In this document: piece by piece, positions 1-64,000 of the stretch
Position numbering within the stretch: position 1 is the first letter of the stretch
How the letters are laid out: every line of letters starts with the position of its first letter
Assembly: GCF_020622345.1 (NCBI RefSeq)
Contig: NZ_JACNMO010000002.1
Location: 248,001 to 312,000, forward strand
From: Roseobacter weihaiensis
GTDB lineage: Bacteria; Pseudomonadota; Alphaproteobacteria; Rhodobacterales; Rhodobacteraceae
DNA length: 64,000 nucleotides
Direction: 5' to 3'
The notes under the pieces: model-generated
Databases searched by the model: none
The model's input: only the letters and a program-made list of their open reading frames with translations
Told to the model about the DNA's origin: nothing
Made by a program: the position numbers and the translations under genes

Positions 1-199
1 TCGGCGGGAGACCTGATGCGCGACCAGAAGACATCTCGGGACGCCGATGTTTTCCGATATCGGCCAGCAAGAACGTGTCCCGCTGTCCCATCCGCGTCGC
101 AGGCGCTGAGCTCATGTCGATAGGGGCTGGCGCGCATTACGCTGCCTCTCGCCGCGGCTGGCTCGCGGCACGCCGAGGATCCGGGCCAGGCACATCTCA
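1..199. other. Left edge, no gene assigned
   Basis: This stretch lies left of the first confident gene. On the minus strand an open frame begins at an ATG at 115-113 and runs off the window edge with no stop in 38 codons. It has no clear ribosome binding site and its sequence is not recognised. It could be the 5' end of a gene continuing to the left, or chance. Confidence 0.3.
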
Positions 200-1804
200 T
201 CAGCGGGGCACATGCGCGGCATTCCAAAAGTCTTCCGTAGGCAAAAGCGGTGGCTCCTGGCGTTGGTAAACCCGCCAAAGCCTGGTCTGTCGCACCGCTT
301 TGAAATGTTTGCCGATGTAGGGGCCGTAGAGCTCTTCCATAAGGTCGGTCGTCGACTCGGCAATGGGGCGTTTGGGGATCATGATCACATCCACGCCCCC
401 GAGCAGCGCGTCGGCTGAAAAGTGGAAATCTGCGTCAAAATTGCGTCCATCATGCATCCATGCCGTCCCCCCCTGCGGCGGGTTGAGCCCCACAAGCGAC
501 GTCATGGGGCTGACGAAATCCATGACCAGAACCTTGGTCGGCGGTGGGCTGAGCGATTCCAGTACCGCGACCCCTTTTTCCAGGGATTCAGCATAGTTGG
601 CGTAGAATTTGAACTGCCCGTCATCGAGGGTGTTGACCACACGGATGTCCTTGCCGTTTGGTGTGTTCAAGGCGATGCCCGCACCTGTTGCGACCATTGT
701 GGCATGCAGCCCCAAGGCGGCCGCCGAGGACAACCCAACCGGGAGCATCAGGACGATCACCAACAAGGCCGCACCGCGTGTCATCATGTCGACGCTATAT
801 GTCAAACCTTGTCGCCATTGGCGCGACAGGTGTTCGGCCGCAACGACCCCGCCTGCAAGCAAGGTCACGATGCCCCGGACCTGAAAATTCTGCATCAGCA
901 ACGCATATCCCGCGCCCAGACAAAACCCGTAGAACAGAAAATCCGTAAAGCGGCCCCTTTGCCAAAGAGCCAGCCCTGCCAGACAGGCGAACACGATATA
1001 TTCGCCGGATGTCTCAAGCAGTGACACGACATAGTCGCGCAAGGGCAGCACGGCGCTGACGTTCGACGCAACGGCCAGATCCGCGATGTGCATCCGCGTG
1101 CCGCCCCAGAACATCTCGATAACGGCCCCTGACAGGCCCGTGAGCAGGATCGCAGCCGCCGCCCAACGTCGTTGCACGGGGTGCAACAGCATGAGGAATA
1201 GAAAGACCAATGCAACAACGCCGTAGGTTGCCTTTGTATACAGCATCATCAGGGTTAGCGCCGTCGCGGCCAGGGTGTCGCAGGCAACCTGATGACGTAG
1301 GGGCCGCTCCGGACGCAAATGCATGATCAAGAGGAGCCCGATCAGGGCCCAGCCGATCCGGTTGTAGAACATCGCAAAGGAGATGTTCATCACCATTTCC
1401 CCGGTGTTCACCGGCGTGATCATCAGCAAAAGCAGGAAGATGGCCCAGGGCACGGCGATCAGCGGTCTGACCCGCGTTCCAAGCACATGGATCATGATGG
1501 GTGCCGTCACGATCATCAGGGCGGCCAGTCCGACGGGCATCGCCAGCCCCAGATTGCCGGTGACCCAATACCCAAAGCCCGGAAGATAGAACGACAAGGG
1601 CCCCAGGGCGGTGTGAAAGTCGCGGTTCGGCACTTGGCCCTCGACCACCCGGTAGCCGCCATCGAGGAAGATTAGAAGGTCGTTGAAGTATCGGGACGTG
1701 GCTGTCGCCCCTGGCAGGATGAGGAGCGCGCTGCAGATTGCAATGGTCACGACAACGGTCAGGACAACGGGTGAGCGCATGTTGAAAGGGCGTGGCATAG
1801 GCAA
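200..1804 (-). CDS. GT-C-like polytopic membrane protein, candidate glycosyltransferase
   Basis: A 534-residue protein with about ten hydrophobic segments and a soluble C-terminal part from about residue 390. The first segment is followed by an acidic loop (YFNDLLIFLDGGYRVVEGQ, then NRDFHTALGPL). That layout, with Asp residues just after TM1, is typical of GT-C glycosyltransferases that use polyprenyl-phosphate sugars and act on the periplasmic side. It is the last gene of a minus-strand operon encoding the decaprenyl-phosphoryl-arabinose enzymes and starts 4 bp after the dprE2-like stop. I infer that it may transfer the arabinofuranosyl residue. It has no clear named-family match by eye, so function rests on topology and neighbours. 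Confidence 0.6.
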   Translation of the reverse strand: MPMPRPFNMRSPVVLTVVVTIAICSALLILPGATATSRYFNDLLIFLDGGYRVVEGQVPNRDFHTALGPLSFYLPGFGYWVTGNLGLAMPVGLAALMIVTAPIMIHVLGTRVRPLIAVPWAIFLLLLMITPVNTGEMVMNISFAMFYNRIGWALIGLLLIMHLRPERPLRHQVACDTLAATALTLMMLYTKATYGVVALVFLFLMLLHPVQRRWAAAAILLTGLSGAVIEMFWGGTRMHIADLAVASNVSAVLPLRDYVVSLLETSGEYIVFACLAGLALWQRGRFTDFLFYGFCLGAGYALLMQNFQVRGIVTLLAGGVVAAEHLSRQWRQGLTYSVDMMTRGAALLVIVLMLPVGLSSAAALGLHATMVATGAGIALNTPNGKDIRVVNTLDDGQFKFYANYAESLEKGVAVLESLSPPPTKVLVMDFVSPMTSLVGLNPPQGGTAWMHDGRNFDADFHFSADALLGGVDVIMIPKRPIAESTTDLMEELYGPYIGKHFKAVRQTRLWRVYQRQEPPLLPTEDFWNAAHVPR

Positions 1805-1808
1805 GCCT

Positions 1809-2579
1809 TCAGAGTTTCAGACGTTTGAAGATCGGTTCGGGCAAGGCGCGAATGATGCCCATGATCAGCCGCCAGGCGCTTAAGACATAGACGACATTGG
1901 CGTTGCCGGTCTGCAGGCCCAGAATGCGCTGCGCAACGGCCTCGGGGGCGGCTGTCAGCGCGCCGGGCAAATCCATGCCTTCGGTCATTGAGGTGCGCAC
2001 AAAGCCGGGTTTGACGGTCACGACCCGCACGTCTGTTTGCGAAAGCCGATTGCGCAGGCCCGAAAGATAGGCTGAAAATCCGGCCTTGCTTGCGCCATAG
2101 ACGTAGTTCGACGCTCGCCCGCGGTCGCCCGCGACCGAGCTGACGCCGACGATCAGCCCGTCGCCGCGGGCGGCGAGCCGCCCCGCCAGCGCCTCCAGCA
2201 GCAGCGCGGGTCCCTCGAAATTGGTCCTGATGATCGCGGTCGCGTGATCGGGATCGCCCTGCGCGCGCGGTTGGTCCCCCAACATGCCCACGACGCAGAC
2301 AATGCTGTCGGGCAGCGCGCCAAGGCTGTCGATGAAAGCGTCAAAGCTGGCGGTGTCGAGGATGTCGATGGGGTGGACCGAGACGTGATCCGTGCCGTGG
2401 CGGGTTTGGATGTCGTCCGCGTTTCGCCGCGCCCGTTCAACGTCACGGGCGGCGAGTGCGACACCCCATCCCTTGGCCGCGTAGGCATCAGCGACGGCCC
2501 GCCCGATGTCTGACGTACCCCCGATGACCAACAGCCTCTTACCCGTACTGATGGATTTGGGTTTGTGCAGGTTCGTCAT
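1809..2579 (-). CDS. SDR reductase, DprE2-like (decaprenylphosphoryl-2-keto-ribose reductase)
   Basis: A 256-residue short-chain dehydrogenase. The NAD(P)-binding motif GGTSDIG is at about residues 20-26, a catalytic Ser in VSSVAG at about 146, and YGASK (YxxxK) at about 160. In the DprE1/DprE2 pathway this enzyme reduces the 2-keto intermediate to decaprenyl-phosphoryl-D-arabinofuranose. The start ATG overlaps the stop of the upstream DprE1-like gene (ATGA), implying translational coupling. The pairing with a DprE1-like oxidase and a UbiA prenyltransferase supports the DprE2 role; alone it would only be called an SDR. Confidence 0.8.
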   Translation of the reverse strand: MTNLHKPKSISTGKRLLVIGGTSDIGRAVADAYAAKGWGVALAARDVERARRNADDIQTRHGTDHVSVHPIDILDTASFDAFIDSLGALPDSIVCVVGMLGDQPRAQGDPDHATAIIRTNFEGPALLLEALAGRLAARGDGLIVGVSSVAGDRGRASNYVYGASKAGFSAYLSGLRNRLSQTDVRVVTVKPGFVRTSMTEGMDLPGALTAAPEAVAQRILGLQTGNANVVYVLSAWRLIMGIIRALPEPIFKRLKL

Positions 2580-3901
2580 AAAGCAAGCCTTTCGGACAAT
2601 TTCGACGCCATATGGCCGGCAACCCCGATATCCTGTCGGACTTGCCGAAATGCCGCGATGTTCGGATAGCCCGCGCTGAATGTGGCCCGCGATTGGCAGG
2701 CGTCCTTGGCCAGATAGATGCGCCCGCCCGCCTGTGCGACAAGCACGTCGATTTCAGCCAGCAGCCCCAACCCTTTTTCGCTGACCGGCAGGTCGAGTGC
2801 CAGCGTCAGACCATCGCGCGGAAAGGACATCAGCCCGGCCCCGGGCCCCAGACATTTCAGCACCGCAAGGAAAGAGCCCTCGCCGCGCGACGACAGAAGG
2901 TCAAGGATTGTGCTCATCACCTGCTCGGCGTCTTCATTTGGGATCACGCATTGATGCTGCACAAAGCCGCGCGGGCCATAGATACGGTTCCAGTTCGAGA
3001 TACTGTCGAGGGGGAAAAAGTAGCTGTCCCATGGAACAAGTGTGGTCTGGCCGGATCTCTTGGCGCCGCGTCGATAGTAAAGAGCGTTGAATGCAGAAAC
3101 TGACGCGGTGTTCAGCACCCACCCCGGCAGTTCTACCGGGACGCCCAGACGTCCGGTGCGGGCGGGTGGAAATTGTTTGTACCCCCCCGGAAGATCGTCC
3201 TCTGTGGCATGCTCGCCCGCGAGGATCAGCGAACGCCCAAGGGATGCCCCCCGCGCCAGCACGTCGATCCAGGCGACGGTGTAGGTTGCCTTTTCAGTCT
3301 GGCGCAGCAGTGCGATCGCCTCTGACAGGTTCTTGGCGGCATGGGTGGTTTGGCGGATCCATCCGCTGGACACGGGCCTGAGCCGGAAACCGGCCGCAAG
3401 GATCGTACCGGTCAGCCCCATACCGCCGATGGTGGCTTGGAAAAGGGCTGCGTTTTCGTGCGGCGCGCAGCATACGACCTGACCATCTGGCAGGGCCAGT
3501 TTCAGCCACGCGACGTGATGTCCGAAGGTGCCGTCATTGTGTTGGTTCTTGCCGTGGATATCCGATGCGATCATGCCGCCAACGGTAACGAACCGCGTTC
3601 CCGGAACGACAACTGGAAAGTAACCGCGCGGCAAAAAGCAGGCGATGATGTCGTCCAGTGACACCCCGGCCTCGGTCGCAAGCAGACCGGTTTCGGGGTT
3701 GAAAGACTGCATGCGGTTCAGCCCTGTCATGGACAGCGTGGTTTCACGCCCGATGGCGGCGTCACCGTAGGAGCGGCCCAGACCGCGCGCGATCAGACCC
3801 GCGCTGCCCGTCGTTTCGGTGGCTGCCTCATCAGGGGTCGCCGCGGTTGTCTGCGCCCCGATCTGGCGCGGATATCGGCCCCAGCCGCTGAGGTCCTTCA
3901 C
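2576..3901 (-). CDS. FAD-linked oxidase, DprE1-like (decaprenylphosphoryl-ribose 2-oxidase)
   Basis: A 441-residue oxidase of the vanillyl-alcohol-oxidase fold. The N-terminal FAD-binding signature ARGLGRSYGDAA is at about residues 38-49, with a second FAD segment VPGTRFVTVGGMIASDIHG at about 98-116. The C-terminal segment YLAKDACQS corresponds to the YTAKDS segment of mycobacterial DprE1, which carries a catalytically important Lys. The expected reaction oxidises the 2-hydroxyl of decaprenyl-phosphoryl-ribose, the first half of the epimerisation to D-arabinose. Length matches mycobacterial DprE1 (about 460). It overlaps the genes on both sides by 4 bp. Confidence 0.85.
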   Translation of the reverse strand: MKDLSGWGRYPRQIGAQTTAATPDEAATETTGSAGLIARGLGRSYGDAAIGRETTLSMTGLNRMQSFNPETGLLATEAGVSLDDIIACFLPRGYFPVVVPGTRFVTVGGMIASDIHGKNQHNDGTFGHHVAWLKLALPDGQVVCCAPHENAALFQATIGGMGLTGTILAAGFRLRPVSSGWIRQTTHAAKNLSEAIALLRQTEKATYTVAWIDVLARGASLGRSLILAGEHATEDDLPGGYKQFPPARTGRLGVPVELPGWVLNTASVSAFNALYYRRGAKRSGQTTLVPWDSYFFPLDSISNWNRIYGPRGFVQHQCVIPNEDAEQVMSTILDLLSSRGEGSFLAVLKCLGPGAGLMSFPRDGLTLALDLPVSEKGLGLLAEIDVLVAQAGGRIYLAKDACQSRATFSAGYPNIAAFRQVRQDIGVAGHMASKLSERLAL

Positions 3902-4338
3902 ACTGTTGCTTCCCGAAACACGTGGCGCCGGTCGAGCCAGAACTTTATGATATAACCGATGCTCAGCCCGAGAACAGCACCTGTGTATTTCGCAAAATCA
4001 GTCTGCCAGATTGCGTAAAAGCCCAACTCGAACGCCCAAAAGATCAGTGTTGTCAGGACGCTGAAAAGGCCCGACAGGGTGACGCGATGCGCTTCTGCCT
4101 TGGGGGTGGTATAGGCCTCGCGGAAGGTCCAGGTCTTGTCGATCAGGTATTTGACGGCAAAGCCGACGATGGTGCCTACAATGATCGAGACCATCAGCGG
4201 GGCCGCAGATGCCCCAACCACCGTGATCTGCTGCGCCACCAGGTTTGCCACGACCGACACGACCGCCGAAATCGCGTAGCGCAGGGAAGGGTGGCTGTCC
4301 GAGACCAACCGAACCACAGATCGCGATAATGCTACCAT
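3898..4338 (-). CDS. GtrA-family small membrane protein
   Basis: A 146-residue protein with four predicted membrane helices and the GtrA pattern: SLRYAISAVVSVVANLVAQQ near the N-terminus, then FAVKYLIDKTWTF in the middle and IIKFWLDRRHVF at the end. GtrA proteins are linked to flipping or organising polyprenyl-phosphate sugars at the cytoplasmic membrane, and members sit beside DprE1/DprE2 in actinobacteria. I use the ATG at 4338, which overlaps the last codons of the upstream prenyltransferase (ATGGTAG). The frame is open further up to 4485, but that part only shadows the prenyltransferase gene. Confidence 0.8.
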   Translation of the reverse strand: MVALSRSVVRLVSDSHPSLRYAISAVVSVVANLVAQQITVVGASAAPLMVSIIVGTIVGFAVKYLIDKTWTFREAYTTPKAEAHRVTLSGLFSVLTTLIFWAFELGFYAIWQTDFAKYTGAVLGLSIGYIIKFWLDRRHVFREATV

Positions 4339-5885
4339 GACGCGGCCACGAAGACGGCCAGCATGGCCAGACCGCTCAATCGGCTCATCGGGTCTTTGAG
4401 GGCAAAGACCACCGGGTCGTCCTGCATCTTGCGGCGTTGGGCAAGGATCAGCGCGCGCCCGATCCAATAGGTCAGGATCGGACAAGCCAGCAGCAGCAAG
4501 TCGGGATGCGTGTAAAGCGAGCTCACCGCATAGCCAGAGACATAGAGCGCCAGCACCGTGACCGCATTGAAACCTGCCGCTGCGGAGAGGGCGGCCAACA
4601 TGGTCAGATCGGAATTCTCATAATCCCGATTGGCTGGCGAGGGCATTTTAGAATCGATACGTGCCGCCAGTTCCACAAACCGCTTCATCAAGGCCAGAGA
4701 GACGAAGAGAGACAGCGAAAAAACCACAAGCCAGGACGAAAGGCCGATCCCGAGCGCGACCGCACCACCGATCATCCGGATGGTATAGAGGCCGGACAGG
4801 GTCAGCACGTCGACAAGCAGAATCTGCTTGAGGTGTAGCGTGTAAAGCGTTGTTAATACGAAGTATACCGCGAGCACCCCTGCAAACGGAAGGGAGATGG
4901 ACAGCGACACGATGGTCGCACATCCCAGCAATATGGGCACTGCAATGATCGCATGGATCAGTGGAATGTCTCCTTTCGCGAGGGGCCGGTCTTTCTTGGT
5001 GCGATGTATCCGGTCTTCGGCCAGATCCACCAGATCGTTCAGCATGTAGCAGGCGGAGGCCGCAAAACAGAACGCCAACGCCGCGAGGGTCGCGGTGAAC
5101 AGACTGGCAAAGTCAAACATGTGAGCTGCGAACATTGGCAAGAATACCAGTGCGTTCTTTGCGTATTGATGCACCCGCAGTTGCTTGCCCCAGCTCTTCA
5201 GCGACGCGCGTTTGTGGTCCAGAAACAACGCGCCCGGTGCCATCTCGCGCAGTTTCGCTGACACGGATCCCGAAGTGCGGATCGCAATCGGCTGTCGCGC
5301 GACTTTCCACACCGGCAGGTCTGCGGCAGCGTTTCCGATATAGTCGAAATCACCTGCGCCGAACTGATCGACCAGGCACTTTGCCTTGTTTTGACCAGAT
5401 AGATTGACAGATGATGTGGTGGCAAAAAATCCATCAAAAACAACGAGATGTGCAGCAATCGCGCTGACAAAGCTTTCATGCGATCCAGAGGCCAGATAGA
5501 CCCGACGCCCGGCATCCCGGGCCCGGTGCAGGATGCTGAGAACCGTTTCGTCATAGGGCAGTGTGGCGGGTGCGCACTCCGCATCATCGCACAGAAAGTG
5601 TTTCAGCGCGGCTTTTCCGTTTTTGAGTGCGCCAAGCATGCCAAAGGCAGCAGCAGGGTCATTCCCCAGACGGCGAAACGCCGTTTCGAGCAGAAGATCG
5701 GATCGCAGGAGTGTGCCATCGAGATCGACGACAAGTGGCACGTTCACATCCATATCCAGATCGTCCGCGGTGGCATATTTTGCGGTCGCGACAGATTTGC
5801 CCGGGAACCTGCCAATCCCAAGATTTGCATCCATGACACCAGCGGAGGCGCCCTGAAGCGGACCGGTGTTTGCTTTGAAAGTCAT
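4332..5885 (-). CDS. HAD-UbiA fusion: decaprenyl-phosphate phosphoribosyltransferase-like
   Basis: A 517-residue fusion. Residues about 45-235 are a HAD hydrolase: DLDGT at about 54-58, and the late acidic motif YIGNAAADLPVW. Residues about 240-517 are a UbiA-type prenyltransferase with the motif NDLVDLAEDRIHRTKKDRP and about eight membrane helices. In mycobacteria the UbiA enzyme (Rv3806c) transfers phosphoribose to decaprenyl phosphate and a separate phosphatase removes the 5'-phosphate. A HAD domain fused to UbiA could do both steps; that is inference. It is the first gene of the operon, with AAGGAAGG upstream of the ATG. Confidence 0.8.
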   Translation of the reverse strand: MTFKANTGPLQGASAGVMDANLGIGRFPGKSVATAKYATADDLDMDVNVPLVVDLDGTLLRSDLLLETAFRRLGNDPAAAFGMLGALKNGKAALKHFLCDDAECAPATLPYDETVLSILHRARDAGRRVYLASGSHESFVSAIAAHLVVFDGFFATTSSVNLSGQNKAKCLVDQFGAGDFDYIGNAAADLPVWKVARQPIAIRTSGSVSAKLREMAPGALFLDHKRASLKSWGKQLRVHQYAKNALVFLPMFAAHMFDFASLFTATLAALAFCFAASACYMLNDLVDLAEDRIHRTKKDRPLAKGDIPLIHAIIAVPILLGCATIVSLSISLPFAGVLAVYFVLTTLYTLHLKQILLVDVLTLSGLYTIRMIGGAVALGIGLSSWLVVFSLSLFVSLALMKRFVELAARIDSKMPSPANRDYENSDLTMLAALSAAAGFNAVTVLALYVSGYAVSSLYTHPDLLLLACPILTYWIGRALILAQRRKMQDDPVVFALKDPMSRLSGLAMLAVFVAASW

Positions 5886-6404
5886 ATCCAGGCCCTTCCT
5901 TAGTTACGGGTTTTCATCGCGAGCCCGGCATAGGGCATAGGCGCAACGAGGGATCCATCCAGACCCGAAATCAGACCCCTCCAACGGCTACGAACCGGGC
6001 TTCTGACTGGCGCGTCGGTGTGACGCGCGCGCATCGTGGTCACCTTGTTTTCAGCGACAATCAGAATCCCTTGAGGGGCGCAGACATTAGATTGACGAGA
6101 CAATCAACAGGATACGAGCGCGTTTCGTGCGCAGCGTCCGGTCTGGCAAAAAAGCGCTAGATTCGACGACTTACCGGCGAAAAATAGTATATTTCCCGGG
6201 TCTGGTTCATCATTTTCTGGATGTTGGCGTCAAATTGGGTTCGCGTGCTTACGATCATGTGATTCAGGAGTATGTAGTGTGCGAGGTGTTTTGGCGGGAT
6301 GGAAGCGGGGCCATCGACTTGGGTCGGTCTTTGGTCATTGCTTGAGGTCTGTCACGGTGGTGATCTCTTTGTCGCTGTGACGCATGAAGGATAAGGGAGC
6401 AACA
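5886..6404. promoter_or_regulatory. Divergent intergenic region between the two arms of the glycan locus
   Basis: 519 bp between the UbiA-led minus operon and the plus-strand AsmA-like gene. It must contain promoters for both directions. I see no clear -35/-10 pair, no strong dyad and no convincing gene; a 72-codon frame at 6127-6345 is not protein-like. The part around 6170-6200 (gcgaaaaatagtatatttcc) is AT-rich and may hold the plus-strand promoter. Confidence 0.45.
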
Positions 6405-8249
6405 ATGCAACTTCGCATGGGGTTGAGACGCTTGGCGTCCGGGCTGCGTTGGTGGCTCGTCTGGATCGTTGCCATTGGTGCGGGCGCGTATCTTCTTGGT
6501 CCGGCTCTGGTGCCGGAAAGGCTCGTCCAAGCACAGATCAGCAACCACGTCGGGCACTGGACGGGTGGGGCGTACAGGCTGCACGCCGATGCCGAGATCG
6601 CCATTGAACCGGGGTTCCGTGTTATTGTTTCTGATCCGGCGTTTGTATCCGTCTCCGATGCCGATGCGGCGCCTGTCTTGACCGCTGACACTATTGTTGC
6701 GCCGCTGAGGATTCTTCCGCTGCTGTTTGGCCGGGTCGAAATTGCCGAGCTGATGCTTTTGCGTCCCGACATCGATTTGCAAAGGCCAGCGGAGCATTTT
6801 GCGGCCTCTGTGCCGCCAGGCGGTCGAGGGGGCGCCTCGACCGGGCGGACACGTCAGTTCAGCGAAGTGATACTTGTTGATGGCACCCTGCGTTTCGGCG
6901 GCATGATGGGCCGTCATAAAGTATCCGGCCTCAATTTGCGCTTGGGGGCCGATGAGGTGACGGATGCAGTTGCGATAAAAGGGGGGGTGTTCCTGGGCGC
7001 GCGTCACCTGCGTGTTGACTTGCAATTGGATGACTTGCGCGCATTGATTTCAGACAGCGGCACGCAAGCCAGTCTGAAACTCCGGGTGGGTCCGAGACAT
7101 CACGGCGAAGAGGGCGAGGTCGCGGCGTCTGATCCGGGGATTCCCTACGAGATCACCGAGAAACTGCGGCAAGCGGCAGAGACGTTGGGTCTGTCGGCAG
7201 TTGGTCTCGGTTCGATGGTCGTCGAGGGAATGTTTTCGGTGACCCCGCAGGTGGTTGCTATCTCCGATGCGACGTTTTCGCTGGACGGGCTCGAAGCTGA
7301 AGGCCATCTGCGCGCGGAAACTGCAGACCGGCCGGTGATGGCGCAGCTGTTGGGGTTGCCCGCCACGGTCAGCGCCTTGGTCGCGGGTGTCACGGAGATG
7401 GATAACAACCGCTGGGTCGACGTCCCTGTGACACTGGCCGGGTTTGATGGTCTTGATTTGGACTTCGCATTGACAGGAGACACCTTGCCGATTGGGGATC
7501 TGACGCTTGATCGGGCGGCACTCTCACTGGTTGTTCGTGATGGCACCACATCGTTGGATCTGTCCGGAAACAGGGAGGGGCTTGGCCATGTGCAGGCGGG
7601 GCTCTCGCTTGAACAGGGGACCGGCGAACCCGTCAGGTTAACGGCTGCTGGGCGTGTTGATGCCATGTCAGTCGGCCAGATCACCCAGTTTCTGGCCGCG
7701 ATAGGACCGCCACCGCCAATCGGTACGCCGCAGTTGCCGGAGGGGATGATGAACGGCACATTTAATGTAAATGCCCGCGGCAATACGCTTGGCCAGTTGG
7801 TGGACAGTTTGAACGGATCGGTCAGGGCACAGCTGAAAGATGGCAGTCTGACGGGGACGGATCTGGTTGCAACGCTGGAAACGCTGGTCAGAGGTCGCGA
7901 ATTCATGACCGAAGAGCACGGGCCGCTTATCCCGGCCGCAGGGCGCACGCCGTTCGATCAATTGGACGCGCGTGTCGATCTGGTGTCGGGGACCGCCAGC
8001 GTTTCGGAGGTCCACATTGCGGGCGAGCGGTTCGGGATCAACATGCTGGGCGAGGTTCAATTGACGGAAGGTACCATGAATGTCGGCGGCAATGCGGTGT
8101 TGTTGGCGTTATCTGAGACAGGGTCGCGGTCTGAAAATACCCTTGTCGACCTGCCATTTGGTGTGGGGGGGACAGTGTTTGCGCCGGTGGTTGCCGCCGG
8201 TGTGCCGACCGTGACGGCAGCACGGGTCGATGCCTATGATGAAGACTGA
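6405..8249 (+). CDS. AsmA-family protein
   Basis: A 614-residue protein with one N-terminal membrane helix (WWLVWIVAIGAGAYLLGPAL) and a long periplasmic region rich in beta strands. The C-terminal part (GTFNVNARGNTLGQLVDSL followed by SVRAQLKDGSLTGTDL) matches the AsmA C-terminal domain. AsmA-like proteins are bridge-like factors acting in lipid or envelope glycoconjugate transport. I use the ATG at 6405, preceded by AAGGGAGC, rather than the ATG at 6384. It is followed after 57 bp by a GT-C membrane protein and then DUF4185, which suggests a role in export of the surface glycan made here. Confidence 0.75.
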   Translation: MQLRMGLRRLASGLRWWLVWIVAIGAGAYLLGPALVPERLVQAQISNHVGHWTGGAYRLHADAEIAIEPGFRVIVSDPAFVSVSDADAAPVLTADTIVAPLRILPLLFGRVEIAELMLLRPDIDLQRPAEHFAASVPPGGRGGASTGRTRQFSEVILVDGTLRFGGMMGRHKVSGLNLRLGADEVTDAVAIKGGVFLGARHLRVDLQLDDLRALISDSGTQASLKLRVGPRHHGEEGEVAASDPGIPYEITEKLRQAAETLGLSAVGLGSMVVEGMFSVTPQVVAISDATFSLDGLEAEGHLRAETADRPVMAQLLGLPATVSALVAGVTEMDNNRWVDVPVTLAGFDGLDLDFALTGDTLPIGDLTLDRAALSLVVRDGTTSLDLSGNREGLGHVQAGLSLEQGTGEPVRLTAAGRVDAMSVGQITQFLAAIGPPPPIGTPQLPEGMMNGTFNVNARGNTLGQLVDSLNGSVRAQLKDGSLTGTDLVATLETLVRGREFMTEEHGPLIPAAGRTPFDQLDARVDLVSGTASVSEVHIAGERFGINMLGEVQLTEGTMNVGGNAVLLALSETGSRSENTLVDLPFGVGGTVFAPVVAAGVPTVTAARVDAYDED

Positions 8250-8306
8250 CAGGGCAATCACAACACCATGCGCGCAGCCTGATGTCGGGAAGGCAAGTTA
8301 ACTCCT

Positions 8307-9857
8307 ATGTCGCTTAATGACCCTGCGCTGATCGGGATGCATTGGGGCCGTCGTTTGATCGCGGCCTGCGTGCTGCTTTTCTGGCTGGTGTTTTATGGCT
8401 ACTGCCTTTTCCCCGGACTAGGAGGGATGCTCAATGCCGGGGATTCTGCCAAGTTCCAGACATTGGGCCACACATCCATTCTGGTTCACGGGCCGGGCTA
8501 CCCCTTTGTCCTGATGCTCGGGGCCCTTGTGCGGGCGCTGGCCCTGCCTTTTGAGCCATGGTGGGTGATGACCTTTCTGATGGCCGCAGTTCCGGGGGCG
8601 ATCGCCAATACCATGGCATTCCTGATCGTTGGTCGGTTGACAGGCAGCGGTGTCTTCGGTCTCGCCGCTGCCCTGCTTCTGGGCAGCGCGGGGCTGATGG
8701 CGGTGCAGTCAACCGAGGCGGAGGTCTATCCGCTTGCGCTGGCGTTCATCCTGTCAGTTGGTTTCTTGCTCCTTCGATTTATCGATACCAAGGGGCCTGG
8801 ATACTTCATCGCTGCCTGCGGTGTCTATGCGCTGTCGTTTGGGAATCACCTGATGATGATCATGCTGGTGCCCGTTTTCTTGTGGGTCACGGCTGCGCAT
8901 TTCCGTATTTTGCTGCGCCCGAGGATCATCATAACCGTCCTGTTGCTGGTCATGGCAGGGGCCAGTCAGTACCTTTATCTGGCTTGGGTCACACACGCCC
9001 CCAGCACCGCTTACTCCGAATACATGCCGCTGCCGCCAACAACAGGCGAACTGATCCAGTATATCGCGGGAACCTATTTTGGCGACCTTTACGGGTCTGG
9101 CCTTGCGTCGACCCAGACCACGGAGATCCTGCTGAACACCCTGCAGTTTGCACATCCCCGGCTGTCAGCCCCGGTCATCGCCGCGGGCTTTCTGGCTTTT
9201 GTGGCTGGACACCGCCGCCGCGATGCCAGTTGGCGGGGGCTTGCGTTGATACTGGGGATCGGGTTGGCCTTTGTCCCTTTCACGCTTTGGTATGGTGCTT
9301 ATGACATCCGGGCCTTTCATCTGCCGGTTCTCGGGCCGCTGCTGATCGGTTCGATTGCAGCTCTTGGCTGGTGGCTGGGGCGCTGGCCCGGGGCCCGTCT
9401 TTGGGTTGGCATGGCATTTGTTGCGTATGGCGTCGTGCGGACAGGTGAAATGGCAGGGTATCTGTCCACACGCGAGCCTATTTTCCCAAATCTGGTGGAG
9501 ACACTGGAGGTTATCGTTCCGCAGTCGCCCGTGGAGGATCCGGTGGTGTCGATGACCTATGGTTTGCGCATGGCGACTCTCTATCATGAATTGCTGGGCG
9601 AGGTGCCAAAACCGGCCAGCTATCGCGTGACATGGCGTACACAGGCCGAGATTGCCAGGCGCGATCCGGTGGGTGGTCTGGTCGTACCCACCGACGGTGA
9701 ACAGTTTCTACAATGGATCGAGCACCGGCACCCCGATCTGGTTTGCCGGACGATGCCGGTTGAACAACCCAGCGGAACACCTTGGCCTGCCTACGCTTTT
9801 CTGTGCGAAGACCGGGCCGAGCCACCCGCGCCGGATCAGCCTGAGGGAGGTGGCTGA
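8307..9857 (+). CDS. DUF2723-type GT-C membrane protein
   Basis: A 516-residue protein with about eleven hydrophobic segments. After TM1 comes NAGDSAKFQTLGHTSILVHG followed by PGYPFVLMLGALV. That is the DUF2723 signature, in which an acidic residue and the motif HxPGYP lie in the first external loop of a GT-C-like fold. Members resemble protein O-mannosyltransferases and may use polyprenyl-phosphate sugars, but few are characterised. The C-terminal 110 residues are soluble and probably periplasmic. The donor could be the arabinofuranosyl lipid made by the divergent operon; that is inference from position. Confidence 0.7.
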   Translation: MSLNDPALIGMHWGRRLIAACVLLFWLVFYGYCLFPGLGGMLNAGDSAKFQTLGHTSILVHGPGYPFVLMLGALVRALALPFEPWWVMTFLMAAVPGAIANTMAFLIVGRLTGSGVFGLAAALLLGSAGLMAVQSTEAEVYPLALAFILSVGFLLLRFIDTKGPGYFIAACGVYALSFGNHLMMIMLVPVFLWVTAAHFRILLRPRIIITVLLLVMAGASQYLYLAWVTHAPSTAYSEYMPLPPTTGELIQYIAGTYFGDLYGSGLASTQTTEILLNTLQFAHPRLSAPVIAAGFLAFVAGHRRRDASWRGLALILGIGLAFVPFTLWYGAYDIRAFHLPVLGPLLIGSIAALGWWLGRWPGARLWVGMAFVAYGVVRTGEMAGYLSTREPIFPNLVETLEVIVPQSPVEDPVVSMTYGLRMATLYHELLGEVPKPASYRVTWRTQAEIARRDPVGGLVVPTDGEQFLQWIEHRHPDLVCRTMPVEQPSGTPWPAYAFLCEDRAEPPAPDQPEGGG

Positions 9858-10034
9858 TTCGAGGCAATGATTAAATGTCCATCACAAATTCAAAAAATGC
9901 AAAAATAGGCGATAAATCGCTTTATTATTGCTTCAACATCGGTCAATTATTGCCCGTGCCGGTGTCGGGCTTTGCCTTTCAACCCTCGGACCGGAGCACC
10001 CGTTGGAACTCCGTCATGGGAGAACAGGCCCCCG

Positions 10035-11219
10035 ATGTTGAAGAAGTTTACGATTTTTCTGGTTCTTTTGATGTCACAAGCGACATGCGGCAATCAGGTG
10101 TATATCGAACCGGGCCACGCCGCCGGGCAAATCCCGTTCGGGGGCATGATGTTCGCATCGCCCACGGATTTGGTGGCGCCCTTGGATGAGGATGCCGAGG
10201 CACCCGTCTCCGGCCTCCAGGTCGGCGCGGCAGAGGTAGTGACCCAGTTGACCGGGGCTGCGTCGGCGAATGCGACAGCCGACAGGTGGAACGTGCATGG
10301 CACCGATCTGGGGCATATGTTCCTGCACAACGATGACCTTTACATGATGTTCGGTGATACCTACGGGCCCGATGGCGGGGACTGGCGCAGCAATGTGCTC
10401 GCCCGGATCGCCGATCCTGATCCGCGAAACGGTTTGTCCTTTGCGGCGATGGCCGAGACAGCCGACGGTTCCGCCAGCGAATTGGTGCGCGCCTCGCGTG
10501 TGCCGGGCGTTGAATGGACGGTGATCCCGACAAATGCGATTTCCGCCTCGGGCAAGATGATCATGCACTACATGTCCGTGCGCATGTGGGGGCCGGATGA
10601 CCGCTGGTATGTGCGCCGCTCCGGCCTGGCCTGGTCAAAGGACAATGGCCAGACCTGGACCAGATCGCAGACGGCGGTGTGGCCTGCCGGAACCGGGTTC
10701 GAGCAGGTGGCCTATGTGGAGCGGGGCGGTATGATCTATGTCTTTGGCATTCCACAGGGGCGGTTTGGCGGCACAAAGCTGGGCCGTGTCACGCCAGAGG
10801 CGATGCTCGACCCTGCGTCCTATGAATACTGGGATGGTGCGCGCTGGGTGCCGAACATCCGTGCGGCCGTTGAGGTGGTGCCCCCGTCAGTTGGCGAGTT
10901 GTCTGTTGCCTGGAGCGAGGCGAACCAGCGCTGGTTGATGATGTATTATGAACCGAACCTGCGCGCCGTTGTTCTACGCCATGCGCTTGCGCTGACCGGA
11001 CCATGGAGCGAGATGCAGATCGTAGCCGACAGCCGCGATTACCCGGGCCTTTATGCGCCCTACATCGTACCGGGTGCCGATATCGATGGTGAATTGTATT
11101 TTACGATGTCGCGGTGGAAACCTCTTTATAATGTGTTCCTGATGAAGGCGCGGCTTGATCCGGAAACGCTCGCGACGCAGGTGAGTACGATACCCGCCCC
11201 GTCAACGCCGACAGAATGA
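10035..11219 (+). CDS. Exported DUF4185 protein, possible endo-D-arabinanase
   Basis: A 394-residue protein with a cleavable-looking signal peptide (MLKKFTIFLVLLMSQATC). The DUF4185 core begins near residue 75 with GTDLGHMFLHNDDLYMMFGD followed by TYG, the conserved first blade of a five-bladed propeller, and continues through WSKDNGQTW and a C-terminal YAPYIVPG. DUF4185 includes enzymes shown in mycobacteria and phages to cleave D-arabinan (CAZy GH183, as I recall). Beside DprE1/DprE2-like genes this substrate is attractive. I use the ATG at 10035 because it gives the signal peptide; the frame is open upstream to 9972. The Cys before the mature part lacks a proper lipobox. Confidence 0.75.
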   Translation: MLKKFTIFLVLLMSQATCGNQVYIEPGHAAGQIPFGGMMFASPTDLVAPLDEDAEAPVSGLQVGAAEVVTQLTGAASANATADRWNVHGTDLGHMFLHNDDLYMMFGDTYGPDGGDWRSNVLARIADPDPRNGLSFAAMAETADGSASELVRASRVPGVEWTVIPTNAISASGKMIMHYMSVRMWGPDDRWYVRRSGLAWSKDNGQTWTRSQTAVWPAGTGFEQVAYVERGGMIYVFGIPQGRFGGTKLGRVTPEAMLDPASYEYWDGARWVPNIRAAVEVVPPSVGELSVAWSEANQRWLMMYYEPNLRAVVLRHALALTGPWSEMQIVADSRDYPGLYAPYIVPGADIDGELYFTMSRWKPLYNVFLMKARLDPETLATQVSTIPAPSTPTE

Positions 11220-11743
11220 TGGCATAACGGCGTTTGATGAGGTGAGGACCCAAGCTCGATCTGCGGGATATATGCCAATCCGACAATGCGCAGGGATCGG
11301 GCGTCCATTCGGCAGCGTTTTGCGCATTCCTTTGGCGGTTTCAGAATGCGACATATCGCCCGTTCCAGGGGCCGTTCCTGTTCATAGGTACTCCCGGAAG
11401 CACCGGGCTGAAACGCCTTGATCCCAGGCGGAGATTTGTATTATTTCACCTTATTTACAGAGTGTTGCGGCCCATTCACTGGCGCAGAGAAAAGCGCTTT
11501 GTCATGGTTTCGCTGGGGGCCGCACACAGCAGATGTAACCGGCAGACCTGACGGCCCGACAGCGGTCTGAACGGCTGATACCGTTTCTGGCGTTTTACCT
11601 GCTGGCAGGCTTTTGCCACTTTCCGCTGGGCAGCTTGGCCCCACCCGAGGAAGCTCCTAAATTTGGCTGACCAGAGGGTTGCCCCGTACCAATTTCCTCC
11701 CACGACTGAGGTCCCCTCGTTTATCAACCTCAAGGAGCAGGAC
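11220..11743. other. Intergenic region before the sulfotransferase operon
   Basis: 524 bp without a supported gene. It is more AT-rich around 11430-11460. It presumably carries the promoter for the operon starting at 11744, but I cannot assign -35/-10 boxes. Frames at 11441-11799 on the minus strand look like chance. Confidence 0.4.
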
Positions 11744-11998
11744 ATGAGACCAATAGAACAATCAGTGCAACGAAACGCCGTGGCGCTCGTCCTTGGCATC
11801 GGGTTCGCGGTTTTGCCTGTGGCAGCGCACGCCTATGTTGGCCCGGGTGCCGGCCTGACGGCCATTGGCACGATGGTCGCCCTTGTCGCGGCACTCATTC
11901 TCGCGCTGGTGGGCTTTGTCTGGTACCCGATCAAGCGATTGATGCGCGCGAACAAAGCGCCAGTCGAGACAACCGACAATACCGAGCCCCCCAAATGA
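11744..11998 (+). CDS. Small YVGPGAG-motif membrane protein
   Basis: An 84-residue protein with a signal-like helix ending in AHA, followed at once by YVGPGAGLTAIGTM and a second helix ending in WYPIKRLMRA. Small proteins with a YVGPGAG motif next to a helix and a basic cytoplasmic tail recur beside sulfo- and phosphotransferase genes in proteobacteria; I know of no assigned function. The start has a good ribosome binding site (AAGGAGCAGGAC). The stop overlaps the start of the sulfotransferase gene (ATGA), so the two are probably coupled and may interact. Confidence 0.65.
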   Translation: MRPIEQSVQRNAVALVLGIGFAVLPVAAHAYVGPGAGLTAIGTMVALVAALILALVGFVWYPIKRLMRANKAPVETTDNTEPPK

Positions 11999-13485
11999 GC
12001 ATTGCGGCCCTGCTGCTGGGCCTGCTTGCTTTCATATTGGTGCTGCGCATCTTCAACGCCGCCCAACTTGCCGGTGAGGTCATTCAAACAACACAAGGTG
12101 CCATCAGCGTGATGGCCAACACGGATGTCTCTGACGCGGAGAAGGAGACGCAGGTGCGCCGCGCCTCTCTCAAGCTGATGGGACGCTTCTTCTGGATTGC
12201 GTCAATTGGTGTGGCGGCTTTTGCCGCCTCAGCAGTGCTGGTCTGGGGCGGTGCCGCTCTGGGCTTCTATGCGCTTGATCGTGCGATTGCGATCGCACTT
12301 GGATGGCCCTTCATCCTTGGCTCCTGTGTCGCGGCAGTCGCTCTCTGGATCGGCCTTGACCGTCTGAAACGCCCCTCGCTGTCGAAGACGGCAGAGCCCG
12401 CAGAGGTCGCTTACAACAAACTCGATATTGCGTTGCACGATTTCGCCTTTGCCTCGCCTCAGCGCCAGCGCATGCTTGGAAATCTTGAAAGTACCATTTT
12501 CAGAGGCCGCATCGATATGGACCGGGTAAAGCGCCCTGTCTTCGTGACCTCGCTGCCGCGTGCCGGAACCACGATCATGCTGGAAGTGCTTGCAGGCTTG
12601 CCGCACTTCGCCTCTGCGACCTACAGGCATATGCCTTTTACGCTGTCACCGCTGATGTGGGGCGGGCTTTCCAGCGCGTTCCGCAAGCCAAGCGAAAAGG
12701 CGGAGCGGGCGCACGGCGATGGCATCGAGGTGGGTTTTGACAGCCCCGAGGCCTTTGAGGAAATGCTGTGGACCGCGTTCTGGCCGGAGCATTACGGCAA
12801 GCGCCGCATTGAACCGTGGCGCGCCGAACAGAGAAACCCGGAGTTCGAGACATTCTTTCGCACCCACATGGCCAAGATCGTGGCTACCAAGCCGGGTGCC
12901 GCACGGTATCTGTCCAAGAACAACGCCAATATCGCCCGCCTCGGCCTCATCGAGCGGCTGTTCCCGGATGCCTGCGTCATTATGCCAATCCGGAACCCGC
13001 GCGCCCAGGTCCGCTCCCTCATGCGTCAGCATCAGCGTTTCAGCGGGCTCCATGCCCGAGAGCCATTTGCCCGACGGTATATGGAAGGGATCGGCCATCT
13101 GGAGTTCGGAGAAGCCCTGCGACCCATCGGCTTTGACGGGATGTCGGCTGAGCCGGAGACGGCGCACCGCGCGGGGTTTTGGCTGACCTATTGGATCGCC
13201 GCCTACGAACATGTTCTGGCCACGGCCGGCCCCACCGTCGTCTTTGTCGATCATGATGCCCTGTGCGCTGACCCGTCCGGCGTTCTGCCCGGACTCGCGG
13301 AGGCGATGGGCCTTGATGACCCGACAGGGCTGATGGCGACGCGGGGTATGTTCCGTGCGCCGGGCCCGGTGCCGGATCTTTCCGATGTATCGCCTGCGCT
13401 GCTGCGGCGCGCCGATGATCTTCATGCGGAACTGCGCCGTCTTGCCATAGGCTCTGCGGTTTCAAATCAAGGGTATGCAAAGTGA
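11995..13485 (+). CDS. Sulfotransferase-family protein with N-terminal membrane region
   Basis: A 496-residue protein. Residues 1-130 hold two or three membrane helices (one at the start, and a pair at about 64-120). The rest is a sulfotransferase fold: the PAPS 5'-phosphosulfate loop is in RPVFVTSLPRAGTT at about 180, and a likely 3'-phosphate site lies in PIRNPRAQVRS at about 333. The family moves sulfate from PAPS to hydroxyl or amine groups on carbohydrates or small molecules. The membrane anchor suggests a lipid-linked or membrane-presented acceptor. It is translationally coupled to genes on both sides. Confidence 0.8.
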   Translation: MSIAALLLGLLAFILVLRIFNAAQLAGEVIQTTQGAISVMANTDVSDAEKETQVRRASLKLMGRFFWIASIGVAAFAASAVLVWGGAALGFYALDRAIAIALGWPFILGSCVAAVALWIGLDRLKRPSLSKTAEPAEVAYNKLDIALHDFAFASPQRQRMLGNLESTIFRGRIDMDRVKRPVFVTSLPRAGTTIMLEVLAGLPHFASATYRHMPFTLSPLMWGGLSSAFRKPSEKAERAHGDGIEVGFDSPEAFEEMLWTAFWPEHYGKRRIEPWRAEQRNPEFETFFRTHMAKIVATKPGAARYLSKNNANIARLGLIERLFPDACVIMPIRNPRAQVRSLMRQHQRFSGLHAREPFARRYMEGIGHLEFGEALRPIGFDGMSAEPETAHRAGFWLTYWIAAYEHVLATAGPTVVFVDHDALCADPSGVLPGLAEAMGLDDPTGLMATRGMFRAPGPVPDLSDVSPALLRRADDLHAELRRLAIGSAVSNQGYAK

Positions 13486-14774
13486 AAAAATCGCTGTCGG
13501 ACCGCCTTTTCTTTGGCGGCTTTTTGATTTCCCTCGTCTTCATTGCCGTAATTTACGGCATCGTGTCCTCCTGGTGGGGATGGTTCCCCGCCAAACAGGT
13601 GGGGCTGGCGCATCGCACCCTGCTTGATGTCTCGACCAACTGGAGAAACGATCTGGGTCTTGAACCAACGCGCCATCTGGTGCCGCCCAACGAAACCGGC
13701 GAGGCATCGCCCGACCGGGGGTATTGGCTTGCCCCGGGCGCCGTACAGCAACCGGGGTACATCCTGATCGCCGGTCTCAGTGACGATCAGGAAACCTCTG
13801 TGCATGTTGTGCGGATGTTTGATGCCACCGGGGAAGAAGTCCATCGCTGGCCGATCAAATACGCTAACTTCGACACGGAGATCCGTCCACAGAACGTCAT
13901 GTTGCACGGGATGGAGGTGTTCGAGGACGGCTCTGTCGTTGCGACCTTTGATACAGGCCAGGCCATTGCACGGGTGGATGCCTGCGGTGAGACGATGTGG
14001 AGCGTGGTGGGCGGCTTTCACCATTCGATCACCCGCAGCGGTGATGGCGGGCTTTGGACCTGGGAAGGCGACGATATGGTGCGGCTCGACGAGGACACCG
14101 GCGAAAAGACCTTTACGCTCAGCATCGTCCGGGACGTCGTTCCGGCAAACGACGGTGAGCAGCGGGCGATCTTTGACATCCGCACGATAGAGCCCGACGG
14201 CCCGAATGACGGGCTTGCCTATCTGTACGACCCGTTTCATTCCAACGACGTGGAAATGCTGCGCCCGGAAATGGCCGATGCCTTTCCCATGTTCGAGGCC
14301 GGGGATCTGTTGTTCAGCCTCCGGGAATTGAACCTTGTGGCTGTCGTCGATCCAGAAACGGGTATCCTGCGATGGTGGCAACATGGACCCTGGCTGAAAC
14401 AACACGATCCGGACTTTCACGCCGACGGTACGATTACGGTCTTCGACAATGCAACCGGTACGGACAGATCCCTGATCCGGCGCGTTGACCCCAAAGACGG
14501 CAGCATGTCGGTCGAGTTCGCCGGAAGCGAAGAGGTGCCTTTCTACACCTGGCGCCGGGGCAAGCATCAGTATCTGCCCAACGGCAATATTCTTCTGACC
14601 AACGCCGAACATGGCAGGGTTCTCGAAGTCGACCCAGATGGTCGCGTCGTGTGGACACGTGACATGGTCTGGGATTCCACCAACAACCTCATCATCACCG
14701 AGGCGCGTCACATCCCGGAGAATTTTTTTGAAAACGGATTGCCGACCTGTTCTGTTATGGCGGACGTGCAGTAA
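13482..14774 (+). CDS. Arylsulfotransferase (ASST)-like membrane-anchored protein
   Basis: A 430-residue protein with one N-terminal helix (FFGGFLISLVFIAVIYGIV) and a beta-propeller domain. ASST-type segments are GGFHHSI at about 176, DPFHSND at about 247 and QHDPDFHADGTITVFDN at about 306; conserved His residues in these blades form the active site in characterised ASSTs. Such enzymes transfer sulfate between phenolic compounds without PAPS, in the periplasm. The GTG start overlaps the stop of the sulfotransferase gene (GTGA). Pairing a PAPS-type enzyme with an ASST-like propeller suggests a relay or a shared sulfated product, which is inference. Confidence 0.75.
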   Translation: MKKSLSDRLFFGGFLISLVFIAVIYGIVSSWWGWFPAKQVGLAHRTLLDVSTNWRNDLGLEPTRHLVPPNETGEASPDRGYWLAPGAVQQPGYILIAGLSDDQETSVHVVRMFDATGEEVHRWPIKYANFDTEIRPQNVMLHGMEVFEDGSVVATFDTGQAIARVDACGETMWSVVGGFHHSITRSGDGGLWTWEGDDMVRLDEDTGEKTFTLSIVRDVVPANDGEQRAIFDIRTIEPDGPNDGLAYLYDPFHSNDVEMLRPEMADAFPMFEAGDLLFSLRELNLVAVVDPETGILRWWQHGPWLKQHDPDFHADGTITVFDNATGTDRSLIRRVDPKDGSMSVEFAGSEEVPFYTWRRGKHQYLPNGNILLTNAEHGRVLEVDPDGRVVWTRDMVWDSTNNLIITEARHIPENFFENGLPTCSVMADVQ

Positions 14775-14859
14775 CCCTCAGCCGCCACCCTAGGTTCAGG
14801 AGGTATCGACAAGCAATCCAATTCCTCTGCGGCTGGGTCGAAACCCAATAGTGGAGCGG

Positions 14860-15468
14860 CGATGGTGCCTGCAGAGTGCTTGGATTGCCCCCCTGAAGAA
14901 TGGCGAAGGGCAGTGGCTGAACGTCCGTACGCGGTTTCAACGGCCCCCCTTGCAGTGGAACCCGGCGTTCACGATCAGTTTCGGACTGGCCGCGGCGCGG
15001 TGAAGATGTGGATATGCTTGTCCCGACCGGACCCAACGAAGTGCAGGATCTTACGTCGGCCTTCAACCGTATGCAGGACCGGTTGACGCGTTTTGTTGCA
15101 GCCCGCACGCAGCTTCTGGCAGCCTTGGGGCATGATCTGCGCTCGCCGCTCACAGCACTGCGTGTCCAGGTCGAGATGGTTGAGGACGCAGAAACCCGTG
15201 ATCGGCTCATCGTGTCAATCGAAGAAATGCAGAGCATGGTACGACAGTACCCTGGCTTTCCCGAACAGGGTCTTGATAAGGTCTTTGAACCTTTCCTGCG
15301 CCTCGAGGGTCCCGAGAAACCGGCGGCACTGGGCTTGACCTCTCCATTGCCCAGACGATCATTCAGGCTCATGGCGGGGATATTGTACTGAGCAACCGCA
15401 AGGACCGTGGTCTTGCCGTGACGATCACATTGCCGATGGCGCCCGCGAATGCGCAATCTCTCGCATGA
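14860..15468 (+). pseudogene. Decayed sensor histidine kinase
   Basis: Pieces of one histidine kinase appear in order but in different frames. A periplasmic segment reads GQWLNVRTRFQRPPLQW near 14899-14955. The HAMP end and dimerisation domain follow (DMLVPTGPNEVQDLTSAFNR, then LLAALGHDLRSPLTALR with the phospho-accepting His) from 15008. A truncated ATPase domain appears as GLDKVFEPFLRLEG, then shifts frame near 15325 to GTGLDLSIAQTIIQAHGGD and ends at the TGA at 15466-15468. Most of the ATP-binding domain and the second transmembrane helix are deleted. It lies at the edge of the copper cluster, so it could be the remnant of a metal-sensing two-component system. Confidence 0.75.
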
Positions 15469-15722
15469 TAGTGACATTCGGTTAAGGACAACTACTGGCG
15501 TTGCATATGCCTTCAAAGCCGTCGGTTGTACCAAGCGCTGCGACCATGCTTGCCAGGCTGACATGGATTGATTGATTTACCATTTGTAGATGGACCATAT
15601 TTGTCGACCAAAGTCTTCAAGACAATCTGATGGAGGTCCCGCCAGCGGGTAGCCGAGCCAAATCAGCCGGAGCATGTCCGTTAACCAGAAGGCGCGCGCC
15701 ATGTCCTATTCGCTTGAAGCGA

Positions 15723-16160
15723 TCAGCCAGCGACCTTTCGCTTGTCAGCCGCTTGGCCCGTGTCTGTGTCTTCGTCGAGCTTACCCAAACGTTCGAGTAT
15801 GGGGCAATCTGGGCGATGATCTCCTGCACAGGCTTCCACGAGATGGCTGAGGGTTTCGCGCATGCGGATCAGATCGCTGATTTTCCCTTCGATGATCTTC
15901 AGATTGTCCCGAGCGATTTGTCTGACATCAGCGCTGGCACGCTCCTTGTCTTCCCAGAGCGCCAGCAGAGAGCGGCAGTCCTCGATGGTGAATCCCAAAG
16001 CCCGCGCCCGTCCCAAAAACGTCAGTTTGTGGACGTCACTGTCGCGGAAGGCTCGGTAGCCATTGCTGTCACGCAACGGCAGGATCAATTTGATATCTTC
16101 GTAGTACCGGATTGTCTTGGGCGGCAGGCCCGAACGGGTTGATGCGTCTCCGATATTCAT
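15723..16160 (-). CDS. cueR: Cu(I)-responsive MerR-family regulator CueR
   Basis: A 145-residue MerR-family activator. An N-terminal winged helix (MNIGDASTRSGLPPKTIRYY) is followed by the dimerisation helix. The metal loop CAGDHRPDC near residues 111-119 matches the two-Cys C-x7-C loop of CueR, which binds monovalent copper. It lies 36 bp downstream of copA on the same strand with a good ribosome binding site (AAAGGAAACTGAG), so it is probably cotranscribed and autoregulated through the copA promoter. MerR-type promoters at 18731, 18818, 25387 and 27781 are its likely targets. Confidence 0.88.
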   Translation of the reverse strand: MNIGDASTRSGLPPKTIRYYEDIKLILPLRDSNGYRAFRDSDVHKLTFLGRARALGFTIEDCRSLLALWEDKERASADVRQIARDNLKIIEGKISDLIRMRETLSHLVEACAGDHRPDCPILERLGKLDEDTDTGQAADKRKVAG

Positions 16161-16196
16161 CTCAGTTTCCTTTCTCGAACTCTTGCGATTAGCGGA

Positions 16197-18698
16197 CTAT
16201 TCAGCCGGTTGTGCGGCCAATTGCGTCACCGGTGGTGCAGAGCGGTCGTCGCCTTTGAGAACCGGTTTTACCCAGCGCAGCCGCAGGGCGTTGGACAGGA
16301 CAAAAACGCTCGACAAGGCCATTGCGCCTGCTGCGAGGATGGGGGACAGGAGCATCCCGTTCAGCGGATAGAGCACCCCCGCTGCGACCGGGATCAGCAA
16401 AGTGTTGTAGCCAAACGCCCAGAACAGGTTTTGTTTGATATTGCGCATGGTGCGCTGGCTGACGTCAAAGGCGTTGACCACACCGCGCAGGTCGCCGGAC
16501 ATCAGCACGACGTCGGCGCTCTCAATGGCGACATCCGTCCCGGTGCCGATGGCAATGCCGACATCAGCCACCGCCAACGCCGGGGCATCATTGATGCCAT
16601 CCCCGACAAAGGCAATCGTCGCCCCATCTAGCCGCAGGCTTTCGAGCGCTGTGACCTTTCCTTCGGGCAGCACTTCGGCGACCACATGGTCAATTCCCAG
16701 TTCAAAGGCAATCGCGTCCGCAGTGCCTTGATTGTCCCCGGTGATCATGGCCACTTTCAAACCCAGCTCATGCAGAGCCGTGATGGCCTCCGGCGTGCTG
16801 GGTTTGATCGGATCGGCAACGGCGATCACCGCAGCCGCGGTGCCGTCAATTGCAACATAGAGCGGCGAACGTCCCTTTTGCCCGAAGCGGCTTCCTGCTT
16901 CGGCAAGATCACCAAGAGCAACGCCTTCACGATCCATCAGGCGGTCGGCACCGATGAGAAGCAGCTTACCTTCGACCTGTGCCTCGACCCCAAAGCCGGT
17001 AAGGGAGTTGAAAGATGTAATTGTTGGTAGATCAAGGGACTTTTCTTGAGCGGCCCGCACGATGGCCTCGGCGATGGGATGTTCCGACTGCGCCTCGACC
17101 GCAGCGGCAAGGCGCAAGACCTCGTCAGCGGCAAAGTTACTGTTGGTCTCGAGGTCGGTCAATTCCGGGCGTCCGGCGGTAAGGGTGCCGGTTTTATCCA
17201 CCGCCACAACAGTTGCGTCGTGCAATGTCTGTAGGGCGGCACCCTTGCGGAACAGAACTCCCATTTCAGCCGCCCGTCCAGTGCCCACCATGATCGACGT
17301 TGGTGTTGCGAGGCCCATTGCGCAGGGGCAAGCGATGATCAACACAGCCACACCGGCAATCAGCGCGAAGGTCAGTGCCGGGTCTGGGCCCAAGAACAAC
17401 CACGTCACAACTGTGACCGCGGCGACCAGCAAAACCGCAGGCACAAACCACGTGGTAATCTTGTTAACGAGATCCTGAACGGGAAGCTTTGCGCCCTGCG
17501 CCTCTTCCACCATGCGGATGATCCGGGCCAGCATGGTATCGCCGCCGACTTTTGTTGCTCGGAAAACGAGAGCGCCGGTGCCGTTGACGGTCCCGCCAAC
17601 CACCTCAGCGCCTTCCACCTTTTCGACAGGAACTGGCTCACCGGTGATCATGCTTTCATCGACGTAAGAAGCGCCATGCTGCACGTCGCCATCGACGGCG
17701 ATCTTTTCGCCGGGACGCACATGTATCACGTCTCCCACAATGATCTCTGCGATGGGCACCTCGATCACGCTGCCCTCGCGCGCAACATGCGCGGTCTTCG
17801 CCTGCAGACCGATCAGCTTGCGAATGGCTTCGCCTGTTCGTCCTTTTGCGCGCGCCTCCAGAAAGCGACCCAACAGGATCAGGGTCACGATCACGGCAGC
17901 GGCCTCGTAGTAGACGTTGTGGGTGCCTGCGGGCAGGAGCCCCGGCAAAAAGGTCGCGACAACCGAAAAGCTCCAGGCGGCCGATGTCCCGACGGCCACC
18001 AGACTGTTCATGTCGGGTGTTCCCTTGAAGAGAGCCGGAAACCCTTTGCGGTAAAAATTGATCCCCGGCCAGGCCAGAACGATTGTGGTCAAGGCGAACT
18101 GGATCAACCAGTTGTTCTGCATGCCGATATTCATCGCAATCCAGTGGTGGATTGCCGGGATCACATGACTGCCCATTTCCAGCACGAAGACAGGCAATGT
18201 CAGCAACGTGGCCAACAGGGTCATACGGCGCAGATGCGTTATCTCCTCCGCCTTGTGGTCAGGCTGATCCTCTGTTGCGGTTTCTCTCACCTTTGCCGGA
18301 TAGCCAATCGCTCTGGTTGCCGCGCTCAGATCAATCAGATTTACACTTCCGGCAAGCACCGTCACCGTTGCCGTCTCTGAAGCAAGGTTCACAGACGCCT
18401 CCAGAACACCGGGCAGCGCGATCAGGGCCTTTTCGACCCGCCCGACGCAGGACGCACATGTCATACCTTCAATGGTGAGGCTGAACGTTTCCGTCCGGGC
18501 CGGATAGCCTGCCGTATCGAGTGCTGCTTGTAAGGCACTCGCAGGGGCAGCACCGGAAACCTTTGCTGTCTCGTTTGCAAGGTTCACGCTGGCATCCGTC
18601 AGACCGTCAATGCCCTTCAGCGTTTTTTCCACGCGGCCTGCACATGAGGCGCAGGTCATGCCCTCAATTTCGAAGCTATAGACGTCTTTTGCTTTCAT
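16197..18698 (-). CDS. copA: Copper-exporting P1B-type ATPase CopA
   Basis: An 833-residue P-type ATPase exporting Cu(I) across the inner membrane. Two N-terminal heavy-metal domains each carry GMTCASC (about residues 13 and 79). The membrane and catalytic motifs follow in order: TGEPVP in the actuator domain, the intramembrane CPC in [15 protein letters not shown], the phosphorylated Asp in DKTGTLT, SEHP and GDGINDAP. I use the ATG at 18698, preceded by GGGAGCGGGAAA, because it begins just before the first metal domain; the frame stays open upstream but runs through the promoter. A MerR-type promoter lies just upstream, and cueR follows. Confidence 0.93.
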
Positions 18699-18730
18699 TT
18701 TCCCGCTCCCGGCTGGCCATATCTGATAGT

Positions 18731-18761
18731 GACATGGGGCTTCCAGTAGCTGGAGGGTCAA
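18731..18761 (-). promoter_or_regulatory. CueR-type promoter of copA
   Basis: On the minus strand a -35 box TTGACC (18761-18756) is followed by the dyad CCTCCAGCTACTGGAAG. A weak -10 (CATGTC, 18736-18731) sits at a 19-bp spacer, the long spacing that MerR-family activators require. It lies 33 bp upstream of the copA start. Confidence 0.7.
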
Positions 18762-18817
18762 GGAGTCATCGAAAAATAGTTTTCGATTGCGTACGGGACG
18801 GGTTGGAATTTTCCTAC

Positions 18818-18848
18818 TTGACCCTCCCGTTGGACAGAGCGGTATGGC
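18818..18848 (+). promoter_or_regulatory. CueR-type promoter of the copZ-like gene
   Basis: On the plus strand TTGACC (18818-18823) and TATGGC (18843-18848) are separated by 19 bp. The spacer holds the start of a CueR-like dyad (CCTCCC...) whose right half is degenerate. It is divergent from the copA promoter and 28 bp upstream of the copZ-like start. Confidence 0.6.
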
Positions 18849-18876
18849 GACAAGATCACCAAGGAAAGGCCCCCAA

Positions 18877-19077
18877 ATGATCAGCCTCAATATCCCCAAT
18901 ATGTCTTGTGGCCATTGCAAAACAGCCGTTGAGAAAGCGATTTCCTCTGTTGATCCCTCCGCAAGCATCGCCCTGGATCTCGACATGCGCCATGTCGTTG
19001 TTACGACGGACGTGGATGCGGCACGGGTGATGGATGCCTTGAAGAACGCAGGGTATCCTGCGACTGAGACCGCGTGA
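18877..19077 (+). CDS. copZ: CopZ-like heavy-metal chaperone
   Basis: A 66-residue single heavy-metal-associated domain. The metal site is in [15 protein letters not shown] (CxxC at residues 11-14), followed by the usual beta-alpha-beta pattern and a C-terminal AGYPA. Such chaperones deliver Cu(I) to CopA domains in the cytoplasm. The start at 18877 follows AAGGAAAGG; the frame is open to 18787, but that would include the promoter. It is divergent from copA, with MerR-type promoters for both in the gap. Confidence 0.85.
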
Positions 19078-19098
19078 TGCAGTATCCCGGAACAAAGA

Positions 19099-20283
19099 TC
19101 ACGCGGTACGGGCATCGGCATACCTCACGATCTTGATGGGGTCGCCTTTGAAGAAATTGAGGATTTCCAGATACCAGATGCGGGTATCTTCCAGCATCTG
19201 GTAGTAGCGGAAGAGCTCCCTCAGCGGCGCAGAGAACTCCTTGTGCGCCACCAGAGCACCCAGCGTGATACGTCCTGCGATCACGAAATATCCACCAAGC
19301 GAGTAGAACAGAAACGGGGTTAGGGCAGTCAGAAAGTTGTTGAGTGCCTTGATGAAGAATTTCAGCCTGAAAATCCGCCGTCTGACGCGCTCCAGCTCGC
19401 GAAAACGGGTTCCGGCCTGCGCAAGTCGAGAGTGTCCTTCCACATCGTCATTCAGCTGTTCGCTCAGCTGTCTGCCGAGTTGCCGCACTTCCTGAATTCT
19501 GATGCGTGACAACACGTTGACGCGCCGCTGTAATTTCGGAAGCAGAACCAGCTGAATGGGCAGAACCGTCAATGCGGCTGCCCCCAGAACCGGATCCTGA
19601 ACGAACATGAACAGCAAGATGGTTGCGAGTGTCCCGCCTTGTAAGACGGGTAGTGTCAGCATATCGGCAGCAAAGCCACCAACGGGTTCAACCTCTTGTG
19701 CAAGGATCGGAATGATCTCACTCTGGTACTTTGTATTCGGGTCGCTGCGCCATTGCCGATAGACTAGCAGGCGAAAGCGTCGAAGAAAGTTCTCTGCAAC
19801 GTAGCCTTTGAGCCCATTCATGACGATGGCGAGCAGGTATAGACCACATAGGATCATTAAAAACGTGACCTGATCGACTTCACGCCCAAGAACGTCAACC
19901 GGAAAGCGGTCGGAGTTCAATGCGGTGTTTACAATCTGCTTGGGCAGTTCCAGCGTGAGATAGAGGATCGGCATGGCGATGAGGCTCAGTAGGATCATCA
20001 AAGCCTGCTGTTTCCTAGCATGGCGTAATACGGAACCAAGCAGGCTGCTGTCTAGACCTCGAATAAACTCTGAACGGGGCTGCACCCGTTTTTGACGCCG
20101 CCAAACATTTAGAATGGTTTGGACGATCAGATAACCAGCTACGCCGGTTAGCAATGCCGGGGCGAGCACGAGGATCAAATGAATGATCGGATGAACCCAA
20201 TCCGGCGTTGCATCGTCGTACTGATACCCGAAAGCGGATGAGACGTTGTGCACGAGCATGTGGTATCTTTCCAAGATAGACAC
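19099..20283 (-). CDS. Orphan ABC-transporter membrane domain
   Basis: A 394-residue protein shaped like an ABC exporter transmembrane domain: an extra N-terminal helix, then six helices with long cytoplasmic loops (for example LARAGTRFRE-like coupling sequence at [18 protein letters not shown]). The nucleotide-binding domain is absent; no Walker A, Walker B or LSGGQ motif occurs in it or next to it. It is the last gene of the copper unit, 11 bp after a cupredoxin gene, with a GTG start. It may pair with an ATPase encoded elsewhere or act as a membrane scaffold. Substrate unknown. Confidence 0.7.
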
Positions 20284-20294
20284 GCGCCGCGCAC

Positions 20295-20810
20295 CTATTC
20301 CACAGTTTTAGGCGCCAGATGATCATGCACCATGATCACGCCCCACATGCCGGCTTCGCGATGGCCGGGCACCAAGCAGACGAATTCCAGATTGGTGATG
20401 TTGGAAAAGGTCCACACCAGGTTTGCAGTTTCGCCAGGCCGGATCGTGACCGCGTTCGCATCCGCATGCTGCATGTCTGGATTTTTTCGCATCCATTGCT
20501 GATGTCTTTTTACCTCATCAAACGAGCCGAGAAAAAACTCGTGATCGACTGCACCAAGATTGGTAACGACAAAGCGCACAACAGAGTCGTGTTCGATGTG
20601 GATCGCGTCGGGCTCAAAGAGCATGAGGCCAGCGGTCGTTTCCCGAATTGCTATTTCGATGATTCTGGTGACGTCGGAGTCATCACCCGGTTTTCCGATC
20701 ATACAGGCCTGCGCATGGAGGCGAGCGTCCTGCACAGCGCCAGTCTGTGCGGTCCACCCGGGCAAGGCGATGGTGAGAGAGAGGAGGCAAGTTAGAATGA
20801 CAGCTTTCAT
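20295..20810 (-). CDS. Periplasmic cupredoxin
   Basis: A 171-residue exported protein (signal MKAVILTCLLSLTIALPGWTA). The cupredoxin fold carries type 1 copper ligands: His in VDHEFFLG, then Cys, His and Met in FVCLVPGHREAGM. I use the ATG at 20810, preceded by AAGGAGCCGATC. It resembles the N-terminal part of the next upstream gene (20931-21656), so the two probably arose by duplication. Expected role: periplasmic copper binding or electron transfer to or from the multicopper oxidase. Confidence 0.85.
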   Translation of the reverse strand: MKAVILTCLLSLTIALPGWTAQTGAVQDARLHAQACMIGKPGDDSDVTRIIEIAIRETTAGLMLFEPDAIHIEHDSVVRFVVTNLGAVDHEFFLGSFDEVKRHQQWMRKNPDMQHADANAVTIRPGETANLVWTFSNITNLEFVCLVPGHREAGMWGVIMVHDHLAPKTVE

Positions 20811-20930
20811 GATCGGCTCCTTCTGGTGGTGCTGCGAGAATACCTGATCGATCACCACTTGCTGTGAGGGCAATGTGAGCTTGTGTGGATAGGGGGCGGC
20901 GACAAGTCTCGCTGCCCCCAGCAGTACATT

Positions 20931-21656
20931 TTACCTTACTCGCGTGACGGTCAGTTTCCCTTTGACGCGATCCGCGACAAACTCGATATCCTGACCTTCC
21001 GACATGCTGGCGATTGTCGCCTCATCCGCCCGGAACACCATGGTCATCGCCGGCATATCAAGGTTGACAAGCGGGCCGTGAATGATGGTGACCTTGCCTG
21101 CCTTGGCGTCGATCTTCTTGATCTTGCCAGTCGTGTATTCGAGGTCTGCCTCGGCCATGGTGTCGCTAACAGTGATCGGTCCGTGCATGCCGGACTCGTA
21201 GTGGCCTGGAATCAGGCAGGCAAACTCGAACGTTCCGGCATTGGTGAATGTCCAGACGACATCATCCTCGGCACCCGCATCGAGACGAACGGAGTTGGGA
21301 TCGTCATGCTCCATATCCATCTCTGCCATCATGGCCTTGTGCTCGACATTGCGCTCAACCGTATCAATGACGAACTCGTGCTCCAACTCTCCGTCGTTCT
21401 TCACGTTGAAGCGGATAGTTTGACCTGCGTCGAAATCAAAGCTGGCGGGTTCGAAAATCATCTGACCATCATCGGTTTCGCGCATTGTGACGTCGATTGT
21501 ACGGTCGACATCTGCGGCCTTGCCAGGCATGCCAACCAGCATCATGGCTGCGTGGTCAGCTTCGGCGCTGCCATGGCCACCGGAATGTGCGCCAGCGGCA
21601 AAGACCGGAGCAGCAAGAACAAGGGAGAAAGCAGTCGTTAGAAGAAGGTTTTTCAT
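20931..21656 (-). CDS. Cupredoxin-CusF-like fusion, periplasmic copper carrier
   Basis: A 241-residue exported protein (signal MKNLLLTTAFSLVLAAPVFA). Residues about 25-165 are a cupredoxin: His in LEHEFVID, and Cys-His-Met in FACLIPGHYESGM. Residues about 170-241 resemble CusF: IHGPLVNLDMPAMTMVF keeps the His and the M-x-M copper ligands, while the Trp that caps copper in E. coli CusF is replaced by Met. The fusion joins an electron-transfer-type copper site to a Cu(I) carrier. It lies between multicopper oxidase and cupredoxin genes in one transcription unit. Confidence 0.85.
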   Translation of the reverse strand: MKNLLLTTAFSLVLAAPVFAAGAHSGGHGSAEADHAAMMLVGMPGKAADVDRTIDVTMRETDDGQMIFEPASFDFDAGQTIRFNVKNDGELEHEFVIDTVERNVEHKAMMAEMDMEHDDPNSVRLDAGAEDDVVWTFTNAGTFEFACLIPGHYESGMHGPITVSDTMAEADLEYTTGKIKKIDAKAGKVTIIHGPLVNLDMPAMTMVFRADEATIASMSEGQDIEFVADRVKGKLTVTRVR

Positions 21657-21711
21657 GGTTTGGTCCTGTATGGTTGGTTTTTGGAGGGTGGTCTTAAATT
21701 CAAAGGACATT

Positions 21712-23070
21712 TCAGCCTTTTGAGGTTGGTTTGGGGGTGAGACGGGTTTGTGCATCGTTGGCTCGTGCGAATTCAGGCAATTCGCCGGTCCATTCGTAGG
21801 CCTGTTCGCCCGGAGGGTTTTCGTACCAGCCGGGATCGCTGTAATCGTCCGCTCCGATGCCCTCGCGGACTTTGACAACGGAGAACATCCCGCCCATTTC
21901 GATGGGCCCATGCGGCCCCCATCCGGTCATCATTGGAATGGTGTTGTCGGGCAGGGGCATTTCCATCTCGCCCATATCCGCCATGCCCGCTGTGCCCATC
22001 GGCATGTATTCCGGTTGGAAGGAGCGGATTTTCTGAGTCAACTGAGATTTGTTCACCCCGATGAACGTCGGGATGTCATGGCCCATTGCGTTCATCGTAT
22101 GGTGCGACTTGTGACAATGGATCGCCCAGTCGCCTAGGTTGTCTGCGACGAATTCGTAAGCGCGCATCGCTCCGACGGGGATATCGATCGAAACCTCTGG
22201 CCATTGGGCCGTCTCTGGCACCCAGCCACCATCGGTGCAGGTGACCTTGAAGTCGTAGCCATGCATGTGGATCGGGTGGTTCGTCATCGTCAGATTGCCG
22301 ACGCGCACGCGGACCTTGTCGCCTCTGTTCACCACCAAAGGGTCGATGTCCGGGAAGATCCGGCTGTTCCAGGTCCAGAGGTTGAAATCCGTCATTGTCA
22401 TGATGCGAGGCACGTACGTCCCAGGATCGATGTCGAAGGCGTTCAGCATGATCAGGAAATCGCGATCCACCGGCATGAAGGTCGGGTCCTTGGGGTGGAT
22501 GACGAACATGCCCATCATCCCCATCGCCATCTGCACCATTTCATCGGCATGCGGGTGGTACATGAAAGTGCCGGATTTGACCAAATCAAACTCGTAGATG
22601 TAGGTCTTGCCGGGCGGTATCCCCGGATGGCTGAGCCCTCCGACGCCGTCCATACCGGAGGGCAGAATCATGCCGTGCCAGTGGATGGTGGTGTGTTCGG
22701 GCAACTTATTGGTCACATAGAACCGCACCCGGTCACCTTCCACGGCTTCGATGGTGGGGCCGGTGGATTGACCGTTGTATCCCCACAGATGCGCGGTCAT
22801 GCCGTCTGCAAGTTCCCGCTCCACCGGTTCGGCAACAAGGTGAAATTCCTTCACTCCATTGTTCATGCGATGGGGCAGGGTCCAGCCATTCAGTGTGACC
22901 ACCGGGTTGTAATCAGGCCCCGAGGACGGGCGCGGCGTCATCTGCGTTGCAGCGCTGTCCATGATGGCCGCTTCGGGCAGACCCATATTGGAGGTCTGGC
23001 TCCATGCTTTGGAAGATACCAGGGCGGCACCTGCTGCACCGGCCCCGAGGAGTTGACGTCTGTTCATCAT
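21712..23070 (-). CDS. Multicopper oxidase, TAT-exported
   Basis: A 452-residue oxidase with a twin-arginine signal (MNRRQLLGAGAAGAALVSS). All four copper-ligand motifs are present: TIHWHG, FMYHPHADE, NHPIHMHGYDF and IHCHKSHHTMNAMG. The family oxidises Cu(I) to the less toxic Cu(II) in the periplasm, or lignin-like and phenolic substrates. The region after the last motif is Met-rich (MPMGTAGMADMGEMEMP), as in copper-resistance oxidases. Two adjacent ATGs (23070, 23067) are possible starts. It is 13 bp downstream of the TolC-like gene. Confidence 0.92.
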   Translation of the reverse strand: MMNRRQLLGAGAAGAALVSSKAWSQTSNMGLPEAAIMDSAATQMTPRPSSGPDYNPVVTLNGWTLPHRMNNGVKEFHLVAEPVERELADGMTAHLWGYNGQSTGPTIEAVEGDRVRFYVTNKLPEHTTIHWHGMILPSGMDGVGGLSHPGIPPGKTYIYEFDLVKSGTFMYHPHADEMVQMAMGMMGMFVIHPKDPTFMPVDRDFLIMLNAFDIDPGTYVPRIMTMTDFNLWTWNSRIFPDIDPLVVNRGDKVRVRVGNLTMTNHPIHMHGYDFKVTCTDGGWVPETAQWPEVSIDIPVGAMRAYEFVADNLGDWAIHCHKSHHTMNAMGHDIPTFIGVNKSQLTQKIRSFQPEYMPMGTAGMADMGEMEMPLPDNTIPMMTGWGPHGPIEMGGMFSVVKVREGIGADDYSDPGWYENPPGEQAYEWTGELPEFARANDAQTRLTPKPTSKG

Positions 23071-23083
23071 GATTTCAGTCCTT

Positions 23084-24544
23084 TCAATGTGCTGGGCCGC
23101 CACCGGCGGCAAGTTGAGCCCCTTCACCACCGCCCATGCCACCTGCGCCGCCGCCATAAATGGCGGCCGTCAGATTTGCCTGGGCGATGTAAAAGTCTTT
23201 CTTCGCGTTCGCCGCTTCGAGCGACGCGCCGAGCTTTTCACGCACGTCGGTGAGCAATTCGAAGGTGCTGGTGATCATCCCGTTGTAGCTGAGCAGGGCC
23301 TCCTCCTCGACGGTCACCCGCAGAGGCACCAGAACGTCACGATAGTGACGGGCAATCCGGTGAGAGGCGCGATACGCTTGTTCGGCCCCACGCGCTTCGG
23401 AGCGCACGGTGACGGCTCTTTCGGCCAAGACGTTTGCCGCCTGCATGTATGACAGCTCGGCTTTGCGCATACGCGCTTTGCCGGTATCGTAGATCGGAAT
23501 GGCGAATTCCAACTCCACCTGCGACGTTGTTTCGGTCTCTGTTTTGCCGTCTTCGCGTTCCCGCTCGGACTCGAACCCGGCAACGAGTTCCAGATCCGTG
23601 ACCAGACGGGTCTGATCTGTCAGACCGAACGCCTTGGCCTGCGCTTCCAGTCCCAGTTTGGCGACCCGTAAGTCGATCCGGTTGCGCAAGGCCTTTTGCT
23701 CGATGCCTGCGACCGCGTCGACAGAACGCGGCACGGTTGGCAATGCATCCGGCACGAAGTAATCCACTTCGGTGCCCCAAAGGCCCATTAGACGGGTCAG
23801 CTTTTCCTTTGCCATCGTCGCGTTCAACCGGGCCTGCGCCAGTTGACCGGCAAGCTCCGCGTTGAATGCCTGTTCGCGTGCCTGTCCTGCCCTGTTCAAT
23901 GCCCCGGTTTCGCCCAGCCGCTTGGCAAGTTCGGACCCTGCGTCAGAGGTGGACTTGGCCCGGCGCAGATAGCCCACCGCTTCAAAAGCAGCCACGGCGT
24001 CAATCCAAGCTTGGCGCGTCTCATTGGCCAACGCTAGGGTCTCATTGACGGCGTCAAGCTGCGCTGCCCGGAAACTGACATCGGCGATCGCCACGCGTTG
24101 TTTGCGCGTTCTCGCATCCAGAATATTGGTTCTGAACAGACCCTCGATCGCCCGGTAGGCACCAAGCTCCGCCGCGCCGATACCCAATATACCGATAGAG
24201 ACCACTGGGTTTTCAGGTGTCGACTGCTGCCAGGCTTCGGCGGCCGAAAGTCCGACATTGGCGTAAGCTGCCTGAAGGCCTTTGTTGTTCAGCAGTGCAA
24301 CCTGCACGGCGGTATCGGCCGAAATAGTCTTGCGATGCACCATCGCGTGCACCTGTTTTTTCAGCGCTTCATTCTCTTCCTGTGTTTGCGCAAAGGCTGT
24401 CCGCTTGCCTATGGCTGCGGCGGTTTGGCTTGAAACGTTTGCAAACCCGGCTTTGGGTTCTGTGTAAGCTTGAGGCACCGCAGTCGCGCAGGCACTCAGC
24501 AAGAGTGGCGCGATGACTGCAACTGATAATATCCGACGGCCCAT
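23084..24544 (-). CDS. TolC/CusC-family outer-membrane efflux lipoprotein
   Basis: A 486-residue outer-membrane factor with lipoprotein signal (LLLSAC, Cys about 19). Long alternating helices carry the TolC-type repeat pattern, for example DTAVQVALLNNKGLQAAYANVG near residue 80, and again in the second half before a Gly-rich tail. TolC-like factors form the outer channel of tripartite pumps, but no RND pump or adaptor gene is nearby, so its partners must be elsewhere or it works with the orphan ABC domain. Its ATG overlaps the stop of the small lipoprotein gene upstream. Confidence 0.82.
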   Translation of the reverse strand: MGRRILSVAVIAPLLLSACATAVPQAYTEPKAGFANVSSQTAAAIGKRTAFAQTQEENEALKKQVHAMVHRKTISADTAVQVALLNNKGLQAAYANVGLSAAEAWQQSTPENPVVSIGILGIGAAELGAYRAIEGLFRTNILDARTRKQRVAIADVSFRAAQLDAVNETLALANETRQAWIDAVAAFEAVGYLRRAKSTSDAGSELAKRLGETGALNRAGQAREQAFNAELAGQLAQARLNATMAKEKLTRLMGLWGTEVDYFVPDALPTVPRSVDAVAGIEQKALRNRIDLRVAKLGLEAQAKAFGLTDQTRLVTDLELVAGFESEREREDGKTETETTSQVELEFAIPIYDTGKARMRKAELSYMQAANVLAERAVTVRSEARGAEQAYRASHRIARHYRDVLVPLRVTVEEEALLSYNGMITSTFELLTDVREKLGASLEAANAKKDFYIAQANLTAAIYGGGAGGMGGGEGAQLAAGGGPAH

Positions 24545-24765
24545 CAGTTCGCCTCTGACTGTTCTTCGTTGACAGAGCGCCAGTCACGCGGGCCGGTCAC
24601 CTTCCGGTTTGCAAACCCCGAAAGCGGGTCGGCATATCTCACCGGTGATGAGATGGTCGAAGACGCAACTGCTTGTTGAGATACCACTATCGGGAGTGGC
24701 GTGGTGGCGTCGGCGCACGCGCCGAGTGCCAGGGGCAGAGCCCCGACAAATAGTAGTTTTTTCAT
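24544..24765 (-). CDS. Small lipoprotein of the copper unit
   Basis: A 73-residue lipoprotein: signal MKKLLFVGALPLALGAC with lipobox LGAC, then a Ser/Thr-rich linker and the segment RYADPLSGFANRKVTGPRDW. I do not recognise a family beyond similar small lipoproteins next to TolC-like copper genes. It overlaps the TolC-like gene by 4 bp (ATGA) and is probably needed with it. The start at 24765 is chosen because it begins the signal peptide. Confidence 0.65.
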   Translation of the reverse strand: MKKLLFVGALPLALGACADATTPLPIVVSQQAVASSTISSPVRYADPLSGFANRKVTGPRDWRSVNEEQSEAN

Positions 24766-24798
24766 GTTGGATGACCTGAATGAGTGCTGTCGGTAAGA

Positions 24799-24842
24799 CG
24801 TCATGCAATAGGCATGACGCGCAACTAAGCGCTAAAAAGCGC
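24799..24842. terminator. Two hairpins in the copper operon
   Basis: Two perfect stems follow each other: CGTCATGC/GCATGACG (24799-24819, 5-nt loop) and GCGCT/AGCGC (24829-24842, loop AAAA). They lie between the His/Met/Cys-rich gene and the small lipoprotein gene. No T-run follows on the minus strand, so they may be a weak terminator, an mRNA-processing site or an attenuator within the unit. Confidence 0.4.
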
Positions 24843-24851
24843 GCATATCAT

Positions 24852-25241
24852 TCAGGTACTTGGAGGACGCAGCAAGCCTTCTGTGTCCATGGACATTAGC
24901 CCAGGAACATTCGCGGCAGTGTGCAGATAGTCTACTTCTGGCGAGGGGGTGCTATGTTTGTCAGATAAAAATCCGGCCACGCAAATCCCCGAGCAACATA
25001 TCGAAGAACTATCGCTCGAACCTTCGTCCGCCGCAGACATTGACGCACATTCATGAGTGGCTGATACAGTTTTTGCATCGGTTTGCTTTGCGGCATTCTG
25101 ATGAGTCATCCCGTGATGAGCGACTTCACCATGGTTCATACCTGCATGAGCTGAAGCAGGAGGAAGCGTGGCGATAGAAAAAATCATCACGACAAATGTC
25201 ATGATAAATCTAGTCCTAATCTGCTGCGGCCCTGCTTTCAT
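24852..25241 (-). CDS. His/Met/Cys-rich exported protein, probable metal binding
   Basis: A 129-residue protein with a signal peptide ending ASA, then HAGMNHGEVAHHGMTH, a Cys in HECASM and a vicinal pair in SSICCSGICV. Clusters of His, Met and Cys without a recognised fold suggest periplasmic copper or silver binding. It is the first gene of the minus-strand copper unit. A TTGACC about 35 bp upstream (25277-25272) could be its -35, but no CueR-type dyad follows. Function is inferred from composition and place. Confidence 0.6.
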   Translation of the reverse strand: MKAGPQQIRTRFIMTFVVMIFSIATLPPASAHAGMNHGEVAHHGMTHQNAAKQTDAKTVSATHECASMSAADEGSSDSSSICCSGICVAGFLSDKHSTPSPEVDYLHTAANVPGLMSMDTEGLLRPPST

Positions 25242-25386
25242 CCCTCATTTATCCACACTACATCTGCATTGGGTCAAGTCGAAAATTCAACTTCATTTCA
25301 ACAATTTTGTGAAGTTTGTTTTTGACCAAAAAATACATGTTTTTAACGCGTTAACTCGCCTAAACAGCCGCATTGAAATTTTCTGT

Positions 25387-25417
25387 TTGACCTTCCAGCG
25401 CGGGAAGCTCGAATATT
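25387..25417 (+). promoter_or_regulatory. MerR/CueR-type promoter upstream of the isochorismatase-like gene
   Basis: TTGACC (25387-25392) and AATATT (25412-25417) are separated by 19 bp, with the dyad CTTCCAGCGCGGGAAG between them. This is a near-perfect MerR-family operator. It points right, 120 bp upstream of the isochorismatase-like gene. Confidence 0.65.
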
Positions 25418-25537
25418 TTAGGCTTACAATTTTTACAAGAGCGCTGCTCGCATTAGTGGCTTAACCTTGAATATCACAAATCAACGTCAGGCAGGCGTGA
25501 AATGAGGATTTAAATAAATCGGCAAAAGAATCACGCG

Positions 25538-26047
25538 TTGCTCAGTCCGAATGACTATTGTGTCCTCTTTGTCGATTTTGATCCAACTGAGCGATCCGAC
25601 CCGCTGGACACTCATGCTTCACATGTGTCGCATGCAGAAGTTCTGAAGGTGACAAACGCCCTGTCTATCCCCTGCTTCACCTCATGCAAAACTGTCGGAA
25701 GACACAGGCCTCCTTGTGCAATTGCGCCGTCAGATGCGGCCGATGCCGTCATTTTCGAACGATCCGCCATCAATCCTTTAAATGATCCAGAGCTTCGACA
25801 GGAGATAGATGCGGCAGGAAGAAGCTGCTTGATTTTTATCAGCGGGTGGCCTGATGGATCGCTTGTTCAGGGCTCGATCACTGCGTTGTCCGAGGGGTAC
25901 GACGTCTATGTGCCGTTTGACCTTTGTACAGGTTTCTCTGCCAAGACTATTTGGCCGATCTCTGTCCGGTTGGTACAGGCAGGTGTCGTCCCACTCACAG
26001 GTCAACAACTTGTTCTCGAGTTGGCGGATGCCACTGATTATCCATAG
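25538..26047 (+). CDS. Isochorismatase-family protein lacking the catalytic Cys
   Basis: A 169-residue protein of the isochorismatase/cysteine hydrolase fold. The first acidic catalytic position is in CVLFVDFDPTE near the start, and later segments FERSAINPLNDPE, SEGYDVYVP and LVQAGVVPLT fit YcaC-type hydrolases. Where family members have GxxTEVC with the nucleophile Cys, this protein reads GWPDGSLVQ, so Ser replaces Cys. The only in-frame start is TTG at 25538 and no good ribosome binding site is seen, although LLSP is close to the usual N-terminus. It may be a decaying gene or a non-hydrolytic relative. A MerR-type promoter precedes it. Confidence 0.65.
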   Translation: MLSPNDYCVLFVDFDPTERSDPLDTHASHVSHAEVLKVTNALSIPCFTSCKTVGRHRPPCAIAPSDAADAVIFERSAINPLNDPELRQEIDAAGRSCLIFISGWPDGSLVQGSITALSEGYDVYVPFDLCTGFSAKTIWPISVRLVQAGVVPLTGQQLVLELADATDYP

Positions 26048-26477
26048 ATCTGGCCATGGCATGGATCTTGAAGGTTGATCATTCGGGCGTTCGCTCAACT
26101 CCGCTGAGCGCCGGGCTCTACTTCGCTTGCCACGGAGGTTTCGCAGCAAGCTCCGCGGAGCCTGAGACATGCTCAGTCTCCGCCCTCAGGGTCACGATCC
26201 ATAACGCCAATCCGAACCTACGGTTCGGAACAAGGACGGCGTCCTGACGGCCGCCGACGGTTTTTGGGCCTTTTCCGCGGTGCGGGGGGTGGGCGAACAC
26301 TCCCTTTTTGCCACGCCGAGCCGGTTCGCAACCGCCTTGGCTCTCAGTGCACTCCTATCGATCCCGTTCTCCTACCAAGGCAATTGCATCCCGCCCAATC
26401 CGACGCGGCACCGGTCGTTTATCGCCCACCCCCCTTTCCGGGGAAAGGCATGGCGAGAAGCACAGGAGGATGCGGGC
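26048..26477. repeat. Palindrome-rich non-coding stretch and possible recombination junction
   Basis: No convincing gene. Between 26092 and about 26250 there are at least five short inverted repeats: CGCTCA/TGAGCG (26092-26110), the perfect palindrome GCTCCGCGGAGC (26150-26161), CTGAG/CTCAG (26162-26176), CCGAACC/GGTTCGG (26212-26228) and AGGAC/GTCCT near 26234. Downstream to 26477 the sequence is C-rich and open in all three forward frames. The permease fragment that follows lacks its N-terminal half, so this may be the scar of a deletion or insertion. Confidence 0.45.
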
Positions 26478-26996
26478 ATGCCGCAGCAAGATCGACAGAC
26501 AGTCTATGAAAGCGTCACCCAGCGTATCATGATCGCAAGCGTCTTTGCCGTGTCGCGGATGCTTGCAATGCTGACGGACATGAAGCTCATACCGCATAGC
26601 CATTTTGGAATGTCAGGGCCGATACGTGAACATACTCTTGTCTACACGGTTGTATTAGCCGGGTTTCTGACAGTGTTTTTCGATCTCAGCAGGATCGCAT
26701 CTCTCGGCGCCTTTTTCTATCTGGTCATGGATATAATTATACACTGGGGCGTTTATCGAAATCTCAAAGACGAGATCGGTGCCTCGGGCTGGATCATGTT
26801 GACCGCAATCGCCTTGGATGCGGTAGTTCTGTCTGCATTTGCGACTATGAAGTGGCAGAGTGATCCGTCAATTGTCGTGATCGCGCTGACGATGATGACG
26901 GCTGTTTTTGCGTTCGAATGGTTTTTCTTGCGACAGCAACCGGTCAGACCAAACGACAGTTCGAAGGCCAACTCTCATACCCATTCGCAGCGATGA
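26478..26996 (+). CDS. Truncated APC-type permease (C-terminal half)
   Basis: A 172-residue membrane protein with four to five helices. The order RIMIASVFAVSRMLAMLTD, then HTLVYTVVLAGFLTVFFD and RIASLGAFFYLVMDI, resembles the second half of amino-acid/polyamine/organocation permeases; the first five or six helices are missing. The ATG at 26478 has a strong ribosome binding site (AGGAGG, 8 nt upstream), so it could still be translated. The frame continues upstream to 26280 but that part is not permease-like. It ends with a short His/Ser-rich tail. I infer a fragment left by rearrangement, or a reduced membrane protein with a new role. Confidence 0.55.
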   Translation: MPQQDRQTVYESVTQRIMIASVFAVSRMLAMLTDMKLIPHSHFGMSGPIREHTLVYTVVLAGFLTVFFDLSRIASLGAFFYLVMDIIIHWGVYRNLKDEIGASGWIMLTAIALDAVVLSAFATMKWQSDPSIVVIALTMMTAVFAFEWFFLRQQPVRPNDSSKANSHTHSQR

Positions 26997-27087
26997 GTGC
27001 AAATGGCAGACATCTCGATCAGCCTGGACGCTTTGAAGCCCGGAAAACCACCGGGGCCATGCGAACCCTTAATGTATGTGGTTGAAT

Positions 27088-27174
27088 ATGACTGAGGTCT
27101 TCGGACCGATGGAGGTCATTACAATGGGTGTTGTTGCCGGCATCCTGGCGGCGCTACTGTGGTCGATGCTTTGA
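27088..27174 (+). CDS. Possible very small membrane protein
   Basis: A 28-codon frame (MTEVFGPMEVI, then MGVVAGILAALLWSML) ending in a single hydrophobic helix. The internal ATG at 27124 has a strong ribosome binding site, GGAGGT, 7 nt upstream, so the product may be only 16 residues. A 30-codon frame just before it (27003-27095) has weaker signals. No homologue can be named; small hydrophobic peptides of this kind are often subunits of larger membrane complexes. Confidence 0.3.
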   Translation: MTEVFGPMEVITMGVVAGILAALLWSML

Positions 27175-27216
27175 AGCACACCAAATTAATAAACAGCTTG
27201 GATCATTACAACTCTT

Positions 27217-27774
27217 CTAGCCCAAGGTCAGAATAAGATCGTCGGAAAGTTGCATCGGCGGAATATGCAGGTTTTCCGGGGCAGGGCCCTTTCTAATGCG
27301 ACCAGCAGTATCGTAGTGAGATCCGTGACAAGGGCAAAACCAGCCCCCGAAATCGCCTGATCCATCACCAACGGGTACGCAGCCCAAATGCGTACAAACG
27401 CCGATCATGACAAGATACTGTTCCTGCCCTGCAACTGCACGATTCTGATCAGTGGCAGGGGCGCCATCTTCAATGTTTGGATTTCTGGCTACCGCGTCTG
27501 GCAAGGCTGCAGCATCTTCATTCTTAGCAGCGGCAATTTCTGCCTCGGTTCTGTATCGAATAAAGACCGGTTTGCCGCGCCACTTCACCGTCAGCTGACT
27601 GCCCGATGCCAAGGATGAGATATCTACCTGGATACTGAGAAGCGCCCGAACGTCGGCTGACGGGTTCATCTGGTTGATCAAAGGCCAGACCGCCGCAGCG
27701 CCTCCAATAATACCGGCGCCGCCCGTTGCATAGTAGAGAAAATCCCGTCTCGAAGACTCGTCAATCGTGCTCAT
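27217..27774 (-). CDS. petA: Second Rieske iron-sulfur subunit (PetA-like)
   Basis: A 185-residue ubiquinol-cytochrome c reductase iron-sulfur subunit. An [11 protein letters not shown] twin-arginine-type N-terminus leads into one helix, and both cluster-binding loops are intact: CTHLGC and CPCHGSHYD. Length equals that of typical alphaproteobacterial PetA. The cytochrome b and c1 genes that normally follow are absent, so this is an extra copy, inside the copper island. The promoter upstream has MerR/CueR-type geometry, and the predicted transcript would begin at or next to the ATG (leaderless). I infer an alternative Rieske protein made under copper stress. Confidence 0.88.
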
Positions 27775-27780
27775 AAGAAA

Positions 27781-27811
27781 ACGGTACTGATCTCCAGTAC
27801 TGGAAGGTCAA
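27781..27811 (-). promoter_or_regulatory. MerR/CueR-type promoter of petA2
   Basis: On the minus strand TTGACC (27811-27806) and TACCGT (27786-27781) are separated by 19 bp, with the dyad CTTCCAGTACTGGAG in the spacer. The -10 ends 6 nt before the ATG at 27774, so transcription would start at about the first base of the start codon. Confidence 0.65.
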
Positions 27812-28044
27812 GCTTTGATTGCAGTAAGTAAACAAGCGGTTTTTTTGTCAGTGTGTTGTGTTGATCGCATAGGTCGCGCTGACGGAGCGAAACTAAAGAA
27901 TTGAAGATGTCGTGAACCGTCCAGTAGTAGACTGCAGCCAGATCTATCCAGTTTCGCCCGGTGTAGATAGATCGTGTTAGACTGGCTTGGAGGGCTACGA
28001 ATGGCCAAGGCAGTCTTCATAATGCACAGTCGTGGAGTGCAAAA
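27812..28044. other. Intergenic region between petA2 and the AlpA-like gene
   Basis: About 230 bp, divergent between petA2 and the AlpA-like regulator, lower in GC than the core genome. It contains ctatccagtttcgcccggtg and a run of direct T tracts, but I see no gene or defined site besides the petA2 promoter at its left edge. A promoter for the regulator is expected here. Confidence 0.35.
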
Positions 28045-28359
28045 GTGAGGGCAGTGATGACTGAGAAATCCTCAAAACCACCGGCGATATTAAGTGCGAC
28101 CTCATTTGAAACAAAGTGCTCAATGCGCGCAATCCGGCGCAGTGAACTCCGCCTAATGGTGCCCTTATCCGACACAACAATCTATGAGCTGGAGCGGAGA
28201 GGGCGCTTCCCACGCCGATTTTTTCTCACGCCACGTTGCGTCGCCTGGGATTTGGCGGAAGTTGAGGCATGGCTGACAACGCGTGGTCATGCTTCCAAGC
28301 AAGAAGACGGCTTGCACCCTTATGTGCGACAGAGAAAGTCCAGACCTGTCAAAGGTTAG
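28045..28359 (+). CDS. AlpA-family excisionase-like regulator
   Basis: A 104-residue DNA-binding protein of the AlpA/excisionase type: RRSELRLMVPLSDTTIYELE followed by RRGRFPRRFFLT and WDLAEVEAWL. These MerR-like winged helix proteins control integrase expression or excision of phage and P4-like islands. The GTG at 28045 is the longest start; an ATG at 28057 is equally likely. It converges with the integrase gene and overlaps its 3' end by 11 bp, a common module at island ends. Confidence 0.85.
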   Translation: MRAVMTEKSSKPPAILSATSFETKCSMRAIRRSELRLMVPLSDTTIYELERRGRFPRRFFLTPRCVAWDLAEVEAWLTTRGHASKQEDGLHPYVRQRKSRPVKG

Positions 28360-29605
28360 GGTCGGGCACCAACATTTGCATCGAAGCTGGAAACAGCGTC
28401 GGAATATACTTTCTCCTGTCAGCCCATGCGTCAACAATATCAGCCCATTCCTGCAACATATGGCGTCTTTGCAGTTCGTACTCAGCCTTATTGTAGACGG
28501 CACGTGATGAGCGGCGATCTTCGTGGGCAAGGCACTTCTCAACCCAGTCACGGTTGAAGCCGAGTTCATTCAAGAGGGTTGAACCCGTCCGACGTATGTC
28601 ATGAACGGTAAATGGTTCGAGCGCCAAACCGTCCTTCTTTGCCTGATCCACAACCGCATAAGTTACGCGATTGAAAGTCGCCCGTGACATCGGTGCGTCG
28701 GCATCATAGCGGGACGGAAGGAGGTAGCGTGAATTTGCGGAACAGGTTTTCAGAGCGACTAGGATGTCCAATACTTGCTGGGACAAGTAGATGTTATGAG
28801 CCTTGGATCGCTTCATCCGTTCTGAGGGGATAGTCCAGACCGCGTTCTCAAAATCAACCTCGTCCCAAGTGGCATCCTGCAGCTCGCTTTTACGAACCAT
28901 GGTGAGGAGGTACATTTTCATGCCAAGGCGGATCGTCGGCAATGTGGCCACTTTTTCGAGCGATCTGAGCATGACGCAGATTTCAGCGGGGGAAAGCGCA
29001 CGATCTCGCGGCTGGAAGGTTGCAATTGAGGATGGTCCTACGTCGTCTGCCGGATTGGCCGCTTTTTCGCCATGCAGGATCGCGTAGACATAAATCTGTT
29101 TGATGATGTCCCGGACATGGATAGCCGTTGCTGGTGCACCCCGGTCTTTGACTTTTGTGCAGAGATGACGCAGGTCATCCGGTTTCACCTCGTTCAGCAG
29201 GCGTTTGCCGAGGATTGGCAAAATGTCCCGATCAAAAATCGCGCGACGCATGGCGCGGGTATTCTCTGCCATCCGATCACTTGCCAGCCACTTCTTGCCG
29301 AACTCGCCGAGGCTTTTCGCCTCTCGCAGGCGTCGTTTTGTGGCCTGTTTCTCCTGTGCCGGTGAGCGCCCTTCCGAGACTGTACGCCGGGCGGCGGCGG
29401 ATTTTTCCCGCGCATCTGCAAGAGATAGCCCGGATCTTCCATACCGGCCTATAACCAATGTTTCCCGGCGTCCATTCAGGCGGTAGTCATAGCGGAATGT
29501 GACGGTACCAGAGGTTGCTATGTGCGCATACATCCCGTCCCGGTCTGAGATCTTATAGGGTTTATTCTTTTTCTTCAGGTTCTTAAGTGATGTGTCTGTC
29601 AGCAT
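28349..29605 (-). CDS. P4-type tyrosine integrase
   Basis: A 418-residue tyrosine recombinase. The N-terminal arm-binding domain begins MLTDTSLKNLKKKNKPYKI (DUF4102 type). The catalytic domain shows Arg in TMVRKSELQDATW, HDIRRTGST (H-x-x-R) and Tyr in SRAVYNKAEY. The family inserts islands at the 3' end of tRNA or housekeeping genes. Here guaA ends 294 bp away, and guaA is a known target of such integrases. The gene reads away from guaA and looks intact, so the island may still be mobile. Confidence 0.92.
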   Translation of the reverse strand: MLTDTSLKNLKKKNKPYKISDRDGMYAHIATSGTVTFRYDYRLNGRRETLVIGRYGRSGLSLADAREKSAAARRTVSEGRSPAQEKQATKRRLREAKSLGEFGKKWLASDRMAENTRAMRRAIFDRDILPILGKRLLNEVKPDDLRHLCTKVKDRGAPATAIHVRDIIKQIYVYAILHGEKAANPADDVGPSSIATFQPRDRALSPAEICVMLRSLEKVATLPTIRLGMKMYLLTMVRKSELQDATWDEVDFENAVWTIPSERMKRSKAHNIYLSQQVLDILVALKTCSANSRYLLPSRYDADAPMSRATFNRVTYAVVDQAKKDGLALEPFTVHDIRRTGSTLLNELGFNRDWVEKCLAHEDRRSSRAVYNKAEYELQRRHMLQEWADIVDAWADRRKYIPTLFPASMQMLVPDPNL

Positions 29606-29899
29606 GATCCACCTCGAGCTACCTCAAAGTACCGTCAGGCCAAAACAGTCAAGATTTATGAGCATATATCTTTTGAAAACAGGATGATACGCAAAAAAAT
29701 ACCGTCACCAGGGCCGATCGTACCTGACGGCACAAAGAGAAAACAGGGAAAGCAAGATGGATCGATACCGTCAGAAGTACCGACAGATCGAACCGCTTGT
29801 CGCCGATAGAGGTGGATAGGTGCTGAGGAAAAAATAAATTATATCAGTTTGTTATACTTTCTTTTTGATAGAAACTGATAGACCCGGAGAGGGTTTGCA
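29606..29899. promoter_or_regulatory. Integrase upstream region with inverted repeat, candidate attachment site
   Basis: 294 AT-rich bases between the integrase start and the guaA stop. Several near repeats of the core taccgtca/tgacgg occur (about 29628, 29700, 29721, 29767), as expected for integrase arm sites. A 9-bp inverted repeat TATCAGTTT/AAACTGATA (29842-29850 and 29872-29880, 21-nt loop) stands 20 bp from the guaA stop. The attachment core would overlap the end of guaA; its partner copy was not found in this window. Confidence 0.5.
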
Positions 29900-31468
29900 C
29901 TATTCCCACTCGATGGTTCCGGGTGGTTTTGAGGTGATGTCATAGGTCACGCGGTTGATGCCCGGCACTTCGTTGATGATCCGCGTCGCCGTTTCCCCTA
30001 GGAATTCGTGGCTGAAAGGATAGTAGTCTGCGGTCATGCCATCAACGGAGGTCACCGCTCGCAGCGCACAGGCAAAATCATAGGTGCGCCCGTCGCCCAT
30101 CACCCCGACCGTGCGCACTGGCAGGATGGCGACAAAAGCCTGCCATATCTCGTCGTAAAGGTCGTGCTTTCTGATCTGATCGATATAGACCGCATCGGCC
30201 TCGCGCAGGATGTCCAGCTTTTCGCGGGTGATCTCGCCGGGACAGCGGATCGCAAGACCCGGTCCGGGGAAAGGATGTCGGCCAATGAAGCTGTCGGGCA
30301 GGCCCAACTCGCGCCCCAGCGCGCGCACCTCATCCTTGAAAAGCTCGCGCAGAGGTTCGACCAGTTGCATGTTCATGCGTTCCGGCAGGCCGCCGACATT
30401 GTGGTGCGACTTGATGGTCACGGACGGCCCGCCGGAAAAGCTCACCGATTCGATGACGTCCGGGTAGAGTGTGCCCTGCGCCAGAAAGTCGGCACCGCCT
30501 ATTTCCTTGGCATGTTTCTCGAAGACCTCAATGAACAAACCGCCAATGATCTTGCGCTTGGCTTCCGGATCGCTGACGCCTTCGAGCTTGCCGAGAAAGA
30601 GATCGGATTCGTCGGCATGGATTAGCGGCAGATTGTAATGTTCGCGGAACATGCCCACGACCTGTTCGCTCTCGTCTTTCCGCATCAGACCGTGGTCCAC
30701 ATAGACGCAGGTGAGCTGGTCCCCGATGGCCTCGTGGATCAGTACCGCCGCAACAGAACTGTCGACGCCGCCGGACAGGGCACAGATCACCCTGCCGTCG
30801 CCGACCTGTGCGCGGATGCGGGCGATGGCTTCTTCGCGGTAGGCCCCCATGGTCCAGTCGCCCTTGAACCCGGCAAGGCGTACGAAATTCTCATAGAGCT
30901 TTGCGCCATTTGGCGTATGATGCACTTCGGGGTGGAACTGTACGGCGAAGAAACCGCGCGTTGTATCAGCTGTGATCGCGAAAGGCGCATTGGGGGAGGT
31001 GCCGTAGACCTCAAAGCCCGGCGCAATCTCGCTCACGTGATCGCCGTGGCTCATCCAGACCTGCTCGCGGTCCTGATCGGTCTCGAACCAGCCATCCAGA
31101 ATATCCAGCCTTGTGGGCGTGGGGGTCACATAGGCCCGCCCGAACTCGGCCGTGCCGTGGCCGCGCTCCACCTTGCCGCCCAGACAGTGCATCATGACCT
31201 GCTGGCCGTAGCAGATGCCAAGGATCGGTACGCCCAGATCGAAAACAGACCGGGGGGGCATCGGCGCACCCGCGGCAAAAACCGACGAAGGGCCGCCCGA
31301 GAAAATCACCGCCTTCGGGGCGAACTCAGCCAGAAAACCGTCATCGACCAGATGAAAGGGGTGGATTTCGCAATAGACATTCAGCTCTCTGAGACGCCGC
31401 GCGATAAGCTGCGTCACCTGGCTGCCGAAGTCTATGATAAGGAGGCGGTCATGTTCAGATATCGTCAT
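29900..31468 (-). CDS. guaA: GMP synthase (glutamine-hydrolysing)
   Basis: A 522-residue enzyme making GMP from XMP. The N-terminal glutamine amidotransferase domain has the nucleophile in [10 protein letters not shown] and a His-Glu pair in VQFHPEVHH. The ATP-pyrophosphatase P-loop is [10 protein letters not shown] near residue 236, and the C-terminal dimerisation domain ends in KPPGTIEWE, the conserved terminus. The sequence is full length, so an island at its 3' end has restored the reading frame. The start ATG at 31468 gives the usual N-terminus just before the amidotransferase core. Confidence 0.96.
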
Positions 31469-31663
31469 AGTCGTTGAGTATGCCGCTGGCCGGGCGGTGG
31501 CAAGCCTCTGATCAAGGCGCTGTGCGACCTGCGATCAGATTTTGACGCGCCCGGCCTGACCCTTGGGCACATGTCGCTTTTTGCCCTGCATGGCCGCTCT
31601 GGGAGAGTGCGGGTGCGGTGGAATGAGGTAGTGCGGTGCAGAGGTCGGCATAAGGGGCAGGTT

Positions 31664-33205
31664 ATGGCAGGAGCAGAACGCAGACGCGGGCGGGGCGGGG
31701 GCGGCGCGGCGCGGCGTGCAGAACGCAGTGCGGTCTCTTTCGAGACAGCGCGCTACATCGAACGCCACATCCCGAACTTCGAAATACTGACCGAAGAGGC
31801 GCTTGAGATCATCGAGACCAACGCCGAGCTTGTTCTGGAAGAGATCGGAGTGAATTTCGTCGAAAATCCCGCCGCCCTGCAACGCTGGCGGGACGCGGGC
31901 GCTCAGGTGGACGGCGAACGGGTGCGCCTCCCGCGCGGGCTGGCGCGCACGCTGTGCAAAACGGCGCCCTCAAGCTACACGCAGCATGCTCGCAACCCCG
32001 ACCGCACCGTGGTGGTGGGCGGCAAGAACCTTGTGCTGGCCCCGGTCTACGGCCCGCCCTTCGTCCGCGATGCGGTGGGCGGCCGGCGCTATGCCACGAT
32101 GGAGGATTTCCGCAAATTCGTGAAGCTGGGCTACATGTCCAAGTGGCTGCATCACTCGGGCGGCACGGTTTGCGAGCCCACCGATCTGCCGGTCAACAAG
32201 CGCCATCTTGATATGTTGCATGCGCATATGACGCTCAGTGACAAGCCCTTCATGGGGTCCGTGACCGAGCCGAGCCGCGCACAGGACAGTGTGGATATGT
32301 GCGGGGTGCTCTTTGGTCAGGACTTCGTGCAGCAGAACACCGTCATGACCTCGCTCATCAACATCAACTCGCCGATGACATTCGATGATGTGATGATGGG
32401 CGCGCTTGAAGTCTATGCCGCCAACAACCAGGCCTGCATCATCTCGCCTTTTATCGTGGGCGGCGCGATGGCGCCCGTGTCGGTGGCTGGCACGCTCACC
32501 CAGGTGCTGGCCGAAGTCCTGGCGGGCATTGCTTACAGCCAGATCATCCGCCCCGGTGCGCCGGTCATCATGGGCGCCTTTGTCACGTCGATCGATATGA
32601 ATTCGGGTGCGCCGACATTTGGCACGCCGGAAGCCTCTCATATTACCTACGGCGCGGGTCAACTGGCCCGACGGCTGGGTTTGCCCTACCGGTCCGCGGG
32701 CTCGTTCTGCGGCTCGAAACTGCCCGACGCGCAGGCCGCCTATGAGACTGCCAACAGCCTCAACATGGGGCTTCTCTCAGGCGTCAACTTCATGCTGCAT
32801 TCCTGCGGCTGGCTTGAAGGTGGGCTGGTGTCCTCTTTCGAGAAGTTCGTGATGGACGCAGACCAGTTGGGGGTCCTGCATCACCTGGCCCGCGGGGTGG
32901 AGATTGATGAGAACGCCCAGGCGCTGGACGCCATCCGCGAGGTCGGACCGGGCGGCCACTATCTGGGCTGCGATCACACCCAGCGGAATTTCAAATCCGC
33001 GTTCTGGAAGTCAGATGTTCTGGACTACAAACCCTTTGAGACCTGGGAAGACGAAGGGGCGCGCGATACCCAGACGCTGGCCAGCCTGCGGGTCGAGAAG
33101 ATGCTTGGCGATTATCAACAACCCAGCCTGGACCCAGCCATAGCCGAGGCGCTGCGGGAGTTTGTCGATCGCAAGAAGGCGGAAGCGCCCGACAGTTTTA
33201 TGTAG
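31664..33205 (+). CDS. MttB-family methyltransferase-like protein (no pyrrolysine)
   Basis: A 513-residue protein of the trimethylamine methyltransferase (MttB) superfamily: a TIM-barrel with segments FMGSVTEPSRAQDSVDM, ITYGAGQLARRLGLPYRS and HSCGWLEGGLVSS. No in-frame UAG occurs, so this is a non-pyrrolysine member. Such members act on quaternary amines such as glycine betaine, or are uncharacterised, and are common in marine Rhodobacterales. I use the ATG at 31664 (AAGGGGCAGGTT upstream); a longer frame from 31571 is less likely. No corrinoid protein gene is adjacent, so its partner is unknown. Confidence 0.82.
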   Translation: MAGAERRRGRGGGGAARRAERSAVSFETARYIERHIPNFEILTEEALEIIETNAELVLEEIGVNFVENPAALQRWRDAGAQVDGERVRLPRGLARTLCKTAPSSYTQHARNPDRTVVVGGKNLVLAPVYGPPFVRDAVGGRRYATMEDFRKFVKLGYMSKWLHHSGGTVCEPTDLPVNKRHLDMLHAHMTLSDKPFMGSVTEPSRAQDSVDMCGVLFGQDFVQQNTVMTSLININSPMTFDDVMMGALEVYAANNQACIISPFIVGGAMAPVSVAGTLTQVLAEVLAGIAYSQIIRPGAPVIMGAFVTSIDMNSGAPTFGTPEASHITYGAGQLARRLGLPYRSAGSFCGSKLPDAQAAYETANSLNMGLLSGVNFMLHSCGWLEGGLVSSFEKFVMDADQLGVLHHLARGVEIDENAQALDAIREVGPGGHYLGCDHTQRNFKSAFWKSDVLDYKPFETWEDEGARDTQTLASLRVEKMLGDYQQPSLDPAIAEALREFVDRKKAEAPDSFM

Positions 33206-33496
33206 TCAGGCATGCTGGGCCGCGCGCAAGACCCGCGCCTCGCCCACCATCGCGATCAGGATATCCACATGGCGGATCAGGCTATAGCTGGTGTTGCCAC
33301 TGATGCGTTGAGCGTTCAGCGTCGCCTCGATCTCGATCAGCCGCATCAGGGCGGCCCCGTGGCGTGGCAGCACACCGTAGCCCAGAAGTCTGGGCAGATG
33401 GGTGCCGCGCCGATAATCCTCAGCCCCGATGCGTGCCGCCCTCATCAACAACGGGGGCCGGCGCAGTGCTTGCAACATGGAGAGAATATCCTGCAT
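33206..33496 (-). CDS. DUF6477-family protein
   Basis: A 96-residue protein (start MQDILSMLQALRRPPLLMRA) that I recognise as the DUF6477 type conserved in Rhodobacteraceae; its function is unknown. It is helical and Arg-rich without membrane segments. The ATG at 33496 is preceded by AAAGGACACGACC. It converges with the MttB-family gene and the two stop codons are adjacent. Being next to a DUF6456 gene is typical of the group. Confidence 0.65.
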   Translation of the reverse strand: MQDILSMLQALRRPPLLMRAARIGAEDYRRGTHLPRLLGYGVLPRHGAALMRLIEIEATLNAQRISGNTSYSLIRHVDILIAMVGEARVLRAAQHA

Positions 33497-33828
33497 TGGT
33501 CGTGTCCTTTTTCTGATCGACATCAAATCATCTGATGTCCGATGCAGTTTATGACACAGTTTTAGCCGGTGTTGCGCAGGCGACGAGACGGACGTGCGGG
33601 GTGGTTCAGACCTTGTTTACCCTTTTTATGGGTAACCAAGGTACGCCAGAATGTGGCGACACTGTTGCGTAAAACAGGGATAGACCGCACGTTGGTTTAA
33701 ATACTGTTTATGCAATAGATACAATACTCCGGATATTCGCCGATATTAACGAACAGGTAACCAATTTCTTCTCTGGGTTGTGTTAACGAATTCAAATACA
33801 ACTAAATGGAGCCATTGGTGAAGTCGAC
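33497..33828. promoter_or_regulatory. Divergent promoter region with a CtrA-like site
   Basis: 332 bp between the DUF6477 and DUF6456 genes. The sequence TTAA-CGAACAG-GTAA at 33746-33760 differs from the CtrA consensus TTAA-N7-TTAA by one base, and a second TTAACGAATT lies near 33782. A TTACCC...GGGTAA hairpin lies near 33618-33640. CtrA control of cell-cycle genes is widespread in alphaproteobacteria; regulation here is inferred from the match only. Confidence 0.4.
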
Positions 33829-35004
33829 ATGAAAGACCTTGAAACGACCACGCTGAACCCTCGCTACCAAGAGACCCCGTCCTTGCCGGACTGGGTCCCA
33901 ACTGCGGCACAGATGTATCTCGCGCATACCGAGGCGGGGCTGCCGATCCGGGCTCTGGCACGGGCTGCGGGCTGTCACGCCTCCACGATCCTGCGCCAGA
34001 TCAGACGGATCGAAACCCGCCGGGACGATCCGCTGGTGGATGCCGCTTTGCGTAATCTGGGCAGTGTTCATTTCAAACCATGTTCCCTGCCAGCACATCT
34101 GAATCAGAAGGATTCCATTCGCATGAGTTTTCAAGAAAAGATCTCGCAGCCAAAACCTGTCGACAAGACCCCCGATAGCGCCGAGTTCAATGCGGATGCC
34201 GCTCGAGTGCTGCGTCGCCTGTGCGAAACGGGTGCCGTTCTCGCGGTTGCGACCAATATGGAAAAGGCCGTGATCGTGCGCGATGGGGTCGGGGGGGCCG
34301 CGACGCGGACAGGTGTCGTGGATCGAAAGATTGCAGAGGCGATGGCCCTCAAAGACTGGATTTCGCCCAAGCAAAACGGCAAGATCACCCGCTACTCCAT
34401 CACGTCCGCCGGGCGGGCCGCGCTTGAGCAGATGTTTGAAACGCTTGGCCAGGCCGAACATCAAGGCTTTGCCGAAGCCCAGACCCCCTTTACCGACAGC
34501 CCGCGCGCCTGGGGCGAAAAAACGCTGCCCGATCCCGACAGCGGTCAGACGCGGCGAATGCGTTACAACCTTGCCGAAAGCCCGTTGACGGCTCTGGCGC
34601 GTCGGAAGGACAAATCCGGAGCACCTTTCCTGACGGACGATCTGGTTACCGCGGGCGAACGGCTGCGCGAGGATTTTGAACTGGCACAGATCGGGCCCCA
34701 GGTCACCCAAAACTGGGATCGCTTTCTGACCACCGGCGGGCAGGGCACCTATGTGCCCGACAGCGGGGTGGGCGACGGGTCGTCGAATGCCCGAAAACGC
34801 ATCAGCGACGCGCTGGCCGAACTGGGCCCTGGGCTTTCTGACGTGGTGCTGCGCTGCTGTTGTTATCTGGAAGGCCTGGAGACCGCAGAGAAAAAGCTGG
34901 GGTGGTCTGCGCGCTCGGGCAAGATCGTGCTGCGCATTGCGCTGATCCGGCTCAAGCGGCACTATGACGAAACGGTTGGACCCGGTGGGCCGCTCATTGG
35001 CTAG
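33829..35004 (+). CDS. DUF6456 helix-turn-helix protein
   Basis: A 391-residue protein with an N-terminal helix-turn-helix (GLPIRALARAAGCHASTIL) and a C-terminal DUF6456 domain (LTDDLVTAGERLREDFELAQ through RSGKIVLRIALIRLKRHY). Between them lies a winged-helix-like region (FNADAARVLRRLCETGAVL and the GRITRYSITSAGRAAL type). I recall the family as conserved in Rhodobacterales with no proven role; DNA binding is likely. A CtrA-like site lies upstream. It reads away from the DUF6477 gene and ends 152 bp before the next gene. Confidence 0.65.
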   Translation: MKDLETTTLNPRYQETPSLPDWVPTAAQMYLAHTEAGLPIRALARAAGCHASTILRQIRRIETRRDDPLVDAALRNLGSVHFKPCSLPAHLNQKDSIRMSFQEKISQPKPVDKTPDSAEFNADAARVLRRLCETGAVLAVATNMEKAVIVRDGVGGAATRTGVVDRKIAEAMALKDWISPKQNGKITRYSITSAGRAALEQMFETLGQAEHQGFAEAQTPFTDSPRAWGEKTLPDPDSGQTRRMRYNLAESPLTALARRKDKSGAPFLTDDLVTAGERLREDFELAQIGPQVTQNWDRFLTTGGQGTYVPDSGVGDGSSNARKRISDALAELGPGLSDVVLRCCCYLEGLETAEKKLGWSARSGKIVLRIALIRLKRHYDETVGPGGPLIG

Positions 35005-35156
35005 GCCTTTCCTTTTCCTCAGCGCAGTGTGAGCCATCGGCGAAGTTCTTCGCGGTTTTTGATCTGGTTCAAAGGCGACCCTTTCCGTTCGAGGCTAAAC
35101 TTTGCAAAGTAAAGTCGAAGTCCCTTTGCCGCCCTGATGGATATGAGGTATCAGCC

Positions 35157-35777
35157 TTGGAAAGACATAGCATCGCCCCGGTTCGGAAAGTCATGCTGTT
35201 TCTGGCGGTTGTGGTCAGTCTGGCGCTGGTCCCCTTGCCCCGCAGCCCAGCCGCACAACCTCTCCAACACGTCAATGCAACGTGGTCTTTTGGGAGTTTT
35301 GCTGGTGTCATGACCGACGACCGGGCCAGCGAAGCCCTCAACCCCACTCGGGTCCGGTTCGTGGATCAGTATCTTTTCGGTGTGATGCTGGGCTACGATC
35401 AGCCATTGGGTCAAAGCCGGCTCTCGCTGGGCTTTGAGCTGCAGGCCGTTTTGCATGTCGGCGATCAGGATTTTTACGAAATCGCCCTGCCGCTCACCCT
35501 GCGGTATCGTCCGCAAGACAGTTGGTGGGATGTCTTTGACAGCTTTGCCTTTGGGCTTGGCGGGTCGCATTATTCGCAAATCTCCGATCTGGAGCGTGAA
35601 GTCTACGGAGAATCGCGGCGCAATCTGTTCTACTGGTTTTTGGAAGCGGAGTTCGCGACCAATGAACCGGGCGAAACTCTCTTTGCGCGGTTGCACCATC
35701 GCTCCAACGCCTTTGGGACGCTTCGGCCAAACGGTGGCTCCAATGCGCTGGTTTTTGGGATTCGCCGCACCTTCTAA
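35157..35777 (+). CDS. PagL-like outer-membrane beta-barrel protein
   Basis: A 206-residue exported protein with a signal peptide (VMLFLAVVVSLALVPL) and amphipathic beta strands ending in IRRTF, as outer-membrane barrels do. The segment ARLHHRSNAFGTLRPNGG resembles the active region of lipid A 3-O-deacylase PagL, where HxSN carries catalytic His and Ser. The acidic catalytic residue expected about a dozen residues later is not evident (SNALVFG), so activity is uncertain. The TTG at 35157 or the ATG at 35193 may be the start; I show the longer form. Confidence 0.55.
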   Translation: MERHSIAPVRKVMLFLAVVVSLALVPLPRSPAAQPLQHVNATWSFGSFAGVMTDDRASEALNPTRVRFVDQYLFGVMLGYDQPLGQSRLSLGFELQAVLHVGDQDFYEIALPLTLRYRPQDSWWDVFDSFAFGLGGSHYSQISDLEREVYGESRRNLFYWFLEAEFATNEPGETLFARLHHRSNAFGTLRPNGGSNALVFGIRRTF

Positions 35778-35879
35778 TCCCCTGGATCCGGCAGAGCGGC
35801 TATGCGTCGCGGGACCTTTCCCTGAGCGTCCCATGTGATACACTCTTCGCAACCGAGTATATCGCCAGAAAGACCTGAC

Positions 35880-36833
35880 ATGCGCGACCTGAAAATCCCC
35901 CGGGAGCGGCACCCCGAAAAAGCCCGCCGCCCGGACAACCCGCAACCGAAAAAACCGTCCTGGATTCGGGTTAAGGCCCCCGGTGGGAAAGGCTATGCGG
36001 AGACGGCCCGCATCATGCGCGAGAACAAGCTTGTGACTGTCTGTGAAGAGGCAGGCTGTCCGAACGTCGGCGAATGCTGGAGCCAGGGGCACGCCACCAT
36101 GATGATCATGGGCGAGGTCTGCACCCGCGCCTGCACATTCTGCAACATTGCGACCGGCAAACCGCCCGAAGATCTGGACGCCTTTGAGCCCGGTCGCGTG
36201 GCCCATGCGGTCGACAAGCTCGGGCTCAATCATGTGGTCATCACGTCTGTCGACCGGGATGATATCGAGGATGGCGGCGCGGCGCATTTTGCCCAGACCA
36301 TCCGGGCCATCCGTCACCGCAGCCCGAAAACCACAATCGAAATTCTGACCCCCGACTTTATCAAATGTGCCCCCGACGCGCTGGAAAAAGTGGTCGAGGC
36401 CCGCCCGGATGTTTTCAACCATAACCTTGAAACCGTGCCGGGGCTCTATCCGGAGGTCCGGCCGGGCGCGCGGTATTTCCATTCGCTTCGGCTGCTGCAG
36501 CGGGTCAAGGAGCTGGACCCGCGCATGTTCACCAAATCCGGCATCATGGTGGGTCTTGGGGAGGACCGTCAGGCGGTGCTGCAGGTGATGGAAGACATGC
36601 GGGCCGCCGACATCGATTTTCTGACCATAGGTCAATACCTGCAACCGACGCCCAAGCATCATCGGGTCGACCGTTTCGTCACCCCGGAGGAGTTCGCGGC
36701 CTATGAAAAAGCGGCCTTTGGCAAAGGGTTCCTGATGGTGTCGGCCACGCCGCTGACCCGGTCGTCTTATCACGCGGGTGATGACTTTGCGCGGTTGCGG
36801 GCTGCCAGAGAAAAACGCCTCGGACTTGCGTGA
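35880..36833 (+). CDS. lipA: Lipoyl synthase
   Basis: A 317-residue radical SAM enzyme inserting sulfur into octanoyl groups of lipoyl domains. The auxiliary cluster motif [12 protein letters not shown], the radical SAM motif CTRACTFC and the C-terminal RSSYHAGD (auxiliary-cluster Ser) are all present. I use the ATG at 35880 ([15 protein letters not shown]). It is full length. The neighbouring small gene at 36944 is not known to be linked. Confidence 0.96.
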
Positions 36834-36943
36834 GTGCGTCCTATCTACCTCGGTTTGCGAAAAGTCACCGTCAAGGACTTTACACAACCATAGGGGTAGT
36901 TATCTTGTGCTTCACCTACTGAACCGGGTTGACCCCTTACACG

Positions 36944-37147
36944 ATGGATTTACGTCTTATGTCGGACATTCATTGGGCTGTATTTGCCCTCCGAGACATT
37001 AAAAATGCTTTGGATGACAACAGATATGATGTGGCCTCCTGTCATATCAACGATGCCATAGAAGCGATCCTGGCCCGCGACGAACAGGATCACGAGCGGT
37101 CCTGCGTGGTGGTGAGTGATATGGGCAAGTCAGCGTCAAAATTCTGA
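36944..37147 (+). CDS. Small hypothetical protein
   Basis: A 67-residue acidic helical protein (MDLRLMSDIHWAVFALRDIK, then NALDDNRYDVASCHINDAI). Start could be the ATG at 36944 or 36959. No family recognised; no membrane segment. It lies between lipA and the convergent hpt-linked gene. Confidence 0.45.
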   Translation: MDLRLMSDIHWAVFALRDIKNALDDNRYDVASCHINDAIEAILARDEQDHERSCVVVSDMGKSASKF

Positions 37148-37203
37148 TTGCGCTCCCGCTCTGGGGCCTGGGATCAGGGGCGGGTTGCAGTTAAAATACG
37201 CGG

Positions 37204-37371
37204 CTACGGTCGGAGCCTATCGGCGGTGAGCGCTTCGGGCCAAAGCCCGAAGTATTCAAGACCGGCAATGATCAGCACTGTCCCAATCACAATAGCGACA
37301 AGCCTCACGCGCTTGGCGGAGGGCGGATTGCGCGCCCATTGCGACATCCGAAAGAGCCATAGAGGGTTCAT
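37204..37371 (-). CDS. Small single-helix membrane protein linked to hpt
   Basis: A 55-residue protein beginning MNPLWLFRMSQWARNPPSAK and continuing with a hydrophobic helix VRLVAIVIGTVLIIAGLEYF, then a short polar tail to a TAG stop. It starts 3 bp after the hpt stop on the same strand, so it is probably translated from the hpt mRNA. Similar tiny proteins occur beside hpt in Rhodobacteraceae; function unknown. Confidence 0.65.
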   Translation of the reverse strand: MNPLWLFRMSQWARNPPSAKRVRLVAIVIGTVLIIAGLEYFGLWPEALTADRLRP

Positions 37372-37374
37372 GGC

Positions 37375-37920
37375 TCAGCCCACATCGGTAAAGCGAACCT
37401 TCCCGATGAAGGGCAGGTTCCTGTTGCGCTGCGCAAAGTCGATGCCGTATCCGACCACGAACTCATCGGGGATTTCAAAGCCCGTCCAGTCCGCCTTGAA
37501 ATCCACTTCACGCCGGCTGGGTTTGTCCAGCAGGGCGATGGATTTCAGCCGTGCAGGCCTGCGGTTTTCCAGCAGATGCGTCACGTGATTCAGCGTGTGG
37601 CCGGTGTCGACGATATCTTCGACCACCAGCACATCGCGGCCCTCGATGGCACCGCGCAGGTCTTTGAGGATGCGCACCTCCCTGGTGCTTTCCATGCCGT
37701 CGCCATAGCTGGAGGCTTCCAGAAAATCGACCTCGATCGGCAAATCCAACTCCCGCACAAGATCGGCGATAAAGACAAAGCTGCCGCGCAGCAGGCCCAC
37801 GACGACCAGCTTGTTGGTATCATGGAATTCCCTTTGGATCTCCTTGCACAGCTCTTCGATCCGGGCCGCTATCGACTTGGCCGAGATCATTTCGTCTATG
37901 ACATAAGGACGCGCTGTCAT
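37375..37920 (-). CDS. hpt: Hypoxanthine phosphoribosyltransferase
   Basis: A 181-residue purine salvage enzyme converting hypoxanthine or guanine with PRPP to IMP or GMP. The PRPP-binding loop is in [14 protein letters not shown] near residue 100 and the substrate loop begins [15 protein letters not shown] use the ATG at 37920 ([14 protein letters not shown]), preceded by AAGGTAAAACGC. It is followed by the small membrane protein gene and is divergent from the COQ10/RatA-type gene. Confidence 0.93.
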
Positions 37921-37988
37921 GCGTTTTACCTTGAATTTACCGGGCGGACATAAGACATGATGGCTAACTGCAGTAACATTACAAATCA

Positions 37989-38438
37989 ATGCCAACCCAT
38001 TCAGAAACCCGCACTCTGCCCTACAGCGCCCAACAGATGTATGATCTTGTCGCAGATGTTGCGGATTATCCTCAATTCCTGCCGTGGTGTTCTGCGGCGC
38101 GGGTCAAGTCGGTCACCCCGCAGGGCGACACGGCCGTGATGGAGGCTGACCTCGTCATCAGTTTCAAGGTTTTCCGGGAACGCTTCACCAGCCGTGTGGT
38201 GCTGATGCCGGCATCCAAGAAAATCGATGCGGAATACCTCGACGGCCCGTTTCGTTACATGAAATCGAACTGGGCGTTTCGGGATGTGGAGGGGGGGTGC
38301 GAAGTGTCATTTTTCGTCGATTTTGCGTTTCGCAACATGGTGCTGCAGAAATTGATCGGGGTGGTGTTCAACGATGCCATGCAACGAATCGTGCGCGCTT
38401 TCGAGGCGCGGGCGGATGCGCTCTATGGCGCTTCCTAG
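37989..38438 (+). CDS. COQ10/RatA-type START-domain protein
   Basis: A 149-residue START-like protein ([20 protein letters not shown] then WCSAARV) matching ubiquinone-binding COQ10 and ribosome-association toxin RatA, which share a fold. In alphaproteobacteria the COQ10-like role in ubiquinone handling is more likely. It is convergent with the cinA-family gene and overlaps it by 4 bp at the stops. It lies 68 bp from the divergent hpt start. Confidence 0.85.
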
Positions 38439-38908
38439 CGTGATCGCAAACCGTCCAGAAGCATTTTAAGCGCATGGTCGCGTGCCGCGCGCCGCACGGT
38501 GTCGCGCCCCCGGGCGCCGAATTCCACGGTCTCGACGGTCATCCTGTCGCCGATGATACAGCCAAAACAGACCCTTCCTTCAGGTTTGTGATCCGAACCG
38601 CCGGGGCCCGCGATGCCCGTGACCGCAACCGCCGCCGAAGCCTCGGAGTGGGCCAATGCCCCCAGCGCCATCTCGCGGGCGACGTCTTCGGACACCGCGC
38701 CAAAGGTCTCAAGGGTCGCGGCACGGACGCCCAACATGTCCATCTTGGCGCTGTTGGAATAGGTCACGAAGCCCCGGTCGACCACGGTCGACGATCCGGC
38801 GATATCCGTCAGTGCGACGGTGACCATGCCGCCGGTGCAGCTTTCGGCAGTTGCGATCATCACGCCTTTGGCTTCTGCCGCTTTCAGGACATCCGCCGCC
38901 AGCGTCAC
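38435..38908 (-). CDS. CinA-family protein (nicotinamide-nucleotide amidohydrolase domain)
   Basis: A 157-residue single-domain CinA C-terminal protein, the size of PncC. The active-site region is VMIATAESCTGGMVTVALTD, with the catalytic Ser. The N-terminal CinA domain is absent, as usual in this group. The enzyme deamidates NMN in pyridine-nucleotide salvage. It is the last gene of the ispD-ispF-pgpA unit, starting 1 bp after the pgpA stop. Confidence 0.9.
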   Translation of the reverse strand: MTLAADVLKAAEAKGVMIATAESCTGGMVTVALTDIAGSSTVVDRGFVTYSNSAKMDMLGVRAATLETFGAVSEDVAREMALGALAHSEASAAVAVTGIAGPGGSDHKPEGRVCFGCIIGDRMTVETVEFGARGRDTVRRAARDHALKMLLDGLRSR

Positions 38909-38909
38909 G

Positions 38910-39404
38910 TCACATCACCCCGTGGTAAAGGCCCGCAAGAACGAGCACGCCGAGGGCGGCAAAGACGCCCGCAATCACGTCGTCGAGCATCACCCCCAGG
39001 GCATCGGCGCGCCGATCCGCCCAGCCCACCGGGCCGGGTTTCCAGATGTCGAAGAGCCGAAAGAGCACAAAGGCCGCAATCCAGCCCGGCCACATCACAA
39101 GCACGCTGATGCCCATCGACCAGGCCGCATAAGACAGCGGCAACAGCGCGATCCACTGGCCGACGACCTCGTCCACCACGATCTCCGACGGGTCATGATC
39201 CGCAGCCCCCTTTGTCATCACACCGGTGGCCCACCAGCCCTTGAAGAACGCCGCAACCACTGCAAGGCAGAGCAATGGAAAGCCCCCCAGCACGTGCAAA
39301 AGCCATGCCCAGGGCAGCGCAATGAGCGAGCCCCAGGTGCCGGGCGCGGGCCGCACATATCCGACCCCCAGAACCGTGCCGATCAGCCGTGCGGTTCTGC
39401 TCAT
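38910..39404 (-). CDS. pgpA: Phosphatidylglycerophosphatase A
   Basis: A 164-residue membrane enzyme removing phosphate from phosphatidylglycerophosphate. Conserved segments are [33 protein letters not shown] and [15 protein letters not shown]. Its start overlaps the ispF stop by 4 bp (ATGA). Four membrane segments fit the family. Three of four genes in this unit are unrelated metabolically, so coupling is probably only transcriptional. Confidence 0.93.
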
Positions 39405-39880
39405 GCCGACACCAGCGCAACAGTGGCAAGGCAGGCGATGCCTTCACCGCGCCCGGTAAACCCGAGTCTCTCCGAGGTTGTGGCCTTGACCGAGAAGCGA
39501 TCCGTCGCAAGGCCCATCAGCGCGGACATCTTTTCCCGCATGGCCTGTGCGTGCGGTCCGATCTTGGGCGTCTCGCAGACCAACGTGCAATCGACGTTGC
39601 TGATCTCAAACCCCCGGTCGCGGGCCATATGAACGGCATGCTCCAGGAAAATCGCACTGGCAGCGCCTTTCCATTGCGGGTCGCTGGGCGGAAAATGCTG
39701 GCCGATATCCCCCGAGGCCAGTGCCCCGTAGATGGCATCCGTCACCGTATGCATCGCGACATCCGCATCCGAATGGCCCACAAGCCCGTGGGTATGCGGG
39801 ATATCCACCCCGCAGAGCGTCACGTGGTCGCCCGGCCCAAAGGCATGCACGTCAAAGCCGTTGCCCAGTCTAATGTCCAT
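39401..39880 (-). CDS. ispF: 2-C-methyl-D-erythritol 2,4-cyclodiphosphate synthase
   Basis: A 159-residue MEP-pathway enzyme of isoprenoid synthesis. Metal and substrate motifs are [19 protein letters not shown] followed by [13 protein letters not shown], with [14 protein letters not shown] later. It overlaps ispD by 11 bp. In many alphaproteobacteria the two are one bifunctional IspDF; here they are separate reading frames. Confidence 0.95.
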
Positions 39881-40535
39881 TGCGTGCTCTCAATATTGCT
39901 TCTGCCCGCGCGAAATCCGCAGGCGTGGTGATCTTGATATTATCCTCGTCGCCGGGGGTAATGGCAACGTCGATCCCGGCCCGGCGGGCAATTTCCACAT
40001 CATCCGCCGCGCCGTCCGGCGAGGTCTGATAGGCGTCCAGAATGGCTGTCAGGTGAAAGCCTTGCGGGGTCTGCGCGCGAAAGAGGCCCGTGCGGTCGGC
40101 CGTGCCGGTCACGCGCCCGTCCTGACCTGTCCACAAGGCGTCGACGACCGCCACGGCAGGGGCGGCGGCCCGTGCGCTTTGCAACGCGGCGAGCACACCG
40201 TCGATGACGTCGGGCCTGACGCAGGGCCGGGCCGCATCATGGATCAGAACACAGTCCACGCGGGCCGATAATTTCTGCAGCCCGGCCAGAACGGAGGCGC
40301 TGCGCGTGGTGCCGCCAACCGCAATCTCGGCATGAGGCTCGCGGGGCCAAAGGTCGGTCTCCAGATCTTCGGGATGCAGGACCAGCACCAGCTCCGAGAC
40401 CTGCGGGTGGTCGGCAAAAGCGGCCAACGCATGCTCGGCCACGGGGCGCCCTGCCAGAAGACGCCACTGTTTTGGCAGCTCTCCGCCGGCGCGCAGGCCG
40501 CGACCGGCGGCAACGATAACGGCGCCGACCTTCAT
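39870..40535 (-). CDS. ispD: 2-C-methyl-D-erythritol 4-phosphate cytidylyltransferase
   Basis: A 221-residue enzyme with the nucleotidyltransferase motif [16 protein letters not shown] near the N-terminus, [17 protein letters not shown] in the middle and the C-terminal [10 protein letters not shown]. It makes CDP-methylerythritol in the MEP pathway. I use the ATG at 40535; the longer TTG form adds four residues. Its promoter lies in the gap shared with the divergent dusB gene. Confidence 0.93.
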
Positions 40536-40713
40536 GAAAAAAACCAATGTCTCATGACACTTGTCTAGGGCTTTGGGCGCGGGGACGCAATTGCCCGAAG
40601 CTGTGCTTAAATTTTAGGCGCATGCTATCGGCAAACAATCACGAAGACCTTTGGATCATTGAGAGAATTAGGTTAGTTTGATAGGAGGTCATCTGTGCTC
40701 AAGGATTAAGCAA

Positions 40714-41697
40714 TTGAACCCGTCCGTCTTTCCTGTGGATTTATCGCCCCCGGTGCTTCTGGCACCGATGGCCGGAATCACCGATCTGCCGTTTCGCAAT
40801 CTGGTGGCCTCCTTTGGCGCGGGGCTGGTGGTGTCGGAAATGGTGGCGAGCCACGATATGCTGAATGCCCGCCCCGGCAGCCGGGAAAAAGCGGAGCTGG
40901 GTCTGGGGGACGTGGGCACGGCTGTTCAACTGGCCGGGCGTGAGGCCGCCCCCATGGCCGAGGCCGCCCGCATGGTCGAGGGGCAGGGCGCGCGGGTCAT
41001 CGATATCAACATGGGCTGCCCGGCCAAGAAGGTGACGCAGGGCTATTCCGGCTCTGCCCTGATGCGCACGCCGGATCATGCGCTGACGTTGATCGAGGCG
41101 GTGGTGCGCGCGGTCTCCATTCCGGTCACGCTCAAAACCCGTCTGGGATGGGATGACGCGATGCTGAATGCGCCCGAGATTGCCCGGCGCGCCGAGGCCG
41201 CAGGGATCGCGATGATCACGATCCACGGGCGCACGAGGTGCCAGTTCTACAAAGGGCAGGCGGATTGGCAGGCGATCGCGGCGGTGAAGGAGGCGGTCTC
41301 CATCCCGGTGATTGCAAATGGTGATATTCTGTGTGCGCAGACTGCGCGTATGGCGCTTTTACAGTCCGGGGCCGATGGTATCATGGTGGGCCGAGGCGCG
41401 CGCGGCAAACCCTGGGTGCTGGCGCAGATCGCGCATGATCTCTTTGGCGCTGGCGCCCCGGATATCCCTGCCGGACAAAGCTTCGCCGACATGGTTCAGG
41501 CCCACTACGAGGCGATGATCCGGTTTTACGGCGCGGACCTGGGCTGGCGTGTCGCGCGCAAGCATCTGGGCTGGTACATGGACAGCTGCGACACGCCTGG
41601 GCCGCTGCGCAAGGCGGTGCTGACCGCGCCGACCGTGGAGGCCACGCAAAACCTGCTCTCCGAGGCCTGCTGCGCAGACCGGTTGGTGGCCGCATGA
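40714..41697 (+). CDS. dusB: tRNA-dihydrouridine synthase
   Basis: A 327-residue FMN enzyme reducing uridines in tRNA. The FMN segment APMAGITDLPFRN, the catalytic Cys in NMGCPAKKVTQGYSG and GRTRCQFYKGQADW are present. It is the nifR3-type gene that precedes ntrBC in alphaproteobacteria. I favour the TTG at 40714, which follows AAGGA at good spacing; the frame stays open to a TTG at 40678 beside GGAGG. It is the first gene of the Ntr unit and overlaps ntrB by 4 bp. Confidence 0.93.
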   Translation: MNPSVFPVDLSPPVLLAPMAGITDLPFRNLVASFGAGLVVSEMVASHDMLNARPGSREKAELGLGDVGTAVQLAGREAAPMAEAARMVEGQGARVIDINMGCPAKKVTQGYSGSALMRTPDHALTLIEAVVRAVSIPVTLKTRLGWDDAMLNAPEIARRAEAAGIAMITIHGRTRCQFYKGQADWQAIAAVKEAVSIPVIANGDILCAQTARMALLQSGADGIMVGRGARGKPWVLAQIAHDLFGAGAPDIPAGQSFADMVQAHYEAMIRFYGADLGWRVARKHLGWYMDSCDTPGPLRKAVLTAPTVEATQNLLSEACCADRLVAA

Positions 41698-42773
41698 TGA
41701 CCGACAACGCGCTTTGGGCCAGCCTGCCCGTGCCCACGCTGCTGGTGGATGCGGAAAATCTGATCGTGGATATCAACTCCGCGGCAGAAGGGTTTCTGAA
41801 TGTCTCTGCCAAAGCCATTCGCAACATGCCGGTCTGGGATCAGATCGCGGTCAATGACCCCCTCGAGACGGCTTTCGCCCGCGCCCGCGAGACCCACACG
41901 CCGCTCTTCGTGAATGATGTGGATGTGGGCAGCGGATCGCGCGCGCCCATGCAATCCGACCTTCAGGTGGCCCCGCTCGCGGGTAAGCCGGGCTATATGA
42001 TCCTGATGATCTCTCCGCGCGAGTTGGCGGGTCGGATGACGCAGAACTATTCCGTGAAATCGGCGGCGAAATCCGCCATCGGCATGGCGGAAATGCTGGC
42101 CCATGAGATCAAGAACCCGCTCGCCGGGATCACCGGGGCAGCCCAACTCCTCAGCATGAATTTAGGCGCAGAAGACCTTGAACTTACAGACTTGATTGTC
42201 GAAGAGAGTCGGCGAATCGTCAAGCTTCTCGGCCAGGTGGAGCAATTTGGCAACCTTTCTGTGCCGGACTTTCAGCCGGTGAATATACATGACGTGCTGG
42301 ACCGCGCCCGGCGTTCGGCCCTGCTGGGGTTCGGGGCCGATATGAAGATCGTGGAGGATTACGACCCCTCGCTGCCGCTGGCCTACGGTGATCCCGACCA
42401 GCTGCTCCAGGTGGTGTTGAACCTGCTCAAGAACGCCTCCGAGGCAGCGGGCAAAGGGGGCGGCACCATCCGGCTGCACAGCTATTTTGAGCATTCGTTC
42501 AGGTTGCGCCGGTCTGACGGCTCGGGCCAGTCCTTGCCGCTGCAGATCGAGATCATCGACGACGGGCCGGGCCTGCCGGAGAACATCAAAGGCGATGTCT
42601 TTGACCCCTTTGTCTCGGGCAAGGAAAACGGAACCGGCCTTGGCCTGGCGCTGGTGAGCAAGATCATCTCGGATCACAACGGGTGGATCTCAGTTACATC
42701 CGTGCCCGGCAAGACAGTCTTTCGAATTTCCCTGGCGCGCGCCCCCAAAGACGCGGCCCACAAAGAAAAATAG
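41694..42773 (+). CDS. ntrB: Nitrogen-regulation sensor kinase NtrB
   Basis: A 359-residue cytosolic histidine kinase: N-terminal PAS domain, the phospho-accepting His in [20 protein letters not shown], the N-box in [13 protein letters not shown] and [18 protein letters not shown]. It phosphorylates NtrC when nitrogen is limiting, under control of PII proteins. The ATG overlaps the dusB stop (ATGA), and ntrC follows 11 bp downstream. Confidence 0.95.
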
Positions 42774-42784
42774 GAGTTCTACAG

Positions 42785-44149
42785 ATGGACGGTACCGTTT
42801 TAGTGGCAGACGACGACCGCACGATCCGCACGGTTCTGACGCAGGCGTTGACCCGGGCGGGGTGCAAGGTGCATGCCACATCGAGCCTGACGACCCTGTT
42901 GCGTTGGGTCGGCGAGGGTAAGGGCGACGTGGTGATCTCGGACGTGATGATGCCGGATGGCAACGGGCTGGAGATGCTGCCGAAGATCTCTCAGGATCGG
43001 CCCGGGCTGCCGGTCATCGTGATCTCGGCGCAGAACACGATCATGACGGCCATTCAGGCCGCCGAAGCCGAAGCCTATGACTACCTGCCCAAACCTTTCG
43101 ACCTGCCCGATCTGATGAAACGCACCGCGCGCGCACTGGAGCTGCGCCAGCAAAACCGGCGGGCCCCTGCGATCAGCGACGACCGCCCGGACGACCTGCC
43201 GCTTGTCGGGCGCACGGCCGTCATGCAGTCGCTCTACCGCGTGGTGGCGCGGGTGATGAACACCGATCTGCCGGTCCTGATCTGGGGCGAATCCGGTACG
43301 GGCAAGTCCCTGATCGCGCGCGCCATTCACGATTTCTCAGACCGGCGTAATCTGCCGTTTATCGCCGCAACCTCGGCGGATCTTCAGGAGCTTGAGGGCC
43401 CGGCGCGCCTGCTGGCGCGGGTCAAGGGCGGCACGCTGCTGATCGAGGAGATCGCCGATCTGCCTGAAGAGCTGCAAGCCCGTCTGGTGCGCATGATGGA
43501 CGCGCCGGGCGACTACAGTCCGCGTTTTCTGGCCACCAGTCAGACCGACCTCAATGGCGCGATGGAGGCGGGCAATGTGCGCAAGGACCTGTATTACCGG
43601 CTGAGTGGGGCGACATTGACCGTGCCGGCGCTGCGCGAGCGGGTGGACGATATTCCGCTGCTGGCAGAGCATTTTCTGGTGCGCGCCGAGGCGTCAGGGG
43701 CTGCCCCGCGCAACCTCTCGGCAGAGGCTGCCGACATCTTCCGCAACTACAGTTGGCCCGGCAACGTGCGTCAGCTTGAAAACGCGATCCGCCGTCTGGG
43801 GCTGACCAGCCGGGCCGCCGAGATCACCGGCGCGGAAGTCGAGCAGGTGTTGGGTGCGCAGCCCGACCTGGAGCCGATGCGCGCGGCGGGCAATACCGAA
43901 AAGCTTGGCGCATCGGTCGAGCGGCATTTGCGCCGCTACTTTGACCTGCATGGCAATATGTTGCCGCCCGCGGGGCTTTACGCCCGAATCCTGCGCGAGG
44001 TCGAAGCGCCTTTGATCGAAATTGCCCTCGAGGCTACGGGTGGAAATCAGGCGAAATGCGCTGATTTGCTTGGAATAAATCGCAATACCTTGCGAAAGAA
44101 GATTACCGACCTCGATATAGAGGTGACACGCCGCCGCAAATTGATGTAA
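42785..44149 (+). CDS. ntrC: Nitrogen-regulation response regulator NtrC lacking the GAFTGA loop
   Basis: A 454-residue regulator: receiver domain (Asp in [13 protein letters not shown]), AAA+ domain (Walker [16 protein letters not shown]) and a C-terminal Fis-type helix-turn-helix ([20 protein letters not shown]). Between Walker A and Walker B the usual ELFGHEKGAFTGA segment is missing ([19 protein letters not shown], then [12 protein letters not shown]). GAFTGA contacts sigma-54, and Rhodobacter capsulatus NtrC, which also lacks it, works with the sigma-70 enzyme. The same mode is expected here. Walker B has Glu-Glu rather than Asp-Glu. Start at 42785 with AGGAG upstream. Confidence 0.94.
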
Positions 44150-44249
44150 AACTGCCACATAAACGTGGCCATCAGGGGACACCTCTGATCAGGACCACAA
44201 AATAGAGCGGTCGGCGACAGGTGCGCCACATCATACATGAGGATGTCGG

Positions 44250-46505
44250 GTGGTTTCCCGAGTAGAAAAGTCACTCTGGATCAAGCTGGGACGTTTGCGT
44301 CGGATCAGACGCGTGCGCAACGCAGCCACCCTGGGCCTCGTTGTGCTGGGTCCTCTGCTGGCGCTGGCGACTTATCTGGTCCTGGGCCCCTTGGGGGAGG
44401 CGGGCAACACGCTCAGCCTGCGGCTCATCCTGCTGGCGGACCTGGTTTATATTCTGGTGGTGGCAGCACTGGTTCTGGCGCAGGTCGGCCGGCTGATCGC
44501 CGCCCGGCGGGCGAAATCTGCGGGCTCGCGCCTGCACCTGCGCCTGACGGGGGTCTTTGCCCTCATGGCGTTGATCCCCACCGTGACGGTCGCCATTTTC
44601 GCCGGGCTGACGGTGAATGTCGGTCTGGAGGGGTGGTTTTCGGAACGGGTCCGTGATGTCGTCGGCAGCTCGCTGGCCGCGGCCGAGGCCTATGAGGCAG
44701 AACAACGGTTGGACCTGGCCGAGGACGCCCGCACCCTTGGGCGCAGCATCGATCAGGCCCGCCGTGCCGGTGTCATCATCTCCGACAGTGAGTTGCTGAG
44801 CGAAGGACAGCGGCAAATCCAGCGCGGGCTCAGAGAGGCCTATATGATCGACGGCACAGCCGAGATCAGGGCGCGGGGCGACCGGTCCTATCTCTTTGAT
44901 TATGAAGCCCCCTCTGATGCGCAGATGAGCGAAGCGGCAGCAGGCGAGGTCGTGGTCATCGAGGACTGGCCAAACAACGAATTTCGCGCGCTGGTGCGGC
45001 TGTCGGCCTTCGTGGATCGGTTTTTGTATGTCAGCCGCGAAGTGGATGGGGAAATCCTGTCGCTGTTGGATGAAACGCAGGAAACGGTGCGCCTTTATCA
45101 GCAGCTCGAGAGCGATCGGGGGCGGCTGCTCTTTGATTTCGTTCTGCTCTATCTGGCCTTTGCGGTGATCCTGATCCTGGCGGCGATCTGGCTGGGACTC
45201 TGGTTTGCGGAGCGTCTTTCGGGGCCGGTGGGCAAGCTCACCGGGGCGGCGCAGCAGGTCGGGGCGGGGGATCTTGACGTGCAGGTCCGCGAAGACGATG
45301 GCGATGACGAGATCGCCATGCTCAGCCGATATTTCAACCAGATGACACGGCAGCTCAAGGCGCAGCGCGAGACGCTGATGGACAACACGCAACAGATCGA
45401 ACGGCGGCGCAGACTGTTTGATTCGGTGCTCAGTTCCGTGACCTCCGGCGTGGTGGGGCTGGATGCGGAGGGGCGCGTCACTTTCGTCAACCGCTCCGCA
45501 GAGAGGCTGCTGGGGTGGCGTGAGAAACGGCATTTGCTGGCCATCAGTGCCGCCGTGCCGGAGTTTGGATTGCTCTTTGAAGCCGTCAAACGCGCGCCCT
45601 CCGAGACGGTACAGGACGAGATCAAAGTGACCCGGCAGGGGCGTTTGGAAAACCTGCTGGTGCGGATGGCCACGCGCCGGTCAGAGGATGGGCGGCTTGA
45701 AGGCTATGTGGTGGCCTTTGACGATGTCACGGATCTGGTCAGCGCCCAGCGGATGGCGGCCTGGGGCGACGTCGCGCGCCGCATCGCCCATGAGATCAAG
45801 AACCCGCTGACCCCGATCCAGCTCTCTGCGGAGCGGATCAAACGCAAGTTCTCCCCGCGCGTCGGCGAGGACAGCGAGGCGCTGGAGCAGATGACCGATG
45901 TCATCGTGCGGCAGACCGGGGACTTGCGCCGTATCGTCGATGAATTCTCCAAATTCGCGCGCATGCCGGAGCCCGACCGCGAGGAGGTGGATCTGACCGC
46001 GCTGGTGAAGGATGCGGTCTTTTTGCAGCAGACAGGTCAGCCGGGCGTGACCTTTGTCACGGATCTGCCAGAGACCCCGGTGCGCAGTGAGCTTGATGCG
46101 ACCATGATCAGTCAGGCGCTCATAAACCTGATTAAGAATGCAGGCGAAGCGATTGATACCTTGAGAGAAAAAGGCGCACCAGAAGATCATGTGCCAGCCA
46201 TCCATGTCACGCTGAGCACCGAAGGCGACAGCGCAAAGATCACGATTTCGGACAACGGGATCGGGTTGCCGGAAGATCGCGCGCGGCTTTTTGAGCCCTA
46301 TGTGACCACCCGCAGCGAAGGCACAGGACTGGGGCTGCCGATCGTCAAGAAAATCATCGAAGAACATGGCGGCACGCTGACGCTTGAAGATGCACCGCTG
46401 TTCGAAAACCAGACGCAAGCGGGGGCAATGGCAGTGATCGGTCTGCCATGCCTGCCGCCTGCTGAAACAACTCTCCCGGAAGAAGGACTATTGAGCCATG
46501 AGTGA
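44250..46505 (+). CDS. ntrY: Sensor kinase NtrY
   Basis: A 751-residue membrane histidine kinase: two N-terminal helices, an external region, a further helix pair around residue 300 (LLFDFVLLYLAFAVILILAA), a HAMP domain, a PAS domain near 395-500, the His in [17 protein letters not shown] and the ATPase domain with DNGIGLPEDRARLFEPY. NtrY/NtrX responds to nitrogen or redox conditions in alphaproteobacteria. The 3' end overlaps the ntrX start by 8 bp. Confidence 0.94.
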   Translation: MVSRVEKSLWIKLGRLRRIRRVRNAATLGLVVLGPLLALATYLVLGPLGEAGNTLSLRLILLADLVYILVVAALVLAQVGRLIAARRAKSAGSRLHLRLTGVFALMALIPTVTVAIFAGLTVNVGLEGWFSERVRDVVGSSLAAAEAYEAEQRLDLAEDARTLGRSIDQARRAGVIISDSELLSEGQRQIQRGLREAYMIDGTAEIRARGDRSYLFDYEAPSDAQMSEAAAGEVVVIEDWPNNEFRALVRLSAFVDRFLYVSREVDGEILSLLDETQETVRLYQQLESDRGRLLFDFVLLYLAFAVILILAAIWLGLWFAERLSGPVGKLTGAAQQVGAGDLDVQVREDDGDDEIAMLSRYFNQMTRQLKAQRETLMDNTQQIERRRRLFDSVLSSVTSGVVGLDAEGRVTFVNRSAERLLGWREKRHLLAISAAVPEFGLLFEAVKRAPSETVQDEIKVTRQGRLENLLVRMATRRSEDGRLEGYVVAFDDVTDLVSAQRMAAWGDVARRIAHEIKNPLTPIQLSAERIKRKFSPRVGEDSEALEQMTDVIVRQTGDLRRIVDEFSKFARMPEPDREEVDLTALVKDAVFLQQTGQPGVTFVTDLPETPVRSELDATMISQALINLIKNAGEAIDTLREKGAPEDHVPAIHVTLSTEGDSAKITISDNGIGLPEDRARLFEPYVTTRSEGTGLGLPIVKKIIEEHGGTLTLEDAPLFENQTQAGAMAVIGLPCLPPAETTLPEEGLLSHE

Positions 46506-47910
46506 TATTCTGATTGTCGATGACGAACGCGATATCCGCGAGCTGATCTCTGACATTCTGCTGGATGAAGGCTATGCCACGCGGCTGGCCGGAAACTCGG
46601 ATGACGCGATGGCCGCGATAAATGCCGAAAGCCCGGCGCTGATCGTTCTGGACATCTGGCTCAAGGACAGCCGGATGGACGGCATCGACATCCTCAAGAC
46701 GGTCAAGCGGGACAACCCCGACGTGCCGGTGGTGATCATCTCCGGCCATGGCAACATCGAAATCGCCGTCGCGGCCATCAAACAGGGGGCCTATGACTTC
46801 ATCGAAAAGCCGTTTAACATCGACCAGCTTTTGGTGGTGATCCGGCGCGCGATGGAGACCTCGCGGCTGCGGCGCGAAAACCAGACCCTGCGCCGCCGGG
46901 ATGTCGCCCAGTCGGAAATGATCGGAAGCTCCGCGGCCTTTCGCACACTCGTCAGCCAGCTCGACAAGGTCACCAAATCAAATGGGCGCGTGATGCTGAC
47001 AGGCCCTGCGGGATGCGGCAAGGAGGTCGCTGCACGCTACATCCACGCCAACTCCAACCGGGCCTCGGCCCCCTTCGTGACGGTCAATTGCGCGGGCGTG
47101 GCGCCCGACCGGATGGAAGAAGTGCTCTTTGGACGGGAAACCCCGGACCGCGGGGTCGAGCCGGGGCTTTTGGAAGAAGCGCATGGCGGCATCATCTATT
47201 TCGACGAAGTCGCGGATATGCCGATTGGCACGCAGTCGAAGATCCTGCGCGTGCTGGTCGACCAGCAATTTCAGCGCGTGGGCGGCAATGACAAAGTGCG
47301 TGTCGATCTGCGGGTCATCTCCTCCACCAACCGCCATCTGGAGGAGGCCATCGCCGCAGGCACCTTCCGCGAGGAACTTTATCACCGGCTGAACGTCGTG
47401 CCGATTGCGGTGCCCTCGCTGGAAGAGCGGCGCGAGGATATTCCCGAACTGGCAGGTCACTTCATTGCCGAGATCAACGCCAGTCAGGGCCTGCCCCTGC
47501 GCGAGATCAGCGAGGATGCGATTGCCCTGATGCAGACCATGGAGTGGCCCGGCAACGTGCGCCAGCTCAAGAACCTGATCGAGCGGGTGCTGATCCTGGG
47601 CGACAGCACCGGGCCGATTGAAACGCGCGAGTTGCCCGTGGCCGATGATCCGGCAGACAGCGAAAGCCGCGTGGTGCTGTCGGGGGCCTTGGCCACGCTG
47701 GCCCTGCGCGAGGCGCGCGAGGCCTTTGAGCGGGAATACCTGCTGACCCAGATCAACCGCTTTGGGGGCAATATCTCGAAAACCGCGAATTTCGTCGGGA
47801 TGGAGCGCAGCGCCCTGCACCGCAAGCTCAAGTCACTGGGGGTGGTCACCTCCGCGAAATCCGGGACACGGGTCGCGCATATCGACGAGGATGCCGAAGC
47901 GGTGAGTTAG
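46498..47910 (+). CDS. ntrX: Response regulator NtrX
   Basis: A 470-residue regulator with receiver (Asp in LIVLDIWLKDSRMDG), AAA+ domain (Walker A GPAGCGKEVAARYIH, Walker B GGIIYFDEVADM) and C-terminal helix-turn-helix (GNISKTANFVGMERSALHRK). At the GAFTGA position it reads EEVLFGRETPDRGVEPG, so this loop is absent, as in other alphaproteobacterial NtrX proteins. It is coupled to ntrY. The next gene on this strand is trkA, after a minus-strand insertion. Confidence 0.94.
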   Translation: MSDILIVDDERDIRELISDILLDEGYATRLAGNSDDAMAAINAESPALIVLDIWLKDSRMDGIDILKTVKRDNPDVPVVIISGHGNIEIAVAAIKQGAYDFIEKPFNIDQLLVVIRRAMETSRLRRENQTLRRRDVAQSEMIGSSAAFRTLVSQLDKVTKSNGRVMLTGPAGCGKEVAARYIHANSNRASAPFVTVNCAGVAPDRMEEVLFGRETPDRGVEPGLLEEAHGGIIYFDEVADMPIGTQSKILRVLVDQQFQRVGGNDKVRVDLRVISSTNRHLEEAIAAGTFREELYHRLNVVPIAVPSLEERREDIPELAGHFIAEINASQGLPLREISEDAIALMQTMEWPGNVRQLKNLIERVLILGDSTGPIETRELPVADDPADSESRVVLSGALATLALREAREAFEREYLLTQINRFGGNISKTANFVGMERSALHRKLKSLGVVTSAKSGTRVAHIDEDAEAVS

Positions 47911-49469
47911 GCGTCAATCTCTGCCAGAATATCGACACCCTGCATGTTCAGGAAATGCAGCATGTCGATGAAAATCCAGTTTTCGACCAGTTTTTCACCC
48001 GCGCGGCGATAGATGTCCACGACCCGCATGTCCGCGCGGATGTCATTGCCGGGCACCCCCATGAAGCCGTTCTTGTTGGTGAGCGTCAGGTTCGGCCAGC
48101 CGAAAAACCCGCCGTAGGTCCCTTCGGCCATGCGACAGAGGTGGCCGTTCAGGACACGGCCCTGCATGGCGCGTCGAAACGGTGCCTGATGCTGCTGGAT
48201 GTAGCGCTCAATCGTATAGGTCGCGCCGATCCCGGTCGGCCCCCACCAGACCATATCGTCGTGCCAGTCCACCGCCAGTTCATCTTCGGGCGACGGTGGT
48301 CTGATCGCGGCATTGGCATGATCGATGGAGCTTATCATATTGTTGATCCGCGCCAGCGTCTTTTGCGACTGCGCGGTGTCTTGCGCGGTGGTGAGCAGCC
48401 CGTCATGGGTGCGGGGACCCGGCTGCACCAGTTGCGCGCCGGTTTGCGTCACCGAGAGCGGGTCAAGTCCCGCCTGCGCCATCAGGTGCAACAGGTCGAT
48501 GAAGAGCGCGGACTGCGTGATGCGCCCGTTTTCAATCTTGTTGAACTCCGCATAGCGCAGCATCGCAATTTTCCGGGTCGCCGGGATATTCAGGAACGGG
48601 GCGTCAAACAGCCCCATGAAATGCCCCATGGAACATGTCCAAGTGCTCGAAAACCCGTCGATTTCGTTCAGCCCGGCAAAAAAGATGTCTTCCCGGCGCT
48701 GCACGCGGGAAAAGGAGGTCAGAAAGGGCTCCCAGAATGTGCCGGCGATGGCCGCCGGGCCGGTCTGTTCGTGAAAGGGGTGCATGCCATACCAGCGGCA
48801 GTCCGGCGCGAGGTGTTCTGACAAAACTGACGCGACCGTCTGCGCAGAGGCTGCTTCCAGCGCCGCCGCGTAGGTCTGGCTGACGGCTTTCACAGGATCG
48901 AGATCGGGGGCAGGGGTGGGAATCATTGCAGTCATGCCCGAAGGTTTAAAATCGGAGCGCCCGCTCAGCCAGCCCAAAAGCGACAGGTCACGCGGCGCTT
49001 GCGGGATTACTTGCCAGCGGTTCTCGTCATCGCGCGCCACACAGCTGTTGGGCGTCAGCGCCTGCATTACATTGACCCGTCCGGGTGTGGCGGCGGGTGT
49101 GCGGACCACCGCGCCAGTGCATCTGGGCAGCGCGACAGACTGGTACCCCTTGCGGGTCATGCATTGATCCTCAAGATCATTGCGCAGGCGGGCGTTGACA
49201 TCCACGGTGTAGACATCGCCATGCGCAAAATACCCGCCGCGGTGATAACAATGGCCATCGGAGTTGCAAAAGCGGCGGGAGGGGATGAAAACCGGTGGGC
49301 TGCGTCGGATCTGATTGGCCACCGGCGCGTCTTTCAGCGCGGCCACCTCGCAGGACAGCAGATCGCTTTGCAGCCGTGCCACGCTGACGCCGGGCTGGTG
49401 GTAAACCGCGGGTGGCGCGCAGCCTGCCAGTGTGACGCAGAGGAACAGGGAGGCGACGGGTCTCTTCAT
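47907..49469 (-). CDS. Lipoprotein fused to two SnoaL-like domains
   Basis: A 520-residue continuous frame. Residues 1-178 look like a complete small lipoprotein (MKRPVASLFLCVTLAGCAPP with lipobox LAGC, then a Cys-rich domain with HCYHRGGYFAHGD). From about 179 (MTAMIPTPAPDLDP) the rest is a SnoaL/NTF2-like ester-cyclase-type protein with two repeats, seen in FIDLLHLMAQAGLDPL and FIDMLHFLNMQGVDIL. Normally such parts are separate genes, and the Met at 179 would start the second. It lies within the ntrX-trkA interval. The two parts may be a true fusion or two genes whose intervening stop was lost. Confidence 0.7.
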   Translation of the reverse strand: MKRPVASLFLCVTLAGCAPPAVYHQPGVSVARLQSDLLSCEVAALKDAPVANQIRRSPPVFIPSRRFCNSDGHCYHRGGYFAHGDVYTVDVNARLRNDLEDQCMTRKGYQSVALPRCTGAVVRTPAATPGRVNVMQALTPNSCVARDDENRWQVIPQAPRDLSLLGWLSGRSDFKPSGMTAMIPTPAPDLDPVKAVSQTYAAALEAASAQTVASVLSEHLAPDCRWYGMHPFHEQTGPAAIAGTFWEPFLTSFSRVQRREDIFFAGLNEIDGFSSTWTCSMGHFMGLFDAPFLNIPATRKIAMLRYAEFNKIENGRITQSALFIDLLHLMAQAGLDPLSVTQTGAQLVQPGPRTHDGLLTTAQDTAQSQKTLARINNMISSIDHANAAIRPPSPEDELAVDWHDDMVWWGPTGIGATYTIERYIQQHQAPFRRAMQGRVLNGHLCRMAEGTYGGFFGWPNLTLTNKNGFMGVPGNDIRADMRVVDIYRRAGEKLVENWIFIDMLHFLNMQGVDILAEIDA

Positions 49470-49572
49470 GGTGCCAGTTTGGCGCGGTTTCACGCCCGAG
49501 ACAATTGAATTGACCGTTACAGGTGCTTCTGCCATGCAGAAGGTCTGACGAACGCCCTGAGGGACGCGAAAC

Positions 49573-50949
49573 ATGAAGGTCATCATTTGCGGCGCTGGCC
49601 AGGTCGGTTGGCAGATCGCGCGGCATCTGTCGGGCGAACGCAACGACGTCACTGTGGTCGACAGCAACCCCGATCTGGTGCGCCGGGCTACGGATTCCCT
49701 TGATGTTCAGGGGATTGCGGGCTTTGCGAGCTATCCCGATGTGCTGGACCGGGCCGGGGCGCGGGATGCGGAGATGGTGATCGCGGCCACCTATTCCGAC
49801 GAGGTCAACATGGTGACCTGTCAGGTGGCGCATTCGGTCTTTGGCGTGAACCGCAAGATCGCGCGGCTGCGCAGCCAGTCTTATCTGGAAACCATTTACT
49901 CCGACCTCTACCGCCGTGATCACATGCCCATCGACGTGGTCATCAGCCCGGAACGCGAGGTGGCCTCTGCCGCCTTGCAACGGTTGTCCGCACCCGCGGC
50001 CTTTGACACCGAAATCTTCATGGATGGCAAGGCGCAATTGCTGGGCATCACCATCGAAGAAGAATGCCCCGTGGTAAACACGCCGCTGCGCCAGCTGACG
50101 GATCTGTTCTCAACCTTGCGCGCCACCGTTGTTGCGGTCCGCCGTGAGGGCACGCTTTTTGCACCGGAGGCCAAGGACCAGATCTTTGTTGGCGATGACT
50201 GTTACGTTTTCTGTCACGTGGATGACATTCCCCGAACGATGGAGATTTTCGGCAAGACCCAGTCGAAACAGGAACGTGTCGTGCTGGTGGGCGGCGGGAA
50301 CGTTGGTCTGGCGGTGGCGCAGTCGCTGGAGCAACGGGTCAAACGTGTCCGCACCAAGGTGATCGAAAAGGAACGGCACTGCGCGGAACGCGCCGCCGAG
50401 GCGCTGGAACGCACGATTGTGCTGAATGGCGACGGGCTGGACGCGGGCCTGCTGGCAGAGGCGGGCATCGCGCGCGCCGATGCGATGCTGTCGATCACCG
50501 ATGATGACAAGACCAATATGCTGGCCTGTGTGCGGGCAAAAGCCGAAGGCTGCCCCTATGTCATCGCGCTTATCAACGACCCGACGCTGGTGCCGCTGAT
50601 GGGTCCGCTTGGGATCGATGCCTATATCAACCCGCGCGCCACCACCGTCAGCTCGATCCTGCGTCACATCCGGCACGGCCGCGTGCGGGCGGTCTACTCC
50701 ATCGGTGACGCGGAGGCGGAAGTCATCGAGGCGGAAGTCCTGTCCACCTCCCCGCTTGCCGGGCGCCGCATCTCCGAGATCGATTTTCCAGAAGGTGTGC
50801 TGGTGGGGGCGGTCCGCAAGGGCGAGGAAGTGATCCGGCCCTTGGGCAGCACGCGCATTAAAGAAGGCGATGTGGTCGCCCTCTTTGCGCTGGCCGAGGA
50901 CGTGCCCGAGGTGGAGCGTCTGATGCAAGTATCCATCGACTTTTTCTAG
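49573..50949 (+). CDS. trkA: Trk potassium uptake regulatory subunit TrkA
   Basis: A 458-residue peripheral membrane protein with two RCK halves. Each has a nucleotide-binding Rossmann motif: GAGQVGWQIARHL at the start and VGGGNVGLAVAQSL at about residue 238, each followed by a TrkA-C domain. It binds NAD(H) and gates the TrkH channel. It is full length. trkH starts 1 bp after its stop. Confidence 0.95.
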   Translation: MKVIICGAGQVGWQIARHLSGERNDVTVVDSNPDLVRRATDSLDVQGIAGFASYPDVLDRAGARDAEMVIAATYSDEVNMVTCQVAHSVFGVNRKIARLRSQSYLETIYSDLYRRDHMPIDVVISPEREVASAALQRLSAPAAFDTEIFMDGKAQLLGITIEEECPVVNTPLRQLTDLFSTLRATVVAVRREGTLFAPEAKDQIFVGDDCYVFCHVDDIPRTMEIFGKTQSKQERVVLVGGGNVGLAVAQSLEQRVKRVRTKVIEKERHCAERAAEALERTIVLNGDGLDAGLLAEAGIARADAMLSITDDDKTNMLACVRAKAEGCPYVIALINDPTLVPLMGPLGIDAYINPRATTVSSILRHIRHGRVRAVYSIGDAEAEVIEAEVLSTSPLAGRRISEIDFPEGVLVGAVRKGEEVIRPLGSTRIKEGDVVALFALAEDVPEVERLMQVSIDFF

Positions 50950-50950
50950 C

Positions 50951-52507
50951 GTGGTGGGCACCCCACAGCATAAGGCACGTCCCAAATCGGCCCTGGCCTA
51001 CATGCTGGATCAGCAGCTTTTCGTTCTGATCTTCGGCATTGCTTCGCTGTCGATGCTGATCCCGGCACTGCATGGCGGCGCGAGCCGGTCGCTGGAGACA
51101 GCACGGGCGTTTTTCTACACCGGCCTCTTTGGTCTGGTGATCTTTGCCATGATCGTCATCGCGCAGGTAGGGCGGCGGCCGCGGCATGGCGTGTTGGGCA
51201 ATCTGCTGTCTATCTTTGCCACATTCGTCGTGCTGCCCGTTTTTCTGGCGGTCCCGTTTTACGAAAGCCTTGGAACGACGAGCTTTCTGAATGCTTACGT
51301 CGAAATGGTCAGCGCGGTGACAACCACCGGGGCGACGCTTTTTGAAGACCCCGGCCGGCTCAACAACACGCTGCATCTGTGGCGCGCGCAGGTCGGGTGG
51401 ATGGGGGGCATCACCATGTGGATCGCGGCCTCGGCCATCCTGGCGCCGCTCAACCTCGGCGGGTTTGAAGTAACAGCCCAGGCCGAACCGGGCCAGCGCG
51501 AGAGCCGCTTCAACGTGGTGGGTCGGACCGATCCGCGCGCCCGGCTCTTGCGGATCGTGGTCGCCCTGGTGCCCATCTATGTGGGACTGACCGTTGTTTT
51601 GTGGATATTGCTGCTGGTAAGTGGCGACAGCGCGCTGGTGGCGCTGACCCATGCGATGTCGGTCATGTCCACCTCCGGTATCTCCGCCGTGGGCGGCGTC
51701 GAAAACAGCACGTCCGGCATCACCGGCGAGGCGTTGATGCTGCTCTTTATGCTCTTTGCCCTGTCGCGGCTGACGTTTTCATCCGACACGGTGACGGCCA
51801 CGCATGGCGGGCTGCGCAACGATCCTGAGTTTCGCCTCGGCCTGCTGATCGTGGCGGGTGTGCCGCTGGTGCTGTTTCTGCGCCACTGGATCGGGGCGTT
51901 TGACGTGGCCGCAGAGGATGACATCAGCCTTGCGGCGCGTGCGCTTTGGGGGTCCATCTTTACGGTGATGTCCTTTCTGACAACCACCGGCTTTGCCAGC
52001 ACCGACTGGGCGGAGACACAGGCGTGGTCGGGCCTGGACACACCGGGGCTGATCCTGATGGGGCTGGCGCTGACAGGGGGCGGCGTGGCCACCACGGCCG
52101 GGGGTGTCAAGCTGCTGCGCGTCTTTGCGCTCTATCTTAACGGCAAGCGGGAGCTGGAGCGGCTGGTGCATCCCTCCTCGGTCAGCCGGGCGGGGGCGGA
52201 AAGCCGCCGGGTGCAGCGCAACGGGGCCTTCATCGCCTGGATTTTCTTTATGCTCTTTGCCATGACGATGGCCGCCCTCACCATGCTTTTGGCGGCCTTG
52301 GGGGTGGCGTTTGAAGATGCGCTGATCCTCAGTATTGCAGGGCTTTCCACCACCGGCCCCCTGACCAGTCTGGCCACAGAAACACCTATTCCACTGGCCG
52401 AATTGGGCCCTTATGCGAAATCGGTCTTTTGCGCGGCAATGGTCTTGGGGCGTCTCGAAACTCTTGCAATTATCGCGCTTTTGACCCCGGATTTGTGGCG
52501 CAGTTGA
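50951..52507 (+). CDS. trkH: Trk potassium uptake channel subunit TrkH
   Basis: A 518-residue potassium transporter with the four filter-loop repeats of the family: VSAVTTTGATLFED, MSVMSTSGISAVGG, SFLTTTGFAST and AGLSTTGPLTSL. About ten membrane helices. It uses a GTG start 1 bp after the trkA stop. Together they form a constitutive low-affinity K+ uptake system. Confidence 0.94.
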   Translation: MVGTPQHKARPKSALAYMLDQQLFVLIFGIASLSMLIPALHGGASRSLETARAFFYTGLFGLVIFAMIVIAQVGRRPRHGVLGNLLSIFATFVVLPVFLAVPFYESLGTTSFLNAYVEMVSAVTTTGATLFEDPGRLNNTLHLWRAQVGWMGGITMWIAASAILAPLNLGGFEVTAQAEPGQRESRFNVVGRTDPRARLLRIVVALVPIYVGLTVVLWILLLVSGDSALVALTHAMSVMSTSGISAVGGVENSTSGITGEALMLLFMLFALSRLTFSSDTVTATHGGLRNDPEFRLGLLIVAGVPLVLFLRHWIGAFDVAAEDDISLAARALWGSIFTVMSFLTTTGFASTDWAETQAWSGLDTPGLILMGLALTGGGVATTAGGVKLLRVFALYLNGKRELERLVHPSSVSRAGAESRRVQRNGAFIAWIFFMLFAMTMAALTMLLAALGVAFEDALILSIAGLSTTGPLTSLATETPIPLAELGPYAKSVFCAAMVLGRLETLAIIALLTPDLWRS

Positions 52508-52523
52508 GGATCGCTTTCGATAG

Positions 52524-52543
52524 GTCCGTAACGGACTGTTTTT
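52524..52543 (+). terminator. Weak intrinsic terminator between trkH and hfq
   Basis: A short stem (GTCC/GGAC) in gtccgtaacggac is followed by TGTTTTT. The stem is short, so termination is probably partial; hfq would then rely partly on its own promoter in the 130-bp gap. Confidence 0.4.
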
Positions 52544-52637
52544 AGGGGTGGAAACTCCGGGAACAGACCTTCATAATCGCCAGTGAGGGACGAGTTCGAT
52601 CCGCGGGCTCATACAAGAAAAAAATGCGAGGACCAGA

Positions 52638-52877
52638 ATGGCGTCGGACAGACAGAACCTTCAGGATGCGTTCCTGAACCATGTGCGCAAGACCAAAGTT
52701 CCTGTGACCATCTTCCTGATCAATGGCGTGAAATTGCAGGGTGTGATCACGTGGTTCGATAATTTCTGCGTGTTGCTGCGGCGCGACGGTCAATCGCAAC
52801 TGGTTTACAAACATGCGATCTCGACGATTATGCCGAGCCAGCCGATCAGCCTTTATGAGGGCGAAGACGCTTCTTGA
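52638..52877 (+). CDS. hfq: RNA chaperone Hfq
   Basis: A 79-residue Sm-like RNA chaperone. Sm1 ([20 protein letters not shown] then FDNFCVLL) and the Sm2 signature [10 protein letters not shown] are intact. It pairs small RNAs with mRNAs as a hexamer. Upstream is gaggaccag before the ATG. The downstream hflX start overlaps its stop (TTGA). Confidence 0.97.
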
Positions 52878-54172
52878 GCCGACCGCCATTTCAAATCGAT
52901 GACACCAACAGCCCCCGCGTGACGCGGGCCTGGGTGCTGCACCCGGAGATCAAGTCAGACCCCGAGCGGCGTCTTGCAGACCATGCGCTGGCCGAGGCCG
53001 TGTCGCTGGCCCATGCCCTTCCGGAGCTTGAGGTCATCGGGGCGGAGATCGTGCCGCTGAAAACGGTGCGCGCGGGCATGCTCTTGGGGTCCGGCAAGAT
53101 CGAAGAGATCAAGGCGACACTGAAAGCGCAGGATATCGAGCTGGTGCTGGTGGACGGGCCGGTCAGCCCGGTACAGCAGCGCAACCTGGAAAAGGCCTGG
53201 GGCGTCAAGCTGCTCGACCGGACCGGGCTGATCCTTGAAATTTTCAGTGACCGGGCCGCCACCCGCGAAGGCGTGTTGCAGGTCGAGATGGCTGCCCTCA
53301 GCTATCAGCGCACGCGGCTGGTGCGGGCCTGGACCCACCTGGAGCGGCAACGCGGCGGTCTGGGGTTTGTCGGCGGTCCGGGCGAGACGCAGATCGAGGC
53401 GGACAGGCGCGCCATCGACGACCAGCTCACCCGGTTGCGGCGGCAGCTCGACAAGGTTGTCAAAACCCGCGCCCTGCACCGGGCCGCCCGCGCCAAGGTG
53501 CCCTATCCCATCGTGGCACTGGTGGGCTATACCAACGCAGGCAAATCGACGCTCTTCAACCGGCTGACGGGGGCGGAGGTGATGGCCAAGGATATGCTCT
53601 TTGCCACGCTTGACCCCACCATGCGGCGGTTGCAACTGCCGGATGGGCCCGAGGTAATCCTGTCGGACACCGTGGGTTTCATCTCGAATCTGCCCACGGA
53701 ACTGGTGGCGGCCTTCCGCGCCACGCTCGAAGAGGTTCTGGCCGCGGATGTGGTTTGCCATGTCCGCGATATCTCTCACCCCGAGACCGAAGAACAGGCG
53801 CAGGACGTGCGCGAGATCATGGCGTCGCTCGGGGTGGAGGAGGACCGCCCGCGTTTCGAGGTGTGGAACAAGCTGGACCTGATGAGCGATGAGGCCGCGG
53901 CGGCGATGCGCGCGCGTGCGGATCGTGACGATCATGTCTTTACCACCTCGGCCCTGACGGGCGCGGGCATCGAGGCTTTGCTGGAAGCCATCACCGAGAC
54001 GTTGCAGGGGCAGAAACGGCCCGCCACCCTGTCGCTGGGCTTTGCCGAGGGCAAGAAACGCGCCTGGCTCTTTGATCAGGAGCTGGTGCAGGACGAACAG
54101 CAGACCGACAGCGGGTTCGAGATTTCCGTGCGCTGGACAGCCAAACAGGAAGCGCAGTTCGAACGGCTTTGA
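52874..54172 (+). CDS. hflX: GTPase HflX
   Basis: A 432-residue ribosome-associated GTPase. The N-terminal domain has [13 protein letters not shown], and the G domain carries Walker [11 protein letters not shown]3 [10 protein letters not shown] and G4 NKLD. HflX rescues stalled or split ribosomes. The TTG start overlaps the hfq stop, and the hfq-hflX pair is conserved in proteobacteria. It is convergent with the rluE-like gene, with no gap. Confidence 0.93.
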
Positions 54173-54736
54173 CTACCGTCCTGTCGCGGCGGCAAAGCGC
54201 CAGGCGCCGGGGCGCAGATCATTGAGCGCCCACGCCCCGATCCCAGCCCGGATCAGCCGCAGACAGGGCAGCCCCACATGCGCTGTCATGCGCCGGACCT
54301 GACGGTTGCGCCCCTCGCGGATCGTCAGTTGCAGCCAGGCCTCCGGCACCGTCTTGCGAAAGCGCACGGGCGGGTCGCGCGGCCAGAGCGCCGCCGGGGT
54401 ATCGATCAACGCCACCTGTGCGGGGCGGGTCGGGCCATCCTTCAGGCTCACCCCGTGGCGCAAGGCGTCGATCTGGTCGGGGGTGGGGCTGCCTTCGACC
54501 TGAACCCAGTACATTTTGGGCATCTTGTGTTTCGGGTTGGCAATCCGCGCCTGCAGCTTGCCATCATCGGTCAGCACCATCAGCCCTTCGCTGTCCCGGT
54601 CGAGACGGCCTGCCGGGTAGAACCCCGGCTCCTCAATGAACTGCGACAGGGTGGGGCGAGGGGATCCTTTGCCGCAATTGTCAGTGAATTGCGACAGGAC
54701 GCCGAAGGGTTTGTTGAACAGGATGACCCGCGCCAT
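54173..54736 (-). CDS. rluE: RluE-type rRNA pseudouridine synthase
   Basis: A 187-residue pseudouridine synthase of the RsuA family. The catalytic Asp is in [16 protein letters not shown], followed by [12 protein letters not shown] and the [11 protein letters not shown] motif. The S4 domain found in RluB/RsuA is absent, as in RluE, which modifies U2457 of 23S rRNA. It starts directly after the penicillin acylase-like stop. Confidence 0.88.
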
Positions 54737-57202
54737 CTAGCGCGCAGGTCTGAGCGTTGTCACCCCGACAGCCCCCGCGCGCGCGAGGTTTTCGTCCAGC
54801 GACATGGGGATGTATTCGCCCCGCCGCCAAAGCTGCGCCATGTCGTCGTAGTGCCGCGACAGGAAGTGGCCGGACTGCCCGGTGGAGGTGACAAAGACCG
54901 AACTGTCGGGATCGGCAAAATCATAAACGCCGCGATAGCCCGCCCCATGCACGTTGTAGAACGGATTGGGGCCGGTGCCGCGCGTCAAGCCGCGCTGCAG
55001 GGTGTTGTCCCCGCCATTGGTCGACTGGCGAATGTTCACGAAATAGCGCAGCAGCGGCACGTCACCCAGAACGGGATGATCATGCGTCGCCTGATGCGCA
55101 TCGCCCCAGCGCAGGCTTTCAAGCGCCGGGCCCCAGGTCTCCGATATCCAGAGCAGCGCATCATCGAGGGCCAGGCGTGCCATATCGGCGCAGCTCTCCA
55201 CCGGGGCGGACTGGATCACATCGCACCAGACCGCGGCCCCGTCGATGTTGCGAAAGGCGCGTTCGATGAACAAGGGCTCCACATGGGTCAGTTCGCGCGC
55301 CAGCGGCCCCAGTTCATCCTGCACCATCCGCGCCTGCAGGCTGCGCAGCCAGGCGGCATAGATCAGCGGCTCGGGCATGTGCTCGTTCATCTCGCCCGAC
55401 CACTCACCCAGCAGGGCCAGCGCGCGTTGGCGCTGGCGCAGGGGGGTGCCCTCGGGGGCAGCCTCTCCGGTGAACCAGAGCTCCGCCCCGATGAGCGGCA
55501 GCAGCGAGCGGGCGGTAAAGCTCACCGTATCGAGCTGCGCTTCGATGAAACTGTCGCGGGTATGGACCTGGCGCGCCTGCATCAGCCGCTGCCAGCGCTG
55601 CACCCTCTGTGTGTCGCCCCAGTCAAAGGAGACATGATTGGGAAACGGTCGTTCCACCACCTTGTTGTTCGTGTTGCCCAGAATGCCGCCTGCGGGGGCC
55701 ACGAACCTGGGGTTGGAAGCATAGGGCAGGCGGCCCTGCCAGCGGTTTGCCTCGATCCAGCCGGGACTGGGCAGGCGGCCCTGGCTCTGGTGCCGGGCAT
55801 CACGACGCGGCATCGCCCCGATCATCTTCATGCCGATGGTGGTGCGGTCCACCAGCATCAGGTTCTGCGCAGGCGCGATATAGTCCTCTATCGCGACCAG
55901 ACCGTCCTCAACCGATTTTGCCTCCATCAGCCGCAAGGCGGCGCCCAGCGAGGTGTCCCGCGCGCTCAGCACCGTCCAGGCAAGCGAGGCGACATGGCCG
56001 GGGGGGGTAATGCTGGCCAGGTTGTAATGCGTCCCGGGCAGCACGGGGCCGTTGTCTGTCCAGCGCAGGGTGATCGTGATCGGGGTCTCATCCTTGATGT
56101 TGATGATGGATTTGCGCGTCACGAAGAGCTTGAATCCTGTGGGGGTGCGGTACTCCTCCGGCGCGTCAGGGTTGACCTCTTCGATGTAGACATCCTGATC
56201 GTCCATCCCGGCGGAGGTCAGCCCCCAGCCCAGATCGGCGCTGCGCCCGGTCAGCACAATCGGCATGCCCGGTATCGTGCCGCCGATGATGCCGCCCGAT
56301 TGCAACTCAAGCCGGGCCAGATACCAGATGCCGGGCGCGGAAAAGCCCAGATGCGGATCATTTGCCAGCAAGGTGCCGCCCGCCGCCGAGCGGTTGGGGG
56401 CGGCCGCCCAGACATTCGACGCCCCGGCTAGGGGGCGGCGCACGAAGGGGGACAGCGGATGTGGACCGAGCGGGATACTATCGGCAAACCGCGGCACGGT
56501 GGGGAAAAGCTGGGCATATTCCGGCAGCGCGGCCACGCCGGAGCCGGGCGCATCGGGCAGAATATCGCGGAGCCTGCCGGCGTCGGGCAAGGCAAGCGAC
56601 ATGCGGGCGCGCAGCACCTCGGCGTCCAGATGACCCGAAAGCCGCAGACCCATCAGCTTGACGATCGCCAGCGTATCCGCGGGCCGCCAGGGGGCCATGG
56701 GCGCATTGAAGAGGAACATTTCCGGCGCGCCGCGCCCCAGCGCCTGCGCGTTGATCTGATCCAGCCGCACGTTCACTCCCGTGGCATAGGCCCGCAGAAT
56801 GCGCATCGTGCGCTCGTCTTGCGCATCCACCGATGCCACAGAGAGGGGGTAGATATCCAGCCGGCGCATCAGCTTGTCGATCTCCACCGTGCGCGAGCCG
56901 AATACCTCCGACAGGCGGCCCTGCGCGGTGCGCCGCATCATCGTCATTTGCCACAACCGGTCCTGCGCGTGGGCATAGCCGAGCGCGTAGAAAACATCTT
57001 CGTCGGACTGGCCAAAGATATGCGGCACATTGGCATTGTCGCGCACGATCTCGACCGGGGCGGTCAGATAGGGGACCTCAAGCACATCGTCATAATCCGG
57101 CAGGGACCGCGCGCCCAGGTAGTAGATCATCGCCACACCGGCAACGACCAGCAAGATCATCGCCCCGGCGATCCGCAATAGCCACGTAAAGACCTGCCCC
57201 AT
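54737..57202 (-). CDS. Penicillin acylase-family N-terminal nucleophile hydrolase
   Basis: An 821-residue precursor of the Ntn-hydrolase family. An N-terminal membrane helix (LLRIAGAMILLVVAGVAMIYY) is followed by an alpha subunit with DNANVPHIFGQSDEDVFYAL and, after a spacer, the autocatalytic cleavage site at GASNVW: the Ser begins the beta subunit. Members hydrolyse cyclic amides, beta-lactam side chains or acyl-homoserine lactones; the substrate cannot be read from sequence. I use the ATG at 57202. It is divergent from the dehydrogenase gene at 57302. Confidence 0.9.
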   Translation of the reverse strand: MGQVFTWLLRIAGAMILLVVAGVAMIYYLGARSLPDYDDVLEVPYLTAPVEIVRDNANVPHIFGQSDEDVFYALGYAHAQDRLWQMTMMRRTAQGRLSEVFGSRTVEIDKLMRRLDIYPLSVASVDAQDERTMRILRAYATGVNVRLDQINAQALGRGAPEMFLFNAPMAPWRPADTLAIVKLMGLRLSGHLDAEVLRARMSLALPDAGRLRDILPDAPGSGVAALPEYAQLFPTVPRFADSIPLGPHPLSPFVRRPLAGASNVWAAAPNRSAAGGTLLANDPHLGFSAPGIWYLARLELQSGGIIGGTIPGMPIVLTGRSADLGWGLTSAGMDDQDVYIEEVNPDAPEEYRTPTGFKLFVTRKSIINIKDETPITITLRWTDNGPVLPGTHYNLASITPPGHVASLAWTVLSARDTSLGAALRLMEAKSVEDGLVAIEDYIAPAQNLMLVDRTTIGMKMIGAMPRRDARHQSQGRLPSPGWIEANRWQGRLPYASNPRFVAPAGGILGNTNNKVVERPFPNHVSFDWGDTQRVQRWQRLMQARQVHTRDSFIEAQLDTVSFTARSLLPLIGAELWFTGEAAPEGTPLRQRQRALALLGEWSGEMNEHMPEPLIYAAWLRSLQARMVQDELGPLARELTHVEPLFIERAFRNIDGAAVWCDVIQSAPVESCADMARLALDDALLWISETWGPALESLRWGDAHQATHDHPVLGDVPLLRYFVNIRQSTNGGDNTLQRGLTRGTGPNPFYNVHGAGYRGVYDFADPDSSVFVTSTGQSGHFLSRHYDDMAQLWRRGEYIPMSLDENLARAGAVGVTTLRPAR

Positions 57203-57301
57203 CAAAACCCCATTTGGAATATGGCTCGTTTGAATTGACCCTAGAGTTCTGACTGTTAGGTAGGACGGCACGGTAACGCAACACCCAAAAGGGGACTTCA
57301 A

Positions 57302-58174
57302 ATGGCCAAACTGGCATTTCTGGGACTGGGCGTGATGGGCGCGCCCATGGCGGGGCACCTTCAACAAGCCGGTCACGCGGTGACCGTCTACAACCGCACG
57401 GCCTCAAAGGCCGAGGATTGGGTCCAGTCTCACGGCGGCGCGATGGCCCCGACCCCGGCCAAGGCGGCAGCGGGTGCCGATTTCGTGATGTCCTGTGTGG
57501 GCAACGACGATGACCTGCGCAGCGTCTGTCTGGGCGAAACCGGCGCCTTTGCCAGCATGTCACCGGGGTCGGTTTTTGTAGATCACACAACCGTTTCGGC
57601 TGCCGTGACACGGGATCTCTATGCCGCGGCGAACCACAGCCAGATCAGCTTTGTCGATGCGCCGATTTCCGGGGGCCAGGCCGGGGCCGAGAACGGGGCG
57701 CTCTCGATCATGTGTGGCGGCGATGCGGGGGCTTATGAACGCGCCGTGCCGATCATGGAGGTTTATTCAAAGATCTGCCGCCGCATCGGGGAAAGCGGGG
57801 CCGGCCAGATGACCAAGATGTGCAACCAGATCGCCATCGCGGGCCTTGTACAGGGGCTGAGCGAGGCGTTGCATTTCGCCGAGAAGGCCGGTCTAGACGG
57901 GCGTGCCGTTGTAGAGGTCATCAGCCAGGGGGCCGCGGGCAGCTGGCAGATGTCGAACCGATACGAGACGATGCTCGACGACCATTTCGAGCATGGCTTT
58001 GCCACCGACTGGATGCGCAAGGATCTGGACATCTGCCTGCGCACGGCCAATGAGACCGGCGCAAGCCTGCCGGTGACCGCGCTGGTCGATCAGTTCTACA
58101 AGGACGTACAAAACATGGGCGGCGGGCGCTGGGACACATCGAGCCTTTTCAAGCGGCTGCAATCTATGGGCTGA
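57302..58174 (+). CDS. Beta-hydroxyacid dehydrogenase-family oxidoreductase
   Basis: A 290-residue NAD(P)-dependent enzyme of the 3-hydroxyisobutyrate dehydrogenase family. The Rossmann motif GLGVMGAPMAGHLQQAGH, the substrate-binding DAPISGGQAGAENG and the catalytic Lys in GAGQMTKMCNQ are present. The exact substrate (3-hydroxyisobutyrate, tartronate semialdehyde or another) is undecided. AAAAGGGG lies upstream of the ATG. It ends before a strong hairpin at 58181. Confidence 0.88.
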   Translation: MAKLAFLGLGVMGAPMAGHLQQAGHAVTVYNRTASKAEDWVQSHGGAMAPTPAKAAAGADFVMSCVGNDDDLRSVCLGETGAFASMSPGSVFVDHTTVSAAVTRDLYAAANHSQISFVDAPISGGQAGAENGALSIMCGGDAGAYERAVPIMEVYSKICRRIGESGAGQMTKMCNQIAIAGLVQGLSEALHFAEKAGLDGRAVVEVISQGAAGSWQMSNRYETMLDDHFEHGFATDWMRKDLDICLRTANETGASLPVTALVDQFYKDVQNMGGGRWDTSSLFKRLQSMG

Positions 58175-58180
58175 CGTGCG

Positions 58181-58208
58181 GGCCGGGCGCGCAAGCGCAC
58201 GCCCGGCC
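58181..58208. terminator. Bidirectional terminator-like hairpin
   Basis: A perfect 9-bp stem GGCCGGGCG/CGCCCGGCC (58181-58189 and 58200-58208) with a 10-nt loop lies between two convergent genes. There is no T-run on either side, so if it terminates transcription it probably does so with help from Rho or as an mRNA 3' end stabiliser. Confidence 0.5.
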
Positions 58209-58213
58209 AAAGA

Positions 58214-58780
58214 TCAGGGGATGATCCGGGTATATTTGTTGCCCTGCAAGGAGGCCCCGACAAAGATGCCCGCCCGGCCGAAGACGGCCGCCAAAACCGG
58301 GCTGAGCGCTGTTGTCGTATTGGCCTTGGCACCGTCCCCCTGGTCGGAGATGACGTATTCCACGTCTCCCCCCACGGCCCAGCCGGGGGATCTGCGAAAG
58401 CGGGTGAGCGCGTCTTCGGTCATGAAGAACAGCACATGCGCATATTGCTGCGCACCGATCTGCAACCCGCCCGAGACCTCAGTGATCGAATAGTAATCCA
58501 CCGTGGCACCGTTCACCCGCAGCGCGCCGCGCCCGTAGGCCCCGCCAAAGCCAAAGCCGGCTTCCGTGACCAGCGGCATCACCAGCATCCCGTTGGCCTT
58601 TTCCGCAAGGTTTTGCGTATTGGGGTAGGTGCGGTACATCTGCTGCAGGGTGCTGTCGACCCGCGCGTCGATGGTTTGCGCGCCGGTCGATCCCACGCCA
58701 TTGCCGCAGGCTGCGGTCACCGCGACCCCGGAAAATGCGCCAAGCGTAAACACCCGCCGCGTCATTACTGAACGTTTCAT
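58214..58780 (-). CDS. SYLF/YSC84-type lipid-binding protein
   Basis: A 188-residue protein with an N-terminal signal (TRRVFTLGAFSGVAVTAAC, lipobox-like AAC) and a SYLF domain: KANGMLVMPLVTEAGFGFGG and FGRAGIFVGASLQG. Eukaryotic SYLF domains bind phosphoinositides; bacterial ones are envelope proteins of unknown role. The twin Arg suggests possible TAT export. Confidence 0.82.
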   Translation of the reverse strand: MKRSVMTRRVFTLGAFSGVAVTAACGNGVGSTGAQTIDARVDSTLQQMYRTYPNTQNLAEKANGMLVMPLVTEAGFGFGGAYGRGALRVNGATVDYYSITEVSGGLQIGAQQYAHVLFFMTEDALTRFRRSPGWAVGGDVEYVISDQGDGAKANTTTALSPVLAAVFGRAGIFVGASLQGNKYTRIIP

Positions 58781-58889
58781 GGATAATGCCTGTATAAGTT
58801 GCTCTGCTGCCGGTTTTCCCGACTTGTGGCAAGTTTACGCTTATTGTGAGCCTCTGTCACCCCAAAGCAGGTCTCTGGGCGGCAAATCG

Positions 58890-59888
58890 CTACCGGGCCA
58901 GCAGTTTTGCCGCCGCAGGGGCAAAATAGGTCAGGATACCGTCACACCCGGCCCGCTTGAACGCCATCAGGCTCTCCAGCATCACCTTGTCCCCGTCGAT
59001 CCAGCCGTTGGCCGCGGCCCCCTGGATCATCGCATACTCGCCGGAGACCTGATAGGCATAGGTGGGCGCGCCGAAGGTGTCCTTGACCCTGCGGCAGATG
59101 TCCAGGTAGGGCAGGCCCGGTTTGACCATGACCATATCGGCCCCCTCGCGCAGATCGCGTTCGATCAGGCGCAGCGCCTCATCGGAGTTGCCCGGATCCA
59201 TCTGATAGGTCTTCTTGTCGCCGGTCAGCGCACCCGAGGCCCCAACCGCGTCGCGAAACGGTCCGTAAAACGCCGAGGCGTATTTCGCGGAGTAGCTCAG
59301 GATCATCACATTCTGGTGCCCGGCAGCTTCCAGCGCGCCGCGCATCGCGCCGATGCGGCCATCCATCATATCGGACGGCCCAATGATGTCGGCCCCGGCC
59401 TCGGCTTGGGCCAGCGTCATCTTGACCAGCGCCTCCACCGTGCGGTCGTTGACGATCTGGCCGTCTTCGACAAACCCGTCATGGCCGTTGATGTTATAGG
59501 TGTCGAGCGCCACATCCGTCATGACGGCAATCCCCGGCACGGCGGCCTTGATGGCCCGGATTGCCCGGTTGGCGTGGTTGTCCGGGTCCCAGGCGCCCGC
59601 GCAATCCTCGGTGCGTTCCTCGAGGCCGGTATAGGGAAAGATGCAGATGGCGGGGATGCCGAGGTCGGCGGCCTCTTTTGCCGCCTCCACGATCTTGTCG
59701 ACAGACCGGCGCATGACGCCGGGCATGGAGGGGATAGGTTCCTCGATACCCTCTCCTGACCGGACAAAGACAGGCCAGATGAAGTCATCCACCGTCAGGG
59801 TGTTCTCGCGCGTCAGGGCGCGCACGGACGGGCTTTGCCGCAGCCGCCGCAGACGGGTGGCGGGAAAGGGGGCTTGGGTCGGGCGCAT
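58890..59888 (-). CDS. hemB: Delta-aminolevulinic acid dehydratase (porphobilinogen synthase)
   Basis: A 332-residue haem-pathway enzyme condensing two 5-aminolevulinate molecules. The two active-site Lys residues lie in MILSYSAKYASAFYGPFRDA and DMVMVKPGLPYLDI; the metal region near DMMDGRIGA has no three-Cys zinc site, consistent with the magnesium-type enzyme of alphaproteobacteria. The ATG at 59888 (MRPTQAPFPATRLRRLR) gives the usual N-terminus; ATGs further upstream are possible. Confidence 0.94.
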   Translation of the reverse strand: MRPTQAPFPATRLRRLRQSPSVRALTRENTLTVDDFIWPVFVRSGEGIEEPIPSMPGVMRRSVDKIVEAAKEAADLGIPAICIFPYTGLEERTEDCAGAWDPDNHANRAIRAIKAAVPGIAVMTDVALDTYNINGHDGFVEDGQIVNDRTVEALVKMTLAQAEAGADIIGPSDMMDGRIGAMRGALEAAGHQNVMILSYSAKYASAFYGPFRDAVGASGALTGDKKTYQMDPGNSDEALRLIERDLREGADMVMVKPGLPYLDICRRVKDTFGAPTYAYQVSGEYAMIQGAAANGWIDGDKVMLESLMAFKRAGCDGILTYFAPAAAKLLAR

Positions 59889-60010
59889 CGGCGATCTGTC
59901 CATTTTTCTGTACAGATCATGAGTGCCACGGATTTTTCCGCAAGCCAAGGCTATGAATCACCACAGGGTCTCGCTAAGACAGCAAAAAGAAAACGACAAA
60001 AGCACCCCAC

Positions 60011-60538
60011 TTGGATCTCTACAACAGCATATTTGAACTCATCGACATGCGGTCGTTTTCGAACCTTTGGTTCTGGATCGCGCTGGCGGTGATGTGGTCC
60101 ACCGCAAGCCATTGGGTGCTGGGGGTGCCCTATGACATGGTGCTGCGGGCCCGGCGCAACGGTGGTCAGGCCCAACAGGATCTCGAAGACCTTGTGCGCA
60201 TCAACACCAACCGTCTGCTGTTCATTGCGCGGGTGTCGGGGCTCTGGATTCTCGGGCTGGCCTGTTTCGTGCTGACAGGTCTGGCGGTGCTGGGGTTCTT
60301 CTACAGTCTCGAAATCGCACAGGCCCTGTTTTTGCTAGGCTTTCCGATGAGCATTGTGGGTGCGCTGTCGCTCTCGACCGCGCGCCTGATCGAGCAGGAA
60401 GAGGCCGGCGGAGAGCTCCTGCGCAAACGTCTCGCCCGGCATCGCCTCTATGTGCAGATCACAGGGGTGATATCGATCTTTCTGACCGCCCTGTGGGGAA
60501 TGTACCAAAACTTGTCGATCGGGGCTTTGGGCGGTTGA
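60011..60538 (+). CDS. Membrane protein of unknown function
   Basis: A 175-residue protein with four hydrophobic segments (FSNLWFWIALAVMWSTASHW, LLFIARVSGLWILGLACFVL, and two more near 105 and 155) and a basic central loop. It is conserved in Rhodobacterales as I recall, sometimes labelled as a SufBCD component, but nothing visible supports that. The TTG at 60011 is the longest start; an ATG at 60047 (MRSFSNLW) is possible. It lies before mfd. Confidence 0.6.
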   Translation: MDLYNSIFELIDMRSFSNLWFWIALAVMWSTASHWVLGVPYDMVLRARRNGGQAQQDLEDLVRINTNRLLFIARVSGLWILGLACFVLTGLAVLGFFYSLEIAQALFLLGFPMSIVGALSLSTARLIEQEEAGGELLRKRLARHRLYVQITGVISIFLTALWGMYQNLSIGALGG

Positions 60539-60571
60539 CACTATGGCGCGCAGGCCCAATTGAAGCACCCC

Positions 60572-63500
60572 ATGACCAGCCCCGCCCATATCACCGTCTC
60601 AGGCGTGCCCGAAGGGTATGACGCGCGCTACCTGCTGGAGGAGGTCGCCAGAACCGGCCAGCCGGTGCTGCATGTGGCGCGCGATGACAAACGCCTCGCG
60701 GCGATGCAGGCGGCTTTGCGCTTTTTTGCGCCGCAGATGCCGGTGGTGGTGTTTCCGGGGTGGGACTGCCTGCCCTATGACCGGGTGTCGCCGAATGCGG
60801 ATGTGTCAGCCCAGCGGATGGCCACACTGGCGGCCCTGACCCACAGCATGCCGGCACAGTTCATCCTGCTGACCACCCTCAATGCCGCGACCCAGAAGGT
60901 TCCCGCGCGCCGCCTGCTGAAAGACGCAGCCTTCAGTGCAAGGGTGGGCAGCCGCATTGATGAGAAAGCGCTGCGCGACTTTCTGGTGCGCATGGGGTTC
61001 GTGCAAAGCCCGACGGTCACGGAACCCGGCGACTATGCCGTGCGCGGCGGCATCATCGACATCTATCCGCCGGGGGATCTGGGACCGGTGCGGCTCGATC
61101 TCTTTGGCGATGTGCTGGACGGCGCGCGCCGCTTTGACGCCGCGAGCCAGCGCACCACCGAAAAGCTCGAGGTGGTCGAACTGGCACCCGTGTCCGAGAT
61201 TATTCTGGATGACGCCGCCATCACCCGGTTTCGTCAGAACTACCGGATCGAATTCGGCGCGGCGGGCACCGATGACCCGCTTTATGAGGCGATCAGCGCC
61301 GGGCGCAAACATCAGGGGGGCGAGCACTGGCTGGCCTTCTTTCACGACCGGCTTGAGACATTGTTCGACTACCTGCCGGAGGCGAGCATCACGCTGGACG
61401 ATCAGGTGCCAGCCATGCGGCAGGCCCGCTGGGACGGTATCGTCGATCAATACGAGACGCGCCGCCTTGCCATGTCGCACCGCTCCAGGATGGACAGCGT
61501 GTATAAACCGGCACCTCCCGAGGGGCTCTACCTGGATGAGGCCGCCTGGGCCGCGCAGATGGCGGAGCGCCGGGTGGTGCAGATTTCCCCCTTGCCGCAA
61601 CCAACAGGGCTGGCTGTCACCGATGCGGGGGCGCGGATCGGGCGGAATTTCGCCCCAGAACGACAGCAGGAATCTCTCAGCCTTTTCGGTTCTTTGGCGG
61701 ATCATATTAAAGTAAAGATGAGCGCGGGGCCGGTTCTGATCGCCAGCTATTCCGAAGGCGCGCGCGAACGGCTGATGGGGCTGATCGAAGACGAAGGTCT
61801 GGCCGAGACCATCCCGGTGCCGGATGCCACGCCGATCGGCAAGAGCGGGCTCTATCTTGCGGTCTGGGCGTTGGAGCACGGGTTCGAGGCACCGGGCCTC
61901 ACGGTGATCTCTGAACAGGACGTTCTGGGTGACAGGCTGATCCGGTCGACCCGCAAAAAGCGGCGCGCGGAAAACTTCCTGACCGAGACGCAATCGCTCT
62001 CTCCTGGGGACCTGATTGTGCATGTCGATCACGGGATCGGGCGCTACAAGGGGTTGGAAGTGGTGACGGCGGCGGGCGCCGCACATGAGTGCATTCTGCT
62101 GGAATATGCCGAAAGCTCAAAGCTTTACCTGCCGGTGGAGAACATCGAACTGCTGTCCAAATACGGTCACGAGGAAGGGCTGCTCGACCGGTTGGGCGGC
62201 GGGGCCTGGCAGGCCAAGAAGGCGCGGCTCAAGGAGCGCATCCGCGAGATTGCCGACAAGTTGATCCGGGTGGCGGCTGAGCGTGCCCTGCGCAAAGCGC
62301 CGGTGTTGGAGCCGCCGCCCGGCATGTGGGACGCCTTTGCCGCGCGCTTTCCCTATCAGGAAACCGATGACCAGCTTCGCGCGATTGGCGAGGTGATCGA
62401 CGATCTGACCAGCGGAAACCCGATGGACCGGCTGGTTTGTGGGGATGTGGGCTTTGGCAAGACCGAAGTGGCCATGCGGGCCGCTTTTGTCGCCGCGATG
62501 TCCGGCGTGCAGGTGGCCGTGATCGCGCCCACCACGCTGCTGGCGCGCCAGCACTACAAGAGCTTTGCCGACAGGTTCCGGGGGTTCCCGATCAACGTAG
62601 CAACGCTCAGCCGGTTTGTGTCGACCAAAGAGGCCAACGCAACGCGGGAGGGTATGGCACGCGGCATGGTCGATATCGTGATCGGCACCCATGCGCTGCT
62701 GGCCAAGGGTATAAGGTTTCAGAACCTGGGGCTGTTGGTGATCGACGAGGAACAGCATTTTGGTGTGACGCACAAGGAACGCCTGAAGCAGCTGCGCAGC
62801 GACATCCATGTGCTGACGCTGACGGCCACGCCGATCCCGCGCACGCTGCAACTGAGCCTGACGGGCGTGCGCGACCTGAGCATCATCGGCACCCCGCCGG
62901 TGGACCGGCTGGCGATCCGCACCTATGTCAGCGAATTCGACACGGTCACCCTGCGCGAGGCGCTGCTGCGCGAGCACTACCGGGGCGGGCAGTCGTTTTA
63001 CGTCGTGCCGCGTATTTCCGATCTGCCGGAGATCGAAGAGTTCCTCAAAGAGCAACTGCCGGAACTGACCTATGTGGTGGCCCATGGCCAGATGGCGGCA
63101 GGCGAGCTCGACGACCGCATGAACGCCTTTTATGACGGCAAGTTCGACGTGCTGCTGGCCACGACCATTGTCGAATCGGGCCTCGATATCCCGACTGCCA
63201 ATACGATGATCGTGCACCGGGCGGATATGTTTGGCCTCGCGCAACTCTATCAGATTCGGGGGCGGGTGGGCCGCTCCAAGACCCGCGCTTATGCCTATCT
63301 GACCACCAAACCGCGCGCCAAGCTGACCGACACGGCGCAGAAACGGCTGCGCGTACTGTCCAGCCTCGACACACTGGGGGCGGGCTTTACGCTCGCGAGC
63401 CAGGATCTGGACATTCGCGGCGCGGGCAACCTTCTGGGCGAAGAGCAATCCGGCCAGATGCGCGATGTGGGGTTCGAGCTTTACCAATCGATGCTGGAAG

Positions 63501-64000
63501 AGGCCATTGCCAAGATCCGCGCGGGCGAGATGGAAGGGCTCTCGGAGGCAGATGACCAATGGGCCCCGCAGATCAACCTCGGTGTGCCCGTGCTGATCCC
63601 CGAAGACTACGTGCCCGATCTGGATGTGCGGTTGGGTCTCTACCGCCGCCTCAGCAGCCTGACCACCAAGGTGGAACTGGAAGGCTTTGCCGCCGAACTC
63701 ATTGATCGGTTTGGCAAATTGCCGCGCGAAGTCAACACGCTGATGCTGGTGGTCCGGATCAAGGCGATGTGCAAGAAAGCGGGCATCGCCAAGCTTGATG
63801 GCGGGCCAAAGGGGGCCACGGTTCAGTTCCACAATGACAAATTCGCCTCGCCGCAGGGGCTTGTCGAATTCATTCAGGATCAGCGCGGTTTGGCACGCGT
63901 CAAGGACAACAAGATCGTCGTGCGCCGCGACTGGAAAGCGGATGCGGATAAGATCAAGGGAGCTTTCGCGATTGCGCGGGACCTCGCGGAAAAGGTGGTG
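60572..64000 (+). CDS. mfd: Transcription-repair coupling factor Mfd (3' end beyond window)
   Basis: 1143 codons are present and still open at the right edge, close to the full length of about 1150. The UvrB-homology region ([14 protein letters not shown] near residue 65, [14 protein letters not shown] near 155) leads to the RNA polymerase-interacting domain ([19 protein letters not shown]) and the RecG-like translocase: Walker A in [33 protein letters not shown] and GRVGRSK. Mfd removes stalled polymerase and recruits UvrA. The ATG at 60572 has a weak ribosome binding site. Confidence 0.95.

Follow-up and report, generated by a model that had tools for sequence, protein, structure and literature searches.

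Several described systems come close to the locus analyzed here. The mycobacterial and corynebacterial DPA pathway (Rv3806c, Rv3807c, DprE1, DprE2, Aft/Emb, and AraH, which is a GH183 enzyme) has related donor enzymes and GH183 in common with it. The three-component systems of Citrobacter youngae O1/O2 (Kelly et al. 2024, PMC11127046) share an N-terminal HAD-PRP on a UbiA-type phosphoribosyltransferase, a flippase, an epimerase step, and a GT-C transferase. The decoration of Pseudomonas pilins with the rare sugar D-arabinofuranose (D-Araf) (Harvey 2011, cited in PMC11127046) shares a Gram-negative polyprenyl-P-D-Araf route for which DprE1/E2-type epimerisation has been proposed. The sequence-only reading of this DNA had held that a full set outside the actinobacteria would be new, a claim that goes too far, because D-Araf donor genes are published for Pseudomonas pilins, as are three-component systems containing DprE1/E2 (cited sections of PMC11127046). 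The polyprenyl-P-D-Araf route is thus already known outside the actinobacteria and the donor half of the locus is not new in itself; what is new is a GT-C family (GTC1) with no clear Pfam match beside the donor genes, the linkage of an AsmA-TMEM260-GH183 trio with those genes, and a likely acceptor, the osmoregulated periplasmic glucan (OPG).

The window comprises 64,000 nucleotides of a Roseobacter weihaiensis contig (NZ_JACNMO010000002.1), and all eight genes that had been read at its positions 200-11219 are open frames at those positions (table 1). A minus-strand operon encodes a UbiA protein with a fused phosphatase-like HAD domain, GtrA, a DprE1-like protein (E1), a DprE2-like protein (E2), and GTC1, and divergent from it on the plus strand lie genes for an AsmA protein, a TMEM260/DUF2723 GT-C, and a DUF4185 (GH183) protein, as had been read from the sequence. 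The 4-7 bp overlaps attributed to the operon were measured as 7, 4, and 4 bp between its first four genes (with the ATG at 4338 taken as the GtrA start), and GTC1 starts after a 4-bp gap. The proposed survey of gene order recovered the same arrangement in other genera and in a Tateyamaria omphalii plasmid annotated by RefSeq, a recurrence by which chance can be set aside for the eight-gene arrangement. The unit is wider than 200-11219: it takes in the rightward genes at 11663-14774, of which the small gene has counterparts in the same slot of locus L027 and of the Tateyamaria plasmid, and, outside the window on the left of the same contig, opgG and opgH, which adjoin GTC1 on the strand of the donor operon.

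Table 1. Coordinates (window positions) of the locus genes and the matches on which their assignments rest
Feature	Position	Strand	Match
HAD (PRP)-UbiA fusion, predicted polyprenyl-phosphate phosphoribosyltransferase and 5'-phosphatase	4332..5885	-	Pfam UbiA 5.8e-22, HAD 1.2e-6
GtrA family, putative lipid-linked pentose flippase	about 3898..4338	-	NCBIfam gtrA_1 141 bits, cut-off 50
DprE1-like FAD oxidase (E1)	2576..3901	-	DprE1 structures 272 bits; NF053785 406 bits
DprE2-like SDR reductase (E2)	1809..2579	-	PDB 21gq_C 106.7 bits; NF053786 187 bits
GTC1, GT-C protein, candidate D-arabinofuranosyltransferase	200..1804	-	no Pfam match
AsmA-like protein of the GH183 trio	6384..8249	+	Pfam AsmA 4.7e-11
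TMEM260-like (DUF2723) GT-C, candidate second transferase or chain extender	8307..9857	+	PF11028 3.3e-11
DUF4185/GH183 endo-D-arabinanase-like protein, probably exported	frame 9972-11219, probable start about 10035	+	PF13810 2.4e-90
Small membrane protein between GH183 and sulfotransferase, associated	11663..11998	+	no family above cut-off
Sulfotransfer_3 protein, associated	11995..13485	+	PF13469 1e-15
ASST-like (Arylsulfotran_2) protein, associated	13482..14774	+	PF14269 4.1e-34

Sequence comparisons support a relationship of the donor enzymes to the mycobacterial DPA set. The HAD-UbiA fusion scored 571 bits against PRK08238 (cut-off 351), with 8j8j as its top PDB match (74.9 bits), and it carries VVDLDGT in the HAD part and LNDLVDLAED in the UbiA part, that is, the N-terminal HAD DxDGT and the UbiA NDxxDxxxD of the PRP-PPPRS fusion type represented by C. 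youngae ORF15. Among the seven proteins compared, the UbiA motif was present in all and the HAD pattern, in the exact form sought, in five; the residue roles follow the cited part of PMC11127046. The match of E1 to DprE1 structures (272 bits) extends across residues 4-440, and in the alignment, read by eye, DprE1 H132 and K418 align with His and Lys and C387 with Ala. E2 adjoins E1 both in the window and in 15/15 cassette loci retaining E1, and this neighborhood, the full-length homology, and the His and Lys place E1 among DprE1-like polyprenyl-P-ribose 2-oxidases in the wider sense. For E2, DprE2 was the top match among 429 PDB sequences, the Y...K was kept, and PRK07102 was matched with 335.9 bits (cut-off 267). 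Both proteins fell under the NCBIfam equivalog cut-offs (E1 406.1 against 500 for NF053785; E2 187 against 250 for NF053786) and are therefore named DprE1/E2-like rather than filed as equivalogs. The earlier description as a mycobacterial DPA donor set consequently holds for relatedness and conserved catalytic positions, and fails at equivalog level. In the E1 tree (29 rows), a single outgroup on a very long branch and a long actinobacterial branch accompany deep forks that are unresolved. Overall, these genes very probably encode a D-Araf donor pathway.

The GTC1 family, with no clear Pfam match among 84 members scanned, ranges from roseobacters to Microvirga and Rhizobium; in many alphaproteobacteria it adjoins donor genes, and it follows E2 in most loci. 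On plasmids of Rhodococcus and Tsukamurella, this same slot behind DprE2 is occupied by annotated arabinofuranosyltransferase genes. Among 394 genomes of the bacterial family, GTC1 matched in nine, four with orthologs (>850 bits) and five with weaker matches (<160 bits). The member on the Tateyamaria plasmid is annotated as a "hypothetical protein." A first AlphaFold model built from 6 sequences (pLDDT 48) was discarded; the later, confident model has a GT-C-like fold that fits AftA best, tied with ArnT, and has Pmt4 among its top structure matches. This fold, together with acidic residues following the first transmembrane helix, places GTC1 in the GT-C superfamily. By sequence, an assignment to GT85 (AftA) was rejected (hhalign gave a probability of 15.5 with two proteins annotated as arabinofuranosyltransferases, which we take to be AftA), as was kinship with the TMEM260-like protein (probability 0.3), and the GTC1 profile gave one chance match only against PDB sequences (E 0.82). 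Considering fold and gene position, GTC1 is probably a D-Araf transferase.

The neighborhood of GTC1 bears on the acceptor, which the sequence-only reading had left open. The opgG of this genome matched MdoG with 595 bits and opgH matched MdoH with 749 bits (cut-off 328), so that an OPG locus (MdoG/GH186 and MdoH) with the GH186 catalytic Asp kept stands beside GTC1; both catalytic Asp, whose roles are given in the cited part of PMC11842490, lie in invariant columns across six MdoG proteins. MdoG adjoins 13 of 18 other cassette loci, against 0/25 other DprE1 loci (those fetched, with no random draw, and three from other families) and 0/46 more distant GTC loci. Three weak matches (L146-L148) had been removed from 65 loci before counting. 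Among the 18 loci, three come from strains named T. omphalii and several from other Tateyamaria, so they are not 18 independent cases; they are also unequal in length, some being cut by contig ends, so the counts for MdoG, sulfotransferase, and ASST genes are lower bounds. An OpgD type at the level of at least 78% occurred in 3/394 genomes, all three with GTC1 orthologs, and lies on another contig in this genome; for Octadecabacter, no MdoG was found besides the cassette opgG. In the 7 kb on the far side of MdoG (ORFs of at least 120 aa, 40% identity, E 1e-15; L091, where the contig ends, and L094 left out), two of 78 flank pairs share genes and the other 76 none at threshold, besides one short match shared by L086 and L099, both lacking MdoG. 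Because the flanks differ between loci, old synteny as the sole explanation of the GTC1-MdoG adjacency is disfavored. No repeat of the guaA 3' end of at least 14 bp was found in the contig stretch 229000-312000.

Since the cassette so often lies beside periplasmic-glucan genes, it may decorate periplasmic glucans, which the neighborhoods make the likely acceptor; the narrower assignment to OPG we adopt tentatively, at slightly less than even confidence. Against OPG count a cassette genome in which no MdoG was found (G191), the Roseivivax cassettes, which have no adjoining MdoG, and one genome with the GH183 trio but without GTC1. The G191 cassette would also fit a transfer of D-Araf to side chains of LPS, capsule, or exopolysaccharide, as in Citrobacter, with MdoG as a passenger of a mobile cassette. 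Three-component systems act on O antigens (cited part of PMC11127046), and donor sets lie near sugar transferase and glycosyltransferase genes on a Ruegeria plasmid and near gmhA and glycosyltransferase genes in Azospirillum, while on the Tateyamaria plasmid aminotransferase, ABC transporter, and GT61 genes follow just past the ASST gene. This alternative is nevertheless unlikely, although the strongest of those weighed, given the recurrence of MdoG beside the cassette and its absence from both comparison sets, with flanks beyond it that share no gene at the threshold in nearly all pairs.

The AsmA-TMEM260-GH183 trio travels with the donor genes. An AsmA-like gene was found in 17/18 cassette loci; the TMEM260-like GT-C, of the family formerly called DUF2723, occurs in 4/394 family genomes, with DUF4185 in all four, and GH183 was present in every locus where this GT-C was seen. 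A sulfotransferase gene occurs in at least 11 of the 18 loci, several of which are cut by the locus end, and an ASST-like gene in at least four, many loci ending before its position. The GH183 protein scored 303 bits against PF13810 (cut-off 39.5) and 209.5 bits against 8hhv, with both catalytic Asp kept, including the one replaced by Asn in the 8ic1 chain; the motif GTDLG...FGDTYG was present in 12/12 loci checked, its GTD and FGDT Asp being equated with the published catalytic pair by spacing (cited part of PMC10115798) and by comparing 8hhv with 8ic1. In several relatives, the GH183 protein has a lipoprotein-like start. The discoverers of GH183 (cited part of PMC10115798) discuss its occurrence outside the actinobacteria mainly for predators and gut bacteria, and among possible substrates they also mention the D-Araf of LPS and of pilins. 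A role in foraging or predation on arabinan of the mycobacterial type, with no part in biosynthesis, would suit G345, whose distant GH183 copy lies in 20 kb of sequence without donor genes. However, in four of the five GH183 genomes among the 394, the gene adjoins UbiA and GtrA of the donor set, and the same four have the TMEM260-like GT-C; we regard foraging as improbable, and GH183 is somewhat more likely than not to act on the cell's own arabinan.

Arabinosylation of proteins, pilins or others, is slightly less probable again: it draws on the homologous enzymes from which Pseudomonas pilin D-Araf was proposed (cited part of PMC11127046), on the Pfam naming of TMEM260 as a protein O-mannosyltransferase-like family, and on the Pmt4 match of GTC1, whereas the recurring neighbor is MdoG, which speaks against it indirectly. 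Equally improbable is that some lineages transfer ribofuranose or a different pentose and can dispense with the epimerase: although the cassettes of the L084 and L086 lineages have lost E1 and the greater part of E2, and Ribf or Xylf donors serve the founding enzyme of GT136 (cited part of PMC11127046), both keep GH183 and both genomes hold another E1 elsewhere. E1 in fact accompanies all 18 cassette loci, 15 with it inside the locus and three with it elsewhere in the genome (L084 in G459, 40% identical; L086 in G191; L095 in G013), against a background of 23/119 relatives, cassette genomes among them.

From gene content, homology, catalytic residues, the GTC1 fold model, co-occurrence, and linkage, we infer the individual reactions, the acceptor, and the split of labor between both GT-C proteins. 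The HAD-UbiA fusion would transfer ribose-5-P from PRPP to polyprenyl phosphate and then remove the 5'-phosphate, E1 and E2 would invert C2 to give polyprenyl-P-D-Araf, and GtrA would flip this donor. GTC1 would transfer D-Araf to a periplasmic glucan, most probably OPG made by the neighboring OpgG/OpgH or processed by a neighboring OpgD-type enzyme. The TMEM260-like GT-C may extend the chain or add more D-Araf, the probably exported GH183 may trim or rearrange D-arabinan chains, and sulfation by the adjoining sulfotransferases is possible. We consider it about as likely as not that the locus is a mobile, modular cassette for periplasmic D-arabinofuranosylation, placing D-Araf on OPG and trimming it by GH183. 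More speculatively, roseobacters could make a D-arabinosylated OPG, possibly D-arabinan-bearing and sulfated, by an undescribed GT-C family in the actinobacterial arabinofuranosyltransferase slot and with editing by a resident GH183, as a mobile system that corresponds, in the Gram-negative periplasm, to the arabinan metabolism of mycobacteria. The analysis offers a concrete, testable acceptor for D-Araf in a Gram-negative system, puts GH183 into the context of biosynthesis, points out an unannotated GT-C family, and suggests marine bacteria as non-pathogenic models for DprE1/E2-type chemistry.

Compared with the C. youngae systems, the locus has GtrA in place of a MATE flippase and a two-enzyme DprE1/E2-like epimerase in place of one SDR epimerase, and additionally two GT-C proteins, GH183, and MdoG neighbors. 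The phosphatase, fused here, is separate in P. aeruginosa, and no link to GH183 or OPG genes is mentioned for the Pseudomonas pilin system in the cited part of PMC11127046. Relative to the DPA pathway, in which the phosphatase Rv3807c is likewise separate, the locus differs in its sub-equivalog E1 and E2, in a GTC1 without AftA sequence similarity, and in its MdoG neighbors, whereas its order GtrA-E1-E2-GT-C is that annotated in Rhodococcus. Known OPG substituents are phosphoglycerol, phosphoethanolamine, and succinyl, with acetyl in some species; modified OPG glucose chains would be common to those cases and this one, if the acceptor is right, and the substituent here would be a glycosyl from a polyprenyl-P donor. 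Glucose is described as the sole constitutive sugar of OPGs in the cited part of PMC3818809, and no report of another substituent sugar was found among the matches listed from the open-access literature. If OPGs do carry D-Araf, their substituents would include a non-glucose sugar, which would be a novel kind of sugar modification in bacteria.

The eight genes and the tight gene overlaps that the sequence-only reading had placed at the start of the window were borne out by open frames, family searches and the window proteins. The genes comprise a putative donor operon for D-arabinofuranose (D-Araf), encoding a HAD-UbiA fusion, GtrA, a DprE1-like oxidase (E1) and a DprE2-like reductase (E2), together with the candidate GT-C transferase GTC1 and a divergent AsmA-TMEM260-GH183 trio. 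Its contig is 391 kb long, with base 248001 as the first of the window, and belongs to a 5.35 Mb genome of 99.99% completeness. Two further contigs of this genome encode MdoG: C57, with a second opgG-opgH pair, and C36, where the third MdoG is of the OpgD type.

Features of the cassette, its surroundings and related loci
Feature	Location	Coordinates	Remarks
Small membrane protein, Sulfotransfer_3 and ASST-like protein	downstream of the trio		added to the eight genes
MdoG protein (opgG)	upstream of the window, same direction as donor operon		595 bits
MdoH protein (opgH)	upstream of the window, same direction as donor operon		749 bits (cut-off 328)
Copper-handling cluster	window	15723-24544	MerR regulator, P-type ATPase with heavy-metal domains, multicopper oxidase, outer membrane efflux protein
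Tyrosine integrase directly adjoining GMP synthase	window	28349-31468	G+C reduced over 25-30 kb
OpgD-type gene away from the cassette	L076 (own genome, contig C36)	9957-11585	90% identical to a congener's cassette OpgD
GT87 gene tail to tail with GTC genes	L101	11561-12739	
GT87 gene tail to tail with GTC genes	L129	11428-12573	
GT87 gene tail to tail with GTC genes	L118	11108-12280	
Deletion of E1 and most of E2	L084	9624-9988	most of GtrA also lost; UbiA, GTC1 kept
Deletion of E1 and most of E2	L064	10786-11076	distinct from that of L084; UbiA, GTC1 kept

Among the fetched loci, 18 cassette loci (GTC1 at no less than 55%) were compared with 25 other E1 loci and with 46 more distant GTC loci from Rhizobiales, Paracoccus and others. 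MdoG occurred in 13 of the 18 versus none in either of the other groups, or in 14/19 when the window's own contig was counted. Since the flanks past the MdoG end had common genes in only 2 of 78 pairs, MdoG seems to travel with the cassette. Cassette-type OpgD (at least 78%) was found in three of 394 family genomes, each with a GTC1 ortholog, the next closest OpgD reaching 61-62%; it adjoins GTC1 in two of them and lies on another contig in the window's genome. In Octadecabacter dasysiphoniae, the sole MdoG found was the cassette opgG. The best PDB match of the OpgD-type enzyme was 8x18, the cyclising OpgD of Xanthomonas, whose two catalytic Asp residues, as described in PMC11842490, are conserved both in this enzyme and in the cassette OpgG. 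From this MdoG/OpgD neighborhood we infer that osmoregulated periplasmic glucans (OPGs) may be the acceptor of D-Araf, a link absent from the titles and abstract openings of the open-access papers listed.

Several loci argue against OPGs. No MdoG was found in the cassette genome G191, nor within the locus in the Roseivivax cassettes and L094; G347 has the GH183 trio with neither GTC1 nor MdoG on the stretches seen, and the zero count in distant GTC loci also weighs against this reading. These observations therefore allow that GTC1 and the TMEM260-like GT-C could have different acceptors. The GT87 genes beside GTC genes, found in one locus each from Microvirga, Devosia and Paracoccus, encode a candidate further transferase.

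DUF4185 corresponds to GH183, an endo-D-arabinanase family according to PMC10115798, and its catalytic Asp pair appears conserved in the window protein. On reading the sequences, lipoprotein-like signals were seen at the start of several relatives and were less clear in the window protein. Five of the 394 family genomes encode DUF4185: G000, G375 and G191 bear GTC1 cassettes, G347 has it adjoining a diverged donor set while its AsmA and TMEM260 genes lie on a different contig, at the contig end, and G345 holds a distant copy with none of these neighbors within 20 kb. The TMEM260-like GT-C was confined to the first four, and the two proteins occurred together in 17 of the 18 cassette loci, the eighteenth having neither. 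In an earlier sample, the window DUF4185 matched 3 of 119 relatives, all three with a DprE1-like gene.

The stray OpgD-type gene on C36, the opgG-opgH pair neighboring the window cassette and the 80-86% identity of its donor genes and GTC1 to a Yoonia copy together suggest a replacement through horizontal transfer. The 84 kb Tateyamaria omphalii plasmid pDOK1-4-1 (L178) also bears an entire cassette, in which a glucan biosynthesis gene, GH183 and the sulfotransferases are all present; its annotation calls GTC1 a hypothetical protein. Elsewhere in the window, the integrase beside GMP synthase and the reduced G+C are as at an integration site; a guaA end repeat of at least 14 bp was not found in the contig stretch searched (229000-312000).

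Three cassettes, those of G013, G191 and Octadecabacter, have no local E1. G013 carries donor genes elsewhere in its genome, and the other two show different deletions with E2 fragments remaining. Each of these genomes has a further E1, which is what a dependence of the cassette on D-Araf would predict, provided that the donor can work in trans. For L084 and L064, the loci with deletions, the second E1 retained is a distant one elsewhere in the genome.

The proposed identity of E1 and E2 as DprE1 and DprE2 stood in that these were their best matches, but both scored below the NCBIfam equivalog cut-offs. At the DprE1 positions that we take to matter, the alignment showed H132 and K418 conserved in E1 and C387 changed to alanine. 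In the E1 tree (29 rows; good support for 13 of 26 inner branches), the seven cassette E1s included formed one side of a branch (support 66/99), and the tree gave them no firm position relative to actinobacterial DprE1. The donor enzymes would be expected to yield polyprenyl-P-D-Araf. Arabinosylation is reportedly on record in Azorhizobium. The window HAD-UbiA protein, which carries both motifs and whose PDB match is the mycobacterial decaprenyl-phosphate phosphoribosyltransferase, resembles ORF15 of Citrobacter youngae, the domains of which, according to PMC11127046, produce polyprenyl-P-ribose from PRPP with farnesyl-P as acceptor.
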